Virus record (IMG/VR): IMGVR_UViG_3300032820_000032
Span: 1 to 39,732 of that record
Strand: one strand, 5' to 3'
Length of the DNA: 39,732 nucleotides
DNA from: a virus
Under the pieces are notes generated by a model, which was given only the letters and a program-made list of their open reading frames with translations, was not told where the DNA came from and did not search any database. The translations under genes were made by a program, and so were the position numbers. Positions 1-39,732 of the stretch are shown here, piece by piece (position 1 is the stretch's first letter; the number at the start of each line of letters is the position of its first letter).

Positions 1-304
1 CGCTGCCTCCTCCAAAACACAGGATAATATCATTCGAGGAGCCAGAATGACTATCAGAATAAACGAACGCCCCAACCATGAAATCACCGCCGCCAGTACG
101 GAACGTTGCCTCGTTGGCACGCCTGTGAGATTCGGAATTGGCTAAAGTGTATTGTCTGGCACCACCGGTACTGGCCGTGTGTGCTTCTGGCAGAAAAAAC
201 AATTGAGTATCGCGCAACGCCAGTGGATTAGTCCGTCTTTTGAACAGACGTGTCGCACCACGTCGCTGGCGAATCGAACCGGCGATATTTCGTGTAGAGG
301 GCAT
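1..304 (-). CDS. LamG/concanavalin-like virion protein, 3' end cut by window
   Basis: The ATG at 304 overlaps the stop of the upstream 174-aa gene (TAATG) and the frame stays open to the window edge, so only about the first 101 residues are visible. A basic N-terminus (MPSTRNIAGSIRQRRG) leads into a segment with GGARQYTLAN, then ATFRTGGGDFMVGAFVYSDS. That second part looks like the first strands of a LamG/concanavalin A-type sandwich, where FTVGAWVY-like strings are typical. It is the last visible gene of the structural operon, so a tail- or head-decorating, glycan-binding role is likely but inferred. The family assignment is moderate because the domain is incomplete. Confidence 0.6.
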   Translation of the reverse strand, partial: MPSTRNIAGSIRQRRGATRLFKRRTNPLALRDTQLFFLPEAHTASTGGARQYTLANSESHRRANEATFRTGGGDFMVGAFVYSDSHSGSSNDIILCFGGGS

Positions 305-828
305 TAAATAAATCTATACAAAGCGTTAGCGCCAGCGGTTCCGGTCATGTCAAAATCGAATTCAATCAGTTCGCATCCAGTTATGTCCGCTATAAAATAC
401 GCTGACAGGTCATCACCCGGAGATACGATCCTCACGGTTTCCGTATCGCCACGTTCGGCAGTAATTGTATCTGCGTCATATGTAGTGGCGCTTTCCCTTG
501 CCGTAGTTGAGATATTCCCCAAAATGACATTAACCTCAATGATCAAGAATGGCTCCCAGGTAGGCGTCGAACTCGAATCGTTGACATTGCGGCTCCAACC
601 CCAGACACGCATATCAAAGGTCTCATTATTGGCATCCGTACCATACGGTTTGACCACCATATGATCCGGCACGTGGGCACCCTGGCTTTGTCCAGTATCG
701 AGCGCGAACAAATCCACGACGCCATTACCACCACTCGGCTTAGTTGTAGTGGGTGTTTTTGCTGTGAATGAGGTAGAAGTCGCCACCGTGCTTACAGCGG
801 CTTTCATCTGTTGGGCTTCAGTGGCCAT
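304..828 (-). CDS. Putative phage structural protein, 174 aa
   Basis: It begins MATEAQQMKAAVSTVATS and follows the adaptor gene after a 3-bp gap. It overlaps the next gene by one base (TAATG), so the three are very probably co-translated. The composition is rich in T, S, A and beta-branched residues, with predicted strands such as FLIIEVNVILG and CELIEFDFDMTG. There is no signal peptide or membrane segment. Position directly after the adaptor suggests a head-completion or tail protein. I do not recognise the family. Confidence 0.75.
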   Translation of the reverse strand: MATEAQQMKAAVSTVATSTSFTAKTPTTTKPSGGNGVVDLFALDTGQSQGAHVPDHMVVKPYGTDANNETFDMRVWGWSRNVNDSSSTPTWEPFLIIEVNVILGNISTTARESATTYDADTITAERGDTETVRIVSPGDDLSAYFIADITGCELIEFDFDMTGTAGANALYRFI

Positions 829-831
829 AAA

Positions 832-1860
832 TTAGTCTCCAAAGTATTCAACACCGTTATAGGTAGCGGATTCGAAGTAACGGCGGCGCCCGCCACTCCC
901 TTCGCTGCGGTCGGCGTTATAACCCAGCTTATGAGCGGCAAAGGCGTTTCGATCTCGCGACACGCTGGCCGATAGCAGTCGCATATACCGTTGATTGTGA
1001 TTTCCTTGGTTGTCCCCGATGTGACTTTCGGCTGCAGCCAGACATGCTTCTAAAATCGTCTCTGAATGCTGATTGGCACCTATCGGGAAAAGGTCACTTG
1101 TTAAGGCGTCCTGCAACGCGTGGTAACGATAATGCAATGTGTAGGTCCCCGTGGGCGCGGGCCAAACCATCAACTCGCTGCGAGTGCTTTGCGTAGCTGA
1201 CCTTGCATTAGTAGGCCGTTCGGCTGCCAACGAAGGGCGATTGCCGGGACCGACAGATCCAACATTTAGTTGTCTGGATGATAAGACCCGACTGGAACTG
1301 GTGATCTCCATCGAATAAAAGCTGTTGTCGTCCTCGGCATAATGAATTCTCCCATCGCCAGCAAAACCACCATGGTCATCGGGAAGGTTATAATTGCCAT
1401 CCGACGTGATTTTGAATGTATCGCCACTGGTGTTACCGCTCATGCTTCCGGTCGTGATCAGCACAGTCGCGCTGGATACGGAAGCGACGGTATAGGTGTT
1501 TCCACTGGTTGTGAAAGTAATTGTCTTTCCCACCATCGTCGTTCCGGTAATAAAATCGGTGCTTCCGGCAGTGGCCGTCAGTGTTGTGCCACCATCAGGA
1601 TCTCCAGAAGCCGTATAAGTGGTGGTAGGCCAAATCTGGAAAGTTGTTTCCGGTTCGAGAAAGCTCCATTCGTGCGCTACATTGCCTTCCCCTGGTAGTG
1701 GTTCGGGGTGATAAAACATAGCCAGTCCGCGATCCAGCACGTAGTTAATGTCAGCCGACTCATTACTGGTCCAGCTGCCGGAAGTACGGCCAAAGCCCAG
1801 CATGTAGCCGATGTGCTCTCGCAGCGTGCTGTATTTCAGAGAAAGTGTGGGTTCAGCCAA
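832..1860 (-). CDS. Head-tail adaptor-like protein with internal beta-rich insert, 342 aa
   Basis: The N-terminus (STLREHIGYMLGF, then DINYVLDRGLAMFYHP) and the C-terminal helical part (HSETILEACLAAAESHIGDNQGNHNQRYMRLLSASVSRDR) resemble phage gp6-like connector/adaptor proteins, where an N-terminal helix pair and a late ILEACLAAAE-type helix are typical. Between residues about 80 and 155 sits a T/S/G-rich stretch (TLTATAGSTDFITG, TVASVSSATVLITTG) that reads like an inserted Ig-like or beta-sandwich domain. The gene overlaps the upstream 158-aa gene by 8 bp. The likely role is joining portal to tail. This is inferred from family resemblance and synteny with portal and capsid genes. Confidence 0.65.
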   Translation of the reverse strand: MAEPTLSLKYSTLREHIGYMLGFGRTSGSWTSNESADINYVLDRGLAMFYHPEPLPGEGNVAHEWSFLEPETTFQIWPTTTYTASGDPDGGTTLTATAGSTDFITGTTMVGKTITFTTSGNTYTVASVSSATVLITTGSMSGNTSGDTFKITSDGNYNLPDDHGGFAGDGRIHYAEDDNSFYSMEITSSSRVLSSRQLNVGSVGPGNRPSLAAERPTNARSATQSTRSELMVWPAPTGTYTLHYRYHALQDALTSDLFPIGANQHSETILEACLAAAESHIGDNQGNHNQRYMRLLSASVSRDRNAFAAHKLGYNADRSEGSGGRRRYFESATYNGVEYFGD

Positions 1861-2329
1861 CAGTTTGCTCCACTAAAGCGACCTTCACGTGATTAGGTTT
1901 AAGCTCTCTTTCTTCTGCTGTGCCATCTTGAACGACGACTCGAACGAGCTTTCCATCAGAGGTGAGGCCCTGGTATTTGGATTTACGCCAATGATTTCTC
2001 CACCATGCCAGTACATCGGCATCGTGCTCGGTATCGGCAAACTTTGTCATTGCCTCAGTAATCTGTGAATTGTTATTTCGGACTGGAGCCTTTTTCTTTT
2101 TAGGACTTGGAGGTTCCAACTTTTCGGAGTTCCAATATGTCTGAACAAGGAAGCATATGGCTGTTAGTGACATCTGCATTCCGTGGGCAACATGATCCCA
2201 GTGCCGCTTGAACTTCCAATAGATTTGCTGCATGAGCAGGGGGATTTCCTGCTGGTCTGTCAGCATAAGGCCATTGCGAATAGCAGCCGCTTCCACTTCT
2301 GGAATTTCTGGGAACTGTTCTTTTTCCAT
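1853..2329 (-). CDS. Hypothetical structural-operon protein, 158 aa
   Basis: I chose the ATG at 2329 (MEKEQFPEIPEVEAAAIRNG) rather than the GTG six bases earlier because a GGAG motif lies about 8 bases upstream of the ATG and would touch the GTG. The protein is mostly helical and charged, with a KKKK patch in the middle (PPSPKKKKAPV) and a Trp-rich part (DVLAWWRNHWRKSKYQG). It is the first gene after a strong terminator and overlaps the adaptor gene by 8 bp. I do not recognise the family; an assembly or head-joining role is a guess from position. Confidence 0.7.
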   Translation of the reverse strand: MEKEQFPEIPEVEAAAIRNGLMLTDQQEIPLLMQQIYWKFKRHWDHVAHGMQMSLTAICFLVQTYWNSEKLEPPSPKKKKAPVRNNNSQITEAMTKFADTEHDADVLAWWRNHWRKSKYQGLTSDGKLVRVVVQDGTAEERELKPNHVKVALVEQTVG

Positions 2330-2349
2330 TGTCACGCTCCGTTACGACT

Positions 2350-2406
2350 AAATAAAAACCCGGTGGATGCAAGAAGGCGAGTGTGAAATGAGCGGCATCC
2401 ACCGGG
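2350..2406 (-). terminator. Rho-independent terminator after the concanavalin-like gene
   Basis: A perfect 12-bp stem (2359-2370 with 2395-2406, CCCGGTGGATGC / GCATCCACCGGG) with a 24-base loop is followed on the minus strand by TTTTTATTT. A second hairpin with a 9-bp stem including two G-U pairs lies just upstream (2415-2440). Confidence 0.85.
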
Positions 2407-2453
2407 TATAATTTCAGGCAAGGATTTTACGCCTCACCTGCCAATCTGCGTCT

Positions 2454-3326
2454 TTAACCCAACTGAGCTACTCTCCACCAGTCAAGGGAGCACAGAAGCT
2501 CTGCTGCTGATCCCACTTTGGTCGCCCAAGTCGGAGCCATTGCTTCGGCGTCAGGGAATGTCGCAGTAGCGATGGTGGTCGCCGTGCCGTATGTGCTTTG
2601 CTCTGCACCATCCACGTAGATTCTGATCTGCTTGGCATCCACCTCGCCTGGATCATACACAAACCCAAACTTCGCATAGGTATCCGCGACAGCCGTATCG
2701 ACCCCGGAGATAAGCACGGTTTGCGCTTGGCCCTCTGCCTTGTGAACGAAGTCCCACGAATCGCCATCTGCGGCATCAACGTGGAATCCAAGGTACGAGA
2801 ACGCGCCCAGAGCGCCCGTGTTGTCCACCAGCGCTTCCGCGCCAGCAACCGACACCTGACTCCCGTGATCCCAGGCGAGTCCAATGAACTGGGCCACTCC
2901 ATTATCTGCCACGGTTACCGACTTGATACGTGCCTCAAACCACAGCTTCTTGGCATACGCCGTGGTATCGCTGACGATGAATGCCGGTGAACCCGTGCTA
3001 AGAGATCCTTCATCGTTGTCGGCGTCATTTCCGCTAACCTGAAGGACACCGCCGATGGCATTTCCCTCGGTTGTGCTGGCTTGCGTTTTCATAACGACAC
3101 CAGTGTCACCGTAGAAAATGTACGGTCCACCGGCTGACTCGCCCGCACCTTCGTGAAGACCGGCGTCGGTCTTCGACGCGTTGGTGAAATCATCCCAAAA
3201 ACTATATCCGCCAGATCCCTGGCCTGTCTGATTTTGAATGTCTGCCCAAGGACAGTCGGCCCATATAACCGGGCTAGGTCCTCTGGTGGTATCCGAGCGA
3301 TCTCGATATTGAACTACATTTGTCAT
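2454..3326 (-). CDS. Concanavalin A-like virion protein, 290 aa
   Basis: The chosen start is the ATG at 3326 (MTNVVQYRDRSD); the open frame extends further upstream but only through a terminator-like intergenic region. After a short N-terminal arm comes SFWDDFTN, a common opening of phage ConA/LamG-type lectin folds. It continues with strands such as KKLWFEARIKSVTV, FIGLAWDHG, YAKFGFVYDPG and IRIYVDGAEQ, and closes with SLDWWRVAQLG. The fold assignment is good and the ligand is unknown. Its place between the capsid gene and the adaptor block suggests a capsid decoration or head fibre. Terminators on both sides make it a separate transcription unit or readthrough product. Confidence 0.75.
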   Translation of the reverse strand: MTNVVQYRDRSDTTRGPSPVIWADCPWADIQNQTGQGSGGYSFWDDFTNASKTDAGLHEGAGESAGGPYIFYGDTGVVMKTQASTTEGNAIGGVLQVSGNDADNDEGSLSTGSPAFIVSDTTAYAKKLWFEARIKSVTVADNGVAQFIGLAWDHGSQVSVAGAEALVDNTGALGAFSYLGFHVDAADGDSWDFVHKAEGQAQTVLISGVDTAVADTYAKFGFVYDPGEVDAKQIRIYVDGAEQSTYGTATTIATATFPDAEAMAPTWATKVGSAAELLCSLDWWRVAQLG

Positions 3327-3456
3327 AACTATCACCGTCCATAGAAAGCATTGTGGCGCAGCTACCAAACCGCGCCGCCTTTTTGCGGGTAACACACCCA
3401 CTGGAAAAACGGCCGCCCCCGGCCCAGACATTCGTGACTTCAATGTCGCCACTGGG

Positions 3457-3499
3457 AATTAAAAGCATTGGGTGCGCGCTACGAACGCGCACCCAATGC
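3457..3499 (-). terminator. Strong terminator directly after the capsid gene
   Basis: A perfect 14-bp stem (3465-3478 with 3486-3499) with a 7-base loop is followed on the minus strand by TTTTAATT. It begins 11 bp past the capsid gene stop. Such placement is common after highly expressed capsid genes. Confidence 0.9.
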
Positions 3500-3509
3500 A
3501 CGAAAGGTT

Positions 3510-4538
3510 CTATACGTATCCCACCCAGTTCCTGCGTCGATCAACGCACAAATAGTTGTACGAGAGGTCAACAAAAACCTGGAACACGTTGTGCTGATTG
3601 GGAGCGGGTTTTGCTTCGCTCTCTCTCAGATAGTCTCCCGACAAACAGACGGGATAGAACGTGCTGTGGTCTACGCCATACACAGGATTCGTCGAATCCG
3701 CATCGAGTTTGGGCACCCATACGATCGGATGGTTTCTAAAAACGATAGTTCCATCCATCGAGGCCAAGTCTCGACCAAGATTCTCATTTTGCGCTTCGCC
3801 TATATCTTCAAGTGAGACCATGGTGGCCTCATTGACATATAGTCGGTAACGCTGTCCCATGCTTCCACGATAGTCCTGAATGGTGATGGGGCTTTTGAAT
3901 CCGCACTTACGGTGCGCGGTTCTCAGCTTTTTCACCAAATCAGCCTTCGTGGCATTGGTATATTGGAAGGTGTAATTTTTGAACGTCGGTGAGTCGTCCG
4001 TATTTACACCACCAATAGTGCTGTGACCGGAGGGATAACCCCCGTTGAATCCCGTGCTGGCATTAGTCACGATCCAATATGGAATCCCATACGGTTCGGT
4101 GACATTTCCGCTGGCGGGACTCGCCCACGCCTTGTTCTCCAGTTCCTCAACCAAGTCGATCAAGGCTGAAGCGCGGCGCGGTTCGATCACGTTAAAGACC
4201 AGTGCTTCACCGCGATTCATCAGAGTTTCCTGGTAAATAAAAGCCCAGGAAGTCTGTGCGTGACGCCACGGAATCGTCAGTTGATCGATCACGTCAGTAA
4301 TGTTGACGGTATCGGTTTCCATCAGACCCACGTGTTTGGCAGCACCCGACAGTTTGTTCATCAGTGTCCGTTGGATACCGATTCCACTGTCGAAGGCTAC
4401 TTTGTCACGCTTGAACCAGTGGCTAAACACCTCGTAATCTTGCAGATTCTGGGCAATTTGCTGGAACTTCATCCGCCCCAACTCGTCCAAGGTTGACGCT
4501 ACCAGATCCGCAATAGATTTGGCATCAAGGTCAGCCAT
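3510..4538 (-). CDS. Major capsid protein, 342 aa
   Basis: The ATG at 4538 (MADLDAKSIADLVASTLDELG) has AGGAG 10 bases upstream. Supporting features are the N-terminal helical arm, then SHWFKRDKVAFDSGIGIQ and QLTIPWRHAQTSWAFIYQE, and later VSLEDIGEAQNENLGRDLASMDGTIVFRNHPIVWVP. These resemble capsid proteins of phages that use a separate scaffold. Length, position after a scaffold-like gene and an immediate strong terminator agree. An HK97-type fold is expected from the family but cannot be shown here. No protease gene is evident nearby, which fits the scaffold-type assembly. Confidence 0.8.
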   Translation of the reverse strand: MADLDAKSIADLVASTLDELGRMKFQQIAQNLQDYEVFSHWFKRDKVAFDSGIGIQRTLMNKLSGAAKHVGLMETDTVNITDVIDQLTIPWRHAQTSWAFIYQETLMNRGEALVFNVIEPRRASALIDLVEELENKAWASPASGNVTEPYGIPYWIVTNASTGFNGGYPSGHSTIGGVNTDDSPTFKNYTFQYTNATKADLVKKLRTAHRKCGFKSPITIQDYRGSMGQRYRLYVNEATMVSLEDIGEAQNENLGRDLASMDGTIVFRNHPIVWVPKLDADSTNPVYGVDHSTFYPVCLSGDYLRESEAKPAPNQHNVFQVFVDLSYNYLCVDRRRNWVGYV

Positions 4539-4567
4539 TACTGGCAATCTCCTATGTTAGTCAAGCA

Positions 4568-5683
4568 TCAGATGTCTATCGGCATGCGGGCTGGTGTTGG
4601 CTGCATGCCACGATCGGCATACCAGTCATTCGCCAGTTTTGCGGCGGCTTCACGCCCCGTCATCGAAGACCCTTCCTTGCCACTGGGGCGAGGAAGACCT
4701 TGCTTGCGGCGTGTCCTCACGTGTTTGCCGATATTTCCGCGCTCGATTTCTAGCAGTTGTTGTCCGAACGCTGAATGAAGGGTTCTTTTCTGCAGTTGGT
4801 CGAAAGGCATAGCCTCTCTTCCGTACTGCATATCGCCCGCCATCAACGATCCCAGCTCCTCAGCGAACTTATTGCGATTATCTCGCGTTTCACCAGGAGG
4901 GAGTTCACGCATGGGACCACCACCGAATACTCCGACCCATTCGTTTCCGAGAGTATCGAAAAATCCGTCCATTTCTTTCTCATAACGTTCAGATTCAGCG
5001 GCATCGTTGCCCGCTGATGTCATGTTAAAGCCATGTTGTAGATGTCCCAATTGTTGCATTACTTGCTGGTTGACTTGATGTTGATGTTCGGATAACCCTT
5101 CGAGGTAATCCTTTACTTCTTCATCCCAAGTATCATCCAGCTCTTTTTCGTACTTCGTCAGTGCCCACGTCTGCTGCTGTTGCTGCGAGTCATCAGATTG
5201 TGGCTGCTGTTGAAGCAACTGTTGATCTGATGGCTGCTGGAACTGCTGCGTTTGTGGATTTAACTGATCCTGTACTTCCTGCGGTGGCCCTTGCCAATTT
5301 TGCTGCTGGTGCATTGCAGCACGTCCCATTTCGGCAATGGACCGGTCATATATACCCATAACTGTTTTCAGGGCACTGGCGTCGAGATTGGAAATCTCAG
5401 CGTCAGTAATCCCATAGCTACGGGCCTGCTCGGCAAGTGCAGAGCTAACGCCTGAATCGCTAATACCTTCATCAGCAATGTCGGCATAACTAGGCTTGCC
5501 TGTGGCGCCAGGATGAGCATCCTGAGTGCCAGTACCGCCCGACGGTGGAGCCACCATTTCGGGCGGGCTTATATCATATTCACCCGGCTGGTTCTCTATT
5601 CGATCATGCTCGGGTAAACCTTCCTGAGTTTCTGTGGTTGGTTCGCCTGGAGTTTCCGTAATTGCGTCCTTGGCCACGTTCAT
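4568..5683 (-). CDS. Scaffold-like, Gln-rich protein, up to 371 aa
   Basis: The protein is acidic and low in complexity at first (TETPGEPTTETQEG), with a long Gln-rich middle (QQFQQPSDQQLLQQQPQSDDSQQQQQ, about residues 145-172). A helical C-terminal part follows, with a basic patch (KHVRTRRKQGLPRPSGK). This composition and the position between portal and capsid genes are typical of phage scaffolding proteins. The start is ambiguous. The ATG at 5683 lies too close to its AGGAG, and the GTG two codons later (5677, MAKDAITETP) has better spacing. The exact role is inferred from architecture and order. Confidence 0.7.
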   Translation of the reverse strand: MNVAKDAITETPGEPTTETQEGLPEHDRIENQPGEYDISPPEMVAPPSGGTGTQDAHPGATGKPSYADIADEGISDSGVSSALAEQARSYGITDAEISNLDASALKTVMGIYDRSIAEMGRAAMHQQQNWQGPPQEVQDQLNPQTQQFQQPSDQQLLQQQPQSDDSQQQQQTWALTKYEKELDDTWDEEVKDYLEGLSEHQHQVNQQVMQQLGHLQHGFNMTSAGNDAAESERYEKEMDGFFDTLGNEWVGVFGGGPMRELPPGETRDNRNKFAEELGSLMAGDMQYGREAMPFDQLQKRTLHSAFGQQLLEIERGNIGKHVRTRRKQGLPRPSGKEGSSMTGREAAAKLANDWYADRGMQPTPARMPIDI

Positions 5684-5692
5684 TCTCCTGTG

Positions 5693-5992
5693 TTATTGAG
5701 GCATCGGATCGGAATATCCGCCATTGCGATCGTAAATCCCGATTGCCTCACAGTGTGCCTTGCGATGTTTCGCATCCCGAAATATGGCGCATCCGGTGCG
5801 CTCATCAAACTTGGTTTCCACGCCAAGGTTTTTCATTGTTGCTTCGGCCTCTGGTATCTGATGCGGGTTTACTCCAGCACGATCTGAATAAATCGGCCAC
5901 TTTGCCCGATGGACTCGACTCTTAGGCTTCTCGAACTGTTCCACTTGATCGGTATGTGGGTTGTACCTCCACAATGTGCTCTGTGCTGGCAT
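5693..5992 (-). CDS. Hypothetical morphogenesis protein, 99 aa
   Basis: The start (MPAQSTLWRYNPHTDQ) overlaps the portal stop in TAATG and has AAGGAG 6 bases upstream, so it is probably translated with the portal. It is a compact mixed-charge protein with KSRVHRAKWPIYSDRAGVNP and KFDERTGCAIFRDAKHRKAH. I see no metal-binding set, membrane segment or known fold. Portal-adjacent small proteins can be head-assembly chaperones or internal proteins, but nothing in the sequence decides this. Confidence 0.8.
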   Translation of the reverse strand: MPAQSTLWRYNPHTDQVEQFEKPKSRVHRAKWPIYSDRAGVNPHQIPEAEATMKNLGVETKFDERTGCAIFRDAKHRKAHCEAIGIYDRNGGYSDPMPQ

Positions 5993-7794
5993 TACTGGCT
6001 CCTTGGGTTGCCGCCCTGTGCGGCTGGCGCGTTGGGTGGACTAGGTGACATAGCGCCACTAAGTGCTGCCTGGGCCAGTTGTTGATTCTTGGCTTCTGGT
6101 GATGGTCCACCTGCCACATTGATGTGTTCGTACTGTCGTGGTGGCCCCATTGGAGATCGTTTGGGCATCATGTTATTACCGGGATACGGCTCGACGCCCT
6201 GGTTCAACTTGTCCGGGTCAATGGGCGTTACAATGTCGTTCAATTCTTCGATATTGGAGTATTTGGCGACCGTCTTCAGGTATTTCTTCATGTCAAACTG
6301 GATACCTTGCTGTTCGAACATCGACATAGCAGGCAAGACCATGTTCATCATGATTTGATTTAGAGATTGCAATCTTTCCCCAGGCGTACTGGATCTCATC
6401 GCATAGGGCTCAAATTCGATGTTGTAATCGATAAAATCACCCTCTCGACTTTCTGCTGTCCAATTGAAAGGGATTTCAATGGTTGATCCTTCAATGCGTT
6501 TAACAAGCGGGAGATTGATATGTGGATCTTCCCACATATACATGGCCATATCGCTCATAACACGCTTGTTGAAATAGGCGACCATCTGCTGCATGTCGTC
6601 CACCATCTTGTTGGCGCTTTGGTGCAACATGCGGTCCTGTCCCAGCGTGCCGGACTGTGATGAAAACCCAGCTAGAGACTCGACGTTTCCCATCAAATAA
6701 TTCAGGTTGTCTTTGATCGTAAGAGCGAACCCCAGAGTTTGATTGTCGATCCCTCCAAAACGCACTTCGTTCATCGCATCTGGCTGCTGTGTATAGATAG
6801 CTTCACCATCATTGGCGTTTATTACTTTGTTGCCGTCCTTGGCAGCGGGCCCAGCTACCAGAAGATTGGTTTTTTGACGTTCGGCCTGACGGCCTAGCTT
6901 CCGCCATATTCGATTAACTAAATCATTGAGATCGACCCACTGGCTGACGGGAGGCAAAGGCATCAAGCTGTCTGGTACGGAGTTGAAACCGAGTTTGTGG
7001 TACATACCATGCTCGGGCCCTGTCCATTCTTTCGTATCCAGAGGGGGTAAATCACCTTCTACTGGGAGGATCGTGACAAGGTTTTCCCGTGGCAGCCATA
7101 TATTCCAGAGCCAGACCATCTTCTCGTACTCGTCAGCCATGTAATCACTGCCCTGGCTGAGTCGTTCGGCACGGTAATCTCCGCTTTCGGTATCAATGCC
7201 ACTGCCTTGCGAGGTCTTTAACTTGCTTTTTGTCTCTTTGTTCCAGTCCTGTTCCATAACCCAGTCGTAGGGAACTGGAAATTTGTCTCCTATATATGCA
7301 ACCTTATCGTGCCGCGTAGCCGACATATCTTGGATAAAATTGTCCAGGCTCACTGGATCGGCAAATGGTTGTCCCGAATCATGGAGGTAGCCAAGGTCTT
7401 CCTTGGTATCGAGAACTTCCAGACCCACTTTCATCACTCCCATACCAAAAAGAGCGTCCATAACGCACTCACGGTGACTTTGGACGTAATTGATTTCTCG
7501 CAGGAGATGGTTTAGTCCGATCTCGAATTCTAGCGCTCGCGGCTTGAGACGGGTGACGTGGGTAGTGACAAGCACTTCTAAGCTGGGAGGTGCGAGGTAA
7601 CGCTGGTACACAGAAACAGCCAGTGCCAGCATGTTCAATGGCATTTTGTGGCCCATGGAATTATCGCTATAGTTATTCCCGACGTACTGTTTCATCGCTT
7701 CATAACGATAGCGTCTGAATGGCCGCAACTTTTTCGCAGACCATTGCATGGACTTCCGCAGTTCCCCTCGATCTCGTGCGTTTTCTGGATTCAC
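5992..7794 (-). CDS. Portal protein, 600 aa
   Basis: This is the large polypeptide expected between terminase and scaffold. N-terminal features are KKLRPFRRYRYEAMKQYVGNNYSD and PLNMLALAVSVYQRYLAPPSLEVLV. A Trp/Pro-rich middle follows (KMVWLWNIWLPRENLVTILPVEG), then a helical stem-like part with FKxR-type strings. The C-terminal tail is Pro/Gln/Ala-rich. These fit the portal that forms the dodecameric DNA entry channel. The GTG at 7794 has no clear SD; an internal ATG at 7749 has GGAAG upstream and is an alternative, but the N-terminal 15 residues look natural. Length is in the upper range for portals. Confidence 0.85.
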   Translation of the reverse strand: MNPENARDRGELRKSMQWSAKKLRPFRRYRYEAMKQYVGNNYSDNSMGHKMPLNMLALAVSVYQRYLAPPSLEVLVTTHVTRLKPRALEFEIGLNHLLREINYVQSHRECVMDALFGMGVMKVGLEVLDTKEDLGYLHDSGQPFADPVSLDNFIQDMSATRHDKVAYIGDKFPVPYDWVMEQDWNKETKSKLKTSQGSGIDTESGDYRAERLSQGSDYMADEYEKMVWLWNIWLPRENLVTILPVEGDLPPLDTKEWTGPEHGMYHKLGFNSVPDSLMPLPPVSQWVDLNDLVNRIWRKLGRQAERQKTNLLVAGPAAKDGNKVINANDGEAIYTQQPDAMNEVRFGGIDNQTLGFALTIKDNLNYLMGNVESLAGFSSQSGTLGQDRMLHQSANKMVDDMQQMVAYFNKRVMSDMAMYMWEDPHINLPLVKRIEGSTIEIPFNWTAESREGDFIDYNIEFEPYAMRSSTPGERLQSLNQIMMNMVLPAMSMFEQQGIQFDMKKYLKTVAKYSNIEELNDIVTPIDPDKLNQGVEPYPGNNMMPKRSPMGPPRQYEHINVAGGPSPEAKNQQLAQAALSGAMSPSPPNAPAAQGGNPRSQ

Positions 7795-7825
7795 GTTTTG
7801 CGATTAGTTAAAACGGCTAGGGCCA

Positions 7826-7876
7826 AAGAAAAAGCCACGGCATTAGCGATGATGCGGCACCGCATTGCCGTGGCTT
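7826..7876 (-). terminator. Terminator between small gene and portal
   Basis: An 11-bp perfect stem (AAGCCACGGCA at 7832-7842 with TGCCGTGGCTT at 7866-7876) has a smaller ATGCGG/CGCAT stem nested inside. On the minus strand it is followed by TTTTTCTTT. It would end transcripts arriving from the terminase side just before the portal gene, so the portal unit probably has its own promoter or depends on readthrough. Confidence 0.8.
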
Positions 7877-7954
7877 GTCTGTTGGCCCACCGTGACACTA
7901 CCTCGGCCAAGGTAACATCAGGCTGCCGTTTATGAATTTATTAAGAGATAGAAC

Positions 7955-7980
7955 CCTGCTAACTAATGAGATTTAGCAGG
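7955..7980 (-). terminator. Hairpin immediately after the 66-aa gene
   Basis: An 8-bp stem (CCTGCTAA at 7955-7962 with TTAGCAGG at 7973-7980) lies directly after the stop codon. It is followed only by GTTCTATCTCTT, so it is a weak terminator or mRNA-stabilising hairpin. Confidence 0.45.
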
Positions 7981-8181
7981 TCAATAGCTCATCTTCCGTG
8001 TACTACCGTGTGGGTTTTGGGACTTCGGGGAATTTGATCCGCCGCGATCACTGCCTCGGTTCTTATCGAACTTCTCTGGCAGTAAGTGCCCACCACCACC
8101 TTCCCGAAATGTGCCGCCCTGTTTATCGGCAGCCGCGCGAGCCAATGATCTCATATGAGCAGCCGAATCTGGATTTGCCAT
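7981..8181 (-). CDS. Small hypothetical protein, 66 aa
   Basis: It starts MANPDSAAHMRSLARAAADK with AAGGA 8 bases upstream. The protein is Gly/Ser-rich and basic, with GGTFREGGGG and RGSDRGGSNSPKSQ, and probably disordered after the N-terminal helix. It lies between terminase and portal with a hairpin right after the stop. I do not recognise it. Confidence 0.65.
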   Translation of the reverse strand: MANPDSAAHMRSLARAAADKQGGTFREGGGGHLLPEKFDKNRGSDRGGSNSPKSQNPHGSTRKMSY

Positions 8182-8257
8182 CTGTGTTTCCTTGAGTTGA
8201 GTTGAGCCTTCTTAACTGGAATGTTGGCAGGCTAACAGTATCGCGTCAATAGCAAGT

Positions 8258-10201
8258 CTACCACCAATCATCTTTCTTCGATGACAACTCGGACTGTTTG
8301 CGTCTCCACATGAAGCTGCCGGGAGGTGCTTTATCTTCTTCTTCGTCGTCGGAATCGAGTGGCTTTGTAAAGTCTCGAAGCGCACGGCAGGCTAAAGCGT
8401 CGGCAGTACATCGGTCTCCATGATTGTGGCCTGCGCCACTGGGATCGGTCCCTTTTCGTGCAGCAGACGAGTGTTCGATTTTGTCTTGGCCGATGTGCTC
8501 GTAACTCTTGCATTCGGTTAACGCCTCACGTGAAAGATTCGTGAATGTCCCATCGGCTAGAGATGCTCGATAACCTCCATAAAGCACACCTCGGGCGATT
8601 CCCTGGTTATGAAAACCGGGCTTTCTCGTGCGTTTTCCGCTTAACCTCATCTCGTCAGACTGCAAAAACAGGTGGGGATGGCCAAGATCCATGATTGCCC
8701 GGCTGAACTGACTACCGGTGGTCCCATTACTTTCATGGATCAAATAGGCCATGCCGCTTTTACCGCTGAAGAACTTACTGGTGGCGTATGCCAGCGCAGC
8801 CAGATCATGGGGATAAACAGACGGATCGGCATATTCAGCCACTTTCAGGCCCGTCTTGTTGTCCACGACCGAAATCACACTGTTACTGGCCATAGGCCCG
8901 CCGCCCCCGGCCGCGATGTCTATACCCAGCGTGTAGTCTCGATCTGATTGTGGTTTGCGTGGCATCCCCAATTTGCACCACAATTTCCACTTACCTCGGG
9001 GGTTTTCGATAAACTCTGGTTTCATTTCCAGCTTGGTGAAGTCGATATTGCCGATATGAACTGGGCTGCGGCACTCCTTCAGGAGCCGCTCGATGACCTC
9101 GATGTCGAAGTATGGCGTGCCGGATCTGGTGGGATCGCGATCCAGTTCCTCCGCAATCGTGCCCGATGTGGCGTTTGTGCGGGCACACTGCTTGTCATAC
9201 CAGGGACTGCGGATCGTTCCTTCAAGGGTATACCCGCGATTTCTCAGTTGTTCGTGCTGCGGTTTACACTCGATATGGTAATTGCTAGGCAATGGGTTGG
9301 TGATAGGGTCCAGCATGACTAGGTTGCCCTGCTGAACCTCGTAAATCCCCTGATTTCTGGTCGGATTATCTTTCCAATCCAAAAACAGCTTTTTGATGGA
9401 GCTTGGGCCCCGGAGGGCGTCGTAATAGGCGCCAGTATTCCCCTTGAACGTGCTAATGATGTAGCGGCATTCGGTGACGTATTGGGTGCTGCTCATCGCG
9501 TCATAATCGCTGCCAGCCCGGAATTTGGCCATTTCGTCCATCACGAAGCAGGTTTTCCGTCCCCCACTGGCCACGTCACCCACAGCGCTGTATCCCACGA
9601 TCGTGGCCTCATTCGTGACATTTTTAAGGATATGGCCATGGGAGCGTCGGATGACGGCCTTGGGATCGCCACGCCCCGGTTTCATCCAGTAGGGCAGCCG
9701 TTTCATCTGGAAATCCAGCTTCCACATGAGGCTATCTGGGTCGTTTTCGTCATCGACGGCCTCCTCGCTACGACTGACCAGACCGCAGGCAAACAGCTCA
9801 TTGAACAGCCACCACTTGAAAACCAGCGTGAGGGCCATCCAACTGGCCCCCTCTCCACGGGATTTCTCCAGCCCCACATCCTCGATGCCCATGGACTGCT
9901 CCATGGCCACGAAGACGGGCACTTGGTGTGGCCACATTACGAAGGGGACGATCTTTGGCAGCGGACGGGGCTCGAACAGCCAGCAGAAGGTATTTACGAA
10001 GAAAAGCGTGTCCTGGCGGCACATATCCAGCAGGTCACGCTGCAGCCCCTTATCATTGATCGCTTCGTCCAGAAGACGCTGCCGGTACTTCAGATTTTCC
10101 AGAATGTTCGTGGGTACGCGGGCATAAAACGGATATTCATCCGGATTTATTTCAAAGTCCCGCACCTCGGAATGGTAGGCTGTCCGATCCATCCTCGCCA
10201 C
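8258..10201 (-). CDS. terL: Terminase large subunit, 647 aa
   Basis: This is the DNA-packaging motor ATPase/nuclease. A Walker A-like segment (EKSRGEGAS, residues 112-120) and a Walker B (CFVMDE, 218-223) give the ATPase. A later LGIDIAAGGGG string supplies the first acidic residue of the RNase H-like nuclease, and KGNTGAYYDAL fits the coupling region. The C-terminus is acidic then basic (DSDDEEEDKAPPG, RRKQSEL). The GTG start at 10201 lies inside the end of the 155-aa gene (50-bp overlap). An ATG three codons later is an alternative. The identity is secure; packaging mode cannot be told. Confidence 0.92.
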   Translation of the reverse strand: MARMDRTAYHSEVRDFEINPDEYPFYARVPTNILENLKYRQRLLDEAINDKGLQRDLLDMCRQDTLFFVNTFCWLFEPRPLPKIVPFVMWPHQVPVFVAMEQSMGIEDVGLEKSRGEGASWMALTLVFKWWLFNELFACGLVSRSEEAVDDENDPDSLMWKLDFQMKRLPYWMKPGRGDPKAVIRRSHGHILKNVTNEATIVGYSAVGDVASGGRKTCFVMDEMAKFRAGSDYDAMSSTQYVTECRYIISTFKGNTGAYYDALRGPSSIKKLFLDWKDNPTRNQGIYEVQQGNLVMLDPITNPLPSNYHIECKPQHEQLRNRGYTLEGTIRSPWYDKQCARTNATSGTIAEELDRDPTRSGTPYFDIEVIERLLKECRSPVHIGNIDFTKLEMKPEFIENPRGKWKLWCKLGMPRKPQSDRDYTLGIDIAAGGGGPMASNSVISVVDNKTGLKVAEYADPSVYPHDLAALAYATSKFFSGKSGMAYLIHESNGTTGSQFSRAIMDLGHPHLFLQSDEMRLSGKRTRKPGFHNQGIARGVLYGGYRASLADGTFTNLSREALTECKSYEHIGQDKIEHSSAARKGTDPSGAGHNHGDRCTADALACRALRDFTKPLDSDDEEEDKAPPGSFMWRRKQSELSSKKDDWW

Positions 10202-10619
10202 ATATGTTCAGTTCGTATTCGCCTTCTTCGAGGGCGTTCTCTGTCCACCCCCCATCATTATCTTCCCCCACACTTTGATTCTGAGCCTTCATCCTGTCAA
10301 GGTAATCTTTTATTTGCTCGTCGGTAGTGAGCAAGGCGCCCGTGACTTCTTCGGGTCCTGGCAGATCACACTCCTCCAGATACTCTGGCATGACGCCAAA
10401 TACGATTCGTTCGAATGTCAGCAGGTTGTACTCTCCCGACAAGAAAATTGCGACTGATTGATCTTCTCCCCAGCAGACGACCTCTACTCTCTGCCCGGTT
10501 GGATGCAGTTTGTATAACCGGTTAGGCGGGAATTGTCTCGCCAATTCTGCCACCTTATCTGGCATAAGTTCCAATTGCTCTTCCCAGTATTTGGCGTCCA
10601 GTTCCTGCGTAACAGCCAT
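10152..10619 (-). CDS. Hypothetical protein preceding terminase, 155 aa
   Basis: The start (MAVTQELDAKYWEEQLELMP) has a near-perfect AAGGAGGT 5 bases upstream. The protein is acidic overall. It has a beta-type middle (YKLHPTGQRVEVVCWGEDQSVAIFLSGEYN) and a C-terminal Glu/Asp-rich part that overlaps the terminase start. By position it could be a small-terminase-like or head protein, but it lacks a recognisable HTH and I do not assign it. Confidence 0.75.
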   Translation of the reverse strand: MAVTQELDAKYWEEQLELMPDKVAELARQFPPNRLYKLHPTGQRVEVVCWGEDQSVAIFLSGEYNLLTFERIVFGVMPEYLEECDLPGPEEVTGALLTTDEQIKDYLDRMKAQNQSVGEDNDGGWTENALEEGEYELNICGEDGSDSLPFRGAGL

Positions 10620-10654
10620 TTTTACCTCCTTGTAAGGAACACGAGAAATAGCAA

Positions 10655-11476
10655 CTAGATTGAAGTTGTTTCTTTTTTGAGATCGTGTTCTTCGGTGAAA
10701 CGATCGATCACCTTCTGGAGTCCATCGATATTTTTGCGTTCTTCGTTTTGTTTGTCCTGTTCCTCATTAGTCGCATCAAAATCCTTCACTAACTTGGGCA
10801 GCAATTGATTGTAAAATTTATCTGGGTTCCGCCTCGCATTCTCCAACAGGTTCCACGCGCCTGGGCTTGGTGCATCGTTCGGTTTTACGTTTTTAACGCC
10901 GATGTTTTGGTAAACCCATAATCCATCTCTCTGCATATCCGTATTGGCTGGGTCGAATTCTTCAATTGCATCTTCGTCGTCCGCATTGAACGGCTGGCTG
11001 ATTCGAAAGCGATCTGCTCGCTCCTGCAGCAGCTTATCTCCAGCATGATATTTCCCGCTGGTGACTGGTTCCAGATCCGATTCCCAGCGTTGAAAGATGT
11101 CATACCATGCCAACTCTTCACTGAACCCCGCGCCGTTTTTCCGTGAACGGTAGTAATGGATTCTTTCACGACGATACTCTGCCACTTCGTTGGTAATTCG
11201 CATTTTCTGAAACAGCTTGTTTGCAGCTTTTCGCCATGGTTTTGAAATAACCTGATCTGGCTCTAGCTGATCCTTATCCTCCAGATCGCGTTCTAAGCAC
11301 AACCGCCAATGTTGTCCTTGGGCATAGGGCACGACGGTATGTACTTCGTTTGTATCTTCATCGAAAACACCATTGGCATTCACAGCAGAGGCAGTAGATT
11401 CAGCCCATTCCTGCACGGGCTTGCGAAAAAATCTGTAACGTCGGGTAAACTCGTTGACAGTCATCTGTTTTATCAT
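10655..11476 (-). CDS. Hypothetical protein, 273 aa, possible small-terminase position
   Basis: The ATG at 11476 (MIKQMTVNEFTRRYRFFRKP) has AGGA 8 bases upstream and excludes a poorly coding extension. The sequence is strongly helical and charged, with KAANKLFQKMRITNEVAEYRRERIHYYRSRKNGAG, and a Lys/Glu-rich C-terminus (EEQDKQNEERKNIDGLQKVIDRF) likely to be coiled coil. It sits two genes upstream of the terminase, where small terminase or packaging accessory genes often occur. No HTH is clear, so the function is open. Confidence 0.7.
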   Translation of the reverse strand: MIKQMTVNEFTRRYRFFRKPVQEWAESTASAVNANGVFDEDTNEVHTVVPYAQGQHWRLCLERDLEDKDQLEPDQVISKPWRKAANKLFQKMRITNEVAEYRRERIHYYRSRKNGAGFSEELAWYDIFQRWESDLEPVTSGKYHAGDKLLQERADRFRISQPFNADDEDAIEEFDPANTDMQRDGLWVYQNIGVKNVKPNDAPSPGAWNLLENARRNPDKFYNQLLPKLVKDFDATNEEQDKQNEERKNIDGLQKVIDRFTEEHDLKKETTSI

Positions 11477-11486
11477 TGCGTTGTTC

Positions 11487-11798
11487 CTAGCGTGCTGATC
11501 GTCGAATTCTTCTTGAATCCGACTGCAAGCGTTTGTGACGCCTCTCGGACAGCTTCCAAAATTCACCGTCTGGTGCTGGTTGCAATAAGGATTTCGCACG
11601 GTGCATTGCGACGGGACACTCTGGATGATACCACGCTCCACACCTACAGCGACTGGTCGCAATGTATTCGGCCCCCTCGCGATAGTACATTTTACCTTTA
11701 CGGAACACGATTACTGGTTTGACACCATCAGGGCTATCCGACACGTAAATCAAATACGGAACAATCTTTCGACTACTATGCCCATTATGGGAAATCAT
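11487..11798 (-). CDS. Small basic protein with Cys/His cluster, 103 aa
   Basis: An AAGGAGGAGAC ribosome binding site precedes the ATG (MISHNGHSSRKIVPYLIYVS). The middle holds a possible zinc-binding cluster (SRCRCGAWYHPECPVAMH). The C-terminus is very basic (RRHKRLQSDSRRIRRSAR), suggesting nucleic-acid binding. It lies between the RuvC-like gene and the 273-aa gene. I do not recognise the family. Confidence 0.65.
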   Translation of the reverse strand: MISHNGHSSRKIVPYLIYVSDSPDGVKPVIVFRKGKMYYREGAEYIATSRCRCGAWYHPECPVAMHRAKSLLQPAPDGEFWKLSERRHKRLQSDSRRIRRSAR

Positions 11799-11848
11799 GT
11801 CTCCTCCTTGTGTTTAGCGTAGGACCATCTGAATTACGCGTTCTCGCA

Positions 11849-12415
11849 TCATTCGTGCTGGTCGATCCAGGTGAGAGCGACCGCTAGGGCTGGCCAGCTA
11901 TGGCTACTGACTTTATGCAAGCATCCTGGCGGATGGGCCCACTGTTTTCCATCGCATTCCTGGCAGACGGGACGCCCTGCACCAAACCAGCCTTTTCCTT
12001 TGCATTTGGCACATCGCTCACCGCCAATGGCGATGTCATTGCCACCAAACCGATCGATAAGTGCTTGACGGACGTTGGTATCCTTGGCGGCCATTTTTCC
12101 GCACAAGTGCAGCTTCGCCTTGTCTCGGTATACCATCCTGTACGGCCGGTGCCACGCTTCGATGAATCGTCCCGACCAGATCAGGGTTTCCATTTCCTGA
12201 AGGCTTGTGGGCATCCCACGGGGCCGCATGGTTTCCATAACCATTAAAGAACAGGTTTCGGAAAACACTTCCAGTTGTGTCTTCAGGTCCTCATTGGGTG
12301 TAGTTCCACTCCAGGGAACGTTGAGTTCTCGTGGGTCATAGATAACCCACCCGCTTTGCAAATTACCAGGATCTAAGCCCAGTATATTACCAGTTAAAAC
12401 TGGGTCTCCAGACAT
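11849..12415 (-). CDS. RuvC-like Holliday junction resolvase with zinc-ribbon insert, 188 aa
   Basis: I chose the ATG at 12415 (MSGDPVLTGNILGLDPG). The RNase H-like core is visible: ILGLDPG with Asp15, SLMVMETMRPRG with Glu61, KDTNVRQALIDRFGG around residue 111, and a late SHSWPALAVALTWID helix where family members usually carry an Asp but this one shows His172. Between these lies a DnaJ-like insertion with CAKCKGKGW and CQECDGK, plus a later Cys, which is unusual for RuvC. The likely job is resolving branched DNA before packaging. The 5' end overlaps the upstream secreted-protein gene by 29 bp. Confidence 0.75.
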   Translation of the reverse strand: MSGDPVLTGNILGLDPGNLQSGWVIYDPRELNVPWSGTTPNEDLKTQLEVFSETCSLMVMETMRPRGMPTSLQEMETLIWSGRFIEAWHRPYRMVYRDKAKLHLCGKMAAKDTNVRQALIDRFGGNDIAIGGERCAKCKGKGWFGAGRPVCQECDGKQWAHPPGCLHKVSSHSWPALAVALTWIDQHE

Positions 12416-12644
12416 CCCATGAGCGGCCTCTTGGGGTAGAGTAGCTGTGGTATCCATTCCCCCAATCGTAGCCATAGATCGTACCTCCATAGCCAGTTCC
12501 ATAATCGTAATAGTTATAGGTCTGCCATCGGGATTGATAGGGCTTCTGGTAATAGGACCAGTCGTCTGCAAATTCATCTTGCGAGTAGCAAGTTGTGCTG
12601 ATCAGCACAACGAGGGCACACAACACGGAACGTAATGTGGACAT
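12387..12644 (-). CDS. Small secreted Tyr/Gly-rich protein, 85 aa
   Basis: The ATG at 12644 has AGGA 9 bases upstream and opens a clear signal peptide (MSTLRSVLCALVVLISTTCYSQ). The mature part is rich in Tyr, Trp, Gly and Ser (YDYGTGYGGTIYGYDWGNGYH). A longer in-frame start at 12785 exists, but that stretch is better explained by a separate 44-aa gene in another frame. An exported aromatic peptide is odd inside a phage accessory region. Function unknown. Confidence 0.65.
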   Translation of the reverse strand: MSTLRSVLCALVVLISTTCYSQDEFADDWSYYQKPYQSRWQTYNYYDYGTGYGGTIYGYDWGNGYHSYSTPRGRSWDVWRPSFNW

Positions 12645-12645
12645 G

Positions 12646-12780
12646 TTATTTTTTCCTGCTTTTGCGTCCGGTTCGATAGGACTGTCCTGTAGACTTTTGG
12701 CAGATCCGGATAGCGCTTCTCTTTGTTTTTGTTTTGCTGACTTTACGAACACAACGACCGACTCGGCTGTTTGCTGGCAT
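12646..12780 (-). CDS. Very small basic protein, 44 aa
   Basis: Reading the minus strand from the ATG at 12780 gives MPANSRVGRCVRKVSKTKTK, then RSAIRICQKSTGQSYRTGRK, and a KK tail. AAGGA lies 8 bases upstream, and the stop ends one base before the start of the secreted-protein gene. The frame is strongly Lys/Arg-rich with two Cys, like other small phage proteins of the RICQxSTGxSY type. The competing frame in the same bases looks like a shadow. Probably nucleic-acid binding, but this is inferred. Confidence 0.55.
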   Translation of the reverse strand: MPANSRVGRCVRKVSKTKTKRSAIRICQKSTGQSYRTGRKSRKK

Positions 12781-12849
12781 GGCATATATCCTTGTCTGGT
12801 TGATCAAATTCCGAATCGCACGTATTGCATTTAAGCCTACAGGAAAGCA

Positions 12850-13092
12850 TTATTTAACATCTCCGGTATCTTCATCATCCTCCTCCTCATCTTCATCATC
12901 ATCTTCATCAATATCCCAGATTTCAGACAGTAAATCGTCGAACTCATCCGTATCCTCACAATCATCCATGTCCTCGTCGGTATCTTGTTCCTTTATGTTT
13001 TCAATCCCGCTCCAGCAATCGTGGCACACTCCATCGATCCGTTCTTCATCGTTCAAAGTCTTGTTGCAGTATTGACAGGATGTATTCGCCAC
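12850..13092 (-). CDS. Zinc-ribbon protein with acidic tail, 80 aa
   Basis: A GTG at 13092 with AAAGGAA upstream gives (M)ANTSCQYCNKTLNDEERIDG, then VCHDCW. The two CxxC knuckles form a likely zinc ribbon. The second half is almost wholly Asp/Glu (residues about 35-78, ending DEDTGDVK), coded by a GA-rich repeat. The longer upstream frame has no better start. It may be a DNA mimic or an interaction tail, but no function can be assigned. Confidence 0.6.
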   Translation of the reverse strand: MANTSCQYCNKTLNDEERIDGVCHDCWSGIENIKEQDTDEDMDDCEDTDEFDDLLSEIWDIDEDDDEDEEEDDEDTGDVK

Positions 13093-13131
13093 TAACTTGT
13101 TCCTTTTGCAACCCTGAAAAGGTCTAAACGA

Positions 13132-13464
13132 ATGTACTACTATCGCATCGAGGTCTTTACTGATCTGAGTCCCACAGACGGAAAGCTGCCTGTAATGGAG
13201 TCTATTAACGAGTGTCTGAAAGAGGTGGACATGCCAAATCCATTGCGCATTCGTCAACATGTCATTACGGGAACATTGGAAAGCGAGACCAAGTTCGATG
13301 ATCGGCAGATGAAGGTGTTAGCGGATTCAATCCGCAAGCAGGTATCCCTATGGCATTGGGCTGAAACAGCCGAATTCTTCGTGGAAGTCATTCTGACGGA
13401 TGCCATGGTGGGTCTTCGCGGCTCTCCTATTCCCAAGTATCCAGATGAGATGTCAGAGATATGA
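13132..13464 (+). CDS. Isolated plus-strand hypothetical protein, 110 aa
   Basis: It is the only plus-strand gene between 1 and 16 kb that looks real. AAAAGG lies about 8 bases before the ATG (MYYYRIEVFTDLSPTDGKLP). The protein has balanced, folded-looking composition with strands RIEVFTD and FFVEVILTD, and helices QMKVLADSIRKQVSLW. It diverges from the acidic zinc-ribbon gene (39 bp apart) and overlaps the 3' end of the next minus-strand gene by 38 bp. I do not recognise it. Confidence 0.65.
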   Translation: MYYYRIEVFTDLSPTDGKLPVMESINECLKEVDMPNPLRIRQHVITGTLESETKFDDRQMKVLADSIRKQVSLWHWAETAEFFVEVILTDAMVGLRGSPIPKYPDEMSEI

Positions 13465-13735
13465 GCCTTCGTCTTTTACGATCGGCATCAGCTCCAAAGG
13501 CTGCCTTGAAGTCCTTGGGTTTTATATTTCGGAACATTTCAAGTATGTCGACGAACAGCTGAGATGCCTCGCCAAATTGTTGGGAGAGCACGACATGATT
13601 CCGTTTGGCGGCTCGATCCAGTAATCGCCAGCATTCGGCGCATACCTCTTTATCTTCAAAGGCCATGAGGATTTCGGCTTGATCTGCCATCTCTGTACCG
13701 CAGGTATCGCAGACCGTAATTGTTTTGGTGGCCAT
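13427..13735 (-). CDS. Small zinc-binding protein, 102 aa
   Basis: It starts MATKTITVCDTCGTEMADQA. Two CxxC pairs (VCDTCG and VCAECW) near residues 9-35 form a treble-clef or ribbon-like zinc site. Helices and a basic end (GADADRKRRRLISL) follow. Its 3' end overlaps the convergent plus-strand gene. A DNA-binding or adaptor role is plausible but unproven. Confidence 0.65.
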   Translation of the reverse strand: MATKTITVCDTCGTEMADQAEILMAFEDKEVCAECWRLLDRAAKRNHVVLSQQFGEASQLFVDILEMFRNIKPKDFKAAFGADADRKRRRLISLTSHLDTWE

Positions 13736-13752
13736 GGGCGCATCGGAAGGTT

Positions 13753-13968
13753 CTAAGTCAATCTGATACCATTATGCACATTACTATCCGTCGTGATGTA
13801 GCCCTTCCGCTCAAGCACCTTCAAATGATGCACGACGCCATTAAGGCTATTGATCCCCAGAGCGTCCCCCAGCTGGCGGATGGTGGTAAAACAGCGGTTG
13901 GAATCGGTGGATTCTCTCAGCTTCTCCAGAACCTCTCCCTGCCGTTCTGTGAGTTGTTCTAGGGCCAT
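13753..13968 (-). CDS. LexA-type winged-helix DNA-binding domain protein, 71 aa
   Basis: The whole protein matches the N-terminal DNA-binding domain of LexA: LTERQGEVLEKLRES, then FTTIRQLGDALGINSLNGVVHHLKVLERKGYI. The C-terminal autoprotease domain (Ser/Lys dyad) is absent, and the protein stops right after the wing. It could repress or modulate an SOS-like operator without RecA-triggered cleavage. It overlaps the upstream RMF-like gene by 10 bp. The domain call is strong; the target is not known. Confidence 0.8.
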   Translation of the reverse strand: MALEQLTERQGEVLEKLRESTDSNRCFTTIRQLGDALGINSLNGVVHHLKVLERKGYITTDSNVHNGIRLT

Positions 13969-14327
13969 AGCATTCCATTTCTTTCCAGTAATTCACCGAT
14001 CCGATCTTTAGTACGTTCATCGTACCATCCAGTGTACCACCCAACACGCTCGCTATTTCCGGTCGGATAAGGGCATTTTGGATCATTACGGTTGCCATTT
14101 GCGTATGCTGTGCGATCCCTATACGCTTTGCGTCCCTCGGAGTATTCGAAGGTATCTCGTGGTATCGGTATGACATACGCGCACATATTCTTGACTTGCC
14201 ACTGACTGAGCCAGGGTAACCTTTTGAGATACGGTGGGAACATCGGTTGCATCGTTGTTTTCTCAGCGGAAAACTCCTGCTTGCGAACCTGCTCACTAAC
14301 GATACTGAAAACAAAACTGGTTGTCAA
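13959..14327 (-). CDS. RMF/CrpP-like small protein, 122 aa or shorter
   Basis: The C-terminal half carries EGRKAYRDRTAYANGNRNDP, then CPYPTGNSERVGWYTGWYDER. This is the pattern of the ribosome modulation factor/CrpP group (AYxxG, CPYP, W..G). The start is uncertain. A TTG at 14327 overlaps the upstream stop as TTGA, which suggests coupling, but the same TTG is also the -35 element of a candidate promoter. An ATG at 14252 (MQPMFPPYLKRLPWLSQWQV) is the main alternative. The role may be ribosome or host-metabolism interference; this is inferred from the family. Confidence 0.6.
   Translation of the reverse strand: MTTSFVFSIVSEQVRKQEFSAEKTTMQPMFPPYLKRLPWLSQWQVKNMCAYVIPIPRDTFEYSEGRKAYRDRTAYANGNRNDPKCPYPTGNSERVGWYTGWYDERTKDRIGELLERNGMLWP
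14299..14327 (-). promoter_or_regulatory. Candidate sigma70 promoter overlapping a TTG start
   Basis: TTGACA (14322-14327) and TATCGT (14299-14304) are separated by 17 bases on the minus strand. The -10 matches the consensus at 4 of 6 positions. If real, it would drive the RMF-like gene from its internal ATG. Confidence 0.4.
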
Positions 14328-14851
14328 CGTTCGTCCAGGGTGATTTCAGTCGCTATTTCTGGATCTGGGGATTTCCCGACGTAGGTGATTTCTTTCCATT
14401 TAAAACGGGCATATTCGCGTTGCCGCAGCCCACTACGTGTAGGGTGGACCAGATACGCCTGAATCCCCCAGGAATTGACTTTCTGGGTGAAGACCAGGGT
14501 TCCTCTCCATTGTTGGTTGGGACTTGTATCCCTCACTTGGAACACGTCACCAACGACAAAGACCGTGTTTTCCCGAAGTTTTTTAGGGCCATGATCATCA
14601 TGAGCGGCATTCACAGCATCTCCTCGGACCATCAGGGTGTGACTCTGGATAGATCGAATCATATGTGGGCCCCACGCTAACAATATCGCCTGCCTGCTCA
14701 ATTGTAATGCGAGGAGCGTGTTATCTGAAGCCGATCCGGGTGGTGCCGCGTCAAAGATAGGCAAAAACCGCAGCACCTCCCGAATCGACGAGCCCACTGG
14801 AAGTTCGCCGGCGCGAAAGGAAGACAATGGCATCGATAAAACCATTGCCAA
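14324..14851 (-). CDS. Hypothetical protein, up to 175 aa
   Basis: The C-terminal part is convincing: FVVGDVFQVRDTSPNQQWRG, then LVFTQKVNSWGIQAYLV and RFKWKEITYVGKS. It resembles small beta-rich phage proteins that begin with a V-x-D-x-F-Q-V strand. The N-terminal 60-70 residues may be a non-coding extension; internal ATGs at 14665 and 14632 are alternatives, the former with GTGGGG upstream. The stop overlaps the next gene by 4 bp. Function unknown. Confidence 0.55.
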   Translation of the reverse strand: MAMVLSMPLSSFRAGELPVGSSIREVLRFLPIFDAAPPGSASDNTLLALQLSRQAILLAWGPHMIRSIQSHTLMVRGDAVNAAHDDHGPKKLRENTVFVVGDVFQVRDTSPNQQWRGTLVFTQKVNSWGIQAYLVHPTRSGLRQREYARFKWKEITYVGKSPDPEIATEITLDER

Positions 14852-14988
14852 CTACTTCGTTAGGAATCCAAGCGGGTGGGGGCCCCCGTGTAGGGTCGGG
14901 TGCAGCCTGTCGGCTTACCACACGCTAAACGAAGACCGGCGATCCAGCACGCCTCTATCATATCAAAAATCCGATCCTGCTGATGGTC

Positions 14989-15333
14989 TCAATCGCCTCC
15001 TGGCATCGTGTCCCATGTCCTGAGCAAGAGGTTCGACTGCTCGCAGACCAGTAAACAGCGGAGATAATAGAGCTTCTCCGTGGATTTTCGCCGTGTTAGT
15101 AATATCACACCTCCTTCCAGGCTCCTAGAGAGCACTCTGTACAGGATGGCTTGCCCAGGTGCCTCTTTCCACTTCTTTGCCCATTCTACCTCCCATACCA
15201 CACCATCGGCCAACACATCGGCCCGGCTTCCATCGAAAAAGCGGTGCTCTGACTCGCCACCCAGGCATTGGGCTATCCACTTGCTCCACAGAGGCTCATG
15301 TGCCGTTGCTGGTGGTCGATCCATTCTTCCCAT
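14989..15333 (-). CDS. Stand-alone PD-(D/E)XK-type nuclease, 114 aa
   Basis: The core string SRADVLADGVVWEVEWAKKWKE, followed by APGQAILYRVL, has the Asp, the E-x-E/K set and the Q-x-x-x-Y helix typical of small phage PD-(D/E)XK proteins (D...EVxxAxKWxEaxGQAxxY). It starts MGRMDRPPATAHEPLWSKWI. Two near-identical palindromic repeats lie just upstream of its start and may be operators. Substrate unknown; branched DNA or DNA repair is the usual guess for the family. Confidence 0.65.
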   Translation of the reverse strand: MGRMDRPPATAHEPLWSKWIAQCLGGESEHRFFDGSRADVLADGVVWEVEWAKKWKEAPGQAILYRVLSRSLEGGVILLTRRKSTEKLYYLRCLLVCEQSNLLLRTWDTMPGGD

Positions 15334-15343
15334 GTAGCTCAGT

Positions 15344-15382
15344 ATGAATTCAAATTCAGAAATCTATGAATTTAAATTCAGA
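15344..15382. repeat. Two 17-bp palindromic operator-like repeats
   Basis: ATGAATTCAAATTCAGA (15344-15360) and ATGAATTTAAATTCAGA (15366-15382) differ at one base and are 22 bp apart, about two helical turns. The second contains a perfect 14-bp palindrome. They sit directly upstream of the minus-strand nuclease gene, suggesting a dimeric repressor site. Confidence 0.6.
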
Positions 15383-15413
15383 TATTTGCAGAAATCGACC
15401 TGAGTTGCGACGA

Positions 15414-15498
15414 TGCGACGATTGCGACGGACATTCCGGTTAATCTCTCCAAACGCGTATAGGCGCCTTTACCCGGAAAGTCCGTCGCAATCGTCGCA
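15414..15498. repeat. 19-bp perfect inverted repeat built from GCGACG units
   Basis: TGCGACGATTGCGACGGAC (15414-15432) recurs exactly as its reverse complement at 15480-15498. The unit is itself a doubled GCGACGATT/GCGACGG. Another TTGCGACGATT copy lies at 15548-15558. The 47-bp spacer holds no gene. Confidence 0.75.
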
Positions 15499-15575
15499 AA
15501 TGTGGTAGGAAAACAACCTAAGTGTTTACGGAAGCGTGGATTACGACTTGCGACGATTCATGAGCGGAAGAATTC

Positions 15576-15709
15576 TGACACAGGTTGACACAGGTACGAC
15601 CTTATTAGCACGCGAAGGCCAAATTCTTACAAGAAACGAATCGTTATTAGTAAGCGTGTAAGTGAAATATAAGGTGGCTAATAAGAAACAACCTGTGTCA
15701 CCTGTGTCA
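15576..15709. repeat. Long inverted repeat with doubled TGACACAGGT arms
   Basis: The left arm holds TGACACAGGT twice (15576-15595) then CTTATTAGC (15601-15609). The right arm holds GCTAATAAG (15677-15685) then ACCTGTGTCA and a 9-base partial copy (15691-15709). The arms pair over about 33 bases with a few mismatches; the loop carries a smaller CTTAC/GTAAG pair. Confidence 0.75.
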
Positions 15710-15724
15710 ACGGATGTTTCTGCA

Positions 15725-15880
15725 GCGCGCACAGCGCGCACATATTTCGAGTGCAGAACGATGTTTCAGGGTGGTTTCATGGCGGTTTCAGGGCGCGGAC
15801 AGCGCGGACAGCGCGCACATATTTCGAGTTCAGAATGGTGTTTTAGTGCGGTTTCAGGGCGCGCACACCAGATGTGCGCG
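15725..15880. repeat. GCGCGCACA / GGTTTCAGGG direct repeat block
   Basis: GCGCGCACATATTTCGAGT occurs exactly at 15734-15752 and 15811-15829. Each copy is preceded by one or two tandem GCGCGCACA or GCGCGGACA units. GGTTTCAGGGCGCG occurs around 15784-15797 and again near 15850. No convincing gene covers 15334-16020; the small open frames there simply translate these repeats. Confidence 0.65.
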
Positions 15881-16020
15881 CGCACACATCGTGCGAAAAA
15901 AACCCTTAATGCGCACGAAACTCATCACGTAGCGCGCCTCTAGCGCACACCCCGTCCCACATAATAAGGTTGTTGGCTGGCTAATGTGGCTGGCAATCCT
16001 TCACCTACGGGGTTTGTCTG

Positions 16021-16248
16021 ATGAATGAGTTAATGTCTTTAGCGCGGATGGCGCGGCGGCTAGGCGTGACCCAAGACTGGTTGCGCAATCAAGCTGATTC
16101 CGGCAAAGTGCCGTGTCTTATGGCCGGAAAACGTTATCTGTTCTTGCCAGCGGCGGTGCAGGAGGCCCTGGCCGTCCAGGCTGCACGGACACGGGGGGGC
16201 AGGGCGGTCTCTGGGCGCAGACATATCCCGTGTCGCCCCTGTGCGTAA
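16021..16248 (+). CDS. Excisionase-like HTH protein, 75 aa
   Basis: MNELMSLARMARRLGVTQDW, LRNQADSGKVPCLMAGKRYLF and LPAAVQEALAVQAAR match the helix_turn_helix_17/excisionase-like DNA-binding domain (MARRLxVTQxWL, GKVPxLxAGxRYLF). The domain is complete by about residue 55. The remaining 20 residues are low complexity and overlap the convergent HTH gene. GGGG lies 9 bases before the ATG. It may control the repeat region just upstream. Confidence 0.65.
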   Translation: MNELMSLARMARRLGVTQDWLRNQADSGKVPCLMAGKRYLFLPAAVQEALAVQAARTRGGRAVSGRRHIPCRPCA

Positions 16249-16408
16249 TCTCTTTCAGCAGCGGCTCAATATCTCGCCACCGGAATCGAATAGATCCGTC
16301 GGGTAGCAGAACGTGGGGAAGCTCGCCTCGCCGGGCCATCCGCTCAGCCCGGCCAACCGGCCATGAGATACGACGGTCAATATCAGCGCCGTAGAGAAGA
16401 TTAGTCAT
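16118..16408 (-). CDS. Second HTH DNA-binding protein, 96 aa
   Basis: AGGAG lies 8 bases before the ATG (MTNLLYGADIDRRISWPVGR). The core AERMARRGELPHVLLPDGSI, then RFRWRDIEPLLKEI, is a winged-helix/MerR-like DNA-binding domain of the type that reads a target name and a Ser-Ile-Arg-Phe-Arg strand. After about residue 60 the sequence becomes Cys/Pro-rich and is antisense to the convergent HTH gene over 131 bp, so the C-terminus may be non-functional. Confidence 0.6.
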   Translation of the reverse strand: MTNLLYGADIDRRISWPVGRAERMARRGELPHVLLPDGSIRFRWRDIEPLLKEITHRGDTGYVCAQRPPCPPVSVQPGRPGPPAPPLARTDNVFRP

Positions 16409-16487
16409 TGCTGGTCTCCTGAGTTAGTTTCAAGGACAATTAAGTTGCCCCCTGTAAACTCATAGCCAACAACGTATTACGATGAGG

Positions 16488-16527
16488 TTTTGTTATGTTT
16501 TGTTATGTTTTGTTATGTTTTGTTATG
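16488..16527. repeat. Four tandem copies of TTTTGTTATG
   Basis: The 10-bp unit TTTTGTTATG is repeated four times without change, one copy per helical turn. It lies about 80 bp upstream of the minus-strand HTH gene start. It could be a repressor or initiator array. The rest of 16409-16740 shows no gene I trust. Confidence 0.85.
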
Positions 16528-16739
16528 TCAGCTGCTCGCTGGTCCTGACTTCAACCTACGGCGTCTGTTGAACGGTAAGCACATACCTGCCCCATACAGC
16601 CACCACAAAGCCCACACAGCTGGCTACCGCCTACAGGCAATCTCTCCACCAGGGACTCCAGAAAGACGCCACAGGAGCCCCTGGGACGCCTAATCAGTCC
16701 TCCCCCATGCCTTCGACAGACGGGCAGCCTCGCTTTTAG

Positions 16740-16783
16740 CAAAGCGTTGAAAGCGTTGATTCAACGCTTTATTCAACGCTTTT
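16740..16783 (-). terminator. Doubled AACGCTTT hairpin after the 86-aa gene
   Basis: AAAGCGTTGA occurs twice on the plus strand, followed by TTCAACGCTTT twice. The two halves can pair into a long stem with a short loop. The stop codon of the minus-strand 86-aa gene lies inside the repeat. There is no strong T run, so it may be a recoding, stabilising or termination hairpin. Confidence 0.5.
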
Positions 16784-17029
16784 CGGAAGGCTTGGAACGT
16801 AGTAGTACACCATTGATCCTGGCGTTCCTTGACGTCGCCAGCGTCGCCCGTCGCGGTCAATTCCGAACATTTTATCGGGTTTTTTGCGACCGACCTTCGA
16901 AGGGGCTCGGTAGTTGCGCAACGTCTTAATTGGTAAATCAAATTTTTTTTGATTTTCTTCGCGAGCTGCAATCCATTCAACGCTTTCGGTGTCCAGTTGA
17001 GGGGTTTTGCGATCCAGTGTCTCAATCAT
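16769..17029 (-). CDS. Small basic hypothetical protein, 86 aa
   Basis: The chosen start is the ATG at 17029 (MIETLDRKTPQLDTESVEWI); the longer frame runs through GC-rich non-coding DNA. The protein is basic, with KTLRNYRAPSKVGRKKPDKM and FGIDRDGRRWRRQG, and ends VYYYVPSLPKSVE. It looks like a short HTH-with-wing DNA-binding protein, but the match is weak and no SD is seen. An overlapping alternative frame (16690-17025) codes a repetitive tail and is less likely. Confidence 0.5.
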   Translation of the reverse strand: MIETLDRKTPQLDTESVEWIAAREENQKKFDLPIKTLRNYRAPSKVGRKKPDKMFGIDRDGRRWRRQGTPGSMVYYYVPSLPKSVE

Positions 17030-17630
17030 CTGTAATGTCGTTAACAATATCGTAAATGTCGCGTGGGAGAACGTGGGATAACTAATAACCAAGGGACGCG
17101 CGAGCCCTGGGGTCCGATCCAAAATCCCGAAGGGGGGGCCCTCGAAAACGAAAACGCCGAAAACGAAAACGGACCGGGCGACGGGGCCGCCGGGCTGCCC
17201 GGCGGCCGGGCGTGCTGCCGGGGGAGCCGATGGCCGCACCTGGGACGCCTCCCAGGCGAGACCCTGCCACGAGGATCGACACGCACCGGTCGGTCTGTGC
17301 GACTTGCCGGGGAAGAAGTCATGTTGACTTCAAATGTCCTGGCGACCAGCCGGGACCGTCGACCTTCATCTCGGTGCCCAGGTTGAACAGCAGGAATGAG
17401 AAGAGAACAGAAGAGAACAGACATGACAGAGCGAGTGTGTTGTCTGTGTTATCACACGTACTCTCCTAATCTCTTACACCCCACCCCCCGACCCGCCAGG
17501 ATAATGAGCTGTCCCCCAAAAAAAAACTGAAGATTTATTCATGACAGGGCTTGACTGTGATTAACAGTATCGATAGCCTGATGGCTCAGGCGTTTACGTT
17601 TCATCACCACCACATGAAAGGACCACGACC
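17030..17630. other. 600-bp GC-rich intergenic region with low-complexity repeats
   Basis: No convincing gene is present. 17100-17300 is extremely GC-rich compared with the flanks. It holds a doubled GAAAACGAAAACG at 17143-17171, a CCGGGC/GCCCGG-rich palindromic stretch near 17185-17222, and GAGAACAGAAGAGAACAGA at about 17401-17420. The last 80 bases lead into the first copy of the CACCACCAC leader. It separates leftward from rightward transcription, so at least one promoter is expected here. Confidence 0.5.
17600..17630 (+). promoter_or_regulatory. CACCACCAC...GAAAGGACCAC leader, copy 1
   Basis: TTCATCACCACCACATGAAAGGACCACGACC directly precedes the ATG of the 177-aa gene. The AAAGGA part is the probable SD, 9-10 bases from the start. 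The same leader recurs before four other genes of this cluster. Confidence 0.75.
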
Positions 17631-18164
17631 ATGAAGAAAACAACCCGGCTACCCCGCGAAACCATGCGAGCCGTAGTCGCGTACGCAGCCTGGGCCGGTC
17701 CGGGATGGAAAGCTCGGCTTTTAGCGGATTGGCAACGCGCCGGCTCGGATTGGCGTGGCTCGTACCACGTCTTGCACCAGCTTCGAAATGCTCAGTGGGG
17801 GGGCCCGAAGTGGCTAAGCGGATTCGAACTACCGGTGCGACCCGCCAGGATGACGACCGCCGAAATTGATTCCGCGCTTGCCGATCTCGGCTACACATTC
17901 ATGTACTATTCGCTGCTTTTCCTCGACGATGAGGGCCGGTGGGGAATGGAATTTGGAGACTATGAAAGGTCAGTTGTCGAAGAGGAGCGCGACGCCATGA
18001 GGGATTCCCTCCGAAACGCTGACGACCGACCGCCTGCGGGAATGCCCCGATACCATTCATTGAAGCGATTCAAGGTCGCACGACACCGCAACGCGAGACA
18101 GTCGACGATTAACGCGCACATAGAAGAAATCAACAAGGACCACACCGAAAGGACCACCACATGA
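17631..18164 (+). CDS. Hypothetical protein of the early cluster, 177 aa
   Basis: It starts MKKTTRLPRETMRAVVAYAA after the first leader copy. The N-terminal third is Trp-rich and helical (AGPGWKARLLADWQRAGSDW, then RGSYHVLHQLRNAQWGG). The middle has LGYTFMYYSLLFLDDEGRWG, and the end is basic and Thr-rich. It overlaps the next gene as ATGA, and that gene's ribosome binding site lies inside this gene's last codons. I do not recognise the family. Confidence 0.65.
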   Translation: MKKTTRLPRETMRAVVAYAAWAGPGWKARLLADWQRAGSDWRGSYHVLHQLRNAQWGGPKWLSGFELPVRPARMTTAEIDSALADLGYTFMYYSLLFLDDEGRWGMEFGDYERSVVEEERDAMRDSLRNADDRPPAGMPRYHSLKRFKVARHRNARQSTINAHIEEINKDHTERTTT

Positions 18165-18343
18165 ACGAAACGAAATCAGCATTCGGCACGATCTATCACC
18201 GTGACGGGACCGTCACCTACTGGGACGTATTTCGCCAGCAGTGGCGACGCGGCGCCGAGATATCAGACCGCACCCTGGCAACGATGAGCCCAAAAGATCG
18301 GGAGAGAATCCAGCGCCACGTCCTGCCGGTGCGAGACGACTGA
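18161..18343 (+). CDS. Small hypothetical protein, 60 aa
   Basis: MNETKSAFGTIYHRDGTVTY, then WDVFRQQWRRGAEISDRTLA. The start overlaps the previous stop by 4 bp and is preceded by GAAAGGACCACCAC, the second leader copy. The protein has a short beta hairpin-like N-terminus (GTIYHRDGTVTYWDV) and a helical basic C-terminus. Function unknown. Confidence 0.65.
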   Translation: MNETKSAFGTIYHRDGTVTYWDVFRQQWRRGAEISDRTLATMSPKDRERIQRHVLPVRDD

Positions 18344-18345
18344 CA

Positions 18346-18424
18346 CCGGGCCGGCAGCCCCACCACCTGGGGCTGTCCCCCGTTTTCAGTTTCACCACCA
18401 CCACCACAGAAAGGACCACCGACC
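18346..18424 (+). promoter_or_regulatory. Hairpin plus leader module, copy A
   Basis: CCGGGCCGGCAGCCC (18346-18360) starts a CAGCCCC/GGGGCTG hairpin with a 7-base loop. After TCCCCCGTTTTCAG comes CACCACCACCACCACAGAAAGGACCACCGACC before the ATG at 18425. The same 15-bp hairpin start and leader occur again at 18906-18976. It may end one unit and start translation of the next. Confidence 0.7.
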
Positions 18425-18643
18425 ATGCCGCGAATCATCGACCTGACCACAGGCCCAGTAGGAGCGGATCAGCCGCAGCGCTGGTATTACGGATGTGGCA
18501 GCGCACGGCTCGCACTGCGGGACGGCGTTCCCATCGGCCTCGTCTATGAGTCACCACATTACGGAGCCCCGACCGCGCTACCGGCTGACGCCGATGAAAT
18601 ACTGATCGGGATGGCCAGCTGCTGGGAATTCGTAGTAGCTTGA
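18425..18643 (+). CDS. Small hypothetical protein, 72 aa
   Basis: MPRIIDLTTGPVGADQPQRW, then YYGCGSARLALRDGVPIGLV. It is beta-rich with a GSARLALRDGVPIGLVYES strand pair and ends MASCWEFVVA. It is preceded by hairpin-leader module A. I do not recognise the family. Confidence 0.65.
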   Translation: MPRIIDLTTGPVGADQPQRWYYGCGSARLALRDGVPIGLVYESPHYGAPTALPADADEILIGMASCWEFVVA

Positions 18644-18644
18644 T

Positions 18645-18675
18645 CAGTTTCACCACCACAGAAAGGACCGCAACT
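18645..18675 (+). promoter_or_regulatory. CACCACCACAGAAAGGACC leader, copy 4
   Basis: CAGTTTCACCACCACAGAAAGGACCGCAACT precedes the ATG at 18676, immediately after the preceding stop. It keeps the CAGTTTCACCACCAC and AAAGGACC parts of the other leaders but has no hairpin. Confidence 0.7.
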
Positions 18676-18897
18676 ATGGTAACGTTCTCGAAAAACACGC
18701 AGACTGGCGAATGGGATCTATTAGGGCCCGCCGAGGCGCTGAAGACGGGCGAAGTCGTCGAAGTGCACAAGCGCAACGGCACGACAAAAGCGGTGCGCGT
18801 CGGGATCGTGTCACGTCCATTCACAGGAACGTACGGCGAGACGGCCGGAGTCGAGATGGCATTTGCCTCGATCGCCAGCAACCAGGACCAGGAGTAG
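18676..18897 (+). CDS. Small beta-rich hypothetical protein, 73 aa
   Basis: The ATG at 18676 gives MVTFSKNTQTGEWDLLGPAE; the upstream in-frame TTG would translate the leader and is rejected. The sequence suggests a small beta-barrel (GEVVEVHKRNGTTKAVRVGI, then VSRPFTGTYGE). Strings of this sort occur in phage and plasmid proteins that modify a surface for DNA or protein contact. Function unknown. Confidence 0.7.
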   Translation: MVTFSKNTQTGEWDLLGPAEALKTGEVVEVHKRNGTTKAVRVGIVSRPFTGTYGETAGVEMAFASIASNQDQE

Positions 18898-18905
18898 GCC
18901 AGCAG

Positions 18906-18976
18906 CCGGGCCGGCAGCCCTGCGGGGCTGCTCCCCGGAAGTTGACCACCACCACAACCACAAAGGACCACCAACC
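18906..18976 (+). promoter_or_regulatory. Hairpin plus leader module, copy B
   Basis: CCGGGCCGGCAGCCC (18906-18920), identical to module A, forms CAGCCC/GGGCTG with a 4-base loop. Then CTCCCCGG and GTTGACCACCACCACAACCACAAAGGACCACCAACC lead to the ATG at 18977. Confidence 0.7.
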
Positions 18977-19210
18977 ATGGAGTACCACAACCGCACCGAT
19001 CGACGGGCGTTTGACGTGCTGATCCGCGCCATCGAAAACGCCGATCTAGACCAGCTCCGCAAAGCCGTTAGGACGTGCCAGGATGCGTACAGGGATTTTT
19101 CAACACCTGCACACATCCGCCCGATGTGGCGCGGGATGGCACAGATCATACGCAAGCAGATCAAGCAATACGGCCAGTATGGCAAAGCCAAAGCGGGGGC
19201 CACACGATGA
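18977..19210 (+). CDS. Small helical hypothetical protein, 77 aa
   Basis: MEYHNRTDRRAFDVLIRAIE, then NADLDQLRKAVRTCQDAYRD. It is all-helical and basic, and ends KQIKQYGQYGKAKAGATR. It is preceded by leader module B and overlaps the next gene by ATGA. I do not recognise the family. Confidence 0.65.
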   Translation: MEYHNRTDRRAFDVLIRAIENADLDQLRKAVRTCQDAYRDFSTPAHIRPMWRGMAQIIRKQIKQYGQYGKAKAGATR

Positions 19211-19668
19211 GCATCCCCACCCAGGCGGAATACGAGCGAGCCGAGCAACTACGCTATTGTGCGCAGGCGCAGCGATGTGACGCGCAGCCCCTAGCAGATG
19301 CGCGAAGCGCGCAGGCGGATTACGCCGAACGGCTGCGCGACCCGGAGTGGTTCGCGCGATCAGTCCGGCTGGTGCTACTAGGTGACTACGGCTGGTGGAT
19401 CGGCAAGCGGGCGGGCGAAGTGGCACAGAATAAGCGCATGAACCGTTGCGCGTGGCTCGCCCATCAGGTAGCGCTTCTCGATTGCGATTGCCCCCAGTTG
19501 CGAGCCATGGCGGCGTGGCGCGCGTTGAGCCCCGCCGATCAAACCAAACTAACCGCAGCGATAGGCGCCGAAATTGACTCATACCTAGACCGCCAGAAGA
19601 AAGGACGGGAAGGCGGGCGGGCGAAGTGGCACAGAATATATGTTTTCGGCTGGAAGGGGACGGAATGA
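19207..19668 (+). CDS. Hypothetical protein, 153 aa
   Basis: The ATG at 19207 (MSIPTQAEYERAEQLRYCAQ) overlaps the previous stop. The protein is Ala/Arg-rich and helical, with WFARSVRLVLLGDYGWWIGK and CAWLAHQVALLDCDCPQLRA. A 26-bp direct repeat (19407-19432 and 19613-19638) lies inside the gene but is read in two different frames, so the last 20 residues (GREGGRAKWHRIYVFGWKGT) may come from a duplication. Function unknown. Confidence 0.65.
   Translation: MSIPTQAEYERAEQLRYCAQAQRCDAQPLADARSAQADYAERLRDPEWFARSVRLVLLGDYGWWIGKRAGEVAQNKRMNRCAWLAHQVALLDCDCPQLRAMAAWRALSPADQTKLTAAIGAEIDSYLDRQKKGREGGRAKWHRIYVFGWKGTE
19407..19638 (+). repeat. 26-bp exact direct repeat within one gene
   Basis: The copies at 19407-19432 and 19613-19638 begin GCGGGCGGGCGAAG and end CACAGAATA. 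The copies are 206 bp apart, not a multiple of three, so each codes different amino acids. Confidence 0.85.
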
Positions 19669-19847
19669 CTCCCAAGGTATACATACTGGCCCGCCTGAAG
19701 CCTCACGTATGCTCTGATACATCGTGCGGAGTACGTCGCCGCCCTGAAAATCATACCGGCACCTATGAGCTGGATTCGGATGATTTCGTGCGGGCGACAA
19801 CCATGACGGAAAAACGATACGACGGGACGCCCCAAGCGCCTAGCTGA
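19665..19847 (+). CDS. Small hypothetical protein, 60 aa
   Basis: GGAAGGGGACGG lies just upstream of the ATG (MTPKVYILARLKPHVCSDTS), which overlaps the previous stop as ATGA. Two Cys (CSDTSC) and a Thr/Asp-rich tail are visible. It is probably translationally coupled to the 153-aa gene. Function unknown. Confidence 0.6.
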   Translation: MTPKVYILARLKPHVCSDTSCGVRRRPENHTGTYELDSDDFVRATTMTEKRYDGTPQAPS

Positions 19848-19883
19848 CAGTATCATTGGCGCACCTGGGCGAGGTGCTGGAAC

Positions 19884-19988
19884 ATGGATGACTGGTATTT
19901 CGAGGATCTCGCGGAAAAAGAAGACGGCGAAACGCAACAAATAACGCTGATCAGGAGGCACGACAGTGACGCACATAGACCACGCTAG
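19884..19988 (+). CDS. Possible 34-aa acidic peptide
   Basis: MDDWYFEDLAEKEDGETQQI, then TLIRRHDSDAHRPR. It fills the gap between two genes and overlaps the next gene's start by 23 bp. Its own ribosome binding site is not clear (GGTGCTGGAAC). Short and unproven, but the acidic N-terminus looks coding. Confidence 0.35.
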   Translation: MDDWYFEDLAEKEDGETQQITLIRRHDSDAHRPR

Positions 19989-20169
19989 ATATGCCGCAGA
20001 GGTTAAGAAGAAGACCACCGCGCAGCTGCGCTACACGATAGCCGACGCCACACAAGCCATTGAGGCTATGCCCAACGGACACAAAGCTGGTTATTACGCC
20101 GACGAAATCAACTATTGCGCCTCAGAGCTACACCGCCGCAATCAGACCACACAACGCAAACAACGATAG
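19966..20169 (+). CDS. Small helical hypothetical protein, 67 aa
   Basis: The GTG at 19966 has AGGAGG 7 bases upstream and gives (M)THIDHARYAAEVKKKTTAQ, then LRYTIADATQAIEAMPNGHK. This resembles short phage proteins with an LRYxIxDAxxAxxAxP-x-G-x-K-x-G-Y-Y-x-D-E pattern seen in temperate phage early regions. Strong start and composition make it real; its role is unknown. Confidence 0.7.
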   Translation: MTHIDHARYAAEVKKKTTAQLRYTIADATQAIEAMPNGHKAGYYADEINYCASELHRRNQTTQRKQR

Positions 20170-20182
20170 GATGCGCAACACC

Positions 20183-20413
20183 ATGGCAACAGAAGAGAAA
20201 CCGATGACACTCGCGATGATGCGCGAAGCGATTTGCAGCGACTGGGCGTATTGGTCCACGCAGCGCGGACCAAATGATCACGCTGGATATGAGCGCGATC
20301 AGGATCGGCTAGAGGCAATAGAGGAGGCTGAAAATTTTACAGAGTTGCACAACGCATCGCCGATGGAATGGCAAACTGCCATCTCAAATCGTTGTCATCG
20401 TGTCCAAGTGTAG
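20183..20413 (+). CDS. Hypothetical protein, 76 aa
   Basis: The ATG at 20183 (MATEEKPMTLAMMREAICSD) or four codons earlier at 20171 starts a helical, acidic protein with WAYWSTQRGPNDHAGYERDQ. AGGA lies at 20168-20171. It follows the 67-aa gene by 13 bp. I do not recognise it. Confidence 0.6.
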   Translation: MATEEKPMTLAMMREAICSDWAYWSTQRGPNDHAGYERDQDRLEAIEEAENFTELHNASPMEWQTAISNRCHRVQV

Positions 20414-20512
20414 GGCGGATAGTTCCGCATGAGGGCTAACGATAGGCGCCGCATCGCCACAACCCGAATCGCCAACCCATGCGGGGGACGGCACTGACCG
20501 AAGGAGATTTTT

Positions 20513-21604
20513 ATGAAAGCTGGAATGAGCGTAGAGCAATTGGCGGCCGAGTTGACGCGGCAGCGCGCGTCGAAAATCGACTACCTCGTGGGTACGCAAC
20601 AGCTGGAGTTCCGCGCGTCGGACGACGGTGACGTGCGCCTGCACGGGCTCCCAGACGGCGACTTGTCTGTGCGGAATATAGCGCACGGTCAGTTCTCCGG
20701 GGTGCTTGGCGTCCCGAAGCGATACTACGATCGGATGCGTACCCAGGCGCCAGACCTGTTGGCGATCAACTTGAACCGGTGGATGGCGGATGAGCCATCC
20801 AAACGGATGGTACGCACCATCGACGGCGAGGTGCGGGCGGTGCTGTCCGATCGGTTTCGGCCGCTCGACAATGCCGATCTAGCAGAGGCGGTACTTCCTG
20901 CTCTGCGCGACTGCAACGCGACCGTCGAAAGCGCCAACATAACAGAGGCGCGAATGTACCTGAAAATCGTGCGGCATGACCTCCGCGAAGACCTCATGCC
21001 ACCCGGCGCGGAGTGGGGCACGGGGCACGCAAGCGTGGACGTGATTGAGGCCGGGCTGGTCATCTCCAACAGCGAGGTCGGAATGGGGAGCCTGAAAGTA
21101 TCTCCAGCGCTGCACACTGTGCGCTGCACAAATCTGGCGGTGTTCTCGGACGACGCTGTGGCGAAGTACCACATTGGTCGCGCGCTGGGCGGTGACTCTG
21201 GCGAGCAGGTGAGGCGTTTCATCACCGACGCGACTCGCACGCTGCAGGATCGCGCCATATTCGCGACCGTGCGTGATACGGCTACTGCATCGCTGGACGG
21301 AACCGCGTTCCGGCGGTACGTCGCTGATCTAAGAGCGACTAAATCCGAGACGTTGACTGGCGACGTGCCAGAGACAATAGAGCGGATCGGGAACCGGCTG
21401 GATCTGAGCCAGCCGGAACAGAAAGGCGTACTGGACTATCTGATTGCGGGCGGGGACCTGTCGCAGTACGGGGTTCAAGATGCAATAACCAGCATGGCAG
21501 GGGACGCAGACGACTACGATCGTTCCTGCCAGCTGGAAGAGGCTGGCGCGGAGGTGATAACATTGTCGCCCAGCCAGTGGCGTGCCCTCCAAGACGAGAG
21601 GTAA
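20513..21604 (+). CDS. DUF932 family protein, 363 aa
   Basis: AAGGAG lies 7 bases before the ATG. Family signs are the early VRNIAHGQFSGVLGVPKRYY, RTIDGEVRAVLSDRFRPLDN, then YLKIVRHD and VIEAGLVISNSEVGMGSLKV. Later comes VRCTNLAVF. DUF932 proteins occur on plasmids and in phages and are often near replication or anti-defence genes; the reaction is unknown. It is the largest gene of the plus-strand cluster and ends at a terminator. Length agrees with the family. Confidence 0.85.
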   Translation: MKAGMSVEQLAAELTRQRASKIDYLVGTQQLEFRASDDGDVRLHGLPDGDLSVRNIAHGQFSGVLGVPKRYYDRMRTQAPDLLAINLNRWMADEPSKRMVRTIDGEVRAVLSDRFRPLDNADLAEAVLPALRDCNATVESANITEARMYLKIVRHDLREDLMPPGAEWGTGHASVDVIEAGLVISNSEVGMGSLKVSPALHTVRCTNLAVFSDDAVAKYHIGRALGGDSGEQVRRFITDATRTLQDRAIFATVRDTATASLDGTAFRRYVADLRATKSETLTGDVPETIERIGNRLDLSQPEQKGVLDYLIAGGDLSQYGVQDAITSMAGDADDYDRSCQLEEAGAEVITLSPSQWRALQDER

Positions 21605-21621
21605 GGCTCGGGTTGTGGTGG

Positions 21622-21699
21622 CACCGGCAACGTGCCGGTGTTCGTCGGGTCGCCCCCGGCTGGTCCCCTGGGGCGACCTAGCGAATACCGTTTTTTTTT
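21622..21699 (+). terminator. Double hairpin with T run after DUF932 gene
   Basis: CACCGGCA/TGCCGGTG (21622-21640) is followed by GGTCGCCCC/GGGGCGACC (21648-21678) and, after 12 bases, nine T residues (21691-21699). Confidence 0.7.
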
Positions 21700-21723
21700 C
21701 CGTTTCAGAAAAGGAGTGCGAAA

Positions 21724-22092
21724 ATGCCGCGTCAGAATTTGGAAACCGTCATTCGGAACCAGCTCCATGAGAGCCCCACCGCAACGCTGATCGACGTGAG
21801 GAGAGCGGTTAAATCTTCCGGCCACCGCCGAGCTAAGCCAGCGACGATCCGCCATTGGTACACGCAGTTTTCTCAGCAGCAGGTCCAGGGCGGTAATGGC
21901 CAGGACGGCCAGGACGGCGAAGAAGCGATCGATCCCACAACCAGCAACGTCGGCGTCAAGGCTGGCATTAAGGCGGCGTCCGTCATGTTGGATCGCCTGG
22001 AGAGCGCGATCTCAGACCTGCGAAAACTGCACGACGAGTATGGCACGGACCTGCTGGTTCGCGCTGACAGAATCCTCTCAGAGAGTCGTTGA
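21724..22092 (+). CDS. Putative HTH DNA-binding protein, 122 aa
   Basis: AAAAGGAGTGCGAAA precedes the ATG (MPRQNLETVIRNQLHESPTA). The N-terminal half reads as a helix-turn-helix (TLIDVRRAVKSSGHRRAKPA, then TIRHWYTQF). A Gly/Gln/Asp linker (GGNGQDGQDGEEA) and a C-terminal dimerisation helix (SVMLDRLESAISDLRKLHDE) follow. It is likely a regulator, but the target is unknown. Confidence 0.6.
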   Translation: MPRQNLETVIRNQLHESPTATLIDVRRAVKSSGHRRAKPATIRHWYTQFSQQQVQGGNGQDGQDGEEAIDPTTSNVGVKAGIKAASVMLDRLESAISDLRKLHDEYGTDLLVRADRILSESR

Positions 22093-22102
22093 TCACGATC
22101 AC

Positions 22103-22142
22103 GGGGCGAGGGTCATGGACGACCCCGCCCCTATCTTTTTTT
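22103..22142 (+). terminator. Terminator after the HTH gene
   Basis: GGGGCG-A-GGGTC pairs with GACCC-CGCCCC around ATGGAC, followed by TATCTTTTTTT. The next gene starts only 15 bases later, so readthrough or a start inside is expected for it. Confidence 0.8.
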
Positions 22143-22156
22143 CCGGAGCCCAACCC

Positions 22157-22369
22157 ATGCTGCGCCATTACCAACCCGATCGCCGTGAACTAGCAAAACT
22201 GTTGGCATTCGTGTCGCGAACGGTCGACCCGCAAACACTCCGAGAATCAGACGTGATACGCGGAGCGTACCAGCTCGTCGGATATGTCGACGGGTACACA
22301 CCGGAGTCAGCACTGCAGCTAGACGCCGACGTGGCGGTGCTGGACCAGACGCCAGCAGCGGGGCCCTAA
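22157..22369 (+). CDS. Small hypothetical protein, 70 aa
   Basis: GGAG lies 9 bases before the ATG (MLRHYQPDRRELAKLLAFVS). It is helical at first, then has GAYQLVGYVDGYTPESALQL, and ends LDQTPAAGP. It begins just after a terminator hairpin and its stop overlaps the start of a tiny membrane peptide gene (TAATG). Function unknown. Confidence 0.6.
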   Translation: MLRHYQPDRRELAKLLAFVSRTVDPQTLRESDVIRGAYQLVGYVDGYTPESALQLDADVAVLDQTPAAGP

Positions 22370-22455
22370 TGATGGCAACCCTTATTCATTTTATCGGGTG
22401 GTCGATGTGGGTGATCTTCGTCGTGCTGTGGGCTCGATACCTGGACCGTCATTGA
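22369..22455 (+). CDS. 28-aa single-pass membrane peptide
   Basis: The ATG overlaps the preceding stop as TAATG. The product MMATLIHFIGWSMWVIFVVL, then WARYLDRH, is almost entirely one hydrophobic helix with a basic C-terminal end. Small TM peptides like this can be toxins, anti-holins or membrane-enzyme regulators. It is convergent with the RHH gene (7-bp overlap). Its reality rests on coupling and hydrophobicity only. Confidence 0.5.
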   Translation: MMATLIHFIGWSMWVIFVVLWARYLDRH

Positions 22456-22661
22456 CGGTTGCCCGTCGAGTCTCCAAGGTGGACTCTTGCCCGAGCCCGT
22501 TTTCGGTGAAGTGCCCAGCGTCGCACATGCTGATTCATCAAGCTGCGAATTAACGCGCTGACTGTGGTGTGCTTCGCGCTTGCCACGCGGCGCCACCTAT
22601 TCCACTCCTTGATGTCCACTCGGAACGTGCGCCGAGTCAGAGGTGTTTTCTCCTTCGCCAT
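22449..22661 (-). CDS. Ribbon-helix-helix (Arc/CopG-like) regulator, 70 aa
   Basis: AAAAGGATGAAG precedes the ATG at 22661 (MAKEKTPLTRRTFRVDIKEW). The sequence RRTFRVDIKEWNRWRRVASA, then KHTTVSALIRSLMNQHV, has the strand-helix-helix pattern of RHH transcription factors. The C-terminus is very basic (RWALHRKRARARVHL). It is the last gene of the leftward set driven by the divergent promoter at 23.3 kb and could be its repressor. Confidence 0.7.
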   Translation of the reverse strand: MAKEKTPLTRRTFRVDIKEWNRWRRVASAKHTTVSALIRSLMNQHVRRWALHRKRARARVHLGDSTGNRQ

Positions 22662-22705
22662 GATATCTTCATCCTTTTCGAAATTAAAACGGGTGGGTGG
22701 CGGAA

Positions 22706-23062
22706 TCACCACAACACGGGACACAATTCTTCCCCCACGACTCGCGACACTTTTCGCGTCGTCGCTTCCACGGTTCTCTCCAATCGGCTCAATGCTAGGC
22801 CGGAACGCGAGGAGAATATACAATCATCCTGGTTTACAGCCCACCATACAGATCCCTCAACGGCGTCCGCTAAAACCATCCGCTCGACATGTGTGTCGGC
22901 CCATATCCAACCGGTTTTCACTCGTGCTTCCAGCGACTCAGCCGTGTCGATTACTTCGTCGCGTGTGAAATAATTGCTTAACGCGTCATGAATGGCGTCG
23001 GGGACTTCGAGCCGGTGCCTGATCATATCTGCTTGCGGCTTCGATAATCTTTCTTTGTGCAT
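22706..23062 (-). CDS. Hypothetical protein, 118 aa
   Basis: GGAG 8 bases upstream selects the ATG at 23062 (MHKERLSKPQADMIRHRLEV). It is mostly helical: PDAIHDALSNYFTRDEVIDT, then AESLEARVKTGWIWADTHVE and RMVLADAVEGSVWW. The C-terminus is Ser/Arg/Val-rich. It lies between the zinc-ribbon and RHH genes in one leftward unit. I do not recognise the family. Confidence 0.65.
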   Translation of the reverse strand: MHKERLSKPQADMIRHRLEVPDAIHDALSNYFTRDEVIDTAESLEARVKTGWIWADTHVERMVLADAVEGSVWWAVNQDDCIFSSRSGLALSRLERTVEATTRKVSRVVGEELCPVLW

Positions 23063-23087
23063 CACTTTTCTCCAGAGGTCAGTCGGT

Positions 23088-23273
23088 TTATTTTCCTTCG
23101 CGAGTTCTGTCGTGACAAAGCTCACTGCAGTACACGCTCAGCTCGGCATTGGGCACATCCAGATCGTTGGCGGGTTTCCCCTCGATCGTTGGGCCGAAAA
23201 ACGCATGTGCATTGTCCGGGTGGACCCAACGCCCGCACGATGGACATCGCGCATTTTTTTCATGGGGTTTCAT
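23088..23273 (-). CDS. Small zinc-finger protein, 61 aa
   Basis: MKPHEKNARCPSCGRWVHPD, with CPSC near the start and CSELCHDR at the end, forms a likely zinc-binding site around DLDVPNAELSVY. An in-frame ATG five codons upstream is an alternative. It is the first gene under the strong divergent minus-strand promoter, which suggests a regulator of the recombinase or of lysogeny; that role is inferred from position. Confidence 0.65.
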   Translation of the reverse strand: MKPHEKNARCPSCGRWVHPDNAHAFFGPTIEGKPANDLDVPNAELSVYCSELCHDRTREGK

Positions 23274-23319
23274 TAGATAGCTCATTTCTGGATATAGGAA
23301 TCTCAACTTCACAGACGAC

Positions 23320-23348
23320 AGTATAACATATCTGTCACGACGTGTCAA
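23320..23348 (-). promoter_or_regulatory. Strong leftward promoter of the divergent pair
   Basis: TTGACA (23343-23348) and TATACT (23320-23325) are 17 bases apart on the minus strand, matching the sigma70 consensus at 11 of 12 positions. It drives the zinc-finger, 118-aa and RHH genes. The -35 lies in one arm of an inverted repeat. Confidence 0.8.
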
Positions 23349-23374
23349 GACGGCTGACTTCGCCTGTCTTGACA
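23343..23374. repeat. Inverted repeat shared by divergent promoters
   Basis: TGTCAAGACGGC (23343-23354) and GCCTGTCTTGACA (23362-23374) are inverted copies with a one-base bulge. Each arm contains the TTGACA -35 element of one promoter. This is a likely operator. Confidence 0.75.
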
Positions 23375-23396
23375 GTTGGGCCTTGCCTGTGTTAAT
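23369..23396 (+). promoter_or_regulatory. Rightward recombinase promoter
   Basis: TTGACA (23369-23374) is followed after 16 bases by GTTAAT (4 of 6 matches), with a TG one base upstream as in extended -10 promoters. The expected transcript start is about 3 bases before the recombinase ATG, so the mRNA may be leaderless. Confidence 0.55.
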
Positions 23397-23405
23397 TTCA
23401 TCTGC

Positions 23406-24152
23406 ATGAACTCTAACCAAATTGCACGCGAGCTGAACCGCCTCGGAATCCGGTGCCGGGGGAAACGATGGCACCGGGAGACTGTCCGCCGCATCGTGCA
23501 GCGGGAGTTGTCCAGGCGTCCCCCGGATGCGCTGAGCGGACCAGCGCGCTGTGTACTCTATGCACGGGTGAGTCCTCGCCCGACGGAGAACGAGTCCGTG
23601 CTGGATCAGTTGCGGGCGTGCCGGGCGTGGGTTGATAGCCATGCAGACATGGTGATTGACTCAGAGTATCAGGATCAATCGTCTTCCGGGGCTGATCGCA
23701 AGCGTGTCGGATTACGGCAGGCCGTCGAAACTGTGATGCGCCACAAGCGCAGCGGGGTGCTGGTGGTCTATTCGCTGAGTCGTCTCACGCGAGACCTCGG
23801 GCTTGGCATCGACATATTGGACCGGCTGCGCCGAGCTGGCTGCCGGATCTATGAGGTCGCGATTAGCCGTTGGATCGTCACAGACAATCCCATGGAATGG
23901 CTCGGCGTAATCATGACACTGGTCATGGATCACGTCAGCCGCACCAGCGGGTCGCATCTGACAAGCCAGCGGATGATCGCCAAGCAGGATAACGGCCATC
24001 GCATGGGAGGGTCGCTGCGGTACGGCCTGCAGATCGATCCCGCGAAGGGGTCTAATTTCGTCGCCGAGTGTCCCGCAGAGACGGAGGTTATCAAGCGGAT
24101 AATCTCCATGTACGACAGAGGGCTCAGTCAGCGTTGCGGAGATCAAGAATGA
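23406..24152 (+). CDS. Serine recombinase with unusual domain order, 248 aa
   Basis: The N-terminal segment (SNQIARELNRLGIRCRGKRW, then HRETVRRIVQRE, residues 3-35) looks like the recombinase domain that normally follows the catalytic domain. After a linker comes the resolvase catalytic domain: VLYARVS with the nucleophilic Ser, DQSSSGADRKR, and VVYSLSRLTRDLG with the paired Arg. The protein then enters GGSLRYGLQID...IKRIISMYDRGLS and stops, exactly where an IARELN helix would normally continue. The order looks circularly permuted and the usual zinc-ribbon and coiled-coil end is missing. Catalytic residues are intact. It likely acts in integration, excision or inversion. Confidence 0.8.
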   Translation: MNSNQIARELNRLGIRCRGKRWHRETVRRIVQRELSRRPPDALSGPARCVLYARVSPRPTENESVLDQLRACRAWVDSHADMVIDSEYQDQSSSGADRKRVGLRQAVETVMRHKRSGVLVVYSLSRLTRDLGLGIDILDRLRRAGCRIYEVAISRWIVTDNPMEWLGVIMTLVMDHVSRTSGSHLTSQRMIAKQDNGHRMGGSLRYGLQIDPAKGSNFVAECPAETEVIKRIISMYDRGLSQRCGDQE

Positions 24153-24324
24153 ATTTGCGCCAGTCTTCGCGCATTTCTTTCAAATTTTCGACTTGGGTTT
24201 CCAGCGTGGCAATTCGCTGGGCCATCCTTTGGTGAGCACGCACCTGCATGGCAATGGCACCGATAGCTGCGCCAGCAATTGTGACCGTCAGGCCCGCCAG
24301 GGCTATCCACTCGCCTGCGCTCAT
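24124..24324 (-). CDS. Membrane-anchored coiled-coil protein, 66 aa
   Basis: MSAGEWIALAGLTVTIAGAA is part of one N-terminal TM helix (residues about 7-27), followed by a coiled coil (QRMAQRIATLETQVENLKEM). It starts in ATGA overlap with the upstream receiver-like gene. Its 3' end is antisense to the recombinase C-terminus (29-bp overlap). The build recalls lysis accessory or spanin-like proteins but lacks a lipobox; the role is open. Confidence 0.65.
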   Translation of the reverse strand: MSAGEWIALAGLTVTIAGAAIGAIAMQVRAHQRMAQRIATLETQVENLKEMREDWRKFILDLRNAD

Positions 24325-24755
24325 CCGGTGGTAAGAATCTTGGTTGACTCATCGAGTATGCGGTGCCTGCGTGCCTCTACGGCCGTCCTGCCGATTGCCC
24401 GCCAGCACTCGACGGCGATATGCTCGGGGTAATACCGCTGCTCGTCAATGTAGCCTATGCCTAAGCGTCCCAGCTGCAACATCGTCGCTGGGGTAGGCAA
24501 CGGAGACAGGATTACGCACGGGACTCGCAAGCGATATTCTCGCGCAAAGTCTATGGCTGCGTTGGCAGGTCCACAGATAACGACAACATCGTATTGCGTG
24601 TCGGATATTTTTTCTCTCGCATCGGTCAGCGTCTGGACTCTCTCGATCCTTGCGTCAAGCAGACCATTGATCCGGTCGCATTGATTTTCGAATCTTTCGG
24701 ATGTCTGCTGCTCGAACCCGACAACGAGTATCACCGTGTGATTGATTTCCGGCAT
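24321..24755 (-). CDS. Receiver-fold-like protein without phospho-Asp, 144 aa
   Basis: MPEINHTVILVVGFEQQTSE, then DAREKISDTQYDVVVICGPA, LRVPCVILSPLPTP and LGRLGIGYIDEQRYYP follow the alternating beta-alpha pattern of CheY-like receivers. In place of the usual VLLD phospho-acceptor there is VVICG, so it would be a pseudo-receiver or a related Rossmann-like fold. The start sits next to a hairpin that could mask its ribosome binding site. Confidence 0.5.
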   Translation of the reverse strand: MPEINHTVILVVGFEQQTSERFENQCDRINGLLDARIERVQTLTDAREKISDTQYDVVVICGPANAAIDFAREYRLRVPCVILSPLPTPATMLQLGRLGIGYIDEQRYYPEHIAVECWRAIGRTAVEARRHRILDESTKILTTG

Positions 24756-24756
24756 T

Positions 24757-24804
24757 GTGCATCCCCTGCCTCATTGCATGAGGGCTATCTATCTGGGGAT
24801 GCAC
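24757..24804 (-). promoter_or_regulatory. Hairpin that can mask the start of the receiver-like gene
   Basis: GTGCATCCCC (24757-24766) pairs with GGGGATGCAC (24795-24804); inside, CCTCAT pairs with ATGAGG around TGC. On the mRNA the GGGG of the stem is 8 bases from the ATG and is the only SD candidate, so pairing would block translation. Confidence 0.55.
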
Positions 24805-24820
24805 CGTTGTCAGGGGCGGG

Positions 24821-25213
24821 TTATCCCGGTTGATTAAATGTATGTGCTTTTCCAGCATCTATCAGCATGTCGCTAACGCATCGATCTTCGGCGGGCCATA
24901 GCTCCCCGGAAATTTCAAGCTGCCGTCGTTCGAAGATGCCGGGCAAGTCCTGCTGGCCAATCCAGACTGAGAGCGAGTCGCAGCTCTCCAGCATCTCACT
25001 CAGCCAGAGTCGAGAGTCTTCAGCCTGTGTCGTATCATCAAGCTCCTTACAATGCCACAAGCAGACGAGGAGCGAGATGCTGGTCGAGAAAATTCGCACT
25101 CGCACGCGGACAGAGGTCTCGGCGTGCTCATAATCACAGGGCGTATGCAGCCCATATCTTTCGGGGCGCCTGATAGTACGTTCCATCGTCCGTTCCATCG
25201 TCCGTCCCATCAA
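24821..25213 (-). CDS. Hypothetical protein, 130 aa
   Basis: It starts MMGRTMERTMERTIRRPERY; the MERT doubling comes from a GACGATGGAACG tandem repeat. Later parts are IFSTSISLLVCLWHCKELDD and WIGQQDLPGIFERRQLEISG. It follows a strong terminator, so it needs its own promoter or readthrough. I do not recognise it and the exact start is unsure. Confidence 0.5.
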   Translation of the reverse strand: MMGRTMERTMERTIRRPERYGLHTPCDYEHAETSVRVRVRIFSTSISLLVCLWHCKELDDTTQAEDSRLWLSEMLESCDSLSVWIGQQDLPGIFERRQLEISGELWPAEDRCVSDMLIDAGKAHTFNQPG

Positions 25214-25218
25214 TTCTC

Positions 25219-25256
25219 AAAAAAACGCACCCTGCGCATCCGTGTCGCAGGGTGCG
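25219..25256 (-). terminator. Terminator after the secreted Gly-rich gene
   Basis: CGCACCCTGCG (25226-25236) and CGCAGGGTGCG (25246-25256) form an 11-bp perfect stem with a 9-base loop, followed on the minus strand by seven T residues. It ends the cytochrome-containing unit. Confidence 0.92.
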
Positions 25257-25287
25257 CCCTCCGACCGTCCATGTATAAGTACGGCTA

Positions 25288-25689
25288 TCAGTATCCGCAT
25301 CCACCGAAGCCTGCGCCACCGAATCCCCCGCCGAACTGCCCGAATCCCCCGCCGAACTGCCCGATAAACTGGGGGCCACCAAATTGTCCTACGAATCGCT
25401 GCTGCCGGAAGAACTGTGGCTGGACGAACACGGCCCGCCTGTTAAACCGGCTGAATCGGTTGAACCGGTTGAATCGGTTGAATCGGTTGAATCCTCGGAA
25501 GCCGGTCGGACGCGCAAAAAATGCCCGTTGCGGCGCGACGAATGCCGACCCGAATCCGACGCTGACAAGTGGCGACTGCACTGCGATGCCACCACCTCCC
25601 ACAAATGCCAGACCGGTGGCGTCTGCTGGTCGCGGCGTCCAGCACGTTAGTAGAATCACGCTGGCACAGATTATTAGTAACTGTTTCAT
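25288..25689 (-). CDS. Secreted Gly/Phe/Gln-rich repeat protein, 133 aa
   Basis: A clear signal peptide (MKQLLIICASVILLTCWTPR, cleaved near PADA) leads a mature part. It has five FNR/FSR units (FNRFNRFNRFNRFSRF, residues about 68-83), then QPQFFRQQRFVGQFGG and a QFGGGFG tail ending GFGGCGY. Such sequences are seen in exported planctomycete proteins. The start overlaps the upstream cytochrome gene stop by 4 bp. It may be a structural or surface-attached partner of the cytochromes, but this is inferred from coupling only. Confidence 0.65.
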   Translation of the reverse strand: MKQLLIICASVILLTCWTPRPADATGLAFVGGGGIAVQSPLVSVGFGSAFVAPQRAFFARPTGFRGFNRFNRFNRFNRFSRFNRRAVFVQPQFFRQQRFVGQFGGPQFIGQFGGGFGQFGGGFGGAGFGGCGY

Positions 25690-26519
25690 TCGATTAGTCC
25701 TTCATATTTGAGTTGCAGATTGTAACCAAACAGTATCGCAAGCTCGTCCGCGTCGAGTGCGGGACCTCTCAGCGGCATTTGATCGTGCTCGGGTGAGCTA
25801 CCGATTGGTCCCAGCGCCCTATTGATCATTTCCCAGACGACCGTCGCGGCAAATTTATGGTCGCCGAAATTTGTCAGATCCAGATCGCCTTTGACCTCGG
25901 TTCCTCCATGACATTTCAAACAGCGGTCCTGTATTAGTTGGACGGCCTGCGGTGTCATATCAAGCTCTCCGTTGCCTCCGCGAGCTACTTCATCGTCAAG
26001 GCTGGTAACTGTCGTTCCGTTTTCCGTTTGGCGAAGGACGTATCCGTGGCCACCGGGCTTTTCACGGTACGTATCTGCCTGGGGCTGCACCAACGACAAT
26101 GCCTGTTGCGCGACGGCACGCCTTGCATCCAGGGTTGCAAGGGTCTTGTGATCGGCCATCGCTTGAGCAGCCAAATTGGAGTAGCTGGTCACCCCCAGTT
26201 TCGCCAGCGCTGCAGATGCCTCGCCTAATCTGGCGGACTCATGGAGGATGTCTGCTGGATTCAGTTGGTAGTCCCGCGCGTAACCCTGGTAACTGGCTCG
26301 GGAGTAGTAGGTGCTGCCCTGCTCCGCAGCGTATCCGGCATTATTAAATATGACTATTGGCGCGCCTCGCTCTATCACCTGGGTGCGAACAAGCGGAACC
26401 GCTCTCACTCGGCACGATCTGCCGAACGCACCGCAGCGGGAGCAGGCGCTGCTGGATGTGGCATTAGCGGCCACAAGGATCATCAGCAGGACTGCAGCGA
26501 CGACAGATTTCCGGGTCAT
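25686..26519 (-). CDS. Exported mono-heme c-type cytochrome, PSCyt1-like, 277 aa
   Basis: The signal peptide (MTRKSVVAAVLLMILVAANA) is followed by a Cys pair (CSRC) and a long helical middle with LGEASAALAKLGV. The C-terminal domain has CLKCHGG (C200, C203, H204) then VKGDLDLTNFGDHKF, and MPLRGPALDADELAIL with a candidate distal Met248. This matches the planctomycete cytochrome c pattern (CLxCHGG...KGxLDL...MPxxGPxL). The heme site faces the periplasm or outside. It lies 2 bp after the other cytochrome and overlaps the secreted Gly-rich gene by 4 bp. Electron partner unknown. Confidence 0.8.
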   Translation of the reverse strand: MTRKSVVAAVLLMILVAANATSSSACSRCGAFGRSCRVRAVPLVRTQVIERGAPIVIFNNAGYAAEQGSTYYSRASYQGYARDYQLNPADILHESARLGEASAALAKLGVTSYSNLAAQAMADHKTLATLDARRAVAQQALSLVQPQADTYREKPGGHGYVLRQTENGTTVTSLDDEVARGGNGELDMTPQAVQLIQDRCLKCHGGTEVKGDLDLTNFGDHKFAATVVWEMINRALGPIGSSPEHDQMPLRGPALDADELAILFGYNLQLKYEGLIE

Positions 26520-26521
26520 CC

Positions 26522-28156
26522 TTATTCCTCGACCGGGGGCTGATCGGTTGGCTCCAGCACTTTGAGGCGCGAAGCTACATCAGCGTAAACCCTTTCCCAG
26601 TCTCGACGCAAGACAGATTTGCCAGCCTGCAGGGTGGCTACGGCGATGTCTTCATCACCCGCATCACGGGGAGAGAGCTGTAATCGCAGGAATTCAGCGG
26701 GATCGTGGCCGCTCGGCAGCAGATAACCGATTTCCATGCAGGCGCGATGTGGCGTAACCAGATCCCACTCGATCGAGCTATATATCGCCCCGATTGAAGA
26801 TCCGGCCTCAGCCACTGTCACGAGACCATCGCCCTCTGTCAGCAGGTTCGCGCAGCGACGAATAGCACGGCTGTAATCATCACGGGCGATCTGCATAAAC
26901 CGATCGAATCCGAGTGTATCGGCGTAGAGCCCGGCGATCCTCTCGATCTCTGTAAAGTTCGCGTCGAGATTTAAGATCGCGGCATCATCAACGACATCGA
27001 GTGTTCCATGCGTGCTAAGGACATCGGCTATGTCATGAGACACGTCGAGCATGATGTCGCTCGGGCTATGGCACCGTATGCAGCTGATGCCGGGGATGAG
27101 CCGCTTCGTGCCTGGGGTTCCACGGCCGTCCGATGGACCCGGAATGGTATGATCCAGCGCGATGTTGTCTGGCACGCTGAGTTGAATTTTCCCGGACGCA
27201 TTAGCCAAAATGAAATCGGGCAGGCCGTCACGGCGAGTAACAATAATCTCCTTAGCGTCCGGCACAAACCTGATCAAATTTCTGTCAACTTGGCTCGCGA
27301 TCCTGGTATTCCCATCGGCGATGTCCTGAGTGATGTGCGTAGCTCCATAGACGCCGCGATATTGATCGACTCTGCGTTTTTTGCCGGTTACTCCGCTCCG
27401 TAGGACGATTGCCCGCTTATCCGCGCGCAGCTGCTGGTTGAGCCGCACATCAACACCCATAGCCAATAGGTATTTATCGAGGTCGGTGCGGGTTTTCTCC
27501 GTGGCGGGGACGGACTTTATCAGTTCGAAAATTCTTCGTGCGCCGTAATAACGGCCGCCGTCCACGGTCGTTAGCAGGACGACGCAGAGCCAGTCAGCGC
27601 GAAACAAAGGTCCCTGGCAATTGGTCTCGCGCGACAATAGCGCAGCTGCCTCACCATCAATATGCGGAGCCAGTATCGGTAGCGTATCCTCATTGCCTAT
27701 AGCGCCCTCAAAATCGACTATATGCACGTAGGGATCTTGATGCGCCAGAGAGTCCCAGAAGCTCGCCATGAATTCCAGGTCTGATGTGAGGGTACGCAGG
27801 TCATACCGGAGTATCCAGCCACTCCAGTCGTCTTGTCCTGGTACGCTCAGCAGCACGGGCCTGCTGAGAGTAGCGTCATGATTGAGAGCCAGCTGGATGC
27901 TGAGATTGGTGGCACCCACCCAGTCTGCTGTGGCCCAGGGCGGTATCCAGACATACCGCTGGAATCGGCGGTGTGGCTCAGGGACAACCATGATGTCAGC
28001 GGCGGCGGCGCTGACTGCATCGGTCACGACGGGCAGCGTGACTATTTTTTCCGGCAGCGGTGCGCGGACTGGCACCTTGGTGTCAGCTTGATTCGCTATT
28101 ATTACAGACAAGAGTAGTGCAGCGTACATTATCCGATTCCCGAATGATGAAGTCAT
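26522..28156 (-). CDS. Exported protein with CXXCH heme motif, 544 aa
   Basis: The N-terminus MTSSFGNRIMYAALLLSVII is a signal peptide; an internal ATG at 28129 is an alternative start with GGGA upstream. A large region of mixed fold follows (RRFQRYVWIPPWATADWVGA, YVHIVDFEGAIG). Then GISCIRCHSPSDIMLDVSH gives C359, C362 and H363, typical of covalent heme attachment. The C-terminus is helical. The 5' end overlaps the upstream wHTH gene by 74 bp if the first ATG is used. No multiheme pattern is present. I do not know this family beyond the heme site; catalytic or electron-carrier roles are both possible. Confidence 0.7.
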   Translation of the reverse strand: MTSSFGNRIMYAALLLSVIIANQADTKVPVRAPLPEKIVTLPVVTDAVSAAAADIMVVPEPHRRFQRYVWIPPWATADWVGATNLSIQLALNHDATLSRPVLLSVPGQDDWSGWILRYDLRTLTSDLEFMASFWDSLAHQDPYVHIVDFEGAIGNEDTLPILAPHIDGEAAALLSRETNCQGPLFRADWLCVVLLTTVDGGRYYGARRIFELIKSVPATEKTRTDLDKYLLAMGVDVRLNQQLRADKRAIVLRSGVTGKKRRVDQYRGVYGATHITQDIADGNTRIASQVDRNLIRFVPDAKEIIVTRRDGLPDFILANASGKIQLSVPDNIALDHTIPGPSDGRGTPGTKRLIPGISCIRCHSPSDIMLDVSHDIADVLSTHGTLDVVDDAAILNLDANFTEIERIAGLYADTLGFDRFMQIARDDYSRAIRRCANLLTEGDGLVTVAEAGSSIGAIYSSIEWDLVTPHRACMEIGYLLPSGHDPAEFLRLQLSPRDAGDEDIAVATLQAGKSVLRRDWERVYADVASRLKVLEPTDQPPVEE

Positions 28157-28433
28157 CGGCGGCGTACCAAGTCATGCTGTTGCGACCGGCGACCCGGCAG
28201 GGGCGGACCTCGCCGTTCGTGACGCACCGTGCTTCGCGTAGTTCGGGAAGGCGACGCGACGGAACGTGACGCTCAAGCCCGGTGGCGGCGGCTATCTCCG
28301 CTGCCGTTTGTCCGGGCGTCTTCATGACTTCTTCAAAGCAGGTCGCGCGCTGACTTGCGGCGCGTCCGCTTGATTCCGCTTCGAGTGCGGCGTCGTGTGA
28401 AGTTGCCGGGTCTGTTTTTCGTGCTCGGGCCAT
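28083..28433 (-). CDS. Winged-helix phage protein, 116 aa
   Basis: GGAG 8 bases upstream selects the ATG at 28433 (MARARKTDPATSHDAALEAE). The DPATSHDAA opening and the TPGQTAAEIAAATGLERHVP, then SRRLPELREARCVTNGEVRP, segment are typical of small phage winged-helix proteins. The end has SMTWYAADDF. Its 3' end runs into the cytochrome gene start. It may regulate the lysis or cytochrome unit, but no target is known. Confidence 0.7.
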   Translation of the reverse strand: MARARKTDPATSHDAALEAESSGRAASQRATCFEEVMKTPGQTAAEIAAATGLERHVPSRRLPELREARCVTNGEVRPCRVAGRNSMTWYAADDFIIRESDNVRCTTLVCNNSESS

Positions 28434-28468
28434 CGGTTTCTCCAGTGCGCGGCCATAAGGAAAATCCA

Positions 28469-28735
28469 CTAATCGTCTTCGTCTTCGTCCTCTGCCTCGT
28501 ACCATCGCTGCTCCCTATTAGCGGCACGCAACGATTTGCATGTGGCGGCGATGTGTTTCTGCATTTTGCCTATCCTCTTTTGAGAGTCCGCGTATCGTTG
28601 TGTCTCCGGCGCTACCGCTTGGACGATTACTTCTTTGATTTTTTCTACGTGGATTTCTCGGTCCAGGCTGTGAGCGTTGTCGCGTACATGGGACCAGATG
28701 TCATTTGCGTAGTCATCCAACTGATGTGGCGTCAT
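28469..28735 (-). CDS. Small helical hypothetical protein, 88 aa
   Basis: MTPHQLDDYANDIWSHVRDN opens a charged helical protein with IHVEKIKEVIVQAVAPETQR and an acidic tail (YEAEDEDEDD). It lies 3 bp after the CAP-like gene and ends 35 bp before the wHTH start. No family recognised. Confidence 0.65.
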   Translation of the reverse strand: MTPHQLDDYANDIWSHVRDNAHSLDREIHVEKIKEVIVQAVAPETQRYADSQKRIGKMQKHIAATCKSLRAANREQRWYEAEDEDEDD

Positions 28736-28738
28736 CTA

Positions 28739-29155
28739 TCACCTCACCAGCAATGTGTAATAGGTACGGCCGCCCAAATGAGCGCAGCCAACTCCGGCAT
28801 AGGTCCACTTTTCGAAAAGGCAGCACGTTATAAACTTTCGACCTTCCAGGTCGCACCCTTGGCTGGTGCCACACCCTTCGGATTTCGCGTGCAGACCTTG
28901 CCACCCGCGCAAATGCCCAGCGACTTTCTTTTTCGCGCGGACCATGCTGGTCGCTTGGGCCTGCTCCATGAGAGCCCTGTCCATCAAGAACGGTTTCAAA
29001 CCTCGTCGCTGCCGAATTTGGTTGACTGTATCGAAGACAGTTAAAGATGCCTTCAGCTTGCTAGTGTCCTTTTCTTCTTCAGCCTGCGCCGATACCACCA
29101 GGGAATAGACTAGCGACACACAGACGAGCAGCCGAGCAGCGATCAGTGGCTTCAT
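28739..29155 (-). CDS. Secreted CAP-like (SCP/PR1) protein, 138 aa
   Basis: The signal peptide (MKPLIAARLLVCVSLVYSLV, cleaved near VSAQA) precedes TVFDTVNQIRQRRGLKPFLM, the usual opening helix of CAP domains. A possible His motif (AGHLRGWQGLH) and a C-terminal hydrophobic part (CCLFEKWTYAGVGCAHLGGR, then TYYTLLVR) follow. Several Cys are likely disulfide-bonded. CAP proteins occur in bacteria as secreted proteins of unclear activity. It is directly after a metalloprotease and a holin candidate, so a role in envelope breach or host surface change is plausible. Confidence 0.6.
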   Translation of the reverse strand: MKPLIAARLLVCVSLVYSLVVSAQAEEEKDTSKLKASLTVFDTVNQIRQRRGLKPFLMDRALMEQAQATSMVRAKKKVAGHLRGWQGLHAKSEGCGTSQGCDLEGRKFITCCLFEKWTYAGVGCAHLGGRTYYTLLVR

Positions 29156-29158
29156 ATT

Positions 29159-29938
29159 TCACTCCGGGGTCATAGGGCCTTTCATTGAGAATATCGTCCC
29201 ATCGACCCAGGCCCTCACGTGTCCATGGACGATTCTTCCATTGGGCGGCGGCGCAGGTGTTGGCGTCGGCGGTAACGCGTCAGCACCATATCGCAGTTGC
29301 GCGTCCTCCATGTCTGCCAGCTGCGGGACAGGGGTTTGAGGATTGTAGGTTGGATTCAGCAGGGCCTTAGCGCGGCTCTCAGGTATGTGATCCAGACCGA
29401 TGGCGTGTCCGATCTCGTGCGCCATAACTGTGGGTAAGCTGATCTCATGGCGAGGCGCCTGATCAGCCAGCATAAGCGACCATGGTTCGCCGCTGTGGTA
29501 TCGCTGGAGCAGGGTAGTCCGCTCGCTGACGCGACCGCACGGCAACTGGCTGTCTGCCAGTACGCCACCGGGTTTTCCTCTGATTACCGTAATTTGGATG
29601 TTTACTGATCGCGTACCGGACTTGTATCGATGGCGGAACCCTGAGACGGCGGCCCACATATCGAACGCGCTCTGAGCGGCTTCCAGTGCATCGGTTCGCG
29701 ATATCTTCGGGAACTCGCTTAGGACATTCCATGAGACCGTCACCTCCTTTGGCCAGCGACATAACTTACGCCGGGCTGGCAATCGATCCGGCAAACCGCA
29801 AATTCTTGGAGCGTTTAAGCTCCTCGTAGTGATGGGCCCCACCGCACCATCCGGTGTTAGCGCGTGCCACCTCTGGTAAGCGGTGACAGACCGGAACCCC
29901 AACGCCTTAATACGCGTCAATTCCTTCGTGTTTTTCAC
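29159..29938 (-). CDS. Matrixin-type zinc metalloprotease with PG-binding-like N-terminus, 259 aa
   Basis: Residues 5-42 (IKALGFRSVTAYQRWHALTP...GAVGPITTRS) match a peptidoglycan-binding_1-like domain. PRICGLPD (44-51) resembles the MMP cysteine switch (PRCGxPD). The catalytic motif is HEIGHAIGLDH (174-184), complete for zinc, with LLNPTYNP after it where the Met-turn usually has Met; here it is Leu. A Pro-rich linker (PPTPTPAPPPNGR) precedes a short C-terminal part. There is no signal peptide, so export would need the holin or lysis. Its place directly downstream of the holin candidate suggests an endolysin-like or envelope-cleaving role. Confidence 0.8.
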   Translation of the reverse strand: MKNTKELTRIKALGFRSVTAYQRWHALTPDGAVGPITTRSLNAPRICGLPDRLPARRKLCRWPKEVTVSWNVLSEFPKISRTDALEAAQSAFDMWAAVSGFRHRYKSGTRSVNIQITVIRGKPGGVLADSQLPCGRVSERTTLLQRYHSGEPWSLMLADQAPRHEISLPTVMAHEIGHAIGLDHIPESRAKALLNPTYNPQTPVPQLADMEDAQLRYGADALPPTPTPAPPPNGRIVHGHVRAWVDGTIFSMKGPMTPE

Positions 29939-29942
29939 CTGA

Positions 29943-30242
29943 TCACCAATCCTTGGGAGGCACGGGCTTATTGGTTCCTGGCACTCGCGGGTCTAGTGGT
30001 CGCTTAGTGTCTGACCAGATCCCAATCAACAATGTGAGCACTACGCTTATTAGCCCGATGATCTTATTCGTCAGCAACGCCTGCTGCTCAGGCGTAAAGT
30101 CAAACCCGATGTCCTCGCTGAACGCGATTATCATCGACACGATAAACGCGGCCAGCAGGGCGACAGCTCGCTTGGAGCCAGCACTCCCAATAATTTTTGA
30201 CAGTAGAGTACCGAAGATTTTCCCGAAAATGTCTGTCATCAT
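29943..30242 (-). CDS. Holin-like two-TM protein, 99 aa
   Basis: Two hydrophobic helices (AVALLAAFIVSMIIAF, residues about 26-42, and IIGLISVVLTLLIGIW, about 61-76) are separated by a short acidic stretch (EDIGFDFTPEQQ) and followed by a basic/Pro tail (TKRPLDPRVPG). Size, topology and position before the metalloprotease fit a class II-like holin. GGAG lies just upstream of the MMTD start. The function is inferred. Confidence 0.65.
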   Translation of the reverse strand: MMTDIFGKIFGTLLSKIIGSAGSKRAVALLAAFIVSMIIAFSEDIGFDFTPEQQALLTNKIIGLISVVLTLLIGIWSDTKRPLDPRVPGTNKPVPPKDW

Positions 30243-30251
30243 GTTGCTCCT

Positions 30252-31655
30252 CTAAAATCCGCCAAGGTTTTGTTGCGTTTCGCCATCCGTCGGTGCGACT
30301 GAGGCATAATTTTTTTTCCACGGATCGGCCAAGTCGCGGAACGTCGTTGTCTGGTCGTGCCATGAGCATTTGAGGTGGCCCGTAGGACCATTCCGATTTT
30401 TTTCGACCAGGATGTCTGCGACTCCTTTGTCTTCGTCGCGCCGGGAAATAGGGTAAGACTGATGTATCAATATGACTATATCGGCATCCTGCTCGATGTC
30501 CCCGGACTCTCGCAAATTACTAAGCCGTGGCATCGCATTGGCCTTTTCTCCCTCGCGATTCAATTGGCACGCGCACACCACTGGCACATGCAGGCGGCGC
30601 GCCAACAGCTTCAGTCCTCGGCTGATCTGCCCTACTTGCTCGTATCGCGGCGCCTTCGGGTTGGCTGGGCGCACGTACTGTAGATAATCCACACAGATTA
30701 GACCGATTTTGACGCGGCGCATCAAGCGGCGCGCTGTGCTGCTGATCTGGAGGAGCGTCTGGCCCGGCTCGCTCTCAAACCACATAGGCCAACTGGAGAT
30801 TATATTGCCCGCCTCAGCTAGATCGCTTCGCTGGTCGCTAGTGACGAGCGACCGCCTCATGCGCCAGCTATCGACCCCGCTGATGCTGGATAGCATGCGC
30901 TCGAGCATAGCGGAATCGCTCATTTCCAAACTGAAGATCAAGACACCGACATCCGTCTGAGCGACGTGGGACGCGATATTGCCGACCATGGCTGACTTGC
31001 CGACTCCAGGCCGCCCAGCCACGATAATCAGCTCATCAGTTCTCAGTCCACCGCAGATGCTGTCGAGATCTTTCAATCCCGTGGCAAGCCCCTCGTCCAC
31101 GCCGCCACCGCCGTCAAATCTGGTGGCTAACCGTGCCATCGTGGCGGTTACCACATCGGTAATCGCTCGCGTATCTCCACCAACATGCCTTTCCGCCAAG
31201 GTAAATATGCGCCGCTCGGCTCTAGATAGTAGCTCATCGGTATCGATGTCTGAGCTATACACCTCCCTCAGCGTCTCTGAGGCCGCATCTAAGAGCTTTC
31301 TCTTCGTGGCGTCCCTGGACACTATCTCGGCGTAGAAGCGGGCGTGTGCGGCGTGTGGGACCGTCTCAAAGAGACTCTCTACGAATCCAGGCCCACCGAT
31401 TGCCTCAAATAGCTTTTTTCTCTTCAGTCGATCGATGATCAGCTCGGCGTCGATGCGTGACCCTGCCTCCATCATGGCTAGGATCTGCTCGTACAGGGTC
31501 CGATGCGCAGGGTCGTGGAAATCTCCTGCCTGCAGGATATTGGCCACATCATCGATTACCTCTGGCTTCAGCAAGATGGAGCCCAGCACGCACTCTTCCG
31601 CGCGCAGGTTCACCGGGGGCATGCGGTCAGTCTCGTGGTCGGGTCGTGTGGGCAT
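30252..31655 (-). CDS. dnaB: DnaB-like replicative helicase, 467 aa
   Basis: The start at 31655 (MPTRPDHETDRMPPVNLRAE) has GGAG 7 bases upstream and overlaps the initiator gene by 29 bp. The N-terminal domain (EECVLGSILLKPEVIDDVAN, then YEQILAMMEAGSRIDAELII) and the RecA-like motor (IIVAGRPGVGKSAM Walker A, LICVDYLQYV Walker B, SNLRESGDIEQDADIV and VADILVEKNRNGP) are complete. It unwinds DNA as a hexamer at the phage fork. Length is normal for DnaB. Confidence 0.9.
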   Translation of the reverse strand: MPTRPDHETDRMPPVNLRAEECVLGSILLKPEVIDDVANILQAGDFHDPAHRTLYEQILAMMEAGSRIDAELIIDRLKRKKLFEAIGGPGFVESLFETVPHAAHARFYAEIVSRDATKRKLLDAASETLREVYSSDIDTDELLSRAERRIFTLAERHVGGDTRAITDVVTATMARLATRFDGGGGVDEGLATGLKDLDSICGGLRTDELIIVAGRPGVGKSAMVGNIASHVAQTDVGVLIFSLEMSDSAMLERMLSSISGVDSWRMRRSLVTSDQRSDLAEAGNIISSWPMWFESEPGQTLLQISSTARRLMRRVKIGLICVDYLQYVRPANPKAPRYEQVGQISRGLKLLARRLHVPVVCACQLNREGEKANAMPRLSNLRESGDIEQDADIVILIHQSYPISRRDEDKGVADILVEKNRNGPTGHLKCSWHDQTTTFRDLADPWKKNYASVAPTDGETQQNLGGF

Positions 31656-32559
31656 CCATGCGCTCCAGAAGGTCTTTCTTGAGGTCTCTGTAATATGATC
31701 TTGGGACGCAAATCCTTTTAAGGATTGCATTTAGGGCAATTCCGTTTTCCTTTGCGGCCCTTGTTACGCACGCGCGGAAATATCCAAGCGGCTTGTCGCG
31801 AGGTGTGTCGGTGGTCGCCTCCAGCGCGGCCGTGATCCAGCCACGAGCCTCCACGAGCCGAGTCGACAGCAAGGACAGTCGGGCGACAAGCTGCCGACTA
31901 TTAGCCTCCCAGTTGGTCTCCAGCGGTATGAGCGCGGCGAGCATTGCCATGGCGGCGTCCCTCGCGTCCAGTTTGTCCTGGTCGGAAAAAATCAGTGCCT
32001 CCCAGCGGGTCACCGTAAATTGACCGGGATCGCCATTAGACTGTACAGATTCCAGATTACTCTTACTCTCTTCTACGTTACGCGTAACGTGTGACGTAAC
32101 GTTACGCGTAACGTTACGTAACGCGTTACTATTATCTCCATCTATTTCGGCTTTGCGGCGATCTCGATACCGCCTTTGCCGGTCTCGATTTTGCGCCACC
32201 GCATCGCCAGGATCTTGGTTGTGTTCCAGAAAAAACTTCGGGAAAACAAGGTCTTTATCGTTTTGAGCGAGCCAGCCAACCTCCAGCATTGCAGCCCCCA
32301 AACCGGGTAGACTGCCGATCTCATCGACGATCTCCACGGAGCCGCCAGGGAAGACTAGATCATCACCCATTCGCTTACCTTGTCGGCGCATAATGCCCCA
32401 AACTGAGACAAGCGCACCAATGATAGCGTTACGCATAACGTAACGCGTAACGCGCGTAACGTTACGTAACGCGTTACTATTGTCGCACATTATCTGAGCT
32501 GCCTGGATGACCTTCGGATCGCGAAAAATGCCGGACCTCATCTTAATCCAGTCATCCAT
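31627..32559 (-). CDS. Replication initiator-like protein with internal iterons, 310 aa
   Basis: MDDWIKMRSGIFRDPKVIQA resembles the first helices of phage replication proteins (O/DnaD type: W-I-K-M...DPKV). DDLVFPGGSVEIVDEIGSLP and DKDLVFPKFFLEHNQDPGDA look like winged-helix parts, then a basic RDRQRRYRDRRKAE. DNSNALRNVTR occurs twice (residues about 26-36 and 142-152) because the same 28-bp DNA block occurs twice; the codons for these repeats are also GTTACGTAAC-type palindromes. The C-terminus overlaps the DnaB start. It would melt or bind the origin and load DnaB. Confidence 0.7.
   Translation of the reverse strand: MDDWIKMRSGIFRDPKVIQAAQIMCDNSNALRNVTRVTRYVMRNAIIGALVSVWGIMRRQGKRMGDDLVFPGGSVEIVDEIGSLPGLGAAMLEVGWLAQNDKDLVFPKFFLEHNQDPGDAVAQNRDRQRRYRDRRKAEIDGDNSNALRNVTRNVTSHVTRNVEESKSNLESVQSNGDPGQFTVTRWEALIFSDQDKLDARDAAMAMLAALIPLETNWEANSRQLVARLSLLSTRLVEARGWITAALEATTDTPRDKPLGYFRACVTRAAKENGIALNAILKRICVPRSYYRDLKKDLLERMDAHTTRPRD
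32075..32133. repeat. Iteron-like cluster A inside initiator gene
   Basis: About 55 bases are made of overlapping GTAACGTTAC, GTTACGCGTAAC and GTAACGCGTTAC palindromes. A 28-bp block (32106-32133) recurs exactly in cluster B. Confidence 0.8.
32426..32481. repeat. Iteron-like cluster B inside initiator gene
   Basis: The same palindrome family as cluster A (GCGTTACGCATAACG, GTAACGCGTAACG, then GTAACGTTACGTAACG), with the shared 28-bp block at 32454-32481. The two clusters are about 350 bp apart. Confidence 0.8.
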
Positions 32560-32576
32560 TTTTTCATTCCAAAGGT

Positions 32577-32843
32577 CTAGGTGCGATCGTTCATGAAACG
32601 GATGGGTGGTGCGGGCGGTGCGGGCGCAGTGGGCGCTGGTGACTCATCGCCATCGCCAGAGTCTGAGCCATCGCCACCGACCGCCTCGGTAGGGTTTTCG
32701 GTGGGTGCGTCCTTCGGTGCGTCCTTCAGCGTATCCAGATAGGTCGTCAGCGCGCTGATTACGGCGACTTGCTCCTCCCCCGGATTGCCATCATAGCTGT
32801 CATGTATACTAGCGATCAGAGATCGGACTTCTTCGCTTAACAT
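32577..32843 (-). CDS. Small acidic/Pro-rich hypothetical protein, 88 aa
   Basis: GGAGG 8 bases upstream selects the ATG at 32843 (MLSEEVRSLIASIHDSYDGN). The N-terminal helices (VAVISALTTYLDTL) are followed by a tail of KDAPKDAPTENPTEAV, GGDGSDSGDGDE and SPAPTAPAPPAPP. It sits between RecT and the initiator. The tail looks like an interaction region such as those of single-strand-binding proteins, but no OB fold is visible. Confidence 0.6.
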   Translation of the reverse strand: MLSEEVRSLIASIHDSYDGNPGEEQVAVISALTTYLDTLKDAPKDAPTENPTEAVGGDGSDSGDGDESPAPTAPAPPAPPIRFMNDRT

Positions 32844-32872
32844 TGAGTCATCCTCCATACATAAAGTAACGA

Positions 32873-34009
32873 TTAAAGTAACGTCTTCTGCTGGTTTTCC
32901 CGCTCTCGCAGCTGTCGGAGTCGATACATCTCCATACGCGTGACAGTATTGCGCTCTTCCTCGGTCAGCGTACCATCCGCCACCCAACTCTGGCATATTT
33001 CCTTAATCTTGTCAGGCGTCTTGAGCCGCATCACACGCTTTCGCAGGTCTTTCAGGGCGGGATACTTCTCAACCTGCTCGTTTAGGTATGTGGCTTCACC
33101 CCGATCTTGCCATGGGGGGTGTGGCTTGTCGACTGGCTCGACTGGCTGGACTGGCTGGACTGGCTGCTCAACCTCATTGGCGGTTGGCGTTGGTTCTGGA
33201 TTGATGAACAGCGGAGCAGAGTCGACCACGGCATCCTTGTCGAAATGAGCATCAAGCTCCTTCATTTTTGTCGTATCGCTGGCCGTGTCCAGCACGGCAT
33301 CCAGCTGCTTTGCCTCGGGGAGTGGTGCCCCAACAGAGACGCTCGACCGGATCTCGTCATGGATGATCGCCCGCTCTGACTCGGCCTGGACTGGTAGGAT
33401 TTTAGCCAACTGTATTAGCAGAGTTTTCCTGGCCATGGCTGGCCAGTTCGTGGACCACGCTGAGTCTCTCTTCTGCCAAGCCTTCGCATATTGCTGTTTA
33501 TGGGCGTCGATCTGATCTCTGGACCACACGATAGCCTCGATCTCGCCGCTGCTGAGAACAGCCTTCGCATAGACGTGCGTTACGGCGCGCTTGAAACGGT
33601 CCTGGTCCAGCGATGGCTGATGCACCAACTGGTCCGATCCCTCGTCCCACTGGAACACGTCACCCTCGTGGACACATACAGCCTTGATCTTTTTTACCTG
33701 ATCGCTGCGGCGCACGAGCTGCATCAACCCCCGATAACCCAGCTGGAATGTACATTCATTGCCATAGGGGATCAAATATCCCTGTCCCAGCACTCCGTCG
33801 CATTCCATTCCGAGCTGAGCGGACTCCATCAGACTGCTAATGATTGATGTCTGGCTGCACCTTAGCAGCCGATCATCACTGAGAGCATTCAGCGCGACTC
33901 GCATAAACCGATCTTTGTGCACTTTGAGGAAGTTCGGCAGTGCAGCAGTGATCTCCTTGCCTACATCCCCGTGTAGCTTGTTCCGAATTGTAAGATAGCG
34001 ATCGCTCAT
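32873..34009 (-). CDS. recT: RecT-family single-strand annealing protein, 378 aa
   Basis: AGGAGG lies 5 bases before the ATG (MSDRYLTIRNKLHGDVGKEI). Family signs are the N-terminal FLKVHKDRFMRVALNALSDD, SSLMESAQLGMECDGVLGQG, YLIPYGNECTFQLGYRGLMQ and TNWPAMARKTLLIQLAKILP. After residue 260 a RecT-unlike tail contains a QPVQPVQPVEPV repeat and a helical end. It pairs with the exonuclease immediately upstream (stop and start adjacent) to repair or recombine phage DNA by annealing. Confidence 0.9.
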   Translation of the reverse strand: MSDRYLTIRNKLHGDVGKEITAALPNFLKVHKDRFMRVALNALSDDRLLRCSQTSIISSLMESAQLGMECDGVLGQGYLIPYGNECTFQLGYRGLMQLVRRSDQVKKIKAVCVHEGDVFQWDEGSDQLVHQPSLDQDRFKRAVTHVYAKAVLSSGEIEAIVWSRDQIDAHKQQYAKAWQKRDSAWSTNWPAMARKTLLIQLAKILPVQAESERAIIHDEIRSSVSVGAPLPEAKQLDAVLDTASDTTKMKELDAHFDKDAVVDSAPLFINPEPTPTANEVEQPVQPVQPVEPVDKPHPPWQDRGEATYLNEQVEKYPALKDLRKRVMRLKTPDKIKEICQSWVADGTLTEEERNTVTRMEMYRLRQLRERENQQKTLL

Positions 34010-34828
34010 CTAGTCCTCCTTCCAGGCCCAGTGCGGTAGCTCCAGGGTCGAAATAGTAGTGCCAAGCTCATCTGACCAGTCACCAGCAGAGTAATGTCTA
34101 GCAAGACGCGTCAATGATAAATGGACTTGGCTTCGGCCAAGGTCCAGCGCATTCTCATCCCAACCGGAGACGAGCGTGCAATATGGCGGCAATTTGCTCA
34201 CGACTATATAGACCGGCTGCCATTCCTCGCCCATTATCTGCTTGACCCCATCCTGGTAGAACGCCCCTTGCCGATGGTAGCCCCACTCATATCCGATCCT
34301 GCCAAATTTCTTGGGCGTCGGATAACGGATTCTGGTAGTCTTAATGTCGATTATCAGGCCGGGGACTAGCGCATCCGGCCTGCATTTGCGAGCCAGTTGA
34401 GAATCCTTGTCGTCCCAGAAGATACTCTGCTCACGGTGCTTCGCGAGATTCAGTAGTCTGGCGGCGGTCGGATTCGCCAAGATAGACTCCACCATGGCAT
34501 CCGTCTCACGGGCCTCGGCAGGAGTGAGGTAATCCTCGCCACTATGTTCGGCACGCCACTCAGCCCATTTTTTGCCGAATTTTTTGCCGTCGCGGGTCAG
34601 AGCCTCTTCTGGAACGATCGACGGTGGCTCCTCCCCCGCAATTTTGGCGTGGACGGCGTTGCCGATGCGAAAGTGATCAGCCGACTCTCCTGAGAGAGTC
34701 CGCGACACATATCTAGCGTGATAGACGGCTGGCCCGTCAACGCGGTAACACTCCGACATGGAGTTTGAGACGGCCTCTACGCGGCCATGATAGTCAACAT
34801 TGCTGAGGTACTCTATGCGGGCGGTCAT
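34010..34828 (-). CDS. PD-(D/E)XK exonuclease, RecE-like partner of RecT, 272 aa
   Basis: The N-terminal part (YHARYVSRTLSGESADHFRI, GNAVHAKIAG) is typical of the PDDEXK exodeoxyribonuclease family (S...FRIGNAVHxxL). The catalytic core RKCRPDALVPGLIIDIKTTR supplies the Asp and D-x-K. The helix YEWGYHRQGAFYQDGVKQIM matches the Q-x-x-x-Y motif. It resects double-strand ends so that RecT can load. Its stop codon abuts the RecT start, showing co-expression. Confidence 0.87.
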   Translation of the reverse strand: MTARIEYLSNVDYHGRVEAVSNSMSECYRVDGPAVYHARYVSRTLSGESADHFRIGNAVHAKIAGEEPPSIVPEEALTRDGKKFGKKWAEWRAEHSGEDYLTPAEARETDAMVESILANPTAARLLNLAKHREQSIFWDDKDSQLARKCRPDALVPGLIIDIKTTRIRYPTPKKFGRIGYEWGYHRQGAFYQDGVKQIMGEEWQPVYIVVSKLPPYCTLVSGWDENALDLGRSQVHLSLTRLARHYSAGDWSDELGTTISTLELPHWAWKED

Positions 34829-34860
34829 CCCAGCTACCCTAACGACTCCGTTAGCCTACG

Positions 34861-35082
34861 TCAAGTCGTTGCGGCCTTTTCGGCGCGAGCATTTTCCGCG
34901 CGGACGTAACGCTCTAGCTCAGAGGAGCTTACGAGGTTACACCGAAGATTTCCGGCCGGGTGTGATACGATTTTTTTTTCCGCGATGAGCTGCCGCACCC
35001 GGCTATCAGTGACCCCCAGAAAGTCGCCAGCTTGTCGCATATTCAGCAACAAGTCCTCGGTTTTTTCCGGTTTCGGGGGCAT
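34861..35082 (-). CDS. Small excisionase-like HTH protein, 73 aa
   Basis: MPPKPEKTEDLLLNMRQAGD, then FLGVTDSRVRQLIAEKKIVS, has an HTH_17/MerR-like DNA-binding fold (LNMRQAGDFLGVTDSRVRQL) with a wing-like HPAGNLRCNLVSSSELERYV. The ATG at 35082 is preferred over a TTG at 35118. It separates the polyvalent gene from the recombination genes. Confidence 0.7.
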   Translation of the reverse strand: MPPKPEKTEDLLLNMRQAGDFLGVTDSRVRQLIAEKKIVSHPAGNLRCNLVSSSELERYVRAENARAEKAATT

Positions 35083-35124
35083 GTTGTCCAGATTAACAGC
35101 TTCGTAAGGGCTCCGCAAGGGGCA

Positions 35125-38100
35125 TCAGTGCCGATCTAGCCACTCCCTGGCCTTGTCCCGGTCGCTTCGCCACTTCCGCAGTCGGTCGTAGTATTCCTCC
35201 GTGCCTGTTTTCGGACGTTTCCTCCGCATTATCTTGCGCATTCTATCGCGGATGTCCCCCTCATATTTCTCCAAGTTACCGGCGTCATCTGCCAGCTGCT
35301 GCTTCTTCCGCTCGTATGTACCTGTGTCGCCATCGGCCTCTGCCTGCTTCATTTCGCGAGTGATCGGTAGATACGACTGACCGTACCAGTGTCGGTGGAG
35401 CAGCAGCTTATCCTTCTTGTGGTCGGAGAGATCGCTCTGAATCTGCTGTAGCCGATACATAGTCGTCGTGCGCTCGCGGGCCGACTTGGGCAGATCCGAC
35501 CTAAATCGCGCATCATCTCTCTCGTTTTCACGCAGTCTGCCCCACTCGGCCTCTGTGATCCCACGATCACTGACTCGGATTAGCCGATTAAAGCCCGGCA
35601 TGGAACGGATGGTCGTCTGGGTGTACGTCTCATCTTCTCCGCTGAACGTCTCGCCCAGGAGAGGACCCGTGATCGGATGAACAAACGTATCTATTGCGCC
35701 AAATTTGCTGAGGCTCCACGACACCATGGGGCGCGTGGAAATCCACCCTTCCGATTTGAAGTCGTTAGGAGGTACGATTTTCGTGCCGTAAAATGGATCG
35801 TCGGGGTTGTGCCCACTAGCATACGCTGTCCATTTAATCGTAAGCTCAATCGGCGGACTAAGGCTCGGGAGAATCGCCCCCGTCACATCCCCAAACAAAT
35901 CATGCGCGGCAGATTGCGCTGTGCCATGCTCCGTGTTACCGCCCATCGCCTCAGCTGCCACATCCATCATGGACCCGAAAACGTTGGAGATCAATTTGCC
36001 CGACTCGTCGCGAGGGATGCTGATGAAGACCATCGGATGCTCGGCTTGATCATCCTCATCCTCTGGATCTAGGAAGCCCGCAGACTCACCAGCCGCCTGT
36101 ACCAGCCATCCCACAGGAATGATCGTGTAGTTCGTTAGAAAGACATCAGGGATGTGCCTGAAGGCTAGGTACGCGGCGGAACCGAATGCTCCATATTTAG
36201 CGGACTTGGATAAGGCTGTTGGCATAATGTTCCAGAGAAATGTTCGCCACCACCAGCTGAATGCTGTGTCGCGGCCAAACGCTAGACTGGAGTCAGCTTT
36301 CAAGCCGTTGAACGCGACCTTCGAGTACATAAACGTGCCGTTGGTTAAAGCCGTGGCAAGACCTCGCGCTTTGTAATCGGGCGTACCGGCGTGTTTGCGT
36401 ACCAGATAGGCCCGCCTCTGGACTGGTACGCCACGCTCCTCCAACAGCTTCCAAGCAGCCACTTTGGCTGTAGTTTCTTGGGCCACGCCTAAGCCCTCGA
36501 CCGCGTTAAAGAAATCACCGATGAGATTGATTGCCCTCCCAGTTTCCAGCGGCCAATTTTGTATTCGCTTCTCACGCTTCCCTTTTTTTTCCTCGGCGCG
36601 AAGCCCCGCATTTTCCAGCATTTGCTCTAGGGGGCCACGCATCCTCAACGACGATTTTTTTTCTGACCCGAACCTCCCACGGCTCAAATCACGCACGCTA
36701 ATTTGCTCATCCAGCTGGTGGTCGATCGTCACCCACGGTACGTCGAGCGCCTTCGCGTCCATCATCTCGTCCACGAGCGGGATGTCGATACGAGCAGCTC
36801 CTTTAGAAATACGAAACTGAGAGTTCCCTCTCGCTATACCAACAGGAAGTCCCTTGGCATACTGTTTTATCACATCCTTAAGCGTGATCTTCTGTTTTGT
36901 GGCGCGTTTTTTGGCTTCTGACCGGGACATACCGTCAGCCATCAGTTCGCGTATTTTTTCTTTATTCAGCATGGCGCCCAGCGTCCCCAGATTCACGGCC
37001 GTGCGCTTAAAATCGCGGAACGGGTTTGCCGCAATGAAACCGGGATTGTATTGGACCAAGACAGGATGGAACGCACGATATGTACCCGACTGCAAAACAC
37101 TCGCTATAGGCGCAAGCCCACCGATGTCATGCTGCTGGAACATCGTGACGACATGATCTTCAACCTCATACGCGGCGTAGTGGCCATCTTCCAAGACCAT
37201 CAACCATTTGAAACCTTTTTTAAGAGTCTCGGATGGCTTACTTTGCCGGTAAGGCACTTTCGCTTTCCTAATAGACCTCTCATCGAAATGCTCCAGAAAG
37301 AATTGGACTACGGATCTCTTCGCTTTATTTAGTTCGATCAGCCGGTTGAGGCTAAGCATTTTCATGATGGTGTAATCAAACGGGTTAGCGATATCCTCGA
37401 ACGTTCCGATTTGTTTGCGAATCTCTGGCCCCACGTAGTCACTGACGTACTTGGTTACGCCAAAAGCCGCATAGAAATCCTTATTCGGGACAATTTCATC
37501 CTTGTACATTTGCCTGTTATACACGCCCGCTTCAACAGCACGAGTCACAATTTCGAACACGATGTCGTGAAAACGTTCGCCGAATTGTTGCACCAACGCA
37601 TAGTTACTCTCACCTAGTCGCGCAGCTGTAAATTTCAATTGTTCTCGGGCTGCAGGCGCATCATAACCTTGTGGATTGATCTTGTCATCGCGATCGCCAT
37701 TCGCTATTCGCTCCAAGTACAGGTACTCACCAAAGTCATTTCGACTGATACCTGCAGCCAGTAAGGGGGTGAAAATGTTCCTGTCGATGTCTCTGAGCAT
37801 TTTGTGATTGGTGCTATCAATCGTAAATAGTTCGTCAAGTATGTACATGCAAGTTTCTGCCGCTTCCATGGCGCGTTTTGTAATCTGTCCTGCTTTGCCT
37901 TTTTTGATAACTTTTTTTATCTCTTTTAAAGTCAGCGCAAACTTGTTGGCTATCCACCTGTCAGCTTGAATTATGAAATGCTCTAACTGCTGTCGAATCG
38001 TTTCCCAGATAGAATTGTCCGCTGCGACTCGCGATGTCGCAGAGGCCATAATTTTCTGGTCGGTCTTTCCAAACATTTTGAGAGTGGCTTCCGTGCGCTT

Positions 38101-39732
38101 ACGTCCCAGTTCTGTATCGCTCGACATAAGCTCTTGAATCGCTAAGTAATTGTCCAGCACCTCCGTCTTGCGATCTATATAATTCACCAAGCCTTCCCAG
38201 AACTTCGGGGCGCGTGCTTTCAATTCTCCAGGGGTATTCAAAAACACACTTATCGCCTCGGCATAAAGCTCTTTGGAACTTTCTCGGTACTCTTTATGCT
38301 TAGCCGATGCCTCCTCATAATCACCGCTCCACCACTTGGTCAAGCTGATCAGCTCCTGACGTATCTCATCCGCTGACAAAAGACCGCGTGATTCCACTTC
38401 GGCATCTATTAGTGCTTTGGTAATGGCCTTTCTAGCTGCGTTTCTTTCTTCCTTGTCCTTGATGCCCATTTCGTTCACTTGGCGCTCTGCCTCTTTCCTC
38501 AAAGCTTTGCGATCGTTTGGAGTCATCGGATCGGCACCACCTGGATGCGCTGCTATCGTATGTGGCATGTGCTTTCGCAAAGAAGCAATGCGACTGAGAA
38601 TGTTCCCGCGAGAAAGTGTGTGTGGTAAATCCGGCAAGTAGTCTATCAGGTGCCCTATCTCATGGGCCAAAACACGAGCTAACGCGTCAGCATTTTTGCC
38701 CAGTGACGGGTTTATCAAAATACGTATATTATTGCGGATAAAGTCTACATTCTCGGGATCGCCTGGAAGTTTTGGGTAACGAAACATGCCCAAAGTACCT
38801 CTGAATTTACGGTACACCTCGGGCGGTCTTCCTAACAATGCTTTGGCTAGGTCATACAGCTCAGGCGATGCCATGCCTTTCAGCATATGGAAAAATCCTC
38901 CCTCTGGCTCTGCCTCTGTCCTGGGGATGGGTTTCTGGATCGCATCCCGTGATGCTTTTTCCGTCCCGTACGATTCGGCACTGCTCGTTTCACCGCCGAA
39001 CGTAGCGTCTTCTACCTCTGTCACTTCCAGGGCAGACATTACAGCCTGTAGGGGCGTATTGTCGGAGCCAAACCCAGGCAACATATCGCTACCTATGTCT
39101 TTTTTGAGTTTCTTTAATTTTCTACGAAACACCGCCGGTCTGGGTGCATTTTGGAATAAAAAGTCGAGCATCATCCAACCCTCTGCAGTCATCTGGTCGG
39201 ATGATCTATCCTCCACGAAGCCGAATGTACCCTGTTCGACACTCTCGCGCGCATTTGCTAAGGATGTAACGTCAGGATGCGTCGATAAAAAAGTAACTGC
39301 TTCGATCAATGGATCTATGATGTTGCTATGTTCACGCAGCGATATAATCTGTGGGATGCCTGCTTCCAACGCGTTTCTCAATTGTGGCCGCTGTAAACCA
39401 ATGGCCTCGACCACCTCAACATCAAAAACTTGGAGCAGAAGCATGTTCTGCAGAAATTCTTTTCCAGCGTCAGTAAGTGTATTCGTCTCCTCGCGAAAGT
39501 ATCGCGTCAATTGTCTTGGAAAATCGAGACTCATCTGCGCGCGAATCTGATTGCGGAACTTCTTCGCCGCCGCCGTCTGGGAAGTAACCGCCACGCTGAA
39601 CGTATTTTCTTCACTCAGCTCCAGTTCTTCCAATAATTTCTTGTCGATCAGCTTAGTCAGCGACGCCGCAGTGCGCACAGGGCTCTGCTCTTGTACACCA
39701 GTGACATTTCCCGCCGCCGCGAATGATTTAGC
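35125..39732 (-). CDS. Large polyvalent protein with HEIGH metalloprotease motif, 5' end outside window
   Basis: The frame is open through the right edge; the GTG at 39678 is not a needed start, so at least 1535 residues are coded here. Residue numbers below count from that GTG. Near residues 336-347 RVLAHEIGHLID is a zinc metalloprotease motif (HExxH). Long helical blocks follow (FREETNTLTDAGKEFLQNML earlier, then ERIANGDRDDKINPQGYDAP). A late region of the LPD38 type is visible (LATALTNGTFMYSKVAF, WWWRTFLWNIMPTALSKS, FLTNYTIIPVGWLVQA), then a basic coiled-coil end (MRRKRPKTGTEEYYDRLRKW). Such giant proteins of phages and mobile elements are thought to enter the host with the DNA. Domain edges are approximate. 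Confidence 0.75.
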   Translation of the reverse strand, partial: AKSFAAAGNVTGVQEQSPVRTAASLTKLIDKKLLEELELSEENTFSVAVTSQTAAAKKFRNQIRAQMSLDFPRQLTRYFREETNTLTDAGKEFLQNMLLLQVFDVEVVEAIGLQRPQLRNALEAGIPQIISLREHSNIIDPLIEAVTFLSTHPDVTSLANARESVEQGTFGFVEDRSSDQMTAEGWMMLDFLFQNAPRPAVFRRKLKKLKKDIGSDMLPGFGSDNTPLQAVMSALEVTEVEDATFGGETSSAESYGTEKASRDAIQKPIPRTEAEPEGGFFHMLKGMASPELYDLAKALLGRPPEVYRKFRGTLGMFRYPKLPGDPENVDFIRNNIRILINPSLGKNADALARVLAHEIGHLIDYLPDLPHTLSRGNILSRIASLRKHMPHTIAAHPGGADPMTPNDRKALRKEAERQVNEMGIKDKEERNAARKAITKALIDAEVESRGLLSADEIRQELISLTKWWSGDYEEASAKHKEYRESSKELYAEAISVFLNTPGELKARAPKFWEGLVNYIDRKTEVLDNYLAIQELMSSDTELGRKRTEATLKMFGKTDQKIMASATSRVAADNSIWETIRQQLEHFIIQADRWIANKFALTLKEIKKVIKKGKAGQITKRAMEAAETCMYILDELFTIDSTNHKMLRDIDRNIFTPLLAAGISRNDFGEYLYLERIANGDRDDKINPQGYDAPAAREQLKFTAARLGESNYALVQQFGERFHDIVFEIVTRAVEAGVYNRQMYKDEIVPNKDFYAAFGVTKYVSDYVGPEIRKQIGTFEDIANPFDYTIMKMLSLNRLIELNKAKRSVVQFFLEHFDERSIRKAKVPYRQSKPSETLKKGFKWLMVLEDGHYAAYEVEDHVVTMFQQHDIGGLAPIASVLQSGTYRAFHPVLVQYNPGFIAANPFRDFKRTAVNLGTLGAMLNKEKIRELMADGMSRSEAKKRATKQKITLKDVIKQYAKGLPVGIARGNSQFRISKGAARIDIPLVDEMMDAKALDVPWVTIDHQLDEQISVRDLSRGRFGSEKKSSLRMRGPLEQMLENAGLRAEEKKGKREKRIQNWPLETGRAINLIGDFFNAVEGLGVAQETTAKVAAWKLLEERGVPVQRRAYLVRKHAGTPDYKARGLATALTNGTFMYSKVAFNGLKADSSLAFGRDTAFSWWWRTFLWNIMPTALSKSAKYGAFGSAAYLAFRHIPDVFLTNYTIIPVGWLVQAAGESAGFLDPEDEDDQAEHPMVFISIPRDESGKLISNVFGSMMDVAAEAMGGNTEHGTAQSAAHDLFGDVTGAILPSLSPPIELTIKWTAYASGHNPDDPFYGTKIVPPNDFKSEGWISTRPMVSWSLSKFGAIDTFVHPITGPLLGETFSGEDETYTQTTIRSMPGFNRLIRVSDRGITEAEWGRLRENERDDARFRSDLPKSARERTTTMYRLQQIQSDLSDHKKDKLLLHRHWYGQSYLPITREMKQAEADGDTGTYERKKQQLADDAGNLEKYEGDIRDRMRKIMRRKRPKTGTEEYYDRLRKWRSDRDKAREWLDRH

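Follow-up and report, generated by a model that had tools for sequence, protein, structure and literature searches.

Profile and alignment evidence showed that two adjacent phage genes, P277 and P544, encode the predicted two halves of a di-heme protein that is fused in Planctomycetota, with P277 corresponding to the small cytochrome c domain and P544 to the large CxxCH domain. The pair lies in an IMG/VR virus record (IMGVR_UViG_3300032820_000032) that we analyzed over its whole length of 39,732 nt (hereafter the window). A survey of related contigs recovered the pair in many viral contigs with invariant heme motifs. We are highly confident that these genes constitute a split di-heme cytochrome cassette belonging to a viral lineage.

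The preliminary description of this DNA had placed two ORFs 2 bp apart, one containing CLKCH and the other CIRCH, in a unit coupled to a secreted repeat protein and closed by a strong terminator. The coordinates, motifs, coupling, and terminator all held (Table 1). The 2 bp separate the P544 stop from the P277 start, CLKCH occupies 25922-25908, and CIRCH is C359-I-R-C362-H363 of P544 (residues 359-363). In shuffled proteins, CxxCH arose by chance in 0.17% of trials for P277 and 0.13% for P544. At <0.2% per protein, the chance of the motif in both neighboring genes is about 2 in a million. The cassette is the end of a unit that also contains replication genes.

Table 1 Features of the cassette and its surroundings in the window.
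Feature	Coordinates	Strand	Basis
Intrinsic terminator at the end of the unit (perfect 11-bp stem, loop of 9 nt, 7 T)	25219..25256	(-)	Read from the sequence; a terminator scan lists the inner part
P133, secreted F/N/R/G repeat protein, 4-nt overlap with P277 (ATGA)	25288..25689	(-)	Low-complexity secreted ORF at this place in most of the other cassettes
P277, small exported c-type cytochrome (C200-L-K-C203-H204 ... M248-P249), N-terminus rich in Cys	25686..26519	(-)	12-sequence alignment; Cytochrome_CBB3 matches of relatives
P544, exported protein with the large heme domain, from the virus branch of an unnamed family whose other members are fused to PSCyt1-type cytochromes	26522..28156	(-)	Profile matches to chromosomal and viral homologs, conservation, tree
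Exported CAP-like protein upstream of the cassette	28739..29155	(-)	Weak CAP match, 12.1 bits
M10 matrixin-type metalloprotease, weak N-terminal peptidoglycan-binding match	29159..29938	(-)	PF00413 57.3 bits, PF01471 14.7 bits
Holin-like protein, two hydrophobic segments	29943..30242	(-)	Hydropathy; family searches without match

The window is the entire virus record, possibly a genome fragment, and a terminase large subunit and a major head protein were matched in it. Circular closure was considered and rejected, as a terminal repeat was absent and contig L003 (IMGVR_UViG_3300032278_002184), which overlaps the window, passed position 1 without matching the other end. L003 was 99.98% identical to window positions 1-15745 and ~98% identical beyond, and was without ~130 bp near 15745-15878. 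Two contigs close to the window phage by terminase (L005 and L006) had no P544 in their available sequence, and the cassette is therefore accessory in this phage group. The host of the window virus is probably Planctomycetes bacteria. PADLOC anti-phage defense profiles gave no match. Elsewhere in the window, a serine recombinase at 23376-24152 (+) matched Resolvase at 70 bits and Recombinase at 23.5 bits; at only 258 aa, it points to a temperate phage or to an integrase that has been shortened. Palindromic GTAACGTTACG repeats occurred at 32084-32136 and 32453-32484 within ORF 31627-32559, where they encode NVTR-type repeats, and a 33-nt inverted repeat (14552-14584 / 32230-32262) was 94% complementary with 17.6 kb between its arms.

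P277 had been described as having a PSCyt1-like end. Its Met-Pro was invariant among relatives. P277 alone scored 17.3 bits against PSCyt1 (PF07635), below the Pfam gathering cut-off of 22, as did its relative in L161 (17.6 bits, same cut-off), and its match to Cytochrome_CBB3 was sub-threshold too. Cytochrome_CBB3 was matched by 10/12 relatives (best 2.8e-8). Across the 12 aligned sequences CxxCH, Gly206, and Met248-Pro249 were invariant. P277 has sequence features of a class I c-type cytochrome, namely CxxCH and a Met C-terminal to it, and the invariant Met-Pro would be the expected distal heme ligand. An export signal was seen by hydropathy, and many relatives had a Pro/Val-rich, host-like N-terminus.

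P544 had no match in Pfam, NCBIfam, or PHROGs, in agreement with its initial assignment to no known family, but it can now be placed in an unnamed family with chromosomal members. PDB sequence searches gave no convincing match, and none for P544. C359, C362, H363, Y203, R261, and E303 were invariant in 46/46 aligned sequences, with P142, S254, and D278 nearly so. Both profile similarity and common invariant residues put P544 in the chromosomal di-heme family. The fused N-terminal cytochrome c domain of that family is not in P544, and in phages the cytochrome is a separate gene. To judge by these comparisons, P544 defines an unnamed protein domain tied to PSCyt1 proteins. Its export signal was judged by eye; together with the CxxCH conservation (46/46 for P544 relatives, 12/12 for P277), these signals uphold the view of an exported c-type cytochrome-like pair. 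The reading that fits best is P277 as a putative His/Met carrier of electrons and the larger P544, in which a Tyr/Arg/Glu set is conserved, as its partner. One P544-like protein (L175:7887-9569) had a twin-arginine-like signal at its start (MNRREALKTLAAG), while most others were Sec-type. A second P544-like frame of 399 aa was located on a 341-kb viral contig (G407:C1:29101-30267, (-)), far from the cassette on that contig.

As single queries, neither P544 nor P277 found relatives in viral, phage, plasmid, and genome collections, save one weak match of P544 to LR756511, an uncultured phage of 595 kb (26% identity, E 3e-3). At the LR756511 locus, the three genes were arranged as in the window and encode a 611-aa protein with CIVCH, an exported 243-aa protein with CAQCH, and a secreted repeat protein; a papain-like protease was two genes upstream. 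A two-row profile scan and a query with L148 only were unsuccessful, and a family alignment searched against IMG/VR was successful. With near-identical contigs counted once, this gave 29 distinct viral loci consisting of the window, LR756511, 26 IMG/VR contigs, and one prophage. P544-like and P277-like genes occurred together in 27/29 loci, across many unrelated phages; prophage L148 and contig L234 had no adjacent P277-like gene. The pattern CxxCH..29-48..MP was present in the P277-like gene of 26/29 loci, and a secreted low-complexity ORF followed 3' of the pair in most. Cassette-bearing contigs ranged from ~16 to 595 kb. Related contigs did not lack phage genes: on several, terminase, portal, or capsid genes were present, close to the cassette or elsewhere on the contig. 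An exported family of 240-295 aa ('GIELPADQTVKFDEGF...VKWLVIS') lay upstream of the cassette in L163, L164, L167, L169, L170, L172, L174, L175, and L008, and several of those loci also had an upstream amphipathic protein of 134-226 aa. Neither belonged to a clear family.

Protease genes recurred beside the cassette. An S8 protease was directly upstream in five loci (L148, L220, L230, L233, and L234), and a distantly related S8-type protein occupied this place in L235. A papain-type C1 protease adjoined the cassette on its upstream side in L236 and was one gene removed from it in the jumbo-phage group LR756511/L164/L167/L169/L172, and astacin-like M12A proteases were directly upstream in L225 and L226. 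A trypsin-like gene was just downstream in L221. The M10 matrixin of the window, three genes from the cassette, is the counterpart of these proteases. No recognized protease was near ~1/3 of cassettes (e.g., L161, L222, L223, L227, L170, and L176). That unrelated protease families swap at one position suggests that proteolysis may matter. Holin-like proteins with a hydrophobic segment preceded several cassettes. CAP-domain proteins flanked the cassette in three loci: the window (weak match), L234 (72.6 bits), and L221 (by phmmer).

A two-protein P544-type profile found homologs in 11/392 Planctomycetota genomes, and a later viral profile reached chromosomal E-values down to 2e-66. With one exception these homologs were long proteins. 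All ten with a complete frame that were scanned had two CxxCH motifs ~360-400 residues apart, the first of which was within a PSCyt1 or CBB3 domain in most, with PSCyt1 above the Pfam cut-off. Further domains were often present, including FGE-sulfatase, DUF4384, SHD1, and a Ser/Thr kinase (L154). A Neorhizobium protein had the same core as the chromosomal family. The exception, G372:C18, was 484 aa with one CxxCH and was in a prophage with the order subtilase gene, P544-like gene, ParB-like gene, terminase, portal, and head genes. Because the heme domains are fused in chromosomes and are two genes in phages, P277 and P544 are likely to be functionally linked. One chromosomal di-heme homolog (L153, 1570-5715, (-)) was ~30 bp from a likely TPR-CHAT protease identified by eye, and another in Neorhizobium (L007, 1-525) was near a caspase-family gene. 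The association with proteases may extend outside phages as well.

In a maximum-likelihood tree, one branch parted all 28 phage sequences from all 18 chromosomal sequences with 100/100 support; the tree was unrooted and some end branches were long. An earlier sequence set likewise kept phage and chromosomal sequences apart. This clean split argues for an old viral lineage and does not support recent, repeated pick-up from hosts. Phage copies did not nest among host copies, as those of a recently acquired auxiliary metabolic gene would. Closely related cassettes had dN of ~0.1-0.2 versus dS of ~0.7-1.1, showing that the cassette is under purifying selection in a separate viral lineage. Its occurrence across contigs of such different size, the age of the lineage, and the invariant residues together indicate that the cassette is useful to many phages.

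The cassette differed from each of the known systems it resembles. Like PSCyt1, P277 has a small CxxCH domain followed by an MP motif, and most chromosomal P544 relatives are PSCyt1 fusions, but P277 is encoded on its own in the phage, has an exported N-terminal region of its own, and is paired with P544. The fused di-heme proteins of Planctomycetota and Neorhizobium (e.g., L149, L152, and L007) share the large CxxCH domain and invariant residues of P544; in them, by contrast, that domain is joined in a single chain to the small cytochrome and to additional domains, and the branch that separates them from all phage forms is fully supported. Electron carriers such as cyanophage plastocyanin, ferredoxin, and PTOX are phage auxiliary genes. 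These are likewise phage-borne carriers, but they are close copies of host genes, whereas the cassette represents exported c-type cytochromes of an old viral lineage, in a fixed arrangement of three genes with proteases as neighbors. MauG/CCP and RoxA are exported and carry two c-type hemes, one of them for electron transfer, and the phage pair resembles them in being exported and in combining a putative electron-transfer heme with a candidate catalytic heme. Unlike those enzymes, the two CxxCH motifs are on two proteins, one per phage protein, and there was no Pfam or PDB sequence match. The function of PSCyt proteins has been given as unknown (He et al. 2017, PMC5615132), a study of phage nitrogen-cycle genes observed no cytochrome electron carriers in its phages (PMC8115048), and the main text of a paper on huge phages makes no mention of cytochromes or heme (PMC7162821). 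Our search of the open-access literature, with subscription papers and preprints outside its scope, found no phage system based on exported c-type cytochromes.

Taken as a whole, we lean toward a two-heme redox relay that is exported, encoded by two separate genes, and used in the host envelope together with an extracytoplasmic protease. P277 and P544 would leave the cytoplasm through Sec and obtain heme c from the cytochrome c maturation system of the host. A host system is invoked since CcsA-type genes were present in the Planctomycetota genome harboring the prophage, with none in the phages tested. The His/Met heme of P277 could then exchange electrons, in either direction, with the heme of P544. 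P544 would act as the catalytic or docking partner, with Tyr203, Arg261, and Glu303 as candidate active-site residues. Envelope or surface proteins may be the target, through oxidation, reduction, or cross-linking, after which the altered proteins might become accessible to the neighboring protease or the surface itself might change. P133 may serve as a matrix or anchor, and action late in infection is a guess. The preliminary description had thought of a respiratory, signaling, or adhesion role; the recurring protease neighbor points instead to the cell envelope. Proteases, holin-like proteins, and the secreted repeat protein beside the pair favor redox action on the host envelope, although the envelope and proteolysis role itself is tentative and has somewhat less than an even chance. 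A bolder version, which we consider unlikely, is that Planctomycetes phages breach or remodel a protein-rich, disulfide-bonded envelope by redox-plus-protease egress, in which the P277-to-P544 relay would modify proteins and the protease would cut them.

The pair could instead sustain host electron transport during infection, with P277 as a soluble carrier and P544 as its donor or acceptor. P277 does resemble a normal His/Met electron-transfer cytochrome c, and phage auxiliary electron carriers have precedent. Auxiliary genes usually nest among host copies, however, whereas phage and chromosomal sequences here were fully apart, and the pair is accompanied by a secreted repeat protein and proteases rather than oxidase or reductase subunits, so that a respiratory helper seems improbable. 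We are more doubtful still that the proteins coat the infected or lysogenic cell, blocking superinfection or acting as adhesins with a structural heme. That the cassette includes a secreted repeat protein, occurs in a prophage, and encodes P277 relatives with host-like N-termini would fit such surface alteration, but the invariance of Y203/R261/E303 and the Met-Pro ligand point to a chemical role, and several of the phages that carry the cassette are very large and show no evidence of lysogeny. Much the same low standing falls to a sensor, in which the P544 heme would detect redox state or a gas and control the neighboring protease or lysis timing, an idea we find very unlikely. Fusion of chromosomal relatives to regulatory-type domains (Ser/Thr kinase in L154, DUF4384, FGE-sulfatase, and SHD1) and the position of the L153 homolog beside the protein read as a CHAT-type protease speak for it, yet the phage proteins have no signaling domain and a P277 partner favors electron transfer over ligand sensing. 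A virion-component role was rejected as the main idea because heme c is attached outside the cytoplasm, yet the L161 cassette adjoins a head gene.

Two further alternatives question the identity of the genes rather than their use. The CxxCH motifs might be structural or metal-binding with no heme attached. AlphaFold models built from 12-13 sequences were of low confidence (mean pLDDT 57 for P544 and 50 for P277) and could not show a heme pocket, and Foldseek found no meaningful match to them. Invariance of both motifs, the distal Met-Pro in P277, export of the proteins, matches of relatives to cytochrome Pfam models, and the above-cut-off PSCyt1 fusions among chromosomal homologs make this reading highly improbable. 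We attach next to no weight to host DNA on a misassigned contig. Chromosomal homologs do exist, and one IMG/VR match (L165) was host-like and fused, but the viral form is split and forms a separate lineage, with capsid, portal, and terminase genes beside cassettes and both terminase and major head protein in the window. The pair is accordingly phage-encoded and not host DNA, as first described.

Phages of the Planctomycetes, and the cell envelope of these bacteria, are poorly understood. The recurring cassette suggests that phages may use redox chemistry on the host cell envelope in a manner not yet described. If redox-plus-protease egress were true, it would be a lysis-type mechanism beyond murein hydrolases alone. 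The function of PSCyt1 has been a long-standing blank, and the split phage pair, a compact counterpart of the larger host proteins that lends itself to expression, makes that question testable.
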